Assembly: GCA_963281255.1 (NCBI GenBank)
Contig: OY725492.1
Location: 1,530,213-1,594,212 of the forward strand
Length of the DNA: 64,000 nucleotides
Source of the DNA: Aphrocallistes beatrix
Taxonomy: Eukaryota; Porifera; Hexactinellida; Sceptrulophora; Aphrocallistidae
Reading direction: 5' to 3'
The number at the start of each line of letters is the position of its first letter. Position 1 is the stretch's first letter. The translations under genes and the position numbers were made by a program. This document shows, piece after piece, positions 1 to 64,000 of this stretch. The notes under the pieces were generated by a model, which saw nothing but the letters and a program-made list of their open reading frames with translations, ran no database searches and had not been told where the DNA came from.

Positions 1-420
1 ACAACCGTAGTGTTTCTTCCTTGCAAGCATGCTAGATGTTGTGAGGATTGCAACATACATTGCAGCATACACTTGGAAAAATGTCCAATATGCAGGTCTA
101 CAATAGTTCAAAGATTCCAAATATTTACTTAAATCTTTTGGTTACTTCTTCATTGTTCACTGTTTTCCCATTTGGTTACCTAATTTTCTTCATTTATTTA
201 TTCATATGCTATTTCCACTCTGATCAATTAAACTACTCTTACCACTAATCTGAATTTTCTTTTATTCACTAACATTCATAACTGAAATTCTTAGAACTTT
301 TTTGAATTTTCTACTTATAATTCTGAGAATTTGACTTCAAATTCTAAGAAAATTCCACAGCAATTCATAGAATGACATTAATAGAAATTCTTAAGTGAAA
401 GAGGCCCTCAATATCTTTGA
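1..420. other. AT-rich stretch with no recognisable gene
   Basis: A short open frame at 48-248 is composition-driven, with no homology that I recognise. I see nothing else in this stretch. Confidence 0.5.
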
Positions 421-424
421 AAAA

Positions 425-568
425 GTAGATCAATTGCAAACCTTGATAAAGTCGATCAATTGCAAACTTTGATAAAGTCGATCAATTGCAAACTTTGATA
501 AAGTCGATCAATTGCAAACCTTGGAAAAGTCGATCAATTGCAAACCTTAAGAGTCGATCAATTGTCGC
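425..568. repeat. 26-bp tandem repeat, about five copies
   Basis: The unit GTCGATCAATTGCAAACTTT plus GATAAA repeats head to tail at 425, 451, 477, 503 and 529, with a partial sixth copy. Units differ at one to three bases and the last full one is 2 bp short. It is a minisatellite with no coding sense. Confidence 0.9.
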
Positions 569-668
569 GTCCCCCGATTAAATCCTACATATCAATAAAT
601 ACTTTTTCTTGCAGTATCTCTCACTGATTGCCAGATATTGTGGGTCCCAGCAGTATTTGCTATCCTGA

Positions 669-760
669 TCATAATGACGTCATAACAGAGTGATGAGTTA
701 TCATTTTTTGATGATAGTTGCATCATATGTGAAGAATATACGTATATATATACTATATGT
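669..760 (-). repeat. Fragment of the GC-tipped dispersed repeat (body only)
   Basis: It contains the TGACGTCATAACAGAGTGATGAG and TTTTTTGATGATAGTTGCAT words (each abbreviated here) seen in the middle of the full copies at 1004, 11889 and 60623. Both ends are missing. Confidence 0.6.
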
Positions 761-1003
761 GCATATCAATTTGTTGCTATACTGCCACACTAACATCCTA
801 CAAATGTGCTTAGCAATTCGCTACTATCGTGCATATTCATACCTTACAATAGTTATTCTTTTGAGCAATGGTTTAGCCAATTACTCTACTCTATCTTTAT
901 TTTTTCTATTCTTCAAATGAACCTTTTTGTTATATACCTTTTTTTCGAATTTAATTTCTTTAAATTTGGTCATAATTTATAATTTATTTCATTTTATATT
1001 AAA

Positions 1004-1478
1004 CAAGCGCGCTTTGCTTGTTTGCGGACACATTGTGTCCGCCGGAGGCGGAGGTCACTTGATTTATTATAAGGTAGATAGCATCTCTAAATATGTGTGT
1101 CCTACTGTTATAATTGATAATCGCACGAAAAATCACCTAATTTGTAGATTTTTAAAATTTTGATGCGAAATGATGAGGTCATAAAAGAGTGATGAGTCAT
1201 CATCTTTTGATGATAGTTGCATTATAAATGAGGTATATTGATATACACATTCTATTAAAATTTCAGCCTTCTATCACTTAAAATGGTAGAGTTATAGCCG
1301 AAAAACTGAAATTTCTAATAATAAAATAGGTGACAATGACGTCATAATTCCATGATGAGTAGACATTTTCGTCTGAGCTCAGAACTTAGTGGAGCCATCA
1401 CCAAAAGACCATCACATGCTAAAAATCAGCTTTCTGTGCTTAGCAGTTTCTTCAACCAATTCGTGACATATATATCCC
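1004..1478 (-). mobile_element. GC-tipped dispersed repeat (Helitron-like, non-autonomous), near full length
   Basis: The right-hand tip of the family (drawn here on the minus strand) is a block of GC-rich hairpins beginning CAAGCGCGCTTTGCTTG on the plus strand. It is followed by a GGACAC/GTGTCC palindrome, then about 400 bp of AT-rich body, and ends near TTCAACCAATTCGTGACATA. No terminal inverted repeat or target duplication is visible. It faces the copy at 2331-2703, with a foldback element between them. I orient the family so that the hairpin tip is its 3' end. A tip hairpin, a TC-type 5' start and insertion between A and T suggest a Helitron-like element, but the terminal CTTG is not the canonical CTRR. 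Confidence 0.75.
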
Positions 1479-1531
1479 TACTATTAAAACTCAATTAATG
1501 TTTGTTTGTATATACTTGTATATATATATAT

Positions 1532-2323
1532 GTTACAGGGTATCTGTAAAATCAGGGTAATTGTAATTACCCTGATTTTTTTAGGGTAATTGTAATTACC
1601 CTGATTTTTTTAGGGTAATTGTAATTACCCTGGTTCAATCAGGGTAATTGTAATTACCCTGACTTTTTTCAGGGTAATTGTAATTACTTGTTTTTTTAGG
1701 TTAATTATAGTGACCACTCATTGTATAGTGGATCATTTGTATAGGCGCAACTTGGGCCATTTTCACATGTCCATCCAGATTTGCTCAGTCTGTAATACAC
1801 AAGTACGGGAAACACAATTTAGCTCACCTAAGAGCAATTGTCCTATTAATAGGATTCCTCAATTGACAGTTGCATTGTAACAGGTAACATTGCCCACCCT
1901 GAATTTCCCCCCCTGAATTCGCCCCCTTCCATACTATAAGTTAACAATTATACCACCTAAGTACCATATTAGGAAGTGGAGTTTTCTAAATGTAATTGTG
2001 TAACTTATAAAACTCAACTGGTACATTAATGGGTGTGTTATATGTACTATGTACTATGTATTTTCTGAAATTCTACAAGTTTCAAATAGGCTGTTAGATG
2101 TTCTCATCTAGAAAATTATAATTGAATTTTAACCGGGGAATGGGGGATAAACCAGTTTTATCCCGTCCCATGCTCCCCCACTTATGGAGGTTATACTGTA
2201 ATTACAATTACCCTGAAAAAGTCAGGGTAATTACAATTATCCTGATTGAACCAGGGTAATTACAATTACCCTAAAAAAATCAGGGTAATTACAATTACCC
2301 TGATTTTACAGATGCCCTGTAAC
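1532..2323. mobile_element. Foldback-type element with palindromic sub-repeats in its arms
   Basis: The arms at 1532-1690 and 2192-2323 are reverse complements. Each carries four or five tandem units of AGGGTAATTGTAATTACCCT, every unit itself an inverted repeat with 9-bp arms. The outer ends read TTACAGGGTATCTGTAAAAT and its complement. The 500-bp centre has no open frame. Flanks are TA-rich, so the target duplication cannot be fixed. This is the structure of a foldback or long-TIR element. Confidence 0.85.
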
Positions 2324-2330
2324 ATATATA

Positions 2331-2703
2331 TCTGTAACGAATTGATTGAAGAAACTGCCAGGCACAGAAAGCTGATTTTTGGCTATGGCTCCACTAAGTT
2401 CTGAGCTCAGACGAAAATGTCGACTCATCATGGAATTATGACGTCATTGTCACCTTTTTTTATAATTAGAAATTAATATATCTCACATATAATATAACTA
2501 TCATAAATAAATGATGACTCATCATTACGCATCAAAAAAATTAAAATTAAAAATGTGGTATCGATTATAACAGTAAGACAGACACATTTAGAGATGTTAC
2601 CTCCCTTATAATTAATCAATGTGAGCCTAGGTGCCCAACGAGTTCCTCTGGTAGACACAAAGTGTCAGCTAGCCGCGTAGCGCAAGCATGCGAAGCGCGT
2701 TTG
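2331..2703 (+). mobile_element. GC-tipped dispersed repeat, internally shortened copy
   Basis: It begins TCTGTAACGAATTGATTGAA and ends at the GC tip (AGCGCGTTTG, 2703). Relative to 11889-12384 it lacks about 100 bp of the middle. It lies inverted to the copy at 1004-1478. Confidence 0.8.
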
Positions 2704-3017
2704 TATATATATATATAAACAAATACACATCAATCGTTTTAATAATAGTAAGGATTCATTTATTTTGAATCTTCTCTTGAGAACATGCCTTTTTAAATCT
2801 TTTAGATTAAGTCTCCGGAGCATCTTGCAGTAATGGTTATACTAGTCAATCTATCCTACCTAAATGATATTTCGCAGTACCAAGTCATTTTTGATTTTCA
2901 TGTTTATATTATTACAATTACTTATTTTAGTCATAGTTTGTTTCCTTGGATTTTTTTCATGATATTTACATGATGGCTTGTTACAAAATATTTTGGAGAC
3001 GTCCAAATTGAAATTCC

Positions 3018-3450
3018 GTGCTTGGAGCCTGTCGACGAGCTATTTTTCGAGCTGCCATGCCGAGAGAACGGTTTAAAGCAATTTTACGTTTTTTAAGTTT
3101 CGATGATCTTGCGACGCGTTTAACGAGAAGTGTTACTGACAGCTTGGCACCGATCAGATATATCTTCGAATCATTTAACGATGCTCTTAACTCTGCTTAT
3201 TTTTTAATAATAATACTACATTACTCTCTTATGCACATACTAGATCTAAAACAGTCTTGTTAATTTCTAATATCCATCATACTAAAGAACTTTCTAGTAC
3301 TCCCAAACTGAAGCCACAACTAATATTAGATTATAATGTTCACAGGGGGGGGCATAGACAAGCTCGAGCAGATGATAAAATAGTCAATTTGGTATCATTT
3401 ATTCTTATCGTGTTATGTGTGAGAAAAAAACTCCACTAGCATTCGCCTGG
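3018..3450 (+). pseudogene. piggyBac (DDE_Tnp_1_7) transposase relic
   Basis: Two fragments of a piggyBac-family transposase, the cut-and-paste enzyme that inserts at TTAA. The first (3018-3200) contains PRERFKAILRFLSFDD and SLAPIRYIFESFN, typical of the region before and around the first catalytic Asp. The second (3262-3450) contains LKPQLILDYNVHRGG, matching the conserved 'DYN.nKGGVD' block near the end of the catalytic domain. The part between them, with the remaining acidic residues, is missing. The second fragment breaks frame right after the GG, at a run of G. No terminal repeats were found. It is a dead relic. Confidence 0.75.
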
Positions 3451-4077
3451 ATAGTAATCTGTACAGAAAGCTATAAATACAAACGATTTGAGACTATAGA
3501 AAAAATGGTAACTGTAAATGCTTGAGAAGAAGACTGAGGAGTTTTATTGCTCAAGATCAGAACAGGGAGAAATCGTCCTATCAGGGCCCGAAACCAACCT
3601 GGTGGCCGATTGAAATCACGTTTCAGGACCCAGCAAAGTTGGTAAGAGAACAACAGCTATTTTGCTACACAGCAGCTTCAATACACCGCATCCCATGCCC
3701 CCAGACATTCCAACTCCTCCTCCTTATCCTTTGAGCAGGATCCCAGCTCCTCCTCCTGATATGCTGCCGCAACCGTCTACTCTATTACCCACTCCACCTC
3801 CTCTCCCTCTTTACCCAAAACCATTTTTTTTAATCTTTGAGTGTATCTTAAAGTGTGAATTTTGTGTTTATTTCCCATTAAATTAATTCGAGAGTGAAAT
3901 GTCCCAACTATTTCGTTACAAACTACTAAGAAATTGAAATCCATTAGAAACAATTTCTCATATTTGCGTACTAACAAAAATGTATCCGAACATTTGTGAA
4001 CTAGCTAAAGTTTCATTTGTAGTTTGTTTCCATGCTTAATCGTGGTGATGAAGTAGAAAAGGGAGCCGATTGAATTG

Positions 4078-4129
4078 TAGACACAAAGTGTCCGCTAGCC
4101 ACGCTGCGCAAACAATCAACTTTGCTTGT
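4078..4129 (+). repeat. Degenerate GC tip of the dispersed repeat
   Basis: It keeps the GACACAAAGTGTCCGCTAGC hairpin and a decayed CTGCGCAA...TTTGCTTG tip. No body is attached. Confidence 0.6.
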
Positions 4130-4440
4130 AACTTTCAACTTAAATATCATTGTTATTCTAGTATTAGTTAACAACAACATTGACATCTGCAAAATTATAC
4201 GTTTATGATGAAAATATATCTTAAATATATGCTTATAAAGTTAAATAAAGGCATGCAAGAGACTAGATTCCAACGTTCTTAAGAAGAGTAGATATATTGG
4301 AGAGATACGCGTATTGAGCGAATTGTGAATTTGCAAATGATATTTCTTTTGAAGTGCTAATTTGGAAAAAATATGTGATAGAAGAAAGCCAGCAGATACA
4401 AAATAGGCAGGAAACTTAAGCATGCTTATTTCACAGTATA

Positions 4441-4640
4441 CAAGCGCACTTCGCTTACTTGCCCTGCGCGGCGGACGCAAGCGTTTCTAATTATAAAAAT
4501 GTTACAATGACGTCATAATTCCATGATGAGTCGATATTTTTGTCTGAGATCAGAAGTTAGTAGAGCCATAGCCAAAAGACTCACATGCAAAAAATCAGCT
4601 CTCTGTGCCTGGCAGTTTCTTCAATCAAATCGTTAAATTA
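4441..4640 (-). mobile_element. GC-tipped dispersed repeat, deletion derivative
   Basis: The tip CAAGCGCACTTCGCTTACTT at 4441 joins directly to the distal body word TGACGTCATAATTCCATGAT. About 280 bp of the middle is deleted. It ends near TTCTTCAATCAAATCGTTAA. Confidence 0.75.
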
Positions 4641-4947
4641 AATATAGTATACTTACTAGTGAACGACCGAAATTGATTTCGGCCGAAAGTTTCGGTATCG
4701 GCTGCTTCACCGAAATCATGCTAATATTGTATTTGTAATACTTCTTATAGTAAGGAAACAATATTTATCAAGAATGCTGAATAAATAATCAACATCCACA
4801 ATCTACGTAGTTTTTCAATTGGCAAGCCATAGATATCCAATGTAATTTGCCAGTATGAGTTCGTATCTTATTTATAAATTATCAGGCGTGTATTCGTTTC
4901 TTAATCAGCAATATGTCCAGTAATCGTTCTCCTAGTTACGGGATACC

Positions 4948-5012
4948 GACATTTCGATACATGACAATTCGATACAGACAATTCGATACACGACAGTTCG
5001 ATACAAATTTGA
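4948..5012. repeat. MULE-associated terminal repeat (GACAATTCGATAC words)
   Basis: Four short units related to GACAATTCGATACA occur just upstream of the MULE transposase relic. The reverse complement of the same motif follows the second MULE at 20770-20855, so these are probably left and right subterminal repeats of one MULE family. Confidence 0.6.
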
Positions 5013-5235
5013 TTGGTTATTTATTATACACTTAAGATTATGAATGTAGCATTCAAATTACAGTATTTGTTTTGTAAATGTCATCTTAGTATTTGTAGTC
5101 TGACAGTTCTAATTTGTTGCATGTGTCATGTGTCGAATGAGCTCTTGAAATCTTTAAAAGGGATAAAAGTGAATTACTTTGTATAAGCAACTACATTAAA
5201 TTCGTTAACCTTTTATTTTTGGCAAAAAATATACT

Positions 5236-5466
5236 TCGGTATTTGCTGCCGTGGTTCACCAACTTCCAATGCCTCAGGCGATCGATCTGGCATTGTATTT
5301 TGAGAAAACCTACATTGGACGAATGCTCCCCGGAGGATCTTTTCAGGAACCATTGTTTCCAATTGTTATGAAGAACCATCACTACGAGACACCATTTGGA
5401 CTACCGAGAACCACAAATGCAGTTGAAGCGTGGCATAGGTCATTCAATGCTACAGTTGCATGCCAT
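5236..5466 (+). pseudogene. MULE transposase C-terminal fragment
   Basis: About 75 codons match the C-terminal part of the MULE transposase seen at 19040-20692. Shared blocks include FEKTYIGR, ETPFGLPRTTNAVEAWHRSF and NATVACH. It represents only the end of the catalytic domain and the helical tail. The frame stops matching after the last His, where about 70 bp of a GC-rich inverted repeat (TTTCCGGGACGG and its complement) is attached. With the left terminal repeat at 4948, it looks like a deletion derivative. Not functional. Confidence 0.75.
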
Positions 5467-5621
5467 CGGGACGGGTTAAGATACCCAATTTCCGGGACGG
5501 TATCCCGTCTCGTCCCGGAAATTAGGCATGCCCGCATTAAGTAACCTATTTGATAGGGATAGGTTAGGAGTCTGCATTATATTTTAAGGTCACTAAATGA
5601 TCCCGTGAGATTGATTAAAGG

Positions 5622-5707
5622 GGTCCCAGGCGTCCAAAGGGCGCCTGGGATTCTGCGGACACGAAGTGTTCGCTAGCCGCACTAAGCAAGTGCGCGAAGC
5701 GCGCTTG
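5622..5707 (+). repeat. GC tip of the dispersed repeat, body lost
   Basis: It has the three successive hairpins of the tip: CAGGCG...CGCCTG, GGACACGAAGTGTTCG and GCGAAGCGCGCTTG. It ends at 5707. Confidence 0.75.
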
Positions 5708-5715
5708 TTTGTCGC

Positions 5716-5790
5716 TTGGAACCCGTAGGGCTATTCTACGGGCACAATATGTCCGCAAGCCGCGCAGCGTAAGTAAGCGAAGTGCGCTTG
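5716..5790 (+). repeat. Second GC tip in tandem
   Basis: It immediately follows the previous tip in the same orientation. The first hairpin is changed to CCCGTAG...CTACGGG, a compensated stem, and it ends GCGAAGTGCGCTTG. Confidence 0.7.
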
Positions 5791-5904
5791 TATTAAGTAA
5801 ATAAAGAGTTACATTTTCTGTTAACAGTTCTGAATTCTTCACAGAGAGTTAGCAAAGACACTATACTTCGCTATTTAATTAAGGAATACGATCGAAGCAA
5901 AGTC

Positions 5905-6130
5905 ATATCATATTCCAGGCTACTGGGCAAAAGGAATTTTGCCTAGCAATTCACCAGATTTAAATCCCATTGAAAATCGATTATTCAAGCAGAGCTTGAC
6001 AAGAAGAGACCAGCCACCAACTTGTCAGAACTCGCTAATTAACTGAAAAATATCTGGAATGGACTCACTCCTTTGATTTTGGAGAATTTAATTTCAGGGA
6101 TGCCTGCTCGTATTAATTCTTGTATCTAGT
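5905..6130 (+). pseudogene. Tc1-type (DD34E) transposase C-terminal relic
   Basis: It reads ILPSNSPDLNPIENRLFKQS, the diagnostic Tc1 block whose Glu is the third catalytic residue. It then decays through at least one frameshift and stop before a recognisable SGMPARINSCI end. The HTH and the first two Asp blocks are absent. No terminal repeats were recognised nearby. Confidence 0.8.
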
Positions 6131-6169
6131 AACTAAGAGGAGATTATATTGGCAAATAATATAAGATTT

Positions 6170-6400
6170 CGATACTTTAGTTTACTAGTAATGGGTATTT
6201 GTATTGTCACGAAATATTTGGTCCGTGTTACTTTTGGTTAGGCCGGACCAAATATATTACAGGTATCCCTCGCCGTTCATACTAAATCTAGAACATGAAA
6301 TCATCTGGACGGACTAAAAAATACCCCGGACTAATATCGTCTGAAATATTTGATCCGGCCGGACCAAAAAAATATAATATTCGAACTCTACACCCCTGAA
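6170..6400. repeat. Possible small TIR element with GGTCCGGCC motifs
   Basis: TTTGGTCCG / CCGGACCAAA words occur in inverted orientation at 6220-6250 and 6355-6370, inside about 230 bp with no gene. Ends and target duplication are not clear. Confidence 0.35.
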
Positions 6401-6594
6401 AACCCAATGTCAACCATTGGAAGCTAGTCTCTAGCGAATTTTTAAAATTCATTAAATGGTGTTAAAATATGTATCCCTACTTTGCCTAGGAATGTTGAAT
6501 TGAAAGTGGAAGTTAATCGAAAGTGAATTGAAATTGAAAATGAAAGTGGGGTCATTTCTATCTATACCTTTGACCCCAAGTCATCTTAGTGGTA

Positions 6595-6790
6595 TATAAA
6601 GGTGTGAATATATACACAAAACCTTTTTATTGCTATACACTGTAATATAATTGAGACATCTATATAAGTTATTGCTTTGAGGTATTAATAACAATGACAG
6701 CCCACAATTTACAATAGTGTCGTACAATGATGTATATTGTTAAAGTGAAGCCGTACATAGTATTGTATAGAAAAGGTGCGAAGATTCATC
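6595..6790 (+). repeat. Dispersed repeat R2, copy 1
   Basis: About 200 bp containing CCTTTTTATTGCTATACACT and GTATTAATAACAATGACA. It is shared with 8883-9057 (same strand) and 42735-42935 (opposite strand). No coding sense. Confidence 0.75.
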
Positions 6791-6998
6791 ATTTGACACC
6801 TACATGTCAATTTTCGTATCTCTACGACTTGCCAATTCTTCAATCAATTCGGACAAACAAACAAAATCCTAGCGTTTTAATATATAAGATGTGCAAATTA
6901 CTATATTTAGTTTGAGAGTTATAACAGCTAAGGGATTCATTATCAATACAAATACCCTACAATTGAAAGAAGATATATTCTAAAATTGAAAAACTGAA

Positions 6999-7220
6999 AT
7001 GGCGTCGTCTAGTAAAGAAAACTGCAACTTCTGCAAGAAAGATTTCGCAAAGGTAAAGCGGCACATACAACTCTGTCATCCTGAGGAAAACGTCTATGAA
7101 ATCTTCTTCAAAAGCCGGGCAGACAAAAATAAAAGAAAGCCTCACGTCGTTGCCCATTCGTCGACGAAGACAACAAAGTATGCGATAAATACGTCATGGA
7201 AGATGGGTATGTTATTATAA
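6999..7220 (+). CDS. Small C2H2 zinc-finger-like open frame, possible first exon
   Basis: The frame opens with an ATG, MASSSKENCNFCKKDF, and has one classical C2H2-like finger (C-x2-C...H-x4-H: CNFCKK...RHIQLCHPEE), followed by a basic stretch. A GTATGT donor sits at about 7205-7210. It could be exon 1 of a host or transposon gene continuing at 7838-8290, with the mariner relic at 7320-7835 in the intron. That join is inference; I do not recognise the protein. Confidence 0.35.
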   Translation: MASSSKENCNFCKKDFAKVKRHIQLCHPEENVYEIFFKSRADKNKRKPHVVAHSSTKTTKYAINTSWKMGMLL

Positions 7221-7319
7221 TAGATTAAGACACTTGGTCAATACAATCAACCAGTATCTAAGTACTTCAGCTTATATTACTGCAAATTTAGATTACATCA
7301 TCATCTAACCCGTGTGCAC

Positions 7320-7835
7320 AACGTGAAAATAAAATCCCAATTCGGGAAAGAGCTGATACGTAGGGCACACGTAGCACATGCCGATTGGTACACCACAGTA
7401 TGCCTCCCCAAAGTCATCACAGCAATAAATTCACAGCGTGAAAAGACGGGTGTCAGGGGAATTTTGCTCCATCATTATAATGCATCATCTCACCCCGCAC
7501 TCAGAACTCGCGAGTTTTTGGAATATTCTGGACTTAGAACACTGCCCCATCCTCCCTACAGTCCAGACCTAGCCCCTTGCGACTTCTAGCTGTTCCCTAC
7601 GATAAAGAATGAGTTGCGTGGAAAGAGATTTTCATCGAATGAGGAGCTGGCGGGGCACTTTTCGAGGTGATCGAAACCATACCCAAAGATGAGTGGAAAA
7701 TGTGTTTTCAGAAGTGGTTTAGTAGAATGAAAAAAAGTATAGAGTCTCATGGAGAGTATTTTGAAAAAATGTAATATAAATCTTCATACTAACTATTTGA
7801 TATGTAGGTGAACGTCAAAACTTTTCGAGTGCCCC
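7320..7835 (+). pseudogene. mariner (DD34D) transposase relic with 3' terminal repeat
   Basis: The C-terminal half of a mariner transposase. The catalytic block reads LLHHYNASSHPAL, with the second catalytic Asp replaced by Tyr, followed 34 residues later by PPYSPDLAPCDF, the third Asp. Two frameshifts follow, but the GEYFEKM end is recognisable near 7770. The 3' terminal repeat is at 7808-7839: its complement reads TACGAGGGGCACTCGAAAAG, close to that of the mariner derivative at 36781. The 5' half and left repeat are missing. Confidence 0.8.
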
Positions 7836-7837
7836 TC

Positions 7838-8290
7838 GTAGAGAAGGCCAAGCAGATGCAAGTTTCGGGAACCACTCTCAATGAAATACAAAGGATCAAC
7901 GACTCAATTGTTAAAGGTGCCATCGCATTGATGAACCTGAAATTTCAGATGTTGAGACAGGCGTCCCCATTATTAGTGATCCCTGATCTTTTACCAACGG
8001 AAGACGCTGTTGTTCATTTAACATTTAATCAAGAAGAACTCGGTCATATCGTCGAAGATTTTGACTTTTGGATCAGGGTAAACAAACAAATAAAACGAGA
8101 TCTAGAGTATACACTCAAACTTTGATTCACCTACTGGACATAACAGATAAGATGGAGGAGCATATGAAAAATGTGAAGATCGAACAGAGTAACAATACTT
8201 TTTTAAGAAAACGGACAACTATTTTATATTTTAACGAATTTTGGACAACTAAAACAGGAAAACAATTTTTCAATTTTGACTTGTAGTTGC
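7838..8290 (+). CDS. Unrecognised coding-like segment, two overlapping frames
   Basis: Just after the mariner end, an open frame to 8125 encodes a mixed helical sequence (TTLNEIQRINDSIVKGAIAL, then acidic FNQEELGHIVEDFDFW). A second frame from about 8110 to 8286 continues with basic and helical residues (DKMEEHMKNVKIEQSNN). One frameshift or a short intron would join them. It may be the 3' part of a gene starting at 6999. I recognise no family. Confidence 0.3.
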
Positions 8291-8375
8291 AGAGATTAAT
8301 TAAACACATCACATTAGATTAAACACAACATCTCAAATTGTAAACATTAACTTAATAAAGAAATAATGATACATA

Positions 8376-8542
8376 CAGTTGAAACTGCTTTTTTCTTACT
8401 ATTTCATTACAGGTTCAAATAGTAAGAAAAACCGATGGAAATTAATATAGATTTTGAATTTTTTAAATAATTAAGATTCTGATATAGTAAGAAAAAATCG
8501 ATAAATAAAGATAAACATGAGTGAGAAAAAAGGTTTCGACTG
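8376..8542. mobile_element. 167-bp MITE, TA target duplication
   Basis: The ends CAGTTGAAAC and GTTTCGACTG are inverted repeats flanked on both sides by TA. Inner AGTAAGAAAAA words repeat in both orientations. The CAGTYGAA start is that of Tigger/pogo-type elements. Confidence 0.8.
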
Positions 8543-8549
8543 TACTAAT

Positions 8550-8880
8550 TAATCATTAACAGGGTTAACATAATAAAATTTCACTGTTTAATTATCAAGG
8601 ATCGAACAATCGAAAATAATGTTTCAGCATGGAGATATCGCAAATTATGTTCATTGTAGTATTTCATTCGATTATGACTATTTTTATTTTCAAAATAGTT
8701 ATATGGTGCTGAGCGACAATGTCGCTGACTCTTGCGATAATAACGCAGCGTTTTCAGTGGAGAATGCTACCATTTCAGATCGATTTAGCAGCATTTTCAT
8801 TGATTTCCATCAAAGATTTTCATTGATTTCCATCAAAAAATGAATACATAAGAGTAATATCCCTGAAGGTTTCCATTTTT
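8550..8880. other. No recognisable gene
   Basis: The frame 8619-8843 is short and ends in a duplicated TTTTCATTGATTTCCATCAA, a 20-bp direct repeat. I see no other signal. Confidence 0.4.
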
Positions 8881-8882
8881 TG

Positions 8883-9057
8883 GACCACCCGGTAAAAGTG
8901 TGAAAATATGCACATAACCTTTTTTATTGCTATACACTATAATAAATTTAAGATATCAAGCATGTGTTGTGGCTTCGAAGTATTAATAACAATGACAATC
9001 TGTTGTAGTGTCGTACAATGATTTCTATTGTGAGAGTGAAGAGTCATCTTTATATTA
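8883..9057 (+). repeat. Dispersed repeat R2, copy 2
   Basis: It is aligned with 6595-6790 (TTTTTTATTGCTATACACTA, GTATTAATAACAATGACA). It abuts the GC tip at 9058. Confidence 0.75.
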
Positions 9058-9206
9058 CAAGCGGGCTTCGCTTGCTTTCGCTGCGCGGCTTACGGACACT
9101 TTGTGTCCGCAGAGTCGCCCTGTGGGCGGCTGGAGTTACTCAATCTAACCTATTTTGGAATTTGTTTAATTTATATAAATATTGTAAACAAAAGTTAACA
9201 AATTGA
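9058..9206 (-). repeat. GC tip with a different (type B) body
   Basis: The tip CAAGCGGGCTTCGCTTGC and GGACACTTTGTGTCC hairpin are followed not by the usual body but by GAGTTACTCAATCTAACCTA and an AT-rich tail. The same B body is attached to the tip at 43075-43191. Confidence 0.7.
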
Positions 9207-9700
9207 TTGTCAAATTGACTCGAAAATAAGAGTGCTTTTTTCTCTTTGACATTAGGAGAAATCAGCAGATAATTGAAAGTTTATGGATTCAATTCCTCCG
9301 TATAAGTAATTCAGTGCAGTAGATATTTATGCAAGCTGTATATACTTCTCAGTTTAACATGGACTGGGTTTAATGTCATTATCCAGGTATCAAGCTTGTT
9401 GTGCACACAAGAAGCATATTAGTAGTTGAATTCTATTCTGAGAACCGGACAGCTCTAAATTTCAACGCTCTGCGTTCCGACATTATCCATTTATTTTTTA
9501 CCCATAATTCTATACTCGCGATTTCTATTATATCATCTACATGATGTGTGTATTAAACTCAAGTTTAATTTTATTCTGAGATCCGGACAGCTCTAAAATT
9601 CAATGCTCTGAGATCCGGACATTATCCATTTTTACTCTTACATGAACATTAGTGTAGGTATGGTTAAATACGATTTCTCTTTTCCAACTTAATTAAAATA

Positions 9701-11687
9701 ATGGCGACTACATCATCAAAGAAAAGGAAACATCAAGCAATTAGTCTCGAACTTAAGTTGAATATCATAGCAGAACTGTTGAAGGGCAAATCGCAGAGGT
9801 TAGTTTCAGATATTTTTCAGTTATCGAAGTCGACAATAAATGATATCTGGAGACAGAGAGAAAAGATTGAGCAGCATATAACGAGTTGTGATAATCCTAC
9901 TCTAGTGAAGAAGCGATGTATAGTAAGGCACGTTTACTTCCCGGAGCTTGATAAGGTATGTCATATCTGGTTTTTGCAACAACGCTCCAAGAGCGCTCCT
10001 GTTTCAGGCCCTATTCTACAAGAGAAGTCTTTGCAATTATTTCCTAAACTTTATCCTTAAAGTGAGTTGGGTGCATTCAGTGCGAGCTCCGGTTGGCTCC
10101 AGAAATTTTGTCATCGTCATGGCATAAGAGCAGCTAAACTCCAAGCAAGGCTGGATTCGGTTAACCGGTTAACCGGCTAACCGCCGTCAATCACGGTTAA
10201 CGGTTAAGAAAATTTTGGATCGGTTAGCCGATCTGCTTTATTTTCTAAATATTTAGACTAATTTCATTGTTTTTCGATGGAGATTCATGAATATTACTTC
10301 TACAAGTAAAATTTTGATATTACAATATTACTTGTATTACAATTTTTCTAACCAAATAGTATATTTCGAGACCACTGAAGATTGTAAATTTTTCAATATC
10401 AGGTTAAATATTAGTCGACAAATCCATATTTATACTAATTAATATTGACATCGGTTAACCGGTTAACCACCCTGGAGGAAACCAAAATAACCGACCCCGA
10501 ATATCGGTTAACCAACCCCAGCCCTGCTCCAAGGAGAGGCGCTCTCAGCTGACATCTCTGCTATCGAACCCTATCGCAAGGAACTACTGAGTATGATAGA
10601 AAAAGGAGGGTATACACGAGATCACATATTCAATGCCGACGAAACTGGGCTTTGGTGGAAATTAATGCCCTCAAAATCTCTCATTTCCGATGGTGAAACA
10701 AATGTTAAGAACTTCAAACTGTCGAAAGACAGAGTGACTTTACTTGCTTGCGCTAATGCTTCTGGATCTTGTCAAATTCCGCTGGCCTTCATACATCGGA
10801 GTGCCAGGCCTCGCTGCTTCAAACACACTAATATGGAATGCCTCCCAGTTAGTAATTTTGTACAAAAACGATCTTGGATGGATGCTAAAGTTTTTAACTT
10901 TGGTTTCAACTCAAATTCCTACCTTACGTGAAACAATTTTGTCAGAAGGTATCCATTGAGTATAAGGCACTCTTGTTATTAGACAATGCACCAGCACACC
11001 CTCCCGTTGAAAAGCTTCAATCAGAGGATGGAAGAGTAGTAACAATGTTTTTACCAGCGAACACCACTTCCATCCTCCAACCCATGGATCAGGGTATCCT
11101 GGAGGCAATGAAACGGCGTTACAAAAAATGTCTATTACGCCATTTAATCCTTGAGGAACGTGCATTAGAATTATCGATACCTGAAACTAGTAACCATCAA
11201 AGATGCAGTGTACTGGGCGGCCCAGAGTTGGGATGAGGCAACTCCTGAAAGTTAATCAATGGCTTGGAATAAATTACTTCCCGATTCCTCTTTAGAGGTC
11301 GTAGATAGCACATCCTCGCCAAATAATGAATTAGGAGAATTCACAGATTTATTTTTGGAAATGGGATCTTCAGAGAATGATGAATGGCAGCAACCACACG
11401 AGTGGCTTGATGAAGATGATGATCCAGGATACCAACTTTTGAATGATGAAGAAATTATCTCAGAAGTTTTAACTACAAATGAGGTTGAAGAAGACACAAC
11501 TGATACTAAACCTTGTGTATCCCAAGCGCAAGCATGTGAAGCCCTGGAAATCGTGTTAGAATGGCTGGAGTCACAAGGGGATACCCAGATAGAACATTTG
11601 CTTTTAGTTAAGAAATGGAGGAACAGGGCTGCTGAAAAACGAATACAAACTACTAAACAGATAACAATATTGTCATTTATCAAAGAC
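9701..11687 (+). pseudogene. Tigger/JRK-like DDE_1 transposase, broken
   Basis: A pogo-superfamily transposase. The N-terminus (MATTSSKKRKHQ...LKLNIIAELL) is a CENP-B-type psq helix-turn-helix, followed by a damaged second HTH. After the MITE the frame resumes at GEALSADISAIEPY. The three catalytic acidic blocks are all present: FNADETGL (about 10635), LLLDNAPAHP (10975) and SILQPMDQGILEAM (11070). A long acidic tail ends at 11687 with ...ITILSFIKD. Damage: loss of frame before the MITE, a break near 10930 and one near 11200, and a TAA near 11252. The catalytic residues survive although the gene is dead. Confidence 0.85.
10146..10526. mobile_element. 381-bp hAT-type MITE inside the Tigger transposase
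   Basis: The ends CAAGGCTGGATTCGGTTAAC and GTTAACCAACCCCAGCCCTG are inverted repeats, with many GGTTAACC subterminal words. The target duplication is CTCCAAG on both sides (7 of 8 bp; the eighth base differs). Removing the element rejoins the Tigger frame (HGIRAAKLQ / GEALSAD). Confidence 0.9.
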
Positions 11688-11888
11688 TAATAAGGAATAT
11701 ATTAATTATTTGTATTCAAATCAATTTTTAAAACCGAATTTTTCTTTTTTATGAATTTTTGTGTCGAATATTTCCATTGGTAGTAGAAAAAAATTATTAA
11801 ATTTCGTGGAAAAATATGCCCGGTCTAGGGAGGTGTCCGGATCTAAGAAATCCGGATCTCGGAGGTTCGACTGTATAGTATATATATA

Positions 11889-12384
11889 TCTGTAACGAAT
11901 TGATTGAAAAACTGCCAGACACAGAAAGCTGATTTTTGGCATGTGGAAGTCTTTTAGCTATGGCTCCACTATTTTCTGAGCTTAGACGAAAATGTCGAAT
12001 CATCATGGAATTATGACGTCATTGTCACCTTTATTCTAATTAAAAATTTCAGTTTTTCGACCTTAACTCAGTGATTTAGGTGTTTTAATAGAAGGCTGAA
12101 ATTTTAATAGAATGTGTATATTAATATTATTCAAATGTGGTTCAACTATCATCAAAAAATGATGACTCATCACTCTGTTATGACGTCATCATTACGAATC
12201 ACAATTTTAAAAACTGACAAATTTGGTGATTTTTCGTGCGATATCGATTATAATAGTAGGACTGACGTATTTAGAGATGTTATCTCCCTTTTAATTAATC
12301 AATGTGATCCAAAGCGCCCATAGGGCGCCTCTGACGGACGCAGTGTCCGCGAGCCGCGCAGCGCAAGCAAGCGAAGCGCGCTTG
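11889..12384 (+). mobile_element. GC-tipped dispersed repeat, full-length reference copy (496 bp)
   Basis: It starts TCTGTAACGAATTGATTGAA after a TA run and ends in the three-hairpin GC tip AAGCGAAGCGCGCTTG, before TGTATATATA. The sequence contains two TGACGTCAT words, a CRE-like palindrome, about 160 bp apart. There is no open frame, TIR or target duplication beyond the A/T junction. Confidence 0.85.
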
Positions 12385-12394
12385 TGTATATATA

Positions 12395-12834
12395 CTGCCA
12401 AGCACAGAAAGCTGATTTTTGGCATGTGGGAGTCTTTTGGCTATGGCTCCACCAAGTTCCGACCTTAGACGAAAATGTCAATTCATCATGGAGTTATGAC
12501 ATCATTCTCACCATTTTTATAATTTGATATTTCAGTTTTTCGACTATAACTCATCCAATTTATGTGATAGAAGGCTGAAATTTTAGTAGAATGTGAATAT
12601 TAATGTATCTCACTTATGATACAATTCTCATCAAAAATGATTACCCATCAATTTGTTATGATGTCATCAGTACGTACCAAAAAAAATTAACGTATCAAAA
12701 AAAAATTAAATTTTGTGATTTTTGAATGATATTGATTATAACAATAAGACAAACGTATTTAGAGATGTTATCTACCTTAAAATTAATAAATGTGAGGCCA
12801 GCCTTGCAGCGTAAGCAAGCGAAGCGCGCGCTTG
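12395..12834 (+). mobile_element. GC-tipped dispersed repeat, tandem second copy
   Basis: It follows the previous copy head to tail. It lacks the first 35 bp (starts at CTGCCAAGCACAGAAAGC) and part of the tip hairpins, and ends GAAGCGCGCGCTTG. Confidence 0.85.
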
Positions 12835-12839
12835 TGTAT

Positions 12840-14990
12840 ATTTAAACGCTCGGATTTTGTTCTTCCCTTCAAAAATCTCCTTTCTTTTGACATCTTTGTT
12901 AAACTTCGCCGCTGGGTTCCTACTTAAGTAATCAGCCACTACATTCTCACTTCCTTGTCTATACGTAATTATAAAGGGAATTTCCTGTAGCTCCATCATC
13001 CAACGGGCAAAGGTGTGTTTAGGATCCTTTTGGGACTGCAACCATTTGAGAGGGTTATGATCAGTAAGCAAAACGACACTGGAGGCCCCTTTCAGATATA
13101 CGGACCACTTCCGAGTTGCCGCAATCAGTGCCCAAGCTTCCAATTGACCTGAGTAGTTCTTTTGAGAAGGACTTAGTGATGAAGAGAAGTATTGGATAGG
13201 TCTCAATTTTCCAGATAGTTCGTCTAGCTGCGACAGGACCAGTGGCAGATCCAGGAATCTCTGATGGGGGGGATATCAACCCAGCTGGGGGTCTGGGGGC
13301 GCTGTAAGCCCCCCGCCACTGGACAGGACTACTGCTACTCCTCTTAAACTTGCATCTGCCTTCCAATCAGGGTGTGCCAGTGTGATGTGCTCATTTACCA
13401 GCTGTCTACGTAGTTGATCAAATGCATCCCGACATTGCTTGTCCCATTCCCAGGGCTTACCTTTCTTTAACAGGGCGTAGAGGGGTTGAGCGATTTGGGA
13501 AAGATCCTTGACGTAGCATCTGTAATAGTTTATCGTACCTAAAAACCTCTGTAATTCTTTGCGTCTTTTGAGGAGGGGCATCTCCTGTATGACTACAATT
13601 GAACTCATCCAGTCTACATCTATCGGGGCGTTTATGGTGGAGAGCAAACAACGATTCGTATTCAGTTGTGAGTTCCTAAAGCTGAGCTGCATTAGACCAT
13701 GTCAGATCGCTAGAGATAAGTCCATTTGATTCCATGCCTTCTCCTTTCGAAATCTCTTCCTCTTGCTTTGCAATTCTTGCACGTGTCAAAGGTGTGGATC
13801 CACTCAAAGAGTCCTCCACTGGAACCCAGGAACTACCAAGCCGAATTCGCCTATTATTCCAGTCAAAGTTCACCGTACCATGATGTTCCATAAAGCTTCT
13901 GCCAAGAAGCAGAAGTGGCTCTTTGCTGTCTAGAACTTGCGTTCCGTTATCGGTTGGAGATCTCCTATGCAAATAGGAGCATCGACATATCCCTGAACTT
14001 TGACTAGGTTACTGCAGAGGCCAAATACTATCCTGCTTGAGGTGGGTATTAATTTACCCGCGAGATCTATTTGCACTGCTGTGTCATAGTCAATAACGCT
14101 AGGTTTCGCGCCTGTGTTCAGCATTGCAGCAACCTTATGGGAACCTATCTTGATTTGAACTGTCACATATTCCTCGCCGGATGATAATTGAAGTACCCTG
14201 GGTTTCCGGGTTTCTCGTAATTTCTCGTCCCCGCTCCTGTTTCCACTCCTCCGAGGGCAATTATACGGTCTATGTCCCACATTGCCACAGGTAAAACAGG
14301 GCCTACTCGGGCAAAATCGTACAAGGTGATTCGACGAGCCACATGCATAGCATTTTAGCGGTTCTGATCTTCTTTTATCTGCAGTTGTGCGTTTATACCG
14401 GATAGTTTGTACCGTAGACGATGGTGTCTCGGATGAGCTCGAGTTTGCACTTTCCGGATTTTCTTGCGACGCTTCCTTCTCGCCTATTCTTTCTTTTATG
14501 ACCTGTACCCTAAGGCCTTTACTTACAGGTATTCCCTTTTCGGTGAGCGTTTTCCTCACCACCGTACTAAATTGAAGCGCATCTTCTACCGACATGTCGT
14601 TTCCCTTGGGTATTATCCATTCTTTCAATTTAATTCGGGCCTCAGGTGGTACCTGGGATACCATGAGTATGCACGCTGTTTTAGCCGTCACCCCAGCCTT
14701 GAAGGCCTCCTCTAGATACCTTGCGAAAAAGTCCTGAAAGGGCTCTGGTATCCATGTCATCGCACGGAACCGAGCTGCAGAATCGAAAATATCCTCCTCA
14801 GGATCCAAACGTTCCTTGAGATACGTGAATGCCTCTTCTAAGGTTTCCTTTGAAATTGCTACTAGCACTACCTTCTCCTCCAGTCTACCACGTTTCACAT
14901 ACGCCGGTAGTAATTTCATAGCTGCTTTCCTTGGGAACAGAATTGTAGTACCCTAAACTCACTTCGAAGAAGCTTCTTCTGGCTGAAAAT
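12840..14990 (-). pseudogene. Ty3/gypsy retrotransposon relic (gag-protease-partial RT-RNase H)
   Basis: Read right to left. A gag frame (14919-13930, 329 codons) has two CCHC zinc knuckles (CYACGSSNHLVRFC and CFTCGNVGHRPYNC), then a retropepsin-like block in which the active-site DTG is NTG (LNTGAKPSV). The end of protease lies in 13972-13676 (LLLLGRSFMEHHG). The reverse transcriptase catalytic core is deleted: 13692 joins directly to the connection region (LQRFLGTINYYRCY). RNase H follows (13206-12840, LLTDHNPLKWLQ, ARWMMELQEI) and is cut off by the repeat at 12834. Mutated active site, deletion and frame breaks make it inactive. No LTR was identified. Confidence 0.85.
13240..13321. mobile_element. 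82-bp hAT-type MITE in the gypsy RNase H region
   Basis: It begins CAGTGGCAGATCC and ends GCCCCCCGCCACTG. A perfect 8-bp target duplication, GACAGGAC, lies at 13232-13239 and 13322-13329. Excision restores the gypsy frame between GVAVVLS and the RPIQYFSS block. It belongs to the same CAGTGGC-ended group as the elements at 24626-27185 and 63763. Confidence 0.9.
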
Positions 14991-15261
14991 GGCACGTGAT
15001 GTGAAAACGTTTTGCCAGGGGTGTTTGGTGTGTCAGAGAGGTAAAAGTAAGACAGCTGGTCGACAACCGATAAGGCCAATGAAGATCGGTGAAGGCATCC
15101 CAGGAGAGGCCGTAGCAATTGACATAGGCACCCTACCCTGGACAGACGATGAACATTCGGGGTATAGATACTTCCTATTAATGGTGGACCTTTTTACCCG
15201 TTATGTTGAAGTTTTGCCGTTGAAAGACCAAGAAGCTGGTACCTTAGACTCGATGCCTTAA
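14989..15261 (+). pseudogene. Ty3/gypsy integrase fragment, inverted relative to the gag-pol relic
   Basis: About 90 codons match the integrase zinc-binding end (FCQGCLVCQRGKSK) and the start of the catalytic core (AIDIGTLPW, YFLLMVDLFTRYVEVLPL, with the first catalytic Asp). The remaining Asp and Glu are lost. It lies on the opposite strand to the gag/protease next to it, so either two elements or an inversion met at about 14,985. Confidence 0.8.
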
Positions 15262-15343
15262 AGCAAGGTTGGGTCTTGGGTCTCTAGATCTCGAATATCG
15301 TATTTTCGAATCTATATGATCAATTATTTGTGTACCTTTGTGT

Positions 15344-15345
<2 letters not shown>

Positions 15346-15374
<29 letters not shown>
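15346..15374. repeat. (TA)n microsatellite
   Basis: About 14 TA units in a row. Confidence 0.9.
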
Positions 15375-15375
<1 letters not shown>

Positions 15376-15605
15376 CAGATCTCAAAAATCAGCTAGAGGA
15401 TAGCTTCAGCTGTTGACCTGTGGTTTTTGGAGGTTTAGATTTCGAATTTTGTATTTTCGATCTAATTTATGAAAATATTTGATTTGATTTGTTTGTAATA
15501 CAAGTAGATACATAATGTAAACAAATCTTTAAAAAACAAGTTAGAGACAACTTTCAATTGTTGACCTCGGGTTTTTAGGGGTGTAGATTCCAAATATCAT
15601 ATTTT
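15375..15605. repeat. Short diverged duplicated unit, no gene
   Basis: A block with GTTGACCTGTGGTTTTTGGA, GTTTAGATTTCGAAT and TATTTTCGATC is repeated at about 15395 and 15555. A weaker relative occurs at 42985-43045. No coding sense. Confidence 0.45.
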
Positions 15606-15609
15606 CGAT

Positions 15610-16245
15610 CTTATATGGATATATTTTGGGGTCATATCTTGGAAACCGCAAGAGCTAGACATTCAAATTTAATTCCATTTGATAGCCAATAGAGTACTTG
15701 TTATTTAACTATAATATAATTTCTATCTAAATTCAATGGTTTACGAGTTATTAGACAATTTATCATATTGATGACATTTAGGAATTAACGAATATCTCGT
15801 AAATCATCGAATTTAGAAGTAGAAATTATATTACCGCTTAATAGGAAGTACTCTATTCGCTATCAAATGGAATTACATTTGAATGTCTCGCTTTTGCGGC
15901 TTTCAATATATACCCCAACTGACAAAATATGTTTCCATAGTAACACTGGAATGTAGCAACATTCCATGAAAAAACTCCAAATTTTTCGCATCAATCCATT
16001 TACAGTTCAGTCCAATGCGAAAGATTTTATGATAAAAACACTTAGAAGTGCCCTTTCAAACGGCCTCTGAAAATCACTAAATTTGCCACAAATAAAATCT
16101 ATTTCGCAATCATACGACGACAAATCTAAATTTTAACAACGGATATGGGTACTTTGACACCATATTTATATATGCTGATAATACATTCCGAAGCTATATT
16201 GTGCATGGTTAATGATTTTAGGCAGCTCATGTATTAGTTCAACCG
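15610..16245. mobile_element. Truncated P-type palindromic element
   Basis: It matches the palindromic elements at 43278 and 61193. It has the loop region, with AATTCAATGGTTTACGAG facing CTCGTAAATCATCGAATTTA, and the full right arm to GCTCATGTATTAGTTCAACC. Most of the left arm and both extreme ends are missing. Confidence 0.75.
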
Positions 16246-16256
16246 AGGTGCATGCA

Positions 16257-16542
16257 TTTGTCAGAATTTTGAGGTTGTCATTTGTCAGAATTATCCTAGT
16301 TGTCACTTGTCAGAATGTTTTTTAGGACTGCTTTCACTTGTCAGAATGGTTTTTAAGACTGCTGTCACTTGTCAGAATGTTTTTTTAGGACTGCTGTCAC
16401 TTGTCAGAATGTTTTTTAGGACTGCTGTCACTTGTCAGAATGGTTTTTAGGAATGCTTTCACTTATCAGAATGTTTTTTAGGACTGCTGTCACTTGTCAG
16501 AATGGTTTTTAGGACTGCTGTCATTTGTTAGAATGGTTTTTA
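16257..16542. repeat. 31-33-bp tandem repeat, about nine copies
   Basis: The unit CACTTGTCAGAATGTTTTTT plus AGGACTGCTGT is repeated head to tail with small variations (GTT/GG, CTTT/CTGT). The final unit runs into the TTAA MITE. Confidence 0.9.
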
Positions 16543-16543
16543 A

Positions 16544-16860
16544 GGAATGGCGTATGTTTCGTCGCTGATATTTCTTTGAATGAAATTATTGAATCCCCAT
16601 TTTCATTCTCCAATTCATTCTATCAAAAAATAAATGACAATCACCCACCCCCTCACGAAATAAAAATACCACTCTCGCGTGCCATTTTATATTATTTCAA
16701 ACTCAAAATGCCCACTTTCTCTTTGCTCTTATACAAAATATTCTCCAAAACGCCCACTCTCACTCTCCTATCAATTCGATTCACCTTTATAACAAATTCA
16801 TGTTTCCCAACAGTTTGCAATTCGATTCTAAAATATCAGCGACGAAACATCCGCCATTCC
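16544..16860. mobile_element. 317-bp MITE with TTAA target site
   Basis: The ends GGAATGGCGTATGTTTCGTC and GACGAAACATCCGCCATTCC form inverted repeats of about 31 bp. TTAA directly flanks both sides (16540-16543, 16861-16864). TTAA targeting is the hallmark of piggyBac and Kolobok elements. There is no transposase inside. Confidence 0.9.
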
Positions 16861-16864
16861 TTAA

Positions 16865-17045
16865 TTTCAGCACTTCTGGGGGAAGTGTGTAGGATCTAGG
16901 ATGCTAAAATATAAAATTTCAGAATTACGGCAATTGTTCAGGAATGAAACCCTATTTTCAATCCCAGAATTACGACCAAATTACTAACTACATGTACAAT
17001 CTATTCTTCCAGGATTCCAAATCTGATGAATAGAAAACATACTAA
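16865..17045. other. Intergenic, no signal
   Basis: A CAGAATTACGGC / CAGAATTACGAC word occurs twice (16920, 16968). Otherwise nothing is recognised. Confidence 0.4.
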
Positions 17046-17049
17046 TTCA

Positions 17050-18741
17050 AGAGTCACTAAATATACAAATAAATAACAATCTGGATCCAATAGTAAATGT
17101 AAAGAAAATCTATATAATGGACATTTAAAGCCTTCACTACATCTTAGTTATAAATTACATTTAACATAATGTCGAAGAAGAGGACCTATGATGAAAGCTA
17201 CTTATACTACGGTTTCAATTTCCTCATTAAGGATGGATTACAAGTTCCGCAATGCGTGGTTTGTTTCAAAACCTTGTCTAATGGATGCATGAAGCCCTTC
17301 CAATTGAAACAGTACCTCGCAACGCAACATCCACAATGGAAAGACAAAAAAACATTAGTTTTTTTAACTTAAAGTGCCGTCTCGCTACAAATCGAAAGGC
17401 TAGAAAACGCCATACAATCAGTCCCTTTTCAAGCCATGCATCCTAGGATGCGGAAATTTGGTGCTTGAAGTTAAAGCTTCAGAAGAGTTAAAACAGATAT
17501 CGCTTTCCAATGACACCGTGAAGTCAAGAATTGTGGAGATGTCAAGCAGCATAAAAGATCTATTTCTTTGGTGAAACGTAGAAATCCAAATGTCAAAGGT
17601 GTTCATTGCCTTATCCATAAAGAAGCTCTTGCCTCTAAAACTCTCCCACATAACTTTAATAGGCAACTTCAAAGTATAAAGTTGAACTATATCAAAGGAT
17701 CGGCCCTGAATACTCGACTTTTTCCTGAGCTTTGTGACACTATGAAAGCGAAGCACTTCGATATCCTTTTTTACACCCAAGTATATTGGCTATCCAAGGG
17801 AAATATGGTGAAACGCGTGTTTGAATTATTGGAGGAACTGAAAACACTCCTCAAAGATCATTAAAAACGTGAATTGCTGGCAGAATTTAATGAAGAAGGA
17901 TTTCAGGAGCGTCTTGCATATCTCGTGGACATATTTGAAGTGCTGAACGATCTTAACATGAAGATGCAAGGGAAGGAATTGAACATAATTCACCACGTCG
18001 ATGCGATCAAGGGATTCTTGGCAAAACTTTCTCTCCTGAAAACCAGGATTGAGAAGGGCATCTATATATCCTTCAGCAATCTTTGTAATGTCGTTGGAGA
18101 AAGTGAAATTCCATTTCACTTTCGAATTGAAGGTGGACATCATAAATCATTTGAGGGTCTGGGAGAAGAATTCCAGCGCTATTTTGACGCAGACCTCGAC
18201 ACAAAGCGGGTGTATGACGAGGAATCCCTATTGTTGTGATGTAAATGACATTCCTACTGCACTCTAAGAAGAGTTTTTGGAGCCCCAAAATGACTCGTCG
18301 GCAAAAGACATAATCAAAGAGTCAGAATTGCATTATTTTTGGATGCAAATGACTCGTGTTTATTCAAAAACAAGTGAATACTATTCGATTTTTTCATTGT
18401 TTGTTTCAAGTCATAGAGATATAAGATTGGCATGTACTAGGTGTCAAATGATCAGTCTACGATTAATTTTGAAGACCTAATAGGTGAAATTTTAAGACCG
18501 TTACAAGAAAAATGAAAAACAATTAATACAGTATAATGCAAAGTATGGTGCAGGGTCATCATTTGTCATAGGATCAATTGTCCCAAAAAAGAAATTTTTC
18601 AGAAAAATGGCGTGATGGATTATTTAGAATAGCTTTGGGAAGGCCCATTTGTAATTAAAGGGAAGAAAGTGAGCACGTCTTAATTTTATATTTATTAATT
18701 CGTGATATTAATTTGAAACATTAATATATTTAGTGACTCTT
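17050..18741 (+). mobile_element. Charlie-like hAT element with 16-bp inverted ends
   Basis: AGAGTCACTAAATATA at 17051-17066 is repeated exactly in inverse at 18725-18740, bracketing the transposase relic. I could not match an 8-bp duplication outside these repeats, so the true ends may lie slightly further out. Confidence 0.6.
17169..18275 (+). pseudogene. hAT (Charlie/ZBED5-like) transposase relic
   Basis: The start MSKKRTYDESYLYYGFNFL contains a BED-type zinc finger (CVVC...HP). After a deletion and frame break near 17370-17560, the catalytic region resumes: NVKGVHCLIHKEALASK and FYTQVYWLSKGNMVKRVFEL are the hAT 'CxxH' and 'RW' blocks, the latter with Tyr for Arg. A third open stretch (17874-18239: EFNEEGFQERLAYLVDIFEV) continues the family order. 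The C-terminal dimerisation block is not visible. At least two frame breaks. It is a relative of domesticated ZBED5/GTF2IRD2-type genes, but clearly a dead copy here. Confidence 0.75.
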
Positions 18742-19030
18742 AAAAATAATCGAAAGAATAAATAGGGCACACTTAAAGATAGGAATTGCACGACCATAAA
18801 AAGTGATCCCAAATCCATCCAGTATGATGAAAAAAGCCCCCGCTTTTGCCACCATAAAAATCGCGCTCCCGATTTAGAGCTGCGCCCCCGCTCGGGTGTA
18901 CTTCAATGAGGCTCGAATTACGATCTATTTTACCAGAGTTTGTATTCTATGATCTGGAAAACAATTTTTGCCCAGTCTAAAACTACTATTAATTCTTGAT
19001 GTACATCATTGATTTTTAAGAGTGCCAAAT
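18490..19030. other. No recognisable gene
   Basis: After the hAT relic, AT-rich sequence ends in a short GC-rich part (18835-18900, GCCCCCGCTTTTGCC, GCGCCCCCGCTC) that resembles a decayed hAT-MITE end. I saw no open frame with support. Confidence 0.4.
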
Positions 19031-19039
19031 ATAGAGGTA

Positions 19040-20692
19040 TTCTTCGATCAGCTTCGATCTTCAGCTTCAGGCAAAAAGAGCAGGCCAACCTAAAAAGAGA
19101 GAGGATATATCTATGGGATGCAGAGGAGAGCATGAGATGCTACACATTGGCTTTGTGAGCAGAGGGGGGTTTGTAAAGCAAGAGTTCATACCAGAGTTGC
19201 ACGCGGGCCGGCTCGTCCAGCAGGCTTGTGGGCTACCCGCGGGCTGCGGGCCGGAAATCTTGGCAGGACTCCCCGCGATGACAACCGAGACGGTGTTTTT
19301 AACTGTCACGAGGTACCAATTAAGGAATACTTACGTAAATGGAACTTTGTTAGTTTCCACTTATTTGTGTTTGCGGAAACTCACTCTCATAAAAGGATTC
19401 CCTAAGTGTCTCTCTATAGTTAGTAACTAACAAAGTGGGCCAAAAATATTTATGCGGGCTTCTTGCGGGCCGAATAATTTAAGTGCGGGATTCTTGCGGG
19501 CCGCGGTTACAAATTTCGGCCCGCGTGTAACTCTGGTTCATACTAAGGGTATGGAAGTAGTAAAGCGTACGAATGAGCACACCCATGCGCCTAACGAGCA
19601 GGATGTGAGTTGCTGTGAGACGAAGGCTGGCATAAGGAGGAGAGCACGAGAGTCACTGGATAGTTCACACCATATAGTGAGCGAGAGCGTACAAATGATA
19701 TCAGAGGGCACTGCTACCAAGCTACCAAAGCTGGATAGTCTGAAGCGAACGATACAGCGTGAGCGTGCTCATATGCTTGCAGCTCCGGTGCAACCCACTA
19801 GCCTGGACCAACTAACTCTGCCAGATGAATACCAGAAGACGGCCAAGGGAGAACAGTTCCTCCATCACGATTGTGGAGCAGCCGATGCGGAGAGGTTCCT
19901 CATATACGGCAATCGTCCAGGTGCTGGCTGGCTGATGGGACCTTCAAGACAGCGTCTTCCCTCTTCGCACAGGTGTACATGGTGCATGGACTCCGGGGAG
20001 GACCTGATCTTGCCAAGGATGGTCATCTGCTACCCAGTCTGTTCGTGCTATTGGCCAACAAGACGGAGGCTATTTACAGGAGGATGTGGGAGCAGATTCG
20101 CATACTCTGTCCCTATGCTCAGCCCCAGAGCATGCTCCTGTACTTCGAGAAGCTGCTTATATCAATGATGAAGACCTGGCCATGCGTATCAGGCAGATAC
20201 CCGCTCTCGCATTCGTACATCCCTTTGATGTATACGAGCTGTTTGATCGCGTTGCACCTCGCTTCCACCCACTGCCGAAGCAGCCGAACTACTCGACTAC
20301 TTTCAGAGGACCTATGTCGGACGCACACTCCTAAGCGGATACTACAGTGAGCCGACATTCTCTATCGCCCTGTGGAACTACCACTTGGACACGCCTTTCG
20401 GGATGCCCCGGACTACTAACGCCGTGGAAACATGGCACGTAGCTTCAACGCTACTGTTGGGTGCCACCATCCCACATTATGGAAATTTATTGCCGCCCTC
20501 AAGCGTGAGCAGGGGTTAGTGGAAGTGAGGCAGGCTAGGTTCCTTTCTGGTAACGCCCCGACAAAGAGAAAGCGGTCTCAAGCAAGTGAACAAGCCCTGA
20601 TTGATTTAGTCTTGCACTATTTTGATGAAGATCGTACTAAGATGGAATTCTTAAGGGGTGTGGTACATCATTTCTGTTTGGGAGCGAATTAA
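19040..20692 (+). pseudogene. FLYWCH-MULE transposase, broken by a MITE and a deletion
   Basis: A Mutator-like transposase. The FLYWCH zinc finger reads HWLCEQRGVCKAR, then, after the inserted MITE, VHTKGMEVVKRTNEHTH, giving the C...C...H-x-H ligand set. The next block is the linker (PDEYQKTAKGEQFLHHD). The catalytic part begins WLADGTFKTASSLFAQVYMV with the first Asp and continues HLLPSLFVLLANKTE. About 40 codons are deleted near 20140-20165, with a frame change. Later frames give AMRIRQIPALAFVHPFDVYE, PFGMPRTTNAVETWH and the tail NATVGCHHPTLWKFI, ending at 20692. It is homologous to the fragment at 5236-5466. Confidence 0.85.
19192..19535. mobile_element. 344-bp GC-rich hAT-type MITE in the FLYWCH finger
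   Basis: It begins CAGAGTTGCACGCGGGCC and ends GGCCCGCGTGTAACTCTG. A perfect 8-bp target duplication, GTTCATAC, lies at 19184-19191 and 19536-19543. Removing it rejoins the FLYWCH frame between CKAR and VHTKG. Inside, GCGGGCTTCTTGCGGGCCG-type words recur near the right end. Confidence 0.95.
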
Positions 20693-20769
20693 AGTATTTA
20701 ATTTTAAAATAGTAGAACATTATACTTGTATGTACTCGTATAATAAATTAAATTGACCAATCAAAAGTG

Positions 20770-20855
20770 GTACGAATTGTCGCGGTACGAATTGTCGTTG
20801 GTGCGAACTGTCGGGTGTGAATTGTCGTGGTGCGAATTGTCAGTGTTCCCTTTCA
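20770..20855. repeat. MULE right terminal repeat (GAATTGTCG words)
   Basis: Five units of (G)TACGAATTGTCG / GTGCGAATTGTC. They are the reverse complement of the words at 4948-5012 and lie 80 bp after the MULE stop codon. Confidence 0.65.
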
Positions 20856-20962
20856 CCTACGAAAGAAACAATCACAACTCCAAGACTTGAACTTTTGGCC
20901 GTACTTATAGGAATTCATTCACTGAACTTTGTTCGAAAGGAACTTTTTGCAGATCACTTAAA
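20850..20962 (+). pseudogene. BEL/Pao retrotransposon fragment (RNase H region)
   Basis: About 35 codons: ETITTPRLELLAVLIGIHSL NFVRKEL (split here), matching the conserved 'lTiPRLELlaa' block of BEL/Pao polyproteins. No other part of the element is visible. Confidence 0.65.
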
Positions 20963-20969
20963 TATAATT

Positions 20970-21465
20970 GTGAACAGATTCGCAATGCGTTTTGAATCGA
21001 AAGATTTCCAGGATGGAATGGTTCCCTAAAAAAAGAATGATAAACATCACTTCAATTGCACCCGAGCGTTTGCAACAACGAGTCAACGAAAGCTCTTTTC
21101 ATTGATGAAAGTTGAGACTTGTAGTATCTGTGTGTGCTTGAAGTATTCACTTTTCATACAGGCATTAGTATTTCTGAACAAATTAAAGAATCCCTTTGAT
21201 TCATATATAATATCAACTCGGTTAGTACGTATGTATGTATAGCACGTAACTAACAGCAGAAAAGTATAGCAACACAAGAAAGATTATTGCAGGACTAATC
21301 AAAGGTCCATGCTTGAATGAAAAATATTATTTCAACAAAATAGATGTGTAGCAATAATAAATAATATGGAGAACATGGTATTGTTGTATGTCTCCTCTAC
21401 AAACTAAAGATAATCACCACACAAATGTACGTATGTTTGAAAATTGCGTGGAAAAGAATACGTAA
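20970..21465. other. No recognisable gene
   Basis: ACTCGGTTAGTACGTATGTA (21218) is a fragment of the MITE at 32490-32679. The rest gives no supported feature. Confidence 0.4.
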
Positions 21466-21469
21466 TATC

Positions 21470-23409
21470 AAAACACTACCAAAACAACGAGATTCCAAGG
21501 GTAAGTGATTTCTTAAGACTTAAGTAATCTAAATATTCTAGAATCATGCATACACTCAAGTTTGTTAGAAAGAATTGCCTGAATTTAAAAGACTACGAAA
21601 AAGTGTTTATCTTCTCCCAATTTAGTGAATGTAATCCTCGTTACTCCAAAAACATAGGCATAAGAACCTTATTTAATTTGGATAAATAGAATTTATTCAA
21701 ACGTGCCCCAAATTACAAGTACAAACATCGAAAGCCTGCTGGCTATCAGCTTGGATAGGAAAAATTATGATTTGGGCCTTAAGGTTTCCCATGAGTCAAC
21801 TTCAGTCGGATAGTTAGCTCACAACATGGAAAATAACATTGTGAGAACCAAACTGTTGAGTTCTTGAAATTCATCAATGATGTTTGGAAAAAGTTCAATG
21901 TGAATTGGGTAGGGAAGAATAGTACGTACCCTTAGCAGAAAGTTTAAAACTTTTATTCTGGCTCTTCCCGTACAAATCTTATTCATTTGGCATGTGCTAC
22001 TATGGAACTAGAACATTGTACACTTTTGAGGCATTTTGCACATGCAGTACGTCACGGTGAGACATTCTTCAAGTTTTTTTCACTGTATTCAACTGTTCAT
22101 TATCTAACAAAGTTAAGACCTCTAGTATATAATGCACTACCGTAGTATTGAAACTTGTTTATTTAGTCAATTTCATCATGCTGTAGAGGTCCGAAATGTG
22201 TGACTATATCCTATTGGAAGGCCAGAGTGTGTGATTTTCCTTATTACTCGTAGAAGTATATTGTTCCCTTATGACGTCTCAGGTCAAGTCTGTCTCTCAA
22301 GCAAAGTCAAGTCTGTCTCAAGCTAAGTCAAGCCATAGTCTGATATTAAGAAGTAGAAGTTCGTCTCATTAGTATTTCTCTAACTCCAATGTTTATTTTG
22401 TATTTATGAGCTTATATTAGTATATAGGGGAATCCAAAAGTGTTCGTCCCAAATCTGTATCTCAAATGATAGTGAAAATAGGATATTTTCAATTTGTCCA
22501 TTGTATTCCTTAGGGGATCAGCTTCCAATTTGTATATTGGTTTATTTTAAAAGGACAATTATTGTGTCCTACATTATATTTTCGTTCATCGGTTTAGGGT
22601 AGTATCGAAAAGTTGGAATCTTCCCATTGAAAATGGCTTAAAACTAAATTTGGACAATAAAAGTTGTGAAAATCGTAGAATATGGTCATTAAAAGATTAA
22701 ATAATTAAGAACCAATGTGAAAAAGTAAACAGGTGTTCAATAGTATTTCTGGTAATGAAAAAATATCATGCCACTTTTAGTAGATTTTTGGCTAATTTTC
22801 GACACTTAAAAAGTGGGACAAAAATGGTAGTAAACCACTTCAAAACACAAATATTCCCTCAGCCTAAAACTAGAATACTTCAGATAATTCAATTTATATG
22901 TTATTTTATACGTAGAATTCGATGACGGGATCAGTTTTAATCTAAATTTGCTCAGAACTGAAATATATCAAAGGGAACCCCAAAAATCACGTTCAAAGGC
23001 AGTGCCCTAAACCGATGCACAAAAATCTAATATAGGAATCACAATGATTGTCCTTTTAAAATAAACCAATATACAAATTGGAAGCTGATCCCCTAAGGAA
23101 TACAATGGACAAATTGAAAATATCCTATTTTCACTATCATTCGAGATACAGATTTAGGACGAGAACTTTTGGAATGCCCTATATGTATGTCATATTTGTT
23201 TTCTCCAGAATAAAAATAATTACAAAGATCAAATATGTCTTGGTTCTTTGACAATTAATTGTAATATTTGTGAGTGGGGTCACTTTAAATGCTTCATTAA
23301 TCATATACTGTATAACGTATAAAGGATGAATGTAAATTTGAATATACAACAAATCCCTGGTCCAACAAAAATAGTGACTGCCATTGCCTTATGTATAGAA
23401 TGCTATGAT
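21470..23409 (+). mobile_element. P-like element relic, 5'-truncated copy
   Basis: Nearly collinear with 44800-46333: GAGTTCTTGAAATTCATCAA, ATTCATTTGGCATGTGCTAC and GGCCAGAGTGTGTGATT are shared. The right terminal repeat GTGACTGCCATTGCCTTATG runs to ...GAATGCTATG (23409). The left end with the THAP-like start is missing. It contains its own insertion (22425-23181), absent from the other copy, and lacks the 230-bp block at 45130-45360. Confidence 0.75.
22425..23181. mobile_element. 757-bp inverted-repeat element, TA target site
   Basis: Arms of about 175 bp (22425-22600 and 23007-23181) are reverse complements, with outer ends TAGGGGAATCCAAAAG and CTTTTGGAATGCCCTA, each flanked by TA. The related P-like copy at 46100-46135 reads straight through this point and supplies the empty site. 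No transposase frame inside. Confidence 0.85.
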
Positions 23410-23477
23410 TGAGTCAACTAGCGATACTGGGATCAATATTGACACATCTGAGCTGGAATGGTATAAAATCCAGCATG

Positions 23478-23578
23478 CTGCACAAAGCGTCTGACTGTTA
23501 AACGTCTTTTTAGCGAGGCAGGGATCATTTTGACAAAGCTACGTAGAAGAATGGAGGAAAGTCGCGGGTTTCATGTAT
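23478..23578 (+). pseudogene. hAT C-terminal dimerisation fragment
   Basis: It reads RLFSEAGIILTKLRRRMEES, nearly identical in the core to the hAT at 34650-34710 (RLFSEAGLILTKLRRRLDSG). It is a short orphan of a second copy. Confidence 0.75.
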
Positions 23579-24076
23579 AGTAATACAATCGACTCTGCTT
23601 AATACCGTCACATCGGTCTGAGGACATTTTGCCCCGATTAAGCGGAGAACCCTATTAACCGAAATATTTTGTATGAGCTTCTATGTGTGAGAGCCAAGGC
23701 AGTCAGAAGTGGGGCAGCTGGGGAGACCCCTGTCAATTGACAAGTTTTCGATCTTGACCGTAATCAATATGTGTATGATGACTTAATTAATTAGCTGGAA
23801 ATCCGACAGTATATATCAGCTACTCGAGATATGTTTATTAATAACTGTTTGGGTGGTCTAGCATGAGTGCGCATGTAATATGTATACAGGGTGGCTCATA
23901 AGTTCTGTGACATTTTTTCATACCCATTAATTTTAATTTTGATTTGGATAATAAGACAGTAAATAAAATTTATTTTATCACTAGATATTCAACTTCAGTT
24001 TTTCATTAGTAATTTTCACATAAAATTCCATTTTAGTATTGTGTAGCTAATGGAGCGTGATCGATATCACAGCGTG

Positions 24077-24418
24077 CCAAATTAGTGAATTTTTCAATCT
24101 CTTGTCCCAGATGTGAAACCTATGTAATTTGTTTCTCTTATATGTGTATATTCATATGCTTAATTCCAAAAAATATAGTATCTTGCAAAATCTTGATTTT
24201 CACACCCCTTTGTCTGTATGACATGAGAAAATTCAAAAAAGTTTTTTTGCTTTTTAACTTTGCGTATGTTGTATTAGACTCGTAAATTTATGACAAGGAA
24301 CAGAGAAATCTACCTTATGCGGTCGTATTTATTCATAAATGATTCAATAACCAATATTAATTGATAATATGGCACCATCCGACCCAAATTTGGCGATTTC
24401 CCTCTTGGATCAGCTATT
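24077..24418 (+). repeat. Left 342-bp terminal inverted repeat
   Basis: It pairs with 29929-30267 over its full length, with few mismatches and small indels. It ends at ...CTCTTGGATCAGCTAT. Confidence 0.9.
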
Positions 24419-24673
24419 TCTCCTGATAGACCCCATCACTAGTTAATATTCTGACTTAATCGGCCAATTTCCCTTCCATTGACACTTATTTCTCTTTGAA
24501 ACAACTGTGAAACATTTGGTAAGGTCAGACTATAGGAAAAAGTTTACTGTCGTTCAGAGAGGCCAATGATTTTTATCATAATTTGTTCTAAAAAAATTCG
24601 TTTTACGAACTACTACATTAGTAGTCAGGGGCGGCGCCAGCTTTATCATTATGTGTTGTGTATGGGTCGCAGC

Positions 24674-27058
24674 TAGGGTTTGGAATTATCCGTCTTTCAC
24701 AAATATCCGGATACCGAATACTTTTTCATCAGAGTATCCGGATATCCGGATATCCGCCTACAAATAATACCTCTGTCTTTCACATGTATTACCTAAGATA
24801 ATTGACTAATTCAACGAACATTAATTATTTATCTAAACGAATGACAAAATAAGTAATGATGTGTAATATATTAGTCTAATTCTTTTGATTCTTGAAATAA
24901 CTTCTGATGAAACATAAACTATCTAAAGTATCATCAGCTAATCTAGATCGTATTTTTGTTATGAAGAGACCAGCAGCCGAAAACGCTCTTTCAGACTCCA
25001 TGCTAGTTGGAGGTATTGTGTCCAAAGCTTCCGAGACTAAGGTGAGATTTTTTGACTTTGTACCTTTCTTTCTGAAGAGATCCAACTCATCACTTATAAT
25101 TTGATCTAATGTCTGAGTGGGAATCTTGTCGTTTGTGGTAGTTGTTGATTCGCGAATAGCACTTTCAAGTTCAACCAGCATTAGGTTAGTAGGTTGCATG
25201 AGACCTGGGCTTGTGAAGTTGTGTACAATTTCACAAGGAGCTTCTTGACCAGCATTACTCTCCTCGAATATCCCTTCAACGTTTATGAATTGCGATTCAG
25301 TATCTGAAAATTCGCTAGGAAATAATCTCTTAATAGTTGAGACAAGGGTGGAATTGTTTGTCTGTACTCCAGATATTCCACTTGGGTTAAGAAGAAAACG
25401 ATATATATTCACAATATTATTTTGTCTTCGTTCGAGAAAGCGCTTCTCTACAGCCGATTTCAGATCTTGACAGAATGAAATTGACGAATTTTTATCAAAC
25501 TGATCCATCAAAAATCGGTATACCCCTTCAGCTGAGAGCAAAGTTGCATCTCTACGACTTAAGGCACAAACAGCTATCTCAATTGGTTTTAGGCATCGAC
25601 AAATATGATCAAGAATCTCCCAATCAATTGAGTCCATCTTCTCTGTAGCTGCAATATCGATCAATGCTTTGCTTATAGGTTTTTTAAGAGATATGAATCT
25701 ATCTATCATTGCTAGCAGACTGTTCCAACGAGTTTTGCAATCAAGAAGGAGAGATAACTCTTTGCCATTCTCTTCTCTCACATATTTCTGGAGGATTGAA
25801 TTCTTAACCGGTGATCTTTTGAAGAGACGCACAATTCTCCGAACCTTAGAAATTACTTCCTCTATCCATTCTCTAAGTAATGGAGGTGGAATACTATAAT
25901 CAATACCGCCATCTAAATCAGTAATGGCATCATCACTGAATTCCTCTTCATCAAGGGGCATCTTTTCAATAAAGCTTGAGGTAGGTGAATATAAAAAATC
26001 ACAAACGGCTAAATGAATCCCGTGTGCATAACAAAGCTGTTGTTCTGGTTCGATCAGTTTACCATACTTAACCATAACTGAGGCTCCATCATTAACAGTT
26101 GCTACAATATGTTTGCTTAGAACTAAACCATATTCCAAAAGTTTATGGCTAACCATCTCAACTACTTTCTCAGCTGGCATACTTCCTGATATCCTTTGCA
26201 TACCCAAATTCCAAAAACATTCTTTGGTATGCAAATTAATATTCATAAATCTGCGATTATGACATGAAGTATACTCATCTAATGAAATACTGAATCTTGT
26301 TCCTTTGAGAAGTAATCCTGATATTTGTCTTGACAAATTTTCTTTAATACTTTTGCTGAAGGAAATGACAAGTCTTGCTGCAGTTTTCGGGCACAAAGGT
26401 GGGCTATATCCTTTTTCATTCAAAGATCTCCTAATGAATTGACTTCTTACTATTCCATGGAAGCTAAATCCATCCTCCGCAGTAAGTCTAGAGATCATTT
26501 CTGCTAAAGACTCCTTCTTGGTATAATACTGTAGAATTTCTGATTGATTATTACATTTCTTCTTTGCCGTTTCTGGGAACTCATTAAAACAAATTTTGTG
26601 CTTCTAGCGGCAATGATTTCGCATAGCACTAGTACAACCGCCCTTACAACAAATTTGTGTATTACATATATTGCATGTTGCTAAATCGCCCTGTCGTGAA
26701 AAATGTTGCCAAACTTCAGATTTCTTTACTTGAATTGTGGACATGTAGAATATAATTGGAGGAAATATTTTGATAATATACTACTTATAGTCATCTTGTA
26801 GCTGATAGAATCAGACAGATAGTCGAGTAGTATGTATAGAAATGTGTTATAGCAAAACAATCATTGTTATTGGTATTATGCTTGAAGCTTGTCAACAGCA
26901 ACGAATCTATATTTGTATCAGATTTGTTATAACGATTTTAAACGAATCAATTGTATGAATCCGGATATCCGTCAGGCTAATATCCGGATAGCGGATAATT
27001 TGTATGGTTTAGGTAACCGGATAGTATCCGGATATTACTATCCGGATTCCAAACCCTA
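24674..27058 (-). mobile_element. Complete 2,385-bp hAT transposon
   Basis: The terminal repeats TAGGGTTTGGAATTATCCG and CGGATTCCAAACCCTA are flanked by a perfect 8-bp duplication, GTCGCAGC (24666-24673, 27059-27066). Both subterminal regions are packed with ATCCGGATA words, probably transposase binding sites. It encodes one hAT transposase on the minus strand with a single nonsense codon. Confidence 0.95.
24876..26744 (-). pseudogene. hAT transposase, full length with one TAG
   Basis: A 623-codon frame starts at ATG 26744 (MSTIQVKKSEVWQHFSRQGD). A BED zinc finger (C-x2-C at residues 24-27, His 44 and His 49) is cut by TAG at codon 47 (26604-26606). The rest is open to 24876. Catalytic blocks: FSISLDEYTSCHNRRFMNIN (first Asp), VATVNDGASVMVKYGK (second Asp), LCYAHGIHLAVCD (C-x2-H), and near the C-terminus the dimerisation block PPTSMESERAFSAAGLFITK. 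One base substitution accounts for the only damage, so this is the least decayed transposase in the window. An uninterrupted product from Met 26498 (540 aa) would lack the BED finger. Confidence 0.85.
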
Positions 27059-27519
27059 GTCGCAGCATAAGGAAAATCTCATATAATAATTATTATGCTA
27101 TGTTCCATGCACCCCTTCAGGGGCAGCAGGAATTGAATCAGGGGTCGCAGCTGCGCCCCCTGCGCCCCCTCTAACGCCGCCACTGTTAGTAGTTATAATT
27201 ATTTCAATGCACTGGTTTACGATTTTCGTGATTCTTGAGGTCCATTATTAATAGAATTATAAAATAACGTGGCAATTAATATCCAATATGCAGCCACCAT
27301 TTCAGATTGGTTGTAATTAATTAACGGTTGACAAATTGTTTATAGTATTTTCCATTTATAATCTATAACCGTAAAATGAGATATGTAGTGGTTTTCTGGG
27401 TAATTGGATTCAACTAATTACTACGTAGTAGATAGTAAATACGTATACCTAGTATATATAGCACTATGTAGTGGAGTAAATCTTAATATAATATTATAAC
27501 ATCTACTTTCTACTATTAC

Positions 27520-29758
27520 ATGGCGTCCAAAACAGCTTCAAAAGTCCAAGAATGTTCTCGTGAACATTACGAAAATTTAGGGAGGGTATGCAGAAGGTGT
27601 TGCATCAAATGCATCGCAGCTGACTCAAGAAGTAAGAATCATGGCAGAAACTTAACTGCAGATGTTATCTCAATGTATTCAAAGCATTGGGATCCAAATA
27701 TCGTCTTCGATTTTCAAGAACAAATGCGATATCCTCGTGCTATATGTGATAAGTGCAGAACACAACTCAAGCGATTTGATAATCCAAAATCATTTTCCAA
27801 GCAATTCCGATTTACAAAATGGCCTAGAAATGGAAAGATCTGTACTCCTGATAATTGTCCAGTATGTTATGAGGCAGCAAGGCATATCGGTCAAGTAAGT
27901 TATTAATATAATTAAATATTTCTACTCTGTTCAATAATTTATTCTCAATAATTACTTACGTATCTAGGAAATAAGATACAATCCCGACACTCCAGATAAA
28001 TCAAAACCAAAAAGGCTAATATTTAACCGCTGCGGTTTGTGCTTGCAAAAGATCGGAAAAGGGCTCCCTCATCGATGTCGATTGGCACAGCAATCTGCAA
28101 AAATTGCACTATCTTCGACTGATAATTTTATCAGCCGTACCCAGAAGAGAGAGCTGGTAGGAATGCTGATCAAAATTGCTGAAGAGGCAGATGCGTTTGA
28201 TATTCTGGCCGAAGAAGTAAGAATGCGTACAAACGAGGTTCCAGTAACATCTGCTATAATTATAGACGAAAATGTCCTCCCATCGATAAAAGTAAGCAAT
28301 TAGTTGACTGTTACCTCCACACTTTAATACAACTTAATTGTATTTTGTTATTGTTTAGGCTAATACCGGTGGAAAAGCTGGGCAGTCTATTAGATCCCTC
28401 CGTGAGATATATTCACAATTGAAGAATTGTAATATTTCAGTTCCTAATGTAAGGTGCTTAGAAACTCGTAGGAGGGAAATAATAGATCCGTTATTTGCAT
28501 GGGAGCTTGCAGTATTCGAAGAAGGTACCAAAAAGAATCGATCTGAAGTTGAACATTCTCTTGCATACTGTAAATCTATTGTTGAAATTGATTCACTAGT
28601 AAGGCAAGTAAATGATTATGACAGCTCCCATCCTCTTAGATGCAAATTAGGGTTGGATAAAGGACAAGGGTTTCTTAAACTCACTGCTCAGTATATGGAA
28701 ATCGCATATAACTCAATAAAAACAACCTTGATTTTAGCTGCCAGTCCATGCATAGAAACACACAACAATTTATTCAAGGTTCTCCAGAAAGTTTTTCCGA
28801 ACAAATGCTTTAATGACATTCCTTCCACAACATTTTTCTTATCATGTGATCTCAAGGTCCAAGCCATGGCAGCAGGTAGTATACATTTTATCTACATGTG
28901 TTCCCTTGCACTCGGTATATTTATTAAATTCTTAGGTATAAAACAAGCAAGTGCTGCACAACCATGTCCTATGTGTACTTGGACGAGAACTAAAGGTTTT
29001 GAAGACGAAGTTACAGAATATCGGAATTATGACCAGGCCGTAGAGATTGTCACTAATAACGATTCAAATTCCAAAGGTAGGAAAATGTTTTTCACTAGTG
29101 AGTGTAACTACCAATTTTGCTTTAACAAATACGTACTATGCATCATTTAGGCTATGAAGATTTTCCCTTATTTGAAGTAGACTTTTTCCACTTCTTCTGT
29201 TTTCCAGTCCTACACATTCTTTTGATGGTAAACAATATTCTTGAGAAAATATCATCTGATATAGGTATTTCAATTTTTGAGACATTCCAGAAGTCACTCC
29301 ACACTGACTATGGTATAAAATGGCAATCATACCATGGAATCAGCTTGGAAGGAAATGATTGTAGAAAACTTCTGAGAATTACCAATGACATTACATGGCC
29401 TGAACAAACACCCGCTTCTTCCATCGACGTACTGGTAAAGTTAGATTCCATCGTAACAATATGTTTTTCTTCTAATGAACCAGATAAAATTGCTGCACAC
29501 AATGCAGTCTGTGAATTTAAAACTGCTTGGATTCTGACAGGATGGCCAGTAACATTAAAATCACACTATATAACTTCACATTTATTGGACAAGATTGAAA
29601 TGCTGGAGGAAGGAGAGGGTTTAGGGGTATGGTCTGAAACTGCGTGTGAAAGTTCTCATTCTGCCTTCCGTGATACATACACTAGATTTAAAGGGCAAGA
29701 AAGTGATTTAATGAAAGCTTGTTGTGAATATAACTCTATGCGTTTGAAATTGTATTAA
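27520..29758 (+). CDS. Transposon protein with RAG1-N-terminus-like zinc motifs, four exons
   Basis: Exons 27520-27894, 27968-28291, 28359-29097 (or 29076) and 29151-29758, joined by GT-AG introns of about 50-75 bp; about 680 aa. Exon 1 has CRRCCIKC (24-31), ICDKC (75-79) and C-x4-C-x2-C (108-116), with spacing and context (YPRAICDKCRTQL, DNCPVCYEAAR) like the zinc region at the N-terminus of RAG1. Exon 2 adds CGLC...HRC (147-162). Exon 3 has LSCDLKVQAMA (Asp about 397) and PCPMCTW (about 436). Exon 4 has LLMVNNIL, LEGNDCRKLLR, SHYITSHLL and SETACESSHSAF (about 640), a pattern common to uncharacterised invertebrate transposon proteins. No Transib/RAG1 core is apparent. All exons are intact. 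The role as transposase is inferred from position inside the TIRs. Confidence 0.7.
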
Positions 29759-29928
29759 TATTATCTCTGATACTTGTATCATATGTATGTATTATTTACT
29801 TTATAATAGATAATGGTAGTAATAAACAGTGAACGATACTTTATATTAGCAAGGTTGTAGTTAAGAGAGGGCTTGGGACCCCCAGAAATTACATAAACTA
29901 AGTATATTTACATATACCTCCCCAATAT

Positions 29929-30267
29929 AGCTGATCCAAGAGAGAAATCGCCAAATTTGGGTCGGATGGTGCCATATTATCCATTAATATTGATTAATGA
30001 ATCATTTAAGAATAAATACGACAGCATAAGGTAGATTTCGCTATTCCTTGTCATAAATTTACAAGTATAATACAACATACGCAAAAGTTAAAAAGCAAAA
30101 AAATTTTTTGAATTTATTTATGTCATACAGACAATGGGGTGTGAAAATCAAGATTTTGCAAGATAATATATTTTTTGGAATTAAGCATATGAATATACAC
30201 ATATAAGAGAAACAAATTAGATAGATTTCACATCTGGGACAAGAGATTCAAAAATTCACTAATTTGG
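29929..30267 (-). repeat. Right 339-bp terminal inverted repeat
   Basis: The reverse complement of 24077-24418. It ends AAATTCACTAATTTGG next to the CACACTGTG target copy. Confidence 0.9.
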
Positions 30268-31419
30268 CACACTGTGCGATGTGCTGTAGTTGGATTATTT
30301 CAAGCGGGGTATAAACCGAAGGAAATTTCCAAAATGCTCAAAATGCCCAGGGGAAGAAGAATGTTTGTTGTTAGGGCCATTAAGAGATATCTGGAGACTG
30401 GAAATGTTGAGGATAGGGCCAGGAGTGGACGTCCGTGTACTGTTGTGACCCCAAAGGTGCGGAAGACAGTGCGGGAACAAATTCGAAGAAATCCCCGGCG
30501 ATCTATGCGTAAAATGGCATCAGTCATTAAAATATCTCGCCGATCTGTTCAAAGGATCGTTAGGGACCATTTAGGAATGAAATCATTCAAAAGGAAGAAG
30601 GTGCACTTCCTTACTGACAAGATCAAGGGAAAGAGACTGGTTAAGAGCAAGGGTCTGTTAAAGCGGCACACTATTCATGGAATGAACAACATTCTTTTTT
30701 CAGACGAGAAATTATTCACGATAGAAGAAGCTAGTAATGCTCAAAATGACAGAATAATATCATCTAGTGCTCATTCAATCCCAGAAGAGTTGCATTACGT
30801 TGCGAGAGTTCAGAAACCACTCTCTGTCATGGTTTGGGCTGGGGTTTCGGGCATTGGTCGGACATCCCTGGTTTTTGTTCCGCCAGGAGCTAAAATCAAT
30901 TCAATCTCGTATCGCGAGCTTATATTAGAGCCTGTACTGAAAGATCTAAGCCAGTCCATGTTCTCTGGGAATCCTTTTTTATTTCAACAGGATGGTGCAC
31001 CTGCCCACACCTCGAAACTCACCCAGGCATGGTTAAAGGAGAATATCCCCGATTTTATTACCAAAGAGGAATGGGCCCCCCTACAGCCCCGATTTGAATC
31101 CAATGGATTACTCGATCCGGTCTATTTTGGAGACAAAGGCTTGTGCTAAAACCCACACAAATATAGAGTCTCTTAAGGCGTCGTTGAGGAGAGAATGGGA
31201 TAAAATACCTCAGGAAACACTGCTGCTGCAGTAGAGGCCTTCCCTCGTAGATTAAATGCTGTAATTCAGAAGAAAGGAGGGTATATAGAATAGTTATTCT
31301 TTCTAGCATATTATTAGCAAAACATGTAAGTCTAGTGCAAATAGCAAGTAGGACCAGTGTATTTTAAATATATAAATGGGTTAATATAAATGTCACAGAA
31401 CTTATGAGCCACCCTGTAT

Positions 31420-31635
31420 ACCTATATTTACGCCATCTGCATTTCAGTTTTATTAAATTCCAAAATAGCAGTGGAGGTTTCCACCCTTTAGTAAATAAAA
31501 ACCCTTTTGCCCAGTGCTTCATCGAATCAATAGCATTTCATCCTGTATTTCTTTCCACTGACTTAGTGTACTTCTAATTAGTAAAGGCTTATTGACTTTC
31601 ATTATTTTATTTAGTAGCTTCTGTCTAATGCTTAC
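31420..31635. other. Spacer between the Tc1/mariner end and the TTF-hAT
   Basis: No open frame or repeat recognised. Confidence 0.4.
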
Positions 31636-32194
31636 TACATCAGTTAGTACTAGTCAACAATCTACATCAGTGATTGGTGATAAGCCAAACCAACCATCTG
31701 GGCTCAATTTTCCCCAGAGAGCATTTGGCAAGACTTCAGTGGTAAAGCGGTCTTTTCAGGCTCAACAATGTTCTTGCCTACCAAAATAATAAACTGCAGT
31801 CTGCTCATAATTTAGAGCAGACATTTTTTTCCACGGGTTTTTCAAATTGGAAAGATGCCACTGCCAAATTGATGAAACACGAGGGCAGCCGTTGCCACAA
31901 AGATGCTATATTAGACACAATGACAATTTCTACGACAATTGATGTTGGCGAGAGAGACGATAATGTTTCCTCAAGTTACTATCCAATGCTCGCTTCCTCT
32001 CAAGGCAAGGCCTTGCCTTTCGTGGTGATGGGAATGAACAAGATTCAAATTTTACTAGGCTGATTTGTCTCCGTTCTGAAGATAATCCTAAACTTGTTGA
32101 CTGGATAACAGGGTTGCCGTGGGAATGGGAATCTGTGGGTATTCCCATATGGGATGGGAATGGGAATGACTTTAAGCCTATGGGTATTCCCACA

Positions 32195-32302
32195 TGTGGG
32201 TTCTGTGGGTTTATGTGGGTTTTTCTGTGGGTTTCTGTGGGTATTTCTGTGGGTTTTTGTGGGTATTTCTGTGGGTTTCTGTGGGTTTTCCTTTTGGTTT
32301 CG
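32195..32302. repeat. Subterminal tandem array, left side (TTTCTGTGGGTATTTC)
   Basis: GTGGGTTTCTGTGGGTATTT units of 9-22 bp, six or more copies, G-rich on the plus strand. Confidence 0.9.
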
Positions 32303-32489
32303 TAGGCATCTGTCGGGATTCAGTGTGAAATCCTACTTATACCTATATAATCTCATTGTAAACATAATCTCGTAGTCTAGTATAATATTATATTCGTACT
32401 ATTTGTGTATTTTTCCCCGACCATGATTACCTTAATTGGTATACCTATACTATTATTGTGACTGTTTTCTTGAAATTTGATTATTTATA

Positions 32490-32679
32490 CAGTAGAACTC
32501 GGTTAGTACGTACACTCGGGATAAGACGTACTTCGGCTTAGTACGTACTCATTTCTCTGAACCAAAATTCATTTATTATATAGATTCCTATGTACTATCA
32601 ACTCGGTTAGTACGTACTTACGGATAGTACGTACTTTTTTCCGCTTCCCGGAGGGGTACGTACTAACCGAGTTCTACTG
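32490..32679. mobile_element. 190-bp Tigger/pogo-type MITE
   Basis: The ends CAGTAGAACTCGGTTAGTAC and GTACTAACCGAGTTCTACTG are exact inverted repeats flanked by TA. GTACGTAC recurs six or more times inside. A fragment of the family is at 21218. Confidence 0.95.
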
Positions 32680-32755
32680 TATTATTCTAATTGCGTTGAT
32701 AATATTCTGTTTCATTTTTAGTGTGTGTAGTACTCATTACTTTATTGATCGCAAG

Positions 32756-34850
32756 ATGAATTTCTTGGATATTGACAAGGAAACGATTCGACAAAAGTTT
32801 GATGAAGATGGTGGTGAGGCTAAGCTGGTAGATATTCCACTGAATATGACGAGGCAAAGGGAGTTTGACAAACGGATTCGCGCCATCGAAATAAATGGGA
32901 AAATTGTGCCCTACCTAATGTGTGAAAGTTGCAAATCGATACAACTTTGGTATAAATATGATTCAAAGAAGGCATGTTGGACTAATCAGAGCGGATTGAA
33001 TGCTATGAAGAAACATCTTACAATATGTTGCAAATCGGGTGATACAAAGTCAATGGATATAAAGCGAATGCTGGAGTCTAAGGAACCATCCTCTAAACGT
33101 AAATGCCTTGATAGTCAAAATGCTAAAGGATGGAAAGACTTTGTTGTTGTCTTGTTGATCAGCTGGCAAATAACCCAACAGTTTCAATTTCTGCACATTC
33201 TAGGATAGTATCAGATGTAGCCAATTTTTCTGCTAGCGTAACTCATTCCAAAGGTTCCTTATTCGATTTTGCAATTGGACGTACACAACTAACGAATCAT
33301 CTAGTCGAACGTGGTAAAGATTCACAAATGAAACTACAGATGATATTTGACGCTGCTGTACAGCGAGCTGATTTCGGGGTAGCAGGAATTGTAGATCACT
33401 GGTCCGCGCGCCACACATATCTAGTCCCATATGGTGCTTTGGTGGTGTGTGGGATGGATAACAATTTCAATTGGTTCCATTTCCCACTCAGAGTGGAATC
33501 AATGGGAAGTGAGAAAAAAGACGCATACCATACATTTGAATTTGTGCGTAACTCTATCACTGGTAAGAAAAATACTTTTGCGAATCCTTTCTTCATTTGT
33601 TCAGATAATGAGCCCAAAATGAAAGCAGCGTTTGATGGAAGATTTGACGATCCAGGAGGATTTAGTCTCGAGGGTCGTGTTGGCTGTGTTGAGCACGCAT
33701 TATCGATTTGTATCAATGATGTTTTTGAAAAAGATTCTCAATGTGATTTAAACAAATTTATTAGCCAAATTTCTCTGATCGAAACCTTTTATAACAAAAG
33801 ACCAGGATTGGCAAACAAGTTACCCGTCTCCATTCCAGAGAAATCAACAACCATCCATGGCGATCCTATTTCAACCGATTTAATGCAGTTGTGAAAAATT
33901 ACTCCCACTATCAAATGTCGGATGACCTGGAAATTATGGAAAATTTGCCTCCTTTACATTTATGCAAAGCGGCATTCGGGATTATGGCTGATGTGAAATT
34001 TTTTCTAGACAAATTAGAGATTAATGGCCCTACTGCGCATCTATCTTTTTTGAATTACCTAACACTTGAATTCAAATTGTTCAGAAAAGAAATAGGCATC
34101 GGCAGTACCCTACAACTTTCGAAGAAAACCGCAGGTCATATACGATCAGTGATGGGGAATAAATTATGGCCTTATTCTAGTAGTTCATTTTCAAAGGCGG
34201 CTGCTTATCTTACTGGTATAAATTTTAAAGCCAAGATTAAAGATTTGATTGATTCTATTGCTCAAGATGCTACCCTCCATGATATATGCATTACGTCATT
34301 TATGGAAAGTTGGCTGAAAGAGGCTAATGATTTTGATTCAATTGTAAAGGATGAGATACGATTTATATTAAATAGTCTTCCCAAATTACTGAATGAGAAG
34401 TCAATCAATGCAAATCAGCAGGTAAAAGTCAGTTCTGCAGATTTATTTGACAGCCTATTTGATACAAACGAAGACACATCTACCACAGAAATGGAGAGTG
34501 ATGTGGACATTTTATTATCTGCGGAATTCAAAAGGTTTGAGCTTCAGCGTAAACCTACACATGATGTACAATCATTCTGGAAGGATTTTTTACTCCTCCG
34601 ACGTGCTGCAATAATTTTGTTAAGTGTGCCTGCCTCTTCTGCAGCTGTGGAACGGTTATTTAGTGAGGCTGGACTTATCCTAACCAAACTACGTAGACGC
34701 CTGGATTCTGGAAAACTAAAGGCTCTGGTTTACATTAAATATGCCTCCAAGTATACTGATTTGTATAATTTAGCCTGGCTTAGTAACTCGCCCGAAAGTT
34801 CAAGGTTGCTTTGCCAAGTACAAGTATGGATATCCTGGAATGCGAAATAG
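32756..34850 (+). pseudogene. hAT transposase, about 700 codons with two frameshifts
   Basis: It starts at ATG 32756 (MNFLDIDKETIRQKFDEDGG). A zinc-binding region (CESCKSIQ...KKHLTICC) fits a BED-like finger. The frame shifts near 33145 and again near 33850. The catalytic part reads FFICSDNEPKMKAAF (Asp), VGCVEHALSICINDV (C-x2-H) and WRSYFNRFNAVV. The C-terminal dimerisation block is SAAVERLFSEAGLILTKLRR, stop at 34850. The last frame (33891-34850) is intact over 319 codons. Upstream of the start is the TA-flanked MITE, not a promoter signal that I recognise. Confidence 0.85.
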
Positions 34851-34944
34851 AGGATGATGAAGACATACTATATAACGATTAGTTAGTATTTTTACTAAGC
34901 ATTTGTTGAATTATTATTTAGTTAGGATCAGCAAATTCAATTGG

Positions 34945-35045
34945 TTTCTGTGGGTTTTTGTGGGTTTTTCTGTGGGTTTCTGTGGGTATTTCTGTGAGTT
35001 TCTGTGGGTATTTCTGTGGGTTTCTGTGGGATTTGTGGGTATTCC
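34945..35045. repeat. Subterminal tandem array, right side, same orientation
   Basis: The same units as at 32195-32302, on the same strand, so a direct rather than inverted arrangement around the hAT gene. Confidence 0.9.
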
Positions 35046-35762
35046 CACAGAAATCATGTGGGAATGGGATGGGGATGGGTATTCAAATTCCATTCCCACG
35101 GCAACCCTGCTGGATAAACAAGAGGATTGATAAGTATACATCAGGAGAGATGCAAAATGAGATGGTGAAGCTAATGGCATTGCGGTCCTGCGACAAATTG
35201 GAGGAATTCTTCAGGATACATTATTTTGTATATTGATGGTAGATAAAACAATTGACATTTCAAACGTTGAGCAAGTTGTAATATGTATTAGGTGGGAAAG
35301 CGAAAAGTTTGAGGCTGAAGAGGAGTTTGTGGGATTGTATGAAGAGGCGTCTACTGGAGCTGAGGAAATCTATTCGGCTATTACTGATGTATTATTGAGG
35401 AGAAATCTTTCTCTTGCAAAAATCCGCGGTTTGTGTTATGATGGGGCTGCTACAATGTCAGGAGCCAAATCTGGTGTAGCAACGAGGTTGTACGCAACTG
35501 AACCCAGAGCTGTTTCCGCGCATTATTGCGGGCGCTCATTAAACTTGGTCTGTTATGATGCCATCAAGCGGTGTAAACTAATGCAGGATGCGTTGGATAC
35601 AACTAATGAAATAACTACGTATACTAAAAATGTCGGTTGACAGACCGATAGTGTTTTTAGGAAGTGTTCAAACGTGGTTAGGAAAGGAGTTGACAGTAAG
35701 AAATTGCTGACAGCAACTGGAAACAAGAAGAATCTGTTGGCTGAAGCAAACCGGAAATTGAA

Positions 35763-36778
35763 TTGCCTATTGTACCCCAAGAGTTTCAGGATATTATCTG
35801 TGAATACCAAGATTTGTTTTCTTCGATTCCTGGCATTGCTAAGGCAGAAGAATTTCAAATAAAAACTGGACATCATCAAGCAGTTAGAAACCCACCACGA
35901 ATGGTCCCACAAGCCTACCAAAAAGAAGTTAGCCTGCAGATCGAAGAAATGTTAAGAAGGAAAATCATTAGAGTCTCGAGTAGTTCTTGGATTTCTCCCC
36001 CACTAATAGTCCATAAAAAGATAAAGTTAAGTTGACTAATTCACGAATTAATGAATAATTCGAATAATTCGAATAATTCATAATTCATCAAGCCTGAGAA
36101 GAATTATTCAAAATTGGAAGTTTTTTGCAAGATAAAAAACATGAATTATATGAATAATTCATAATTCAGGATTCTGAATCATTCGAATAATTCATATTTC
36201 CTGAATTATGAATTATTTGAATAATTCATAATTCAAGAATTATGAATTATTCGAATTATTCATTAATTCATGAATTAGACAACCTAGCTTATGATTGACT
36301 AATTCATGCTTGAATTATGAATTATTCGAATAATTCATAATTCTTTGCCATTTTTTTATGAATTAGTCAACTTAGAGATAGAGTAACACAAAAAGGATGC
36401 TTACCCCTTCCACTTCAGGATCAAGCACAGGATAAATTATTTGGAATTAAATATTTTACGAAATTTGATCTTAATTCTGGATATTGGCAGATACCGGTCC
36501 GAGAATGTGATCGAGAAAAAACAGCTTTCTCACCCGTTCCAGGAATGGGACTTTGTGAGTTCAATGTTTTACCCTTCGGAGTTACTGGAGGACCGAGTGC
36601 ATTCCAACGGATAATGGATGAAGTACTCCGTGGTATAGAGAAAAACATTGATAGTTTCATTGATGATATTCTTGTGTTTTCACCAGATTTAGGAACTCAT
36701 AAAGCAGCTTTACGTGCTGTATTTGACAAGTTAAGGAAATACAAATTTTGGGAAAGACAAAGTTATTTATTTAGGACA
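35763..36778 (+). pseudogene. Ty3/gypsy reverse transcriptase, interrupted
   Basis: First part of a Ty3/gypsy pol. Before an inserted repeat (36029-36375) it reads EYQDLFSSIPGIAKAEEF, IEEMLRRKIIRVSSSSWISP. After it come FTKFDLNSGYWQIPVRECD (first catalytic Asp), LPFGVTGGPSAFQRIMDEVL and FIDDILVF (the Asp pair). The catalytic residues are intact. It then runs into the mariner derivative, beyond which GAGMEPEISKVDAIENWI continues the same protein (37328-37447). Confidence 0.85.
36029..36375. mobile_element. AT-rich inverted-repeat element built of GAATTATTCGAATAATTC words
   Basis: The outer ends AAGTTGACTAATTCA and TGAATTAGTCAACTTA are inverted repeats. The interior is dense in TGAATTATTCGAATAATTCA palindromes. 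It splits the gypsy RT between IVHKK and its continuation. An 8-bp duplication could not be fixed. Confidence 0.8.
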
Positions 36779-36780
36779 TA

Positions 36781-37325
36781 CGAGGGGATATCGTAAAGTT
36801 TTAATTATCACCCGGAGGTTATTGAGCTATGTTGATGACATTTTGTCAGTGTAATCACTGGTCCTTATGCGCATGATGGTGCGAAAATGTTCTTTTAACT
36901 TCTTTTACTTTTTTAACTGATGACGCTAGATTTCAGTAACCTTGGATGGAAAAGGTTGAGTCTCGCAGCGTGATTAAGTTCCTGCATTTAAAGGGTTACA
37001 GTGCCTGGAAAATCTATGAAGAAATGAAGGCTGTCTATGGTGATGATTGCCCGTCATATGACACTGTTGTGAGGTGGAAAAGGAATTTCCAAACTTTTAA
37101 AAGATTTGATGACACAGATGAGGTCATTCAAGAGGTGGAACAGTGGTTTCAATGCAATCTGAGGACTTCTACAATGACGGCCTGCGGAAGATCAAGAAAC
37201 GGTGGGAGAAATGTGTGACTCTCTGGAAGGTGACTATGGAGAGAAGTCTTAAGTACCAAAAGACTAAATGAAGTTTCTGCCTCCTTTACTTCATGTTATA
37301 ATTAAAACATTACGATACCCCCTCG
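36781..37325 (+). mobile_element. mariner internal-deletion derivative, 545 bp
   Basis: The termini CGAGGGGATATCGTAAAG and CATTACGATACCCCCTCG lie next to TA on each side. It contains the N-terminal HTH of a mariner transposase (SRSVIKFLHLKGYSAWKIYE, PSYDTVVRWKRNF) fused after about 65 codons to the extreme C-terminus (EVEQWFQ, then in another frame YNDGLRKIKKRWEKCV and GDYGEKS). The whole catalytic domain is deleted. Removing the element restores the gypsy reading LGH-TFSGAG. Confidence 0.9.
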
Positions 37326-37327
37326 TA

Positions 37328-37447
37328 CATTTTCAGGAGCAGGCATGGAACCTGAAATTTCCAAGGTTGATGCAATCGAAAATTGGATTCGCCCTAGATG
37401 CCAAAAAAGAGGTTAAACAATTTTTGGGATTGGCAAGTTATTATAGA
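37328..37447 (+). pseudogene. Ty3/gypsy RT-RNase H connection fragment
   Basis: GAGMEPEISKVDAIENWIRP, then, after a 1-2 base shift, AKKEVKQFLGLASYYRR. Broken off by the G6/C6 palindrome element. Confidence 0.8.
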
Positions 37448-37865
37448 CGCTGTAGGGTTTCAGTTGGGGGGGGGGGTTGCCCCATATTTGGGGGGGACCC
37501 CCCATTTCTATCAAATTTTGGATCCCATTTCGGGGGGTACCCCCCAATTTGTATTATTATTATCCTCGATTTGGGGGGTACCCCCCAATTATTTCTATTT
37601 TAGCAGTCTATATGGGGGGTCCCCTCCAAAATTGGGGGGTACACCCCCCAAATTGACATTTAGATTTCTGTCTAGGGGAACCCCCCAAATTTGGGGGGGT
37701 CCCCCCGATTTTATCATTAGTCATATTTTAATTTGGGGGGGATCCCCCCATTTATAATTTTATGAAAAGTATTACCCATTTGTTTCTACTACTACTAATG
37801 TTTTGGCAATTAATGTTTACTATTTAATGTTGATATAACCTGACAATTTATAATTGAATTGTATT

Positions 37866-38089
37866 TCAGAGCCGTAAGAGCTGTTCGACCGAAGTCAGCC
37901 CATAGGAAACCGCCCCTGCTCTCCCCGTCCGCTGCGAATAGTTTTAGACGATTTAGAAAGATCACTATTCTGAAAAGTGCAATGCCTGACGGCTTCTACG
38001 CCATGACTGGTCCGGCCCCGACCTGTTGTGGAAAGGGGCGGCCAGTTATGGCATCCACAATTGCTCCTCTCGTACCAGTTAAGGCGTGA
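37866..38089 (+). CDS. Short open frame, unknown, possible exon
   Basis: The only GC-rich coding-like stretch in the interior of the palindrome element. It follows a TTGTATTTCAG that could be a splice acceptor and reads RAVRAVRPKSAHRKPPLLSP, FRRFRKITILKSAMPDGFYA, then GRPVMASTIAPL, stop at 38089. Basic, proline-rich, no family recognised. Could be chance. Confidence 0.25.
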
Positions 38090-38329
38090 CAGGTCGATTC
38101 AAAGGTGGTGTTATAACGAGAAACATTGAGAATACCAAAATACTGAGATTGTGCACTTTTTAATTTGGGTTTTATACTCTAATCGAGTGTTAATTGAAGA
38201 CTCATATGAAAACTTGAAAAGTAGTTAATCTTGCTGTGCTTTCAAGGGATTATTATCACACAGCTACAATTTGATGTCATTACGGGCTACGCACTTAGTA
38301 TCCATGACCTACTGGATACCACCAGTAAG

Positions 38330-38575
38330 TACTGTACTTGTACATACTTCTACGTATACTACATGCTATCATCTGTAGCACTATCTGGTTAGAAACGGAC
38401 ATTTTCACATTCATCGACGACACATGGAACAAGTTTTCATATAAAGGCTTTAATCCAAAGAAAGGTCGAAATATACCGAGTAAATTCGGGATTTATATTG
38501 AAAATTCTTGTCTCCACTACGAACCCATAGTTTCAGTCATTCGAAAGGGGTACTCAAAAGAAAAATGATGAAATA
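38330..38575 (+). CDS. Short open frame, unknown
   Basis: About 60 codons from LETDIFTFIDDTWNKFSYKG to VIRKGYSKEK. Polar, no family recognised. It may belong with 37866-38089 or be chance. Confidence 0.2.
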
Positions 38576-38902
38576 GTAACACTTTTAGAGAAGTTTAGAG
38601 AAATTTAGATAATTTAGTATTTTGTGATTCATTTAGATTATAGAGATGAAATGTATGATCATTTGACATGCTGGTAGAAAATAAATTAAATTTCTGCAAT
38701 CTGCATTCGTTTATCTTAATTTAGGTATATTCTATAAGCGAGAAAGTGGAGGGTAAAGCTGATACAAAATGAAGCCTTTGGGCTTGAAAACATTAAAATC
38801 AAGAAAATCGTATTAGTTTCATCGTTCCTATGCATAAGGAAGTGAAGAAGTGAAACTGAGTAAATGTTGATTATATTTTTTCAATTGTAAAAAAATGAAA
38901 CT

Positions 38903-38965
38903 CGGGCCGTATTTGACATAGAAAAAAATAAGCGCTGGGTCGCTTATTGAGGGAAATACGGTATA
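38903..38965. repeat. Small hairpin element
   Basis: GGGCCGTATTT and AAATACGGT surround AATAAGCGCTGGGTCGCTTATT, itself a hairpin. It looks like a tiny MITE remnant. Confidence 0.45.
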
Positions 38966-39449
38966 TATCGATGCCTAAAACGTAGAGAAAATTAGTTTGC
39001 AATCTATGGATTATGAAAAATATGATTTTTGAGCGTACTCGATTACCCTAACTAGCCGTTGAGAGCAAGCCTCTTCGATTATTTTGGTATTACACAATAC
39101 TTCGTCTAAACAATAAATATCGGCCCAGTAAAAACAACCTAGGATGTAATCTAAACTGCGGAATTCGAATTCAGAATATTTAAATATTGATCAAAGTTGA
39201 ATCACATTGCTTACATTCTTGAAAAATAACACGTAATCAATAGGTTTTCAATGCTCTATTATTAGAATAGAAGACACAGACACGCCCAGACACACTCAAA
39301 GATACAACAAAAAAATCGAAATAATACAGAATCTTAAAGATTAACGATGTATTAATGCTTGTTTCCCCCCAAATTAAAATATGACTAATGATAAAATCGG
39401 GGGACCCCCCCCCCCCCAAATTTGGGGGGGTCCCCCTAGGCAGAAATCT

Positions 39450-39960
39450 AAATGTGAAGAAAACTTGTAGAGCTTTAGGAATACGTAAGACACATACTTC
39501 AGCGTATCACTCTCAAGGAAATTTGTTGGTGGAGAGAAGTAATAGAACGATATTGCAAATGTTAAGATGTTATGTGAACGAAAGCTGGGAATGGGAAAAG
39601 TATCTTCCTTTAAAAAAAAGTATAAAGGTATCTTCCTTTAAAGTTAGCTAAATTGAGAGACTTTGTGGAAGGGCACGTGGTAGAAGCTCAAAATCAGCAG
39701 AAAATTTATAATGATAGAAGATCCAAATTCTCGAATTCATTCAGAGAAGGAGATCCGGTTTTTCTTTTTATACCGCATGGAGGAGTACAAAGGAAGCTAA
39801 GATATAAGTAGGAAGGGGGGTGGAAAGCCAAGGAAGTAAAGGGTTCCGTAGATATAGAAATTTTACACATAGACGGGAGATACAAGGTTGTTCACATTAA
39901 CAGATTGCAGTGTCATATAGCAGAAACTTGGAAAGGTCACTACACTTCCTAGCCCAGTCT
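39450..39960 (+). pseudogene. Ty3/gypsy integrase C-terminal half
   Basis: TCRALGIRKTHTSAYHSQGN and LLVERSNRTILQMLRCYVNE carry the third catalytic residue (Glu of VER.NR). It continues through SWEWEKYLP, a small duplication (TATCTTCCTTTAAA, 39601-39645) and KLRDFVEGHVVEAQNQQKIY, REGDPVFLF to RYKVVHINRLQCHIAETWKG, the usual chromo-like tail region. The first half of integrase and RNase H are lost where the palindrome element sits. Confidence 0.8.
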
Positions 39961-40344
39961 TAGAAGGTGATGAAGGGTTGGAAGAAGAACCACAGCAACC
40001 TGATCTGACACTGCATGGCAGGTCTTTCAATGATCCATTTGAAAACAGTCAAATGCATTCGAAGTTAGGAAATGATCCAACTTCAAACGGGTCATTGTGT
40101 GATTCGTTCCAAGACACTTTCTTGATAAATCATGCAATCGTAAAGAAACGGAGACAGAAGAATGCAATAATGAACCTTTATTGGATTCTTCAACACTCCA
40201 CGATCTAAGTGGACAATATTTCAGTGAGAGTACTCCCAAAAATATTAAGATTGATCGACCACGAAGATCACGGAGGCTTCCGGAAAAAAATGCAAGATTA
40301 TATATTGTACTAAAGTTGGGAAACTCGAGGACGAGTTTTTCTTG

Positions 40345-40570
40345 CCGAGGAGGTATATAACGGATGCAATAAATACGGATAGTTTAAATAGGTTAGCAAT
40401 ACTATTACAAAGTTAAAGAGAGATTTAGGCTAGGATCGATAGGAGTAATTCGTTAGTAAAGTTAATTGGTAATAATTAGTATAAATACTTAGTCAGTATG
40501 TTTGGAAAGAGATTATTTCGTGTTAATTAAACCTCCTTACGTATATTATTCAATATTGGAACTGATTTGC
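40345..40570 (+). repeat. Probable 3' LTR of the Ty3/gypsy relic
   Basis: ACTCGAGGACGAGTTTTTCT and GCCGAGGAGG, a polypurine tract, precede TATATAACGGATGC, where LTRs of this type usually begin. About 200 bp follow before the GC-tipped repeat. No 5' LTR was found for comparison, so the borders are approximate. Confidence 0.55.
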
Positions 40571-40603
40571 TATATATTATAATGAGTAGATAATCTATGA
40601 GTC

Positions 40604-41003
40604 TGTCCTATCATCATGGAATTATGACGTAATTGTCACCTTTTTATAATAAAAAATTTTAGTTTTTCGACTATAACTCAGTCATTTTAGTTGATAGAAG
40701 GCCGAAATAGGGAATGTGTATATTGATATATGTATCTCAAATACACGTATACAAGATACAACTATCATCAAAAAATGATGGCTCATCACTCTGTAATGAC
40801 GTCATCATTACGCAGCTAAAATCGTAAAATTGGCAAATTTTGTCATTCTTAGAGTGATATCGATTACAACAGCAAGACCGACGTATTTGGATTTGATTAT
40901 CTACCTAATAATTGATTAATGTAAGCCCAGGCGCACGCAGGGCGCCTCTGGTGGACACAAAGTGTCCGCCAGCCGCGCAGCGCAAGCAAGCGAAGCGCGT
41001 TTG
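40604..41003 (+). mobile_element. GC-tipped dispersed repeat, 5'-truncated copy
   Basis: It starts in the body at CATCATGGAATTATGACGTA, lacks the first 100 bp and has a complete three-hairpin tip ending CGAAGCGCGTTTG. It lies just downstream of the end of the RNF213-like gene. Confidence 0.8.
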
Positions 41004-41128
41004 TTTGTATTAATCTAGCAATATATCCGATCATTTAATATTTATAAAGGGATTGTCATGTTTCTACTGAAAAGAATAACGTAAATCTGGTAATAACTGG
41101 TTTATCTTAAGGAAAGTAAGAGACCTGC

Positions 41129-41134
41129 TTTATT
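41129..41134 (-). promoter_or_regulatory. Candidate polyadenylation signal AATAAA
   Basis: AATAAA on the minus strand, 28 bp after the TGA that closes the last visible RNF213-like exon. Consistent with the transcript ending here, but not proof. Confidence 0.4.
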
Positions 41135-41161
41135 TGTAACACACAATACAATATCAAATAA

Positions 41162-41605
41162 TCAAACTAACCATAAAGTAAGACGATAGACTTCATAGTC
41201 TTCTGTATTTCTGGAGAAAGAGACTATTTCTCGTACAACAGGCTGCCACTTAATAACATTTGATTCAAATCTTCGTAATTGTTCTACGCTTTCAATTTGT
41301 TCTTTACTTAGATTATTAGTTAACGAAATGATCTCTTCTAATATCATAAGTTCCAGGAAGTCTAATCTGTTTACGTTATCCTCACTTAATTTTGAGAGAC
41401 GAGGTAAAAGACTATCTCCTAAACAATCGTCTAATAGAAAGGCTTTCTTAAAAAGCTCAAGAATTTGTTTAGACTCTCTAAATGCGTAATGAATCCTTGG
41501 AATTGAGAGTGTAATACTTGAGTAAAGATTTCTTTCTTCAATGAGATCATGATCATTTGGTTCAAAAGTTTTTTCTAAACATCGTAAAATGACGAATTGA
41601 TATAC
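41162..41605 (-). CDS. RNF213-like: RNF213-like gene, exon 5 (last visible)
   Basis: The acceptor TATATATTTTAG precedes 41605. The frame encodes VYQFVILRCLEKTF, PRIHYAFRESKQILELFKKA and LEEIISLTNNLSKEQIESVE to LTLWLV and TGA. In human RNF213 this region (an all-helical linker) is followed by more helical sequence and then the RING. A GTTAGT donor at 41171 could allow continuation, but the next acceptor that I see (TTATTCTTTTCAG, about 41070) gives a stop after eight codons. Either the protein ends here without a RING or the next exon lies outside the window. Confidence 0.7.
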   Translation of the reverse strand, partial: VYQFVILRCLEKTFEPNDHDLIEERNLYSSITLSIPRIHYAFRESKQILELFKKAFLLDDCLGDSLLPRLSKLSEDNVNRLDFLELMILEEIISLTNNLSKEQIESVEQLRRFESNVIKWQPVVREIVSFSRNTEDYEVYRLTLWLV

Positions 41606-42073
41606 CTAAAATATATAAAAATGAATCGATGTATTTGGCTTAATCTTCCACAATTACTTCATTCACTCCCTGGACAAAGTATTCGTATGTACACCCTAAT
41701 ATTTCCAGCTAAATTGTTATAATACTAATCCATTTATGAAGCCAACAACATTTATTCAGTAACATATACAGTAAATCTGGCTTAATGTTCGTTCTCTTTA
41801 CATTCAAATTACTCACTTTATAAGCTTTCAACTACTTTCTTCCGAAGATTATAAAGTTATCATATTTGTATGGTAAATTTTGGGGTGTACGAATACTGTT
41901 GTCCAGAAAGTGCACACAGGCAGTGTACACATATAGTCTATGTTGTCTGTACTTGGGTTAAAAAGAAATTCAAGGCTGATCCCTACCTGTAGCAGTATAC
42001 TGCATGATATACTGTTAGCAATTTTTAGAATTAGTTTTCCAAATTATGAATTGCATTTTCAATTAACTAATTA

Positions 42074-42466
42074 CAGTCGAACCTGCCATAACGGCCACTC
42101 TATATAACGGTTACCTGTCTATAGAGGTCACCAATGAACAGTCCCGTCCGAAATTCCATAATATTGAACCTGTGTATAGCGGTCACCTGCTCAACGCGGC
42201 CAGCGGCAACCCGTTTGTAGTCCCTTACTGACCTTTAAGCTGTGTATAACGGCCATCACCTTTTCACCATTTTATGTGTTTATTACAGGACTTGTTACGA
42301 ACGATAAACAAGTTTCATGTAATTGCTTCAAGTATTGGAACTACATGTAGTAACTATGTTTCATTCTAGATAGGATTAAGACAATCACCTGTATATAACG
42401 GTCACCTGTGTATAACGGCCAATTTTATCCAGTCCCTTGGGTGGCTGTTATATACAGGTTCCACTG
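42074..42466. mobile_element. 393-bp Tigger-type MITE in the last RNF213-like intron
   Basis: The ends CAGTCGAACCTGCCATAACG and TATATACAGGTTCCACTG are inverted and flanked by TA. TATAACGGYCACCTG words repeat in both orientations. A decayed relative lies at 62411-62820. Confidence 0.9.
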
Positions 42467-42734
42467 TATATGTATTATTAAAACCAAAGTATGCAGCTAT
42501 CTCTAAGAGGAATATTTTAAAATATTTGAAATTTAATAAACGTATTTTCTTAGAATTTTGGCAGAATTTTACATAAAAAGTGGTCATTGGTGATTCGTAA
42601 CGAACGTTATGCTTTGGCTATTAACAGAAAATGATTAATCGTCTAATAAACTCAAGTTGATCAGAATCAGCACACAAAATTATGTTATATTGCATAGGAG
42701 TTCAGGGTTACCTGGTCACTCCTCTGCAAAAATG

Positions 42735-42935
42735 GAAAACAATTTTTCACACCTTTTGTATACAATACTATGTACGGCTTCACTCTCACATTAGAAATCA
42801 TTGTACGACACCTATTGTAGGCTGTCATTGTTATTAATACTTCAAAGCAAAAACTTATATAGATGTCTCAATTATATTATAGTGTATGGCAGTAAAAAAG
42901 GTTGTATATTTTCACACATTTATATACATATTTTC
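42735..42935 (-). repeat. Dispersed repeat R2, copy 3
   Basis: The reverse complement of 6595-6790 and 8883-9057 (TGTCATTGTTATTAATACTT, AGTGTATGGCAGTAAAAAAG). Confidence 0.75.
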
Positions 42936-43074
42936 ACACGATTTGACGAATTTTGAAAATTATGCTAGAGACTAGCTACTAACGGTTGACATGGGGGTTT
43001 TAGTGGTGTAGAATTCGAATATTATATTTTCAGATTGATATGATAATTTCTTTACATTTGTTTACAATATTTAT

Positions 43075-43191
43075 ATAAATTAAACAAATTCCCAAAATAG
43101 GTTAGATTGAGTAACTTCAAGTGCCATAGGGCGACTCTGTGGACACGCAGTGTCCGCAAGCCGCACAGCGAAAGTAAGCGAAGCGCGCTTG
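43075..43191 (+). repeat. GC tip with type B body
   Basis: TAGGTTAGATTGAGTAACTT leads into the GGACACGCAGTGTCC hairpin and AAGCGAAGCGCGCTTG. The mirror image of 9058-9206. Confidence 0.75.
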
Positions 43192-43277
43192 TGTTCTAAT
43201 CATACCATTAGGATAGGCGAGCATTAAACATTCTTTCAAGATCTTGATTATATTTAAGAGATCAAAATGGGTCATGC

Positions 43278-44344
43278 CATAGCCTACTCTAATAATGCCT
43301 CACAGTAGACTGAAAATCATGGACTAGGGATGAAGTAATAGCCGAATGGATTAATACATGATTAGCCTGAAATCGTTAACCATGCAGAATAGGCATTAAG
43401 AAAGTATTACCAGCATATATAAACATGGTATCAAAGTACATATATCCGTTGGAAAAATTTCGATTAGTCATCATATCATTGCGCAACAGGTCATTCTAAG
43501 GACAATTTTAGCGATTTTCTAAGCTGTTTTAACCCTATTTCTAAATGCTATTAAGGTGTGATTTTTGTGTAGAACCAAGATTAGTACAAGATGATTTGAA
43601 AAATTTAGAAATTTTCAATGGAATGTTGTTACATTCCTACGTTGCTATGGTCAAGCATTTTGGTCAGTTTGGGCCATTTCATGCAAACTGTAATGATTAG
43701 AGCTCCAAATTTGATCGTGTTTGATAGGCAATGGACTACTTCCTATTAGGTGATAATACAACTTGAACTTCTAAATTCAACGAGTTTTGAGTTATGGGTT
43801 GATTTTAAGAATGTGACCAAAGCACTAAATTGTCGCATAACTCTGTAGTCTGTGAATTTAGAAGTCAAATTTGTATTATTACCTAATAGGAAGTAGCCAA
43901 TTGCTTATCAAATACGATCAAATTTGAAGACCTAGTTCTTACAGTTTGCAGGATATGGCTCAAACTGATCAAAATGCTTTACACTAGCAACGCAGGAATG
44001 TAACAACATTCCACTGAAAAATTATAAATTTTTCAGATCAACTCGTACTAATCTTAGTTCTAAACAAAAATTATACTTTAATAACATTTAGAAGTAGGCT
44101 TAAAACAGCTTAAAAAATTGACAAAATCCTCCATATAATGACCTGTTGCGCAATGATATGATGACTAATCGAAATTTTGACAACGGATATATGTACTTTG
44201 ATACCATGTTTATATATGTTCATAATACATTCTTAATGCCTATTCTACATGATTAACGATTTTAGGCTAATCGTGTATTAATCCATTCGGCTATTACCGC
44301 ATCCTTGGTTATTTTACTGTGAGGCATTATTAGAGTAGGCTATG
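43278..44344. mobile_element. 1,067-bp palindromic element, P-type ends, 7-bp duplication
   Basis: It begins CATAGCCTACTCTAATAATG, ends with the complement and is one long imperfect palindrome, with arms of about 500 bp around a short loop near 43,810. The target duplication GTCATGC is perfect (43271-43277, 44345-44351). The insertion point is the first base of the P-like element at 44351. Ends and target size match the P superfamily. No coding frame. Confidence 0.9.
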
Positions 44345-44350
44345 GTCATG

Positions 44351-46333
44351 CATAGCATTCTATACATAAGGCAATGGCAGTCACCAAAAACCAGTACAAT
44401 GGATTGCTTAGTATATTCAATCCTAAAACCGCTAAATTAATACTGTTATTATCAACTATATGATTATTACATATTTTGTGTTCATGGGTTGATTAAATAT
44501 TCATTTTGAAAATATAATGTAACCACAATATTTATATTTACTTCGCATACAACACTAGTGTATTACATTTACGTATTGTTTTATTGTATACCATTTCTAT
44601 TACTCATTTATAATGCCTCATCTGACAACACTAATTGCATGAGTTAATATTTGGACGAGATGTCTTGTGTCGCGCCTGGCTTTACTTCCAATTACAGAGG
44701 AGTAGAACACTACATGAAGTTTTTTAATTACCAAAAGATGGTGCTCTTCGTGAAAATGGTGTTGAGCCATTCCAAGACCTGTGAAGACTAACAAAACTAC
44801 AAGATTCCAAAGGTGAGTGGTTTGTTAAGACATAAGTAATGTAATTATTCTAGAATAATGAATATACTCCAGTTTTTAGAAACAATTGACTGAATTTAAA
44901 TATTACGAAAAAGTGTTTACCTTCCCCCAATTTAGTGAATCCAATCCTCGTTACTCCAAAAACATGTGCATAAGAACCTTATTTAATTTGGATAAATGCA
45001 ATTTATTTCAAAGTGCCCCTAATTAACATCGAAAGCCTGCTGGCTATTAGCTTGGAAAAGCTAAATATAAATTTGGCCCTTAAGGTTTCCCATGAGTCAA
45101 CTTCTGTCGAACAGTTAGCTTATAACATGTGTCGTAACTGTTTAACTGTAAGTCTCAGCACGTAACCGATTGTGATATAATGAATTAGTAGTAATTCCTA
45201 CACACACTACTTAACATTAAGAACATACCTATCTAGTACTAAATATGCTATTCACTCCCTGATAGGAAGCTCTATAAGGAACTACTATCTAGTTGAGTTA
45301 CCTAAGAACATTCTAGAATCCGTGCTGATAGATTCCTAATCAGTGTTACAACAACATGGAAAAAACATTGTGAGAACCAAACTGTTGAGTTCTCGAAATT
45401 CATCAATGATGTTCGGAAAATGTTCAATGTGAATTGGGTTGAGAAGACTAGTCATTTTAACGACGATGTATCTGCACCCTTTGTAGAAATTTTAAAACTT
45501 TATTCTGGCTCTTCCCATACTGATCTTATTCATTTGGCATGTGCTAATATGGAATTAGAACATTGTATACTTTGAGACATTTTGTACATGCAGTACGTCA
45601 CGGTGATACATTCTACCAAAGCTTTTTTCACTGTAGTTCATTATCTAATAAAGTTAAGACTTCTATATAATGCACTACCGTAGTATTGAAACATGATAAT
45701 AGTATACTTAACTTGCTAAATTCAAGAATTAATTTAATAATATTATTTGTTTATTTAGTCAACTTCATCATGCTGTAAAGGTACGAAATGTGTGACTATA
45801 TCCAGTTGGAAGGCCAGAGTGTGTGATTGTTCCTTATTACTCGTAGAAGTACATTGTTCCCTTATGACGTCTCAGGTCAAGTCTGTCTCTCAAGCGAAGT
45901 CAAATCTATATCTCAAGCTAAATCGAACCTATCTCAAGCCAAGTCAAAGTCTGTCTCAAACTAAGTCAAGTCAGTCTCAAGCTAAGTTAACTCTGTCTCA
46001 AGCTAAGTCAAGTCTGTCTCTCAAGCCAAGTCAAGCCATAGTCTGCCATCAAGAAGTAGAAGTCCGTCTTATTAGTACTTCTCGAAATCCAATGTTTATT
46101 TTGTATTTATGAGTTAATATTTATATTATGTCATATTTGTTTTCTCCGGAATAAAGATAATTACAAAGATAAAATATCTTGACAATTAATGGTCATATTT
46201 GTGAGTGGGGTCACTTAAAATACTTAATTAATCATATATAACGTATAAAGGATTAATGTAAATTTGAATATACTAAGCAATCCCTGGTCCAAAAAAATAG
46301 TGACTGCCATTGCCTTATGTATAGAATGCTATG
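44351..46333 (+). mobile_element. P-like element with THAP-like start and 34-bp TIRs
   Basis: The termini CATAGCATTCTATACATAAG (left) and its complement ending GAATGCTATG (right) are flanked by GGTCATG, counting the copy now displaced to 43270-43276 by the palindrome. P elements have about 31-bp TIRs beginning CAT and containing ACATAAGG, and 8-bp duplications. At 44660 a frame reads MSCVAPGFTSNYRG, a THAP-type zinc finger start with the second Cys changed to Phe. At about 45380-45575 an open stretch reads VEFSKFINDVRKMFNVNWVE and SHTDLIHLACANMELEHCIL. The rest is decayed. A tandem array of CAAGTCTGTCTCAAGCTAAG lies at 45880-46045. Confidence 0.75.
45880..46045. repeat. 21-bp tandem array within the P-like element
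   Basis: About eight units of CAAGTCTGTCTCAAGCTAAG(T). The other copy has only about three (22275-22335), so the array expanded or shrank after the copies separated. Confidence 0.85.
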
Positions 46334-46339
46334 GGTCAT

Positions 46340-46757
46340 GATACCATTTTTCAAAGTACAGTATATGTTGGTAGTAATTTTGAATAAAGTGATGATTTTG
46401 TCCGGTTTGAGGTACACCTGGTGATGATATTCCATAGAAACTTAATTGGATATAGAGATATATTAAATTATTAGTTATAGTGATAATTTGGCCAAAATTG
46501 CCCTGTTTTCGGCATTATCACTATAGCCAATATTTACTGTAGTATTATCAAGATATATAAAACCGCTGTTTCCGCATTTTATGGCCGCTAAAGTTAAGCT
46601 CAAACACATTAGTAATGGCATTTCAACAAGCCGATAGAGCGAAAATACTGTTTCAAGCTATTCGCAGTCAGCTTAAAGAAACATTAGCCATATGTTAAAA
46701 CAGATTAATAAAATGAATGAATGAAATTCGATTTAAAAATAACTGAAAATAACATAC
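46340..46757. other. Remaining intron 4 sequence
   Basis: A small hairpin, GTTATAGTGATAATTTGGCC facing GGCATTATCACTATAGCC (46473-46527), is the only structure that I see. Confidence 0.5.
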
Positions 46758-46939
46758 ATCAAATTGTTGTGAATTTGCTGGATTCAGGCTCATATAGATA
46801 AAGTCGTGCAGATATGGTAGAATGATTTGGCTATCTTGCTCTTTGTCATTAAGGTCGAAGATTCGACAAATCAAATTTCCCAAATCTGAGCTTTTAAATA
46901 TACTCTCAATATGTTCAGAAACTGATCCTGTGAAATTGT
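46758..46939 (-). CDS. RNF213-like: RNF213-like gene, exon 4
   Basis: Acceptor ...GTTTTTAG, donor GTATGT (46757). It encodes NFTGSVSEHIESIFKSSDLG and LPYLHDFIYMSLNPANSQQF. Phase 2 at the start, 0 at the end. It is followed by the 5.1-kb transposon-filled intron. Confidence 0.8.
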
Positions 46940-47250
46940 CTAAAAACAATTAAACAAAATAAATATAAACTCTGCTTAATTAAAATTATTGATAATTACA
47001 TTTTTGTACTCAATCAAGAGCTTTTTTGGAATTTATGGTTCTTAAAGAGAAAGGTTTCCACCAATTCTGACTATTTTCCTTTCAAATCACCAATAATTAC
47101 AAAAACGGCGGAGTAACATCGTGTAACTTTTTCTTTATCAATAAAAATGGCAAGATGATGTTCGCAGTTATACGTTTGGTCATACATTTATAAGAGAATA
47201 TTATGCTTAAGTTTAGCCTATAAAATTGGATGTTGGCCGAACTTAATTAC

Positions 47251-47736
47251 CTTGGAGTCGCGTTGATTGTTGGTTCAATTCGTTTAACTTCTGATAAATG
47301 AGCCAAGAAAAAGGGAACTGAGCTTGGAAAAAAATATTTCCAGCTCCATCACTAATTACAGGAACTCGAAGACGAGGAAGCAAGGTTTTGTAGGAAAGAA
47401 AATCCTGATACTTCAACATTAGTATTCTCTCATCACTAAATATCTCGTACCACAAAGAATACAAGTTAGGTTGTGACCTAGAATCAAGATTCATACACAA
47501 TTCTAGATTTCCATTCCTATCCATTAATGCTATCAGTTCAGAGATAAGAGGAGTAATTATCTTGTTGATGTACAGAATGATAGCTTTTCGGAAAGTCCCA
47601 GAAGATTGAATATCCTGTCCAGAGCAAGCAATTAGGTGAAGCCAATCGGTGATCTCCCCACAATATTCTAGTGAATACTCAATCCGTTCTTGAAGAAACA
47701 ATGTTAATCTGGAACAAAACGTTTGAAAGAAACGAT
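47251..47736 (-). CDS. RNF213-like: RNF213-like gene, exon 3
   Basis: The acceptor CTAATTTTTAG at 47737 is the one that keeps phase with exon 2. The nearer TTTTGTTCCAG would not. Donor GTAATT at 47250. It encodes RLTLFLQERIEYSLEYCGEI and FRKAIILYINKIITPLISEL, then ALMDRNGNLELC and LWYEIFSDERIL. The IDRDGNLEL / W..IFSD pairing is characteristic of RNF213 after its AAA+ core. Confidence 0.8.
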
Positions 47737-47784
47737 CTAAAAATTAGTTAAAAAATTAATTATACCTACGCATATTATAATACA

Positions 47785-47872
47785 CAAGCGCGCTTTGTTT
47801 GCTTGCGCTGCGCGGCTGGCGGACACTTTGTGTTCGCCAGAGGCGCCCTGCGGGCGCCTGGGATCACACAGA
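47785..47872 (-). repeat. GC tip in intron 2 of the RNF213-like gene
   Basis: CAAGCGCGCTTTGTTTGCTT, the GGCGGACACTTTGTGTTCGCC hairpin (split) and GGCGCCCTGCGGGCGCC. No body is attached. Confidence 0.8.
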
Positions 47873-48287
47873 TAAAACTTATAAACTAAAATTGCTTAGA
47901 TAAAATAAATTATGGCTGTAACTCCCGAAGTGATTTGATAAATGGAGAAAGGAAATCATATGTTGAAAACCATCGTTATGAGAGAAAGCAAAATAAACGT
48001 CGGTCGACAGACCAATAGTGCAGCTTCAGTGAGAACTCACTTTTAGCTTAAAATAAGAATTATTTCAAAAGGTGTAAAATATGTAGATATCAATATATTA
48101 ATAACTCATAAAATATACACATTATTACTTTGAAAGTGCAAAAAACTGATTCTATATTGTGAAATTCCCTACATTAGTCGTTGGGATCTTACTTATCTTT
48201 AATCGATTAAAATTCGATTAAAGTATTTTATTGGACGTAAAACTGCTCAAACATCAATAAAAACTACAAAAGAAGAAAAGTACATAC

Positions 48288-48453
48288 CACTATCGCTGAT
48301 ATTATCCAAAAGCATGAACAGTTGATGCATTCTTATTAAAGTTCGTTCTTCGCTACCATTTCTATCGTCTAATCTTGAGACTGCAGACTGGATGCAATCT
48401 TTTAACCTTATCCTCTGGCAGCTAATCGTAGGAGGTGAAGTGTCACCACATTC
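48288..48453 (-). CDS. RNF213-like: RNF213-like gene, exon 2
   Basis: Acceptor ATTTGATCTAG, donor GTATGT (48287). It encodes ECGDTSPPTISCQRIRLKDC, QSAVSRLDDR and MHQLFMLLDNISDS, matching the 'cvQaAvs.L' helix that follows the AAA+ core in RNF213. Confidence 0.8.
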
Positions 48454-49192
48454 CTAGATCAAATAAATTTAAACCTGCAGAGGAATGGAATATGTATCTA
48501 AAATATTTTAAAGAATTATGACATGCCATTACGATGAACATCTTAAAAAGCAATACTTGTATATAAACTGAATAAAGGAATAATGCTAAAAAGTTGGCTC
48601 AATTGGAGTCATTTTTTAAAACCATTACAGCTATGAATTCAAGATTTATTCCGTAAAAAAGTGTAATTCAAAACTTAAATATTGAAAATATTTTCAAAAT
48701 ATATTCAAATATTTTCAAAAACAATGAGCAAATATACAGTACAATAGAGGTGAATGCTGTTTTGGTTATATCAATTCATCGAAGTGATATTTAATTGTCC
48801 ACACATAAATATACATATCAATGTATATCACTTGGAATCGGCGAAATGTGTCGTTAAAGTCTCATTGAACTGATATGAACATATATTATTCGTGCTGTAA
48901 AAAAATACTATAAAAGTAGATGATAATTATGAAATCAGGAAATAAATCAAAATATAAACATTCGATTCATTTGTTACCCAACTTTGGGTGATAGTGAAGT
49001 CATGGAAAGGTTCGGAATCGAAACTTAAAATTTACGATCCGATCCCGATCCGAGTTTAAAAGTGGATCGCGATCCTGCTCAGATTAAAAAAAAGATCGCG
49101 AATTAAATATATTTTAATTATTTTTCAATAAATGGGAGACAATTCATATTTGCACCGATAGAATTTGATTAATAAATTACTTGAATGCTCAC
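48454..49192. other. Intron 1 of the RNF213-like gene
   Basis: Bounded by GTGAGC and ...TTTGATCTAG. AT-rich. A GATCCGATCC / GGATCGCGATCC motif cluster lies at 49010-49110. No insertion recognised. Confidence 0.6.
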
Positions 49193-52100
49193 CATTTCAT
49201 CTTCTTGTACTCTAGCAAATAAATCGTGAATCTGAGTGCCAAATAAATTGGAGATGGGTGGTAGCTCTTGGCAGTCTAGAGGACAAATATCGTCGATGTG
49301 TACTGAGGTCCAGTCTCTCCCACAATAACTTGCAAACTGACTCCCACATACCTCTCTCTTTAGCTGCACTAGGAAAATAACATATACTTGATATTCAAGT
49401 AGATTCTTCTGTTCCTCCCACTCTTTCAGTTCTTCAATTATTTTATAGCGAGTACAAGCAATCAATTTTGAATTGTCTGCTCCTTTATCACTTTGCACTA
49501 GCAATACAATTTTATCACTTTGTTTCACTCGATCAGTCTGTGACTCTACCAACAAGAATTTCTGAATTTCCTTACTAAATTGTTGCTCAGTTTGAAATTG
49601 CTGGAGAGAAAGACATTTGATATAATCAAAATTGTGGCACAGCAGCTCTTTCAGCTGAAGAACATCTCTATCCGTCAGTAGTCTCGAGTAGGTAGTAGCT
49701 AATGTTAGATGAGGCTTTTTATTCTCACAAATAGTCTCCAAGGCATGTCTCAAGTATTCCTCAAGACTGCCTAGATGAAGCTTGAAATATTCATTCAAAA
49801 ATGGTTCATAATACTGTGTGAGTTGACTGCCCTTCAAACGTAACACAGCATCTATTGTGGCCATCTTCAGTAAGATAGTCTGACTCCTCTCTAAAACTGC
49901 TTGGGTGTCCAGACAGCTATCTAGGTCTGCTTCTGCAACATATGGGTACATTTCTTTTATAACTTGAAAGACAATCGAGCAAGGTGTATCTGAATGGTAA
50001 CCAATAAAACAGTCTCCTTCAGAGAAAATATGGTTTTTAAGCCCTATAGCAGGAGGATTAACAATTGTTGAAAAGTTTCTAGCCCATTCTGCTAATTGCG
50101 AGGATATACCTTTGCCTTGATCGGATAGTATGCTGGACATGGTAAGAAAGTGTTTCTCAAGGCGATTGATGAGTGGAGTTGGAAATTTCGCATATACTGT
50201 TTCAGTATTAGCTATTACTATAAGCTTGAAATCTTCATGTACTCGGGATTTCATTCTATGAGTACCCAAACCAAGGTCAACCCATCTCTGTCCAAATATT
50301 TCCATGTAGTATTGATTGAGCGCATCATACAAACTCTCGTATAAATTCTCCAAGTTTAAGAGGATCACTTTTTTACCAGATTCCATACAAATCTTAATCT
50401 TATTAATATTTCTACACACTGTGGAATACTCTTTATCTTGAGGAAAGCTTGATCCAAATATCACAGAAACATTAGAGGTGTCATTTTTAGGCCACATTCT
50501 CTCTGAATTCAAGAGAATATCAAGAGCGGCGTAATTTTCAGTCAAAAGCAAAAGATACCTAGTTTCTCCATGGAAAGTGCGATTAAAATTTGATAAGTTT
50601 GCTTCAATCAAATCGAGTGGTGAGCAATCAGGACCTTTCTGATCAATATTTTCAGGAAGTATCAGTGTCTTATTAAAAAATTCGACAGGATTTATGTGAG
50701 TAATTCCACCAAAGTTTCTCAGTATTGCATGCTCTAAGATTCGATAAGTAATTTGTGATTTAAAGCTATCACACAAGAATGCAAGCATCTTTATTAGACT
50801 ATAGAAATCTCTCAAACCAAAATAATGTTTTGAAGCTGTATTGTCATTAGATTTCGTGTAGTTGGGACAGGTTGAGGAGAGTTTTTTATAAGCTTTCGCT
50901 AACTCAGGAATGGAATTAATCAGACTTGTGTGAAATAGACTCTCACCATTTCGCAGAATACCCTTTGCACTAGAGACCAATTCACTAATATCGGGATCAC
51001 TCCTACTGACCATTATCCCGCGATTCATCTTAGCAGGATCTAATGCCCAGTTAGATATTCCTATAAAAGCCACACGACTATTATCATTTCCATTTTCAAC
51101 CGCGCGTATAGCATCACTAGGAGATGCGTGAGGATCCGCAGAACAATTCGAATCTCCTCCAAACTCTGAGTGGGATTCTTCTGCTATGTAATTGCCATCT
51201 TCAAGCAAGGGATGGAGGACTTTAAGAGGAAGTTGGGGAGAATCCTCTGCTAAACCAACTTCATCAAGAACAACACAAGAAACGAATTTGTTCGAATCTT
51301 TACCTCTCTGGAAAGATCTACAGTTCCTGAAAACACCTATAATCCCGTCTGCAGTTGACAATTGGCTGCATTGGTAAGACATAATCTGCACTTCTTTGAA
51401 GTTTTTCAGAATGCTATTATCTGGGCAACTTTCTCCTAGCATATTATTCGAAATAATGGTTTTAGCAAGAGATTTCGAGCTTCCAGGTTTTCCAATCACG
51501 AAGAGTGGTATTTTGAGTTCGATACAAACAAACATCATGAAAACATTTTCTTTCAAAGCTATGTTTTTCGCAATATGTTCACCAACGACCATTGAATTAA
51601 TAACATTTTCTTGACACTCATTTACAAGAATGTGAATTTCTTTAGGGTCATTTAAAGGAGAAAGTGGCGGTAAGAATTTTGAAAAAATAAATTCATCAAA
51701 TTCCCTTCTAATTTCAAGTTTCGCACGATAGCAAACAGCTAATGCAAGAATAAGACAGTCAGTGAGGTCATGTGAAAAATGGTAGGATTTTGAAGTGTCT
51801 TTAATCCAACTTGTGTGAGAATGTTCAGAAGATATTGAAGGAATAACGCTGGAGTGTTTATTTGGTGTATGAATCTTTCCTGTTAGGATATTCGAACTTT
51901 TGGAAGGAGATCTATGTTTAGAAGAGTGATGCGGAGGATACGGATGTGATCTGTGTTTGGAGACATGTTTTGAACTAGATGGTAAAACTGAATGTTGAGG
52001 AGAATCAACTAATTCCGTAGTTTTAGTAGCTTTTCTTGGAAAAAGATAGTTGCGATTTCTATAGAACCAAATCAAAACTCTCATCGCCCTCTCGATGTCT

Positions 52101-55100
52101 CTCAGACTTACAAAACTGCATTCGTCCTTGCGAGTTCGCATGTAGTTCTGAGCACTTGCCAGAACCTCTGTTATCGCATCCACTACGTCATGACCTGCTG
52201 CAATGGGACTATTGCGATCTTTTAAATGTTTATCTACAATCTCACGAGTGTATGTCCTCTCAATGGTATTGCTCAGCTGACCGAAATCCCAAACCAGAGG
52301 CCGCAGGCTAGCAGGAAGTTCCATTACTCGATACACCAATTCTCGGAGAGGAATGTCCCCCAGTCTGTCTGTAGTCTTACTCGCCTCTGTAAAGAAACCG
52401 AGACCAGCAGAACTCAGTTTTTTCAGCATCTCAGTCGAGTGTTTACGGTACGGGTTACAGGCAGCAATAAACTGGAGTCCTATGTCAGTACGGATCTTCC
52501 TCCCATACATCCTCTTATCACACATGATCTCTTTGATTAGACCGATAGCAGGACTCGTGTTAGCTTCATCGAAAAAGAGAACTGTGTCAATATTATGTTC
52601 TCGCCAATTACTTGCAGCCAACTCCTCAGCTTCCTTAACTTTAACTTTAACATCCTCTTCTGTAGTTCCTCCGTGGACTTTCAAGATTAACATGTTTCTC
52701 TCTCCAGTCAGCGGACCTTGCAAATCACACATATACTGAATGAGTCTGGTCTTACCGCACCCCGTCTCCCCCATGATAACTACAGGGATGTTGCATCTGA
52801 AACGCATCAAAATAGCCAAAATCTTCCGTACATTGTCAAGAGTTAGCACATAACCAGGATCTGGATCACTCAGCCATTCTATGCCCATTACCTTGGCAAT
52901 CTTCCATAGCTTTGCATATTTATCAAGTGTGTAGTAGTTCTCTCGAAGGTCAACTTTGTTTTGAGTCAACAAAGCTATTAAATGTTGGGGCATGATGCTA
53001 TTTTGTATTATCACTCCAGGTCTGTCTGGGTCAATGAGATGACCAACTTCTGATATGTGAAACCCCAAAAATGTCATTGTCTGTTTATCTGGGTTAAAAA
53101 ATATATATGGATGACAATTCTCTTCCCATCTTCTTTTCTTTGCAATTTCGTACCTCTCTAGAATGCTACTACCTGCAGTGTCAGGTTCAGAAACAGAAAA
53201 TGACGTAGCGAAATCACGGGACATAGTTATCATAAATCTAACCACAAAAGATTTAAATCCTTTCCAATCATTACCCATTAATCCGGGAATGCAATAATGA
53301 GAATGCTCACAATCTTCTAACTGTCTGTTAAGGAAAGAAACGAAATTTCTAACTTCTGCCCATGAAGGATTGGGGACATCACAATATTTCAAGATTATTT
53401 TGAGCGCTTGATTTCGGTGTATACGCATTTGGGAATCATGGATATCGAATGAAATCGTGTCCATATCGCCACCAGTATCCAGCATGCTGAGGTAGAGGGC
53501 AACGCGCTGAAACGGTTCCTGCTTTAATTCTTTCAATTTATTTTCTTGAAAACGTGAAGTTGTATGTTTATCGAATTGGTATGGTTGAGTGCATTCACTT
53601 TTCGGGAATAAAGAAATAAAGTTCGCTAGAGATGTCTGCACAGTAGTGTCAACAGTCATTTCTAATACGTAATAATCCTGAGGTCTGCAGTGCCACAACT
53701 CACCAGTTCCTTTGCAAATACTCCCTAAAACGAGTAATTTGAACAGAATGGGCTCTAAACCTAACTGTACAGTGGAATTTATATCCACATGGAACAGGAA
53801 TCCGTGTTCCGCAGAGCTCACATGCTTCCTCAACAACTCTGTAGTCAGTTGTTCTTCTGAGGCCTGCTTGCCGTGTAGGGCTACAGTCACGGCAGCTTCC
53901 TCTCTCTCCTTCTCGCTCACCACACCATCACTCAACATGTTAGACACGAGGTTACTCACGTACAAAGACTTACCTGCCCCTACACTCTCAGACACTACTA
54001 GCCTCACCCTAGACCTCGCTGCGTCTACAAACCAGACGGGGTCGTAAACTCTAGATGCCAAAAAATTGTGAGATTTAAATCTCTCCAATAAATAGGCATT
54101 AACATCCTTAAGTTTGGGAGTAAAGAGAATTGGGATTTTAAAGTTCTCAAAAGCTGCTGCCATGTATGACTGCTCTTCCAACTCTTCTGAGCAAATTAAC
54201 ACAAGTTTGTAGTTAGAACTAGAATCAAATTTCTGTTTAAAATTCCAAAACAAATTTGCGGAATGAACAGCTACCTCATATCTCAGATTCTCTATACTGA
54301 CTAGGCAGAATATGCATCTGTCATTTACATCTGACTTTAATAATGCTCGTCTCCAGAATATTTCGATTTCTTCAATCTCAGTTAGAGCCGTACAAATCAA
54401 AACTTCATGGTAAGACGGGAGGAGTTGCACGTCTTCCAGACTGTAGAGATGGATAACATACGAATAGAGGCTGCAATTGGGGACTAAAACGAGGTTGGGT
54501 TGAGATTCTTTCATAGTGGGAGGTAGTACCCTTTCTTTCCTGGAACATAAAGGGGCATGCATATGCAGACATTTGAGAAATTCACCAAGCTGATGGAGAT
54601 CTGTTAAGTCAGCTCCAGATCGGAAAATATTTCCAGAATTATATCGGTTCGCTATGGTAACGCTAGATAAAGGCCTGGGATCCTTTACAGGAGTAACATC
54701 CATTGAATCGTCATTTTCACCTCCTTGGTTATTCTCTAGGCACCACTGAACCAAATTTTGCTCTACAACAGTACCATGCTCAGCTTTTAGTGCCCGAATA
54801 CCTCGTATAACTACTTCGAGAGGTAGGCCGCAGTCCTGATGAATATTTTCAACCAATTCCTTTTCATTTTTGGTAAATTCATCTGGGATTTTGTCTTCAC
54901 CTGTGTTGGCTTTGCTAATAGTTGGAGTTTTTGATTTAGCTTTGAAAACTTTTTTGTAAGCGAAAGGAGAGAGAGAATGTGATTGCTTAGAAGGAAAACT
55001 AGCCTCTTGCACTATCTCTGCGCTCTTTAAAGCGCGAATTATATCCTCTCTCTTCAGTTCATTATTTAACAATGAAAGTAAATGGTTTAGTTGCTCTACA

Positions 55101-58100
55101 TCCTTACTTTTGAATTCATTCTTTGTAAAACTATGAATGCCTTTTCGCAACAGTGCAAGCTGTTTTGTAGTGAAATAATTGAGAAAGTAATACTTGTCCC
55201 GCGTTTCTTCCAAGGAATCCTTCCAAATTCTTAAATCATTTTCTGTCTGCTTCATCTCATCTTCAAGTCTATCATTTTCTTTTAATGTTAGCTGAAATTT
55301 GTATTTGAGATATTTGAAATTTCCACACTCAGACAGCTTAGTTAGAGTTTCAGCAAGAATGGTGAGTTTTTCGAGAAGCTGAGAAAACAGTCGTACTGTA
55401 TCAATACTGTTCAGTACAGAATTGTCAGTTGTGGAATCTGTGGAAGAATTTCTCCCGACAACGAGATTCAATTTGCTGTGCAAGTCTTTAAGTTGTTCCA
55501 TATTGTACTGCGTAATTGCAGCACTCTCTTCCTGAATGCAAGCACTCACCGCTATAACATGATCCGAGTTTAGAACTTGAAACATTCCATTGTCACATAA
55601 TGTGTGCAATTGCTTGATGGCACTTTTCTCGAAAGATCCGTGAGAATGTTTCAGTCCTTCCCATAAGGAAAGTCTATTAGCCACCTCACGCAGCATCCCA
55701 GGTAATTTAGGATTTTTATCGATGCTCAAGTTCACCATCTTACACTTTCTCAAGAATTCATGATAACCGGCATTCGATTTAACATCGTAAATAAGAGGAG
55801 CGAAACTAGTGCACACAGTATGAAGTGTGGTGATGGTAAATAGCACTATCGGATTGTCTCCACAGTTACTCGTTGATAAGTCAACGAACATCTTCAATTC
55901 AACCAGGTTGGATAGGTTGCTCTTCACCCAATTTATGAATTCATGGCAGCGCAAAAAAGATTCTAAACCCTCTCTATGTGAATCTGAGAACACCTTTAGT
56001 GACTTCCCTACATTACACATATCTTCACTGATAACTTTCAGTGTTTCATCCTTTAACTGTGTAGACACACGTACTAGCCTTTCCACTGTCTTGAAATCTC
56101 CTCCAAATTCGTACCGTAAAGCTATCTGTGAGATTAGTTCTGCAGTTTGTGTACAATCATGCAAAGTGAAATAACGATGGATTGTTTCAGCACATTTCCG
56201 AGCATCACTAGAAGGTCTCTTCTTTGTGTTTTGTCCCTCGAAAGATAGAACACCTTCAAGGAGCATATTCAAAGATTTATGGATTTCATTCACATCACGT
56301 GTCTCAAAGTACTTTCTCACATGTATCAACTCTATTTCATTAGATAACACTGATTCGTAGAACTCTCTAATCATCGTCATAGTAGGAGACCAGACTAAAT
56401 CATTAAATAAATCTAAATTAAGTGCAAATTCTTCTGCTTTTCCACTGTGCATTTCGAAATTCTGACCATATATGTCTTGGAATATGTGGGAATGTTGTAA
56501 ATGCTTAATTGAATCTGTAATAAGGACGAATTTGTCTGACCTGATCAACAAATTAAAATCTGAACTATAATAAATCTCAAACTGATTGTCCTTAATGCCA
56601 CATAAGTCCATCATTCGCATTTCGATTTTAGTGCATGGAAACTGAAAGTTAAGTGCAGTAAACACACTTTTTGGAATTGATTTGAGATGCTGAAACCTAG
56701 CCAGACATAAGTCTAGCTGATTTAATGAAGAAACAGACTCATCTAGAGAACATTTTATGGATTTTATGGAAAATTTATTCTCTTTAAAATGACAAGACTT
56801 TGAGAAAATCTCCAAAATTTTATAAAACTCCTGTTTTCTTCCATTACAACAATTCAGATCTTTGACAAGAATAGACCTGTCAAGAATAGAACGAATCAAA
56901 GTTATAAAACATTCGCTGACAATTAAGAGAAACATCTCGGCCTCTTCTTGTATTATCTCATTCAAGTTACCTTGGACAAAGAATCTAAAAAAATTATTCC
57001 AGCATATCCAATTAAACAAATGTACATAGGGGTCTTTTTCAAAATTGGATTTTTCTTCTAGCAGTATTTTACTGAAGATATCCTTATCGCCAGGAAAGTT
57101 TTTGGTTGTTTGAAGTTTGTTGACGATTATCTGTCTCTGATGATCATTAGATTCCAAAACTCGGCTCATAAGATTAGAACGGATAATGTTGTGAATCTCC
57201 AAACAAATATTTGTAGTGTATTCACTACAATATAAAAATATTTCCAAGTAATCATCCAGACGGAGTGAGTTAATTATCCTTGACAGCTGCTCTCCTAGTG
57301 CTGAAGTGAAATTGTAGTTTTCAGGAAATTTTAGTCCAAAAAACAAGTTCCAATATTCGAGCTTTTTCTTTCCATAAACACCTTTTTTCAGCCAAAATGG
57401 TGGTAAATCCGCTAATTCTGAATCTTTCAAAACGCCGAGTCTAGCTAGCTCATCAGAACTGAAAGATTCTGAAGCACAGAGTTCATGCGAAATTAGTTCA
57501 ATTATAAGCTGATATTCTTTTTCGTTCAAATTTTGACATTTTCTGAGATTAGAAAAAAGTTCAAAGGTAAGAGGAATGAGAGTATTTAAATCTACTTTCA
57601 CATTTTCTGACTTGAAACACGTAATTAGGTATTCATAAACTTTACAACGGAGAGAGACTTGATCTGATTTAGAAGCATTGAACCTCTTTAGCACTACGGC
57701 TAGGTAGGCAGAGATAGGGAGTTGATTACAGCTGATAAAGTTAGGAAGGTTTTTCTCGGATAATGTGAGGAGGATGAGACTATAGGGTAGAAGAGGATCT
57801 GAAGAAGAAGACACGAGTAACTCGTCTAAATAATTATTGTCAATATTAAGAATATTAAAAGAGTAAAAAGATTCTGGAAAGCCCCAACATCTTATAGCAT
57901 GAATATCGTTGGATACGAGCGGCAAACATAATCCTTTTTATAAAGGAAAACAAATGTGATGGTATAAAGGGATTAGCTTCAGGTATTCACGTTTAACTTT
58001 TGTTTCGTTAAATACAAATTGAGTGAAAAAACCTTCAATCTCATTTAATGTTTCAATTTCTTCTTTTAGAAAAGTATTTATTTTACTAACGACACAGTCT

Positions 58101-59629
58101 CTCTCACAGAAAGAGAGAAGAAAAGAAATTATTTTACTTTCTAAATTCATACAGCCCTTGTTCTTAGATAAAATGTATAATAAAGTACAAATTCTAATGA
58201 ACGATTCTTCATCATTAGGATTAATAGGATATTGAAATATATATTCTAACCATAGTTTCAATAAATATTCACGAGACATCCAAATTTTAACAGCATGTTC
58301 ATGTTTGTAATGTTCAGAAAGTAGAAACTTTGTGCTAAGCTGATATATAATATAGTGAAGATGATCAACAAATTCTTCAATAGTATCACATTGGAGGGAT
58401 GGCGATTTGCCTAACCCGCAGAAAGAAGGCAAAAACATTTTAAGAGAAGCGAGAAGGCGTTCTGGAATATCTATAAATGGGAAAGAATCTGGATTTTTCC
58501 GAAACATTGCTTTAACCCAAGAGACAAAATTCGAGCTGGATTTATCGAGGTTAGGAGGCAATATAATCGAATCAAACTTTTTAATTATTTCACCAGCAAA
58601 GCATTTTGATTTGATTCGATGAGTAAAAAAACGGTTATATGAATCACTAACTTCTTCAAGAACACGTTTATTATCTAAATTGACCAAAACATACTTGTAA
58701 GAGAAATAAACTGTGGAATTTAAACTTATTAGCTCAGGAGAGAGAAACAAGTCACCAGAGAGCAAAACAAATTCATGATCGTCGAGAGAGACTTTGCTTT
58801 CTTGAAAATTGACAGAATAATAATTTTTGAAATTTTCGTCTGTTGGAAGTCCAATGCATATCAAAACTTGCCTAATCCCTTTGTAAAGATCTTCCAGAAT
58901 CGCAGTTGTAAAACGGATTATAAAGCATTTGGAATGCTCAGTACATCCACTTTCATCGCCAAGAATATCTCCTCTATTTGCTAATAGAGATTGAGATCTG
59001 GTTATCATTTTATCTCTATCAACAGGGTGATGTATATCCGAGTTATCATCTCCAGACTTAGATTTCTTAGCTGGTCCTCCAGAGCTTGGAACAGTAGCCT
59101 GATTTTCAGTAGGTTCATCTTTCACTTTGTCAGTGCCATCTTCACTTTGTTTAGAATGTTTCCTCTTTACTCCAATTTCTGGTTGAGTAGTTTTTTCTTT
59201 TTCTTCACTCTGGCCTTCATATCTCTCTTCTTGGATAACAATCACTTCCACTTTACTATCTGGGGGATCTTCAACTGGTTTTTCAGTATTTGGTTCAGAA
59301 CTAGGTTTACTCTTTACCGAAGGAGTAACAGCTGCCTCTGATTCAGGCTGGATGGGAGGCCGAGTCAAACGAGTTGGATTTTCAGATTGAATACCTGCCT
59401 CATCAGCCACTCTTTCTTTCTTCACCTTGGTGGTTGTGAGATATTTATCCGTAGATTTTGGTAGATTGGAGGGTAATGTAGAGCTGGTATGAGGGGGAAG
59501 AGGAGGTGCTGAAATTGTTATCAGTAGTTTCCCACATGAGTCGCAAATGTCTTTATCAATGCTTACCCCGTTAGGATGAGAATACTTAAATTTATCACAT
59601 CTTGCTGAGCAAAAATTAGACATGCTCAA
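49193..59629 (-). CDS. RNF213-like: RNF213-like giant AAA+ protein, exon 1 (N-terminus to end of AAA+ core)
   Basis: A 10.4-kb exon of 3,479 codons, open except for one TAA (57938-57940, codon 564). It starts MSMSNFCSARCDKF with a C-x3-C...C-x2-C ribbon (Cys 7, 11, 29, 32), then a charged disordered stretch to about 215. The helical N-arm follows, then a UBA-like segment (ELVENIHQDCGLPLEVVIRG, about 54,770-54,890). AAA units: Walker A SESVGAGKSLYVSN (about 53,990), GETGCGKTRLIQYM (about 52,760) with Walker B VLFFDEANTS, and GKPGSSKSLAKTI (about 51,490) with VVLDEVGLAEDSPQLPL. The order matches the RNF213 dynein-like core, in which two ring units hydrolyse ATP. In vertebrates RNF213 is a cytosolic E3 ligase that coats lipid droplets and intracellular bacteria. 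Here the E3 part is not visible. The exon ends at donor GTGAGC (49192). Confidence 0.85.
57938..57940 (-). other. In-frame TAA inside the giant exon
   Basis: The reading frame before it (...LYHHICFPL) and after it (KGLCLPLVSNDIHAIRCWGF) is the same, with no splice sites around it. It is a single nonsense codon in an otherwise 3,479-codon open exon. Confidence 0.9.
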
Positions 59630-59639
59630 ACACTAAAAT

Positions 59640-60480
59640 AAATCTACGCCAGAAAGTCTTATGTTAATAAATTAAACAAGTAAAGTTCCTAAAGAACTAG
59701 AGCTCAAGGAAATAGCTGATTTCCGGAATTATTAAGGATGCCATCCAGAATATTTGCACCTAATTTAGAACAATTCTGGAAACTGGGAATGCAGCCTCTC
59801 AACTTGTAATTTAACTAAATCGTGTGATGGCAAGTGACAAATCGTGGATATGGGAGTATAGTATTACGAACAGTGGTTCTAAATCAAATGAGATACATGA
59901 CGAGATCGTGAGAATTGAGAGGCCTGGGAATGTATGCAGGAGCGTATTCAGGGAGGCATCATTCCAATTGGAACACATCACAAATAGCAGGCTTCCTGTC
60001 AACGAAAAATATTGCCTTTGAATTAATATTTTTAAAAGTAAATTGATCCTTGGTGGATACAATTTATTAAAAAGCTTGCTATGTAGTACTGAGTATGGCA
60101 ATGATCGTGAGAAGTTTTGTCACTAATAAATAAGTTTTGGAAGTGTAGTACAGTACTACTTTTAGTTAATCTAACCCAGTGGTTTTTCCTTTTCGGTTAT
60201 ACTCGCTACGCCCTTGCCCCTTGGCCTGGTGAGTAAATTCTATTAGCCAATTGATCCGAAGGATCCAAAAAGTATAATGACAAATGTTTCCTCGCGGGCC
60301 AATTATAAATAAAAGCACTTCGCGCACTTTCATAGCACGGCTAGTGAACACTTTGAGTTCGCAGTGCTGGGAATATCAAATTCAGAATCGACATTGTCGT
60401 TGATTTAAAGAGATTATCGATTGCAACCTGAAAGTGTATATTTTGTATGGTGATTTTTGAAAATAAAGATTGTGTCTTGA
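59640..60480. other. Upstream flank of the RNF213-like gene
   Basis: No clear promoter element. The block CTCTCAACTTGTAATTTAAC at 59795-59850 recurs at 63935-63988. A degenerate GC tip lies at 60313-60370 (AAGCACTTCGCGCACTTTC). The small frame at 59824-60021 has no recognised homology. Confidence 0.45.
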
Positions 60481-60481
60481 C

Positions 60482-60622
60482 CAGGCCTGGGGTAATAGTA
60501 ATATGTAATAGTAATTGTAATAGTAATGATTACATTTTAGAAGTAATAGTAATAGTAATAGCAATGATTACATTTTAGAAGTAATAGTAATAGTAATAGC
60601 AATGATTACATTTTAGAAGTAA
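60482..60622. repeat. 38-bp tandem repeat at a hAT-like end
   Basis: It begins CAGGCCTGGGGTAATAGTAA, a hAT-like 5' end, then has three units of ATTACATTTTAGAAGTAATA plus GTAATAGTAATAGCAATG. It is cut off by the GC-tipped repeat at 60623. Confidence 0.75.
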
Positions 60623-61081
60623 CAAGCGCGCTTCGCTTGCTTGCGCTGCGCGGTTGGCGGACACTTTTGTGTCCGCCGGAGGCTCCCTTCGGTCGCCTGG
60701 GGTCACATTGGTCAATTATAAGGGAGATAACAGCTCTAAATACGTCTGTCCTACTGTTATAATCTATACACACGAAAAATCACCAAATTTATCAATTTTA
60801 AAATTTTGATGAGTAATGATGACGTCATAACAAAGTGATGAGTCATCATTTTTTGATGATAGTTGCATCATATGTGAGGTATGTTAGTATGTAGATTCTA
60901 TTAAAATTTCAGCCTTCTATCTCCTATAATGGCTGAGTTATGCTCGAATAACTGTATTGCTTAACTTTAAAAAATGTGACAATGACGTCATAATTCCATG
61001 ATGAGTCGACATTTTCGTCTGAGCTCAGAACTTACTGGAGCCATAGCCAAAACACTCCCACATACCAAAAATCAGCTTTCT
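60623..61081 (-). mobile_element. GC-tipped dispersed repeat, nearly complete
   Basis: The tip CAAGCGCGCTTCGCTTGCTT, with perfect hairpins, and the complete body through AAAAATCAGCTTTCTG. It lacks about 35 bp at the far end. Confidence 0.85.
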
Positions 61082-61192
61082 GGAGGGAAATTATTTAATT
61101 TGTAAAGCAGTGGACCTTGATTCGGGATTTTGGCTGCGTGTCCGGACACAAATTTTCTTCATAATACTCACCATACTAAATATAGCTTCTGG

Positions 61193-62269
61193 CATAGCCT
61201 ACTGTATATAAGGCCTCACAGTAACTTGCGGATTTGGGACTAGGGATGCGGAGGAAGACCGTTGAACTAATACATGAGTTGCCTTAAATCATTTACAAAG
61301 CACAATAGAGCTTAGGAATGTATTATCAGCATATATAAATATGGTGTCAAAGTACCCATATCCGTTGTTAAAAATTTGATTAGTCACCATATGGTTGCGC
61401 AATAGGTTATATTTGTGACAAATTTGGTGATTTTCAGAGGCCGTTTAGGGGCACTTCTAAGTGTTTTTATTGTAAAATTTTTCGCATAGAACTGAGATGT
61501 GAATGGGTTAATACGAAAAATTTGGAATTTTTTCATGGAATGTTGGTACATTCCAGTGTTGCTATGGAAACGTGTTTTGGTCAGTTGGCGTTATATCTTG
61601 AAAACTGCAATGGCTACACATTCAAATGTAATTCCATTTGATAGAGAATATACTACTTCCTATTAAGTGATAATATAATTTCGACGTCTAAATTCAATGG
61701 TTTACGAGATATTCGACAATGTACCATATTGGTCACATTTGATAAATTTTCGAATATCTCGTAAACCATTGAATTTAGACGTCGAAATTATATTATCACT
61801 TAATAGGAAGTAGTATATTCGCTATCAAATGGAATTACATTTGAATGTGTAGCCATTGCAGTTTTCAAGATATAACGCCAACTGACCAAAACACGTTTCC
61901 ATAGCAACACTGGAATGTACCAACATTCCATGAAAAAATAAATTTTTCGTATTAACCCATTCACATCTCAGTTCTATGCGAAAAATTTTACATAAAAACA
62001 CTTAGAAGTGCCCCTAAACGGCCTCTGAAAATCACCAAATTTGTCACAAATATAACTTATTGCGCAACCATATGGTGACTAATCAAATTTTTAACAACGG
62101 ATATGGGTACTTTGACACCATATTTATATATGCTGATAATACATTCCTAAACTCTATTGTGCTTTGTAAATGATTTAAGGCAACTCATGTATTAGTTCAA
62201 CGGTCTTCCTCCGCATCCCTAGTCTCAAATCCGCAAGTTACTGTGAGGCCTTATATACAGTAGGCTATG
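61193..62269. mobile_element. 1,077-bp near-perfect palindrome, P-type ends, 7-bp duplication
   Basis: It begins CATAGCCTACTGTATATAAG and ends with the complement. Arms of about 520 bp pair around a 33-nt loop (61717-61749), with very few differences. Perfect target duplication CTTCTGG (61186-61192, 62270-62276). A member of the same family as 43278-44344 and 15610-16245. No open frame. Confidence 0.95.
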
Positions 62270-62410
62270 CTTCTGGCCTTGAAATCGAAAAATCTCTCAT
62301 ATCAATGACAATATTCGAATTACAATCTCCAACGACCATAATAACCAAGATTGTTTGAGTTTAAAAATCTTATACCCAATGGAGCTTGTATCAGAACTTA
62401 GGAGCCACCC

Positions 62411-62820
62411 TGAATAACGGCCACCCAAAGTACTGGTCAAAAATGGCAGTTATAGACATGTAGAGTCCAGAATATAGTAGAGTGCCAGGTAGTAAAGATG
62501 CGATGCAGTGACAATCTATAAATATACTGGACATCACTGATGTACATTACTACTTTCTTGTATGTTACTGATGCTGTAAATTAGATCATCGTTCGGAATA
62601 TGGATCGTAATAAACACTTTGTACTAGTTCTAAACATGAACGGACGAAATTGAGTTTAGAGCCCCCAAGGGACCGAAAAAGGGTGGCCGCTGCGTTGAGC
62701 AGGTTATACACAGGCCAATATTGTAGGAAATCGTACGGGACTGTTCACATGTTTTTAGGTAACCGCTGTGTGCAGATGACCGCTATATAGTAGAGGTAGG
62801 CTAAAGCAGGTTCAACTTCG
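62411..62820. mobile_element. Decayed Tigger-type MITE
   Basis: AATAACGGCCACCCAAAGTA on the left and CAGGTTCAACTTCG on the right match the ends of 42074-42466 in reverse. The interior keeps GGGACTGTTC, GTTGAGCAGG and AACCGCTGTG words. A remnant of the DD37D terminus (CAGAACTTAGGAGCCACCCTG, split) lies just to its left. Confidence 0.6.
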
Positions 62821-62935
62821 ACTTAAATTGATTCTTTGAGGCTTCACTGCATTAATTAAATGTTTGTGGCTAATTATAGATCAAATAAGAAGGTTTTATT
62901 ATGTTATCTCAAATAATAAGATCATGATAAAGAAA

Positions 62936-63025
62936 TAGTCCCCCCGGACCAATTTCCCTGAAAAAAATGGTCCCCCCGGACAAATTCTCCCTGAAAAAAA
63001 TGATCCTCCGGACCTTTTTTTCAAT
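62936..63025. repeat. C-rich tandem repeat, three units
   Basis: The unit GGTCCCCCCGGACAAATTCT plus CCCTGAAAAAAAT repeats about every 34-35 bp. CCCCCCGGAC gives short palindromes in an AT-rich context. Confidence 0.8.
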
Positions 63026-63719
63026 TGCTTAATAAAGAATTGTAATTCGATTTGTTGGGACATCAGATATAGAATTGGCAGAAATAGAAATATTGTCCAT
63101 TCGCAAAAGCACTTGCGGATAGAAAAAAATAAATTTCAAGATAGAGGTTAACTGAATAATCCCTCTCTCTCAAAATGGGGAGAATAAATGTGGTAAGATT
63201 ATCACAGTATCATACTAACCAATTATTAGGTCAAGGAATGAGAGTCACCTCATCTTTTAGATTCTGTAGCGTCTTGATCTTGATTTGTCTGTTTCTTCTG
63301 TCTCAGAAATCAAGCTCATCTGTATTGTTATATTCAGCAACTCCTTCTCTTGAGTGATACGACAAGCGAGGCCGCTTCATTTTTGATGTCGAATATAAGA
63401 TGGACATCCAGGAAGCACACATCGAACAGCACCTTCTTTCAACCTAGGACTGACACGAGGTACCTCCGTGAACGTTCCGTCTCATTTAGGGATTTCGTGT
63501 GTGGTCTATGTCTTCTTCCAAAACAATATTAGCGATTTATTTTCTAAATATTAAAACCGCATATACATGTACGTACGTGTATTTGTGAATAATTTTAAAA
63601 ATAATGTTTTAAAACTTATAAAAATATTTTGGATATTTTAAATATTATCTTATTGTTTATTCATTCATTTTGATGCATAATAACCAAGATAAAAGTAGAA
63701 AGCAACTTTATAACTATAT
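63026..63719. other. No recognisable gene
   Basis: Two small adjoining frames (63175-63357, 63350-63532) contain a short hydrophobic segment (SVLILICLFLLS), but I see no family. They may be chance. Confidence 0.35.
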
Positions 63720-63723
63720 TGAG

Positions 63724-63763
63724 TGGGGGGCATGCTCCCCCTGCCCCCGCGGAGCCACTACTG
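63724..63763. repeat. Right end of a hAT-type MITE
   Basis: GGGGGGCATGCTCCCCCTGC followed by CCCCGCGGAGCCACTACTG. The CCACTACTG end resembles the ends at 13321 and 27185. The left end and target duplication were not found. Confidence 0.45.
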
Positions 63764-63934
63764 TTGAGTACCAATTGTTCAGAATAACATAAACTCGTAT
63801 ATATAGGCTTTGTAGGTTATATAATATATCATATCTATATTTTGAGGGTGCAATAGTTCGGTGACAAAAAGTCTAGGATAAAAATCTACACTAGAGAATA
63901 AATTCGTAATCAGTCATCGAACGCGAACAGGCTC

Positions 63935-63988
63935 TCAACCTGTAATTTAACTCTATCGTTTGATGGAATGCGGCAAATCATGAGATAG
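63935..63988. repeat. Dispersed 55-bp repeat, second copy
   Basis: CTCTCAACCTGTAATTTAAC TCTATCGTTTGATGG (split) matches 59795-59850 at roughly 80 percent by eye. Confidence 0.6.
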
Positions 63989-64000
63989 GTTAAAGTTTTG

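Follow-up and report, generated by a model that had tools for sequence, protein, structure and literature searches.

The element at 24068-30276 of the window, the whole 64,000-nucleotide stretch of DNA analysed, very likely represents a young family of cut-and-paste DNA transposons of the Chapaev type (CMC / CMCT clade), to judge by the published hallmarks as read from the sequence. The genome that carries it is eukaryotic, has about 100 Mb, and by eye is probably that of an animal. In the excerpts of three papers, these hallmarks are a 3-4-bp target-site duplication (TSD), 5'-CAC/GTG-3' ends of the terminal inverted repeats (TIRs), and a DDE transposase with C(2)C, LH, and H(4)H motifs (PMC4079192, PMC12730594, PMC4411706). 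In the present study, we found a TSD of 4 bp, CAC/GTG ends, a DDE arrangement with C(2)C/LH/H(4)H recognized by sequence, and a Chapa-like zinc domain. The Chapaev identity was assigned because the 4-bp TSD and the CAC...GTG ends occur together with the CMC/Transib core arrangement. The element is very likely a further member of Chapaev and leaves the known scheme unchanged.

Termini, insertion target and genomic copies

The left TIR (24068-24417, forward strand) starts with CACAGCGTGCCA, and the right TIR (29927-30276, reverse strand) ends in ...TGGCACACTGTG and reads CACAGTGTGCCA inwards. The two are inverted, 350 bp long, and 93% identical. Long inverted repeats had been recognized in the first-pass annotation, but their size was given as 340 bp; the boundaries were now set at 24068 and 30276 because the identical terminal sequence in other copies has different flanks. 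It was observed that the termini read CACAG(C/T)GTG, or in the longer form CACAG(C/T)GTGCCA, in all 20 ends read, while the form CACAGTG, the RSS heptamer, was present at five of these. Only one pair of ends, both on C17, shared flanks.

Perfect 4-bp TSDs (AACA, TGAT, ATGC, AAAT, AGCT, and CGCA) were found in six of the six other two-ended copies. In the window copy, the target duplication CGAT lies at 24062-24065 and at 30277-30280, and two extra bases, AT (24066-24067), sit between the left TSD and the TIR. This assignment was based on the sequence and on uninterrupted target copies: among 19 other loci, searched with three strings, 15 matched and carried a single CGAT, and four gave no match. 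The previously claimed imperfect 9-bp target duplication was rejected, since those 9 bp belong to the TIR and recur in copies with different flanks. No 9-bp duplication occurred among the seven two-ended copies, including the window copy; the same TIR does recur in the genome, with duplications of 4 bp. These results also bear on a Mutator-like element, a class with long TIRs and a 9-bp TSD. The 350-bp TIRs and the 9-bp near-repeat at the element ends would agree with such an element, whereas the 4-bp TSD of the other copies, the differing flanks around the 9 bp, and the lack of a Mutator profile among the Pfam matches leave it a practically negligible probability.

The insertion target is a Tc1/mariner-type transposon and not a host gene. 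The interrupted ORF has its start codon at 24050, left of the Chapaev element, and continues at 30281-31149 on the forward strand, where it matched Pfam HTH_32 (1.1e-9), PAX (2.7e-6), and HTH_Tnp_Tc3_2 (0.0036); further copies are present in the genome. Based on these Pfam matches and the multiple copies, the interrupted ORF encodes a Tc1/mariner-type transposase, and the proposed insertion into a known host gene was rejected. The element itself carries a nested MITE of 167 bp (24626-27185; 8-bp TSD TTAGTAGT), which is common to the window copy and two other copies, C3 and C4. In the window copy, alone among these three, the MITE is split by a hAT element of 2,385 bp (24674-27058, reverse strand; 8-bp TSD GTCGCAGC), which is absent from C3 and C4 and contains a transposase ORF at 24876-26498 on the reverse strand (Pfam Dimer_Tnp_hAT, E 8.7e-8). 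The Rfam scan over the window returned nothing at the gathering score.

The C3, C4, and window copies are near-identical and lie on different contigs, each with a distinct 4-bp TSD. Outside indels, the identity to the window copy was 99.84% for C4 and 99.64% for C3, and each of these two copies holds one open frame through to the terminal stop. Shorter TIR-bearing derivatives are also present in the genome. An earlier concern that the TIRs and the gene might not move together was answered by the window, C3, and C4 copies, in which they do (99.6-99.8% outside indels). The element is not a chance arrangement, because all 20 ends have a common terminus and the TIRs and the open gene occur together in three near-identical copies. 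The family is young and probably recently active, and it may be active at present. A domesticated, immobile host gene with TIR relics would account for an intact, intron-bearing gene, but it is scarcely conceivable, because the gene recurs in three near-identical copies, each on its own contig and with its own 4-bp TSD, and shorter derivatives exist besides.

Transposase gene and predicted catalytic core

The transposase gene lies on the forward strand and consists of five exons. Exon 1 (27520-27894) encodes a RAG1-N-like zinc domain with the pairs C24/C27, C76/C79, and C112/C115, and exon 2 (27968-28291) encodes a C-x2-C...H-x-C motif (CGLC...HRC). The catalytic candidates D333 (LDKGQG) and D397 (SCDLK) are located in exon 3 (28359-28875), the C(2)C motif C416/C419 in exon 4 (28936-29076), and the LH motif (473-474), the H(4)H motif (591/596), and the catalytic candidate E619 in exon 5 (29151-29758). 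The spliced gene is intact and encodes 654 aa, or 661 aa when an alternative exon-4 donor extends that exon to 29097. The first-pass annotation had correctly described an intact, intron-bearing gene with an open spliced frame, and the motifs that it named are all present (CRRCCIKC, ICDKC, CTPDNCPVC as C-x4-C-x2-C, CGLC...HRC, SCDLK, and SETACESSH). It counted four exons, however, having read through an in-frame intron of 60 nt (28876-28935). The four-exon reading was excluded because the spacing in intronless relatives leaves out these 60 nt.

The core follows the motif D-x63-D-x18-C-x2-C...LH...H-x4-H-x22-E, comprising D333, D397, C416, C419, L473-H474, H591, H596, and E619. A loose form of this motif was reached in 11 of 20000 shuffles, and D333, D397, C416, C419, and H474 were invariant in an alignment of seven sequences. 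The candidates D397 and the Glu of SETACESSH (about 640 in the earlier numbering, E619 here) were retained on the basis of the motif. The catalytic domain had been described as unassigned and without a Transib-type core, but the order D...D...C(2)C...LH...H(4)H...E is that of CMC/Transib. In mouse RAG1, D600 and D708 are catalytic residues. The distance from D397 to C416 is 19 residues, the same as from D708 to C727 in mouse RAG1, while the distance between the two Asp residues is 64 in the family versus 108 in mouse RAG1 (all RAG1 positions counted in PDB letters). The H(4)H-to-E module of the family matched a RAG1-like profile with an E-value of 9.9e-5 (0 of 200 column shuffles), in a comparison of hand-picked segments where two of the four profile rows were elements from the same genome.

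The searches with general models gave the following results. No Pfam transposase model matched the core, and Pfam DUF1280, described as Chapaev, did not match the family and had one weak match elsewhere. The Pfam RAG1 recombinase model PF12940 did not match the family either, and two other loci of the genome matched it at 2e-5 and 3e-5, just below its cut-off. The whole core compared with the single mouse RAG1 sequence by hhalign was not significant, Pfam/PDB searches with either the complete protein or profile A1 gave just weak matches to unrelated families and zf-AD at E 0.21, and scans of viral and prokaryote contigs revealed no relative.

Two related systems were weighed against these results. 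In the earlier view, the element was N-RAG-TP-like, made 9-bp duplications, and had a catalytic domain that was new or unrelated. N-RAG-TP of Aplysia californica is likewise a transposon with a RAG1 N-terminal-like protein, described in the excerpt of PMC8355894 as wholly RAG1-N-like, and a RAG1-N-like zinc domain next to a core without a Pfam transposase match would suit such an element. By contrast, the present family has 4-bp TSDs and ends in CAC...GTG; its core is of the DDE type and bears the C(2)C, LH, and H(4)H motifs, and its C-terminal module matches the RAG1-like profile, so that an N-RAG-TP-like element is extremely unlikely. A Transib/RAG-like (ProtoRAG) element proper would agree with CACAGTG at 5/20 ends, with the RAG1-like N-domain, and with the motif spacing. 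However, the TSD is 4 bp rather than the 5 bp given for Transib in the same excerpt (PMC8355894), the shorter D-to-D distance differs from that of mouse RAG1, and Pfam RAG1 matched two other loci below its cut-off but not this family; such an element is very unlikely.

For the Chapaev-type transposon, the following mechanism may be proposed. The 654-aa transposase, probably dimeric, would bind the TIRs of 350 bp with the N-terminal Chapa zinc domain assisting. It would cut at the CACAG(C/T)GTG ends with a putative RNase H-like DDE site (D333, D397, and E619), which a predicted zinc site (C416, C419, H591, and H596) may brace. Joining of the element into staggered target DNA would then produce the 4-bp duplications.

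The N-terminal zinc domain, RAG1 and ZAD

The exon-1 zinc domain resembles the N-terminal domain of RAG1, the antibody-gene recombinase of vertebrates, and appears to be of the reported Chapa type. Its three CxxC pairs are in register with the RAG1 N-terminus. When eight domains of this type in the genome were combined into one profile (A3), the RAG1 N-domain 21wb came first among 177,635 PDB sequences (E 0.023); A3 was built after another profile (A2) had missed RAG1, and its best single domain reached only E 0.54 to 21wb. The RAG1 score with A3 was reached by two of 5000 Cys-fixed shuffles of RAG1. The likeness claimed earlier therefore stands with A3, but not with the other profiles or hhalign: the A1 profile missed the RAG1 N-domain in PDB, A2 gave no RAG1 match even with an E limit of 10, a PDB search with just the N-terminal 167 residues did not retrieve RAG1, and hhalign of the zinc domain with the single mouse RAG1 sequence was not significant. 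Pfam RAG1_imp_bd gave no match, but it also gave none in its 14 control genomes. AlphaFold on exon 1 alone without an alignment gave a pLDDT of 36.5 and no usable model. The RAG1-N-like "Chapa" domain in Chapaev was already discussed by Kapitonov and Koonin in 2015, in the excerpt of PMC4411706. Since this likeness is already described, the element is a good further example and not a new kind.

The RAG1 N-terminal zinc domain, the Chapa domain, and the insect ZAD could tentatively be regarded as one homologous zinc dimerisation module, going by the profile matches. Pfam zf-AD (PF07776) was the best family for the exon-1 domain (E 0.0035) and, for mouse RAG1 107-228, ranked above every family other than RAG1's own (E 0.0045), at values as high as the 0.0033 with which one of ten shuffled control sequences hit an unrelated Pfam family. 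The zf-AD score was 18.0 bits for the exon-1 domain and 12.3 bits for the whole protein, both under the 28-bit cut-off, and three of the seven family domains scanned had no zf-AD match. Genome-wide, zf-AD had three matches with an E-value no greater than 1, and two of them were N-domains of Chapaev-type elements. In the PDB ranking, A2 placed grauzone 1pzw and 7pok, both ZADs, on top, and A3 placed 1pzw second after RAG1-N. In one open-access library, we found no papers tying RAG1 to ZAD, and the excerpts of one paper there on ZAD and transposases do not link the two. If the homology is true, RAG1 would owe its N-terminus to transposases, where it served as a dimeriser like ZAD, and transposons may also be the source of the ZAD in ZAD zinc-finger proteins.

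What the RAG1 N-terminal domain does in V(D)J recombination is understood only in part. Intact, near-identical Chapaev copies with a RAG1-N-like domain would be practical material for biochemistry, in which the Chapa domain could be compared with RAG1's own N-domain for zinc dependence, TIR binding, and dimerisation. The RSS heptamer is found at some of the ends, and the zinc domain may resemble ZAD; the family therefore offers a direct test of the origin of the RAG1 N-terminus, which either arrived together with the transposase or is a later addition.

Comparison with known systems

Vertebrate RAG1, ProtoRAG, and Transib share with the family the three in-register N-terminal CxxC pairs, the D-to-C(2)C distance of 19, the H(4)H and SE...E module, and CAC-type termini. 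They differ in the 5-bp TSD and the longer D-D distance; neither a RING nor a RAG2 partner was seen here, and the whole-core alignment with RAG1 was not significant. The ZAD of insect zinc-finger proteins (zf-AD, PF07776) has a similar CxxC...CxxC module, but the zf-AD match spans just the first two CxxC pairs. Compared with Chapaev/Chapaev3, the family escapes Pfam DUF1280 and has a short C-x2-C...H-x-C motif after the Chapa domain, where no RING-like motif was seen. According to the excerpt of PMC4079192, the Chapaev-type Garfield_BM has two exons versus five here, and Garfield has a 3-bp TSD (TWA) versus 4-bp TSDs of varied sequence here; its 556-aa transposase is similar in size to the 654 aa of the present one. 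As described for Chapaev/Chapaev3 (Kapitonov and Jurka 2007, via the excerpts of PMC4079192 and PMC4411706), the family combines a TSD within the range of 3-4 bp, CAC...GTG ends, a DDE core with C(2)C/LH/H(4)H, and a Chapa domain.

Element ends and target site

A 158-nt stretch of the terminal repeat was searched against the genome from which the window comes (G000; 100.5 Mb, 28 contigs), and 12 regions around the resulting 23 matches were analyzed. There were 20 readable ends, from seven two-ended copies (including the window copy, 24068-30276) and six copies with one end readable in the region taken. All 20 started with CACAG(C/T)GTGCCA, and the outer 60-nt flanks were shared by a single pair, both on contig C17. 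Since the start recurred while the flanks did not, the terminal repeat includes the nine bases that the first-pass annotation had assigned to a target duplication, thereby setting each element end nine bases too far inward. The left (24068-24417) and right (29927-30276) terminal inverted repeats (TIRs) were each 350 nt and 93% complementary. CACAGTG, which we take to be the RSS heptamer consensus, was observed at five ends and CACAGCG at the other 15 (window 24068-24074 and 30270-30276, and the other copies). The two C17 ends, L011 (C17:1682418) and L019 (C17:3104310), had identical 60-nt outer flanks, so one of them may have arisen through segmental duplication or be an artifact of the assembly.

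Perfect 4-bp duplications (AACA, TGAT, ATGC, AAAT, AGCT, and CGCA) flanked all six two-ended copies besides the window's, replacing the imperfect 9-bp duplication proposed earlier. In the window copy the left flank read ATAT and the right flank CGAT, at first sight a failure of duplication. These flanks were part of a repeated Tc1-like transposon (26 matches in the genome; left flank, 21), and 19 other loci of it (L060-L078) were checked at the insertion site with three search strings. An uninterrupted site with a single CGAT was found in 15 of the 15 loci containing a search string; L066, L073, L074, and L077 matched none of the three. Because the uninterrupted loci carry one CGAT, the window copy sits between two. 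On its left side an additional AT (24066-24067) separates the CGAT from the TIR; the six other two-ended copies had no such extra bases. The interrupted ORF matched Pfam HTH_32 (1.1e-9), PAX (2.7e-6), and HTH_Tnp_Tc3_2 (0.0036, under its cut-off), indicating that the target was a transposon and not, as previously read, a known host gene.

Copies, nested elements and the transposase gene

At 6.2 kb the window copy was longer than those on C3 and C4 (3.8 kb), because it contains a nested 2,385-bp hAT element (TSD GTCGCAGC). The hAT transposase (24876-26498, minus strand) matched Pfam Dimer_Tnp_hAT (8.7e-8), and the hAT element splits a 167-bp MITE (TSD TTAGTAGT) common to all three copies. With the nested stretch excluded, the window element was 99.84% identical to the C4 copy (3635/3641 ungapped positions) and 99.64% identical to the C3 copy (3620/3633). 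The window element's own two TIRs diverged by about 6%, which gives no date for the insertion since its left TIR was 100% and 99.1% identical to the C4 and C3 counterparts, respectively. Three further transposon remains in the window, at 12772-14919 (-), 33891-34850 (+), and 35233-35640 (+), together contained a reverse-transcriptase RNase H, a zinc knuckle, a hAT dimerisation domain, and DUF4371. A 2,918-aa open frame at 49169-57925 (-) carried AAA domains (Pfam AAA_5, 3.1e-6) and by eye resembled an RNF213-type giant protein.

The transposase was encoded by five exons (27520-27894, 27968-28291, 28359-28875, 28936-29076, and 29151-29758) and comprised 654 aa. The earlier four-exon model had read through intron 3 (28876-28935), which is 60 nt, in frame, and stop-free; the spacing in intronless relatives, DFKVAAMLVGIQQASSKHPC, equals the spliced window form, DLKVQAMAAGIKQASAAQPC. 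The L051/L052 type had two residues fewer in this region, and with an alternative exon-4 donor at 29098 rather than 29077 the protein would be 661 aa long. Identical splice sites yielded a single open frame to the terminal stop in all three copies (654, 659, and 659 aa); exon 1 of the window copy lacked 15 bp that the C3 and C4 copies share. The intact gene and the TIRs form one unit in copies with differing flanks and 4-bp duplications, and the family may be active at present.

The N-terminal zinc domain

The first-pass annotation had described the zinc motifs as RAG1-N-like, a likeness recovered by some profiles and missed by others. The pattern CR-x-C...C-x2-C...C-x2-C was reached by 2/50000 shuffles, its spacings having been fixed after it was seen. 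An HMM of six domains from this genome scored 13.7 bits on mouse RAG1 107-236, exceeding all 2000 shuffles, and 13.1 bits on 107-228, reached by 8/5000 Cys-fixed and 1/5000 full shuffles. No significant match to the single mouse RAG1 sequence was obtained with hhalign. RAG1 was not among the PDB matches of the six-domain profile (A2) up to E 10. This profile matched grauzone 1pzw best (E 0.027), followed by 7pok (E 0.074), two structures that we take to be zf-AD domains (ZADs). Profile A3, built with two more domains of this genome after A2 had missed RAG1, placed 21wb, the solved structure of the RAG1 N-terminal domain, at the top of 177,635 sequences (whole-sequence E 0.023; best single domain 0.54). 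The three CxxC pairs all aligned in register, and 1pzw came second (E 0.12); full-length RAG1 chains were absent from the matches. The A3 score on RAG1 107-228 was reached by 2/5000 Cys-fixed and 0/5000 full shuffles.

The top Pfam family for the exon-1 domain was zf-AD (E 0.0035, 18.0 bits, cut-off 28), which was also the best family after RAG1's own for RAG1 107-228 (E 0.0045). Ten Cys-fixed shuffles of these domains gave no zf-AD match, but one of them reached E 0.0033 with the unrelated family Actin_micro; an isolated E of about 0.003 is therefore weak. The full-length window protein matched zf-AD at E 0.21 only. Among seven family domains scanned singly, E was below 0.01 in three (window, L085, and L086) and 0.25 in L051, with no zf-AD match in L053, L058, or L080; L085 and L086 are not independent support because both were found through the zf-AD search. 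With an E limit of 1, the genome gave three zf-AD matches; Chapaev-type elements accounted for two of them, and the third fell in an ORF resembling, by eye, a ubiquitin protease. The best came from L085, at C12:2695300-2697300, which represents another Chapaev-type family and has motifs like CVDLK, C(2)C, PPLH, and H(4)H. The RAG1-N likeness itself is already in the literature: PMC4411706 describes it in Chapaev and Chapaev3 transposases under the name Chapa domain. Homology of RAG1-N, Chapa, and ZAD is a tentative possibility, a lead and not proof. The N-domain would bind the TIRs and mediate dimerisation.

The catalytic core compared with Chapaev and RAG1

At least 34 of 88 protein matches in the genome (counting matches, not elements, with 68/124 candidates scored) showed 25-41% identity, indicating a large, diverged family. 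D333, D397, C416, C419, and H474 were invariant in a seven-sequence alignment, and H(4)H (591/596) and E619 (in SE-x3-E) were aligned in the rows extending that far. The order D...D...C(2)C...LH...H(4)H...E, with loose spacings, was reached by 11/20000 shuffles of the core. Judged from these alignments, a candidate DDE and zinc-site residue series is conserved in this family, and the core would cleave DNA in an RNase H-like manner. No Pfam transposase model matched the core, and profile alignment of the whole core with the single mouse RAG1 sequence was not significant. A profile of six H(4)H-to-E segments of the family matched four RAG1-like segments with E 9.9e-5 and a probability of 58%, a score reached by 0/200 column shuffles; the segments had been cut manually around the motif. 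The RAG1-like set comprised mouse RAG1, the 6b40 RAG1L, and two elements from the present genome whose Pfam RAG1 matches (2e-5 and 3e-5) fell just below the cut-off.

Apart from this family, a set of elements (L082, L083, and L084, on C2 and C14) matched Pfam RAG1 in the C-terminal part, slightly under the cut-off in L083 (2e-5) and L084 (3e-5); with an E limit of 10, the genome gave 19 weak Pfam RAG1 matches. By sequence, this set constitutes a putative second lineage of RAG1-like transposons in the genome.

Chapaev elements, as described in PMC4079192, have 3-4-bp TSDs, CAC...GTG ends, and DDE, C(2)C, LH, and H(4)H motifs. The present elements very probably represent a new family within this known superfamily. 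PMC12730594 characterizes the CMCT clade, which includes Transib, by the motifs C(2)C and H(3-4)H, mostly 5'-CA..TG-3' ends, and 2-5-bp TSDs, and it credits RAG1 with both of these motifs. Mouse RAG1 (PDB letters) has C727-C730, H937-H942, and E962, a series matching the core of this family. The terminal hallmark of Chapaev is CAC only, whereas five of the 20 ends of this family extend to CACAGTG.
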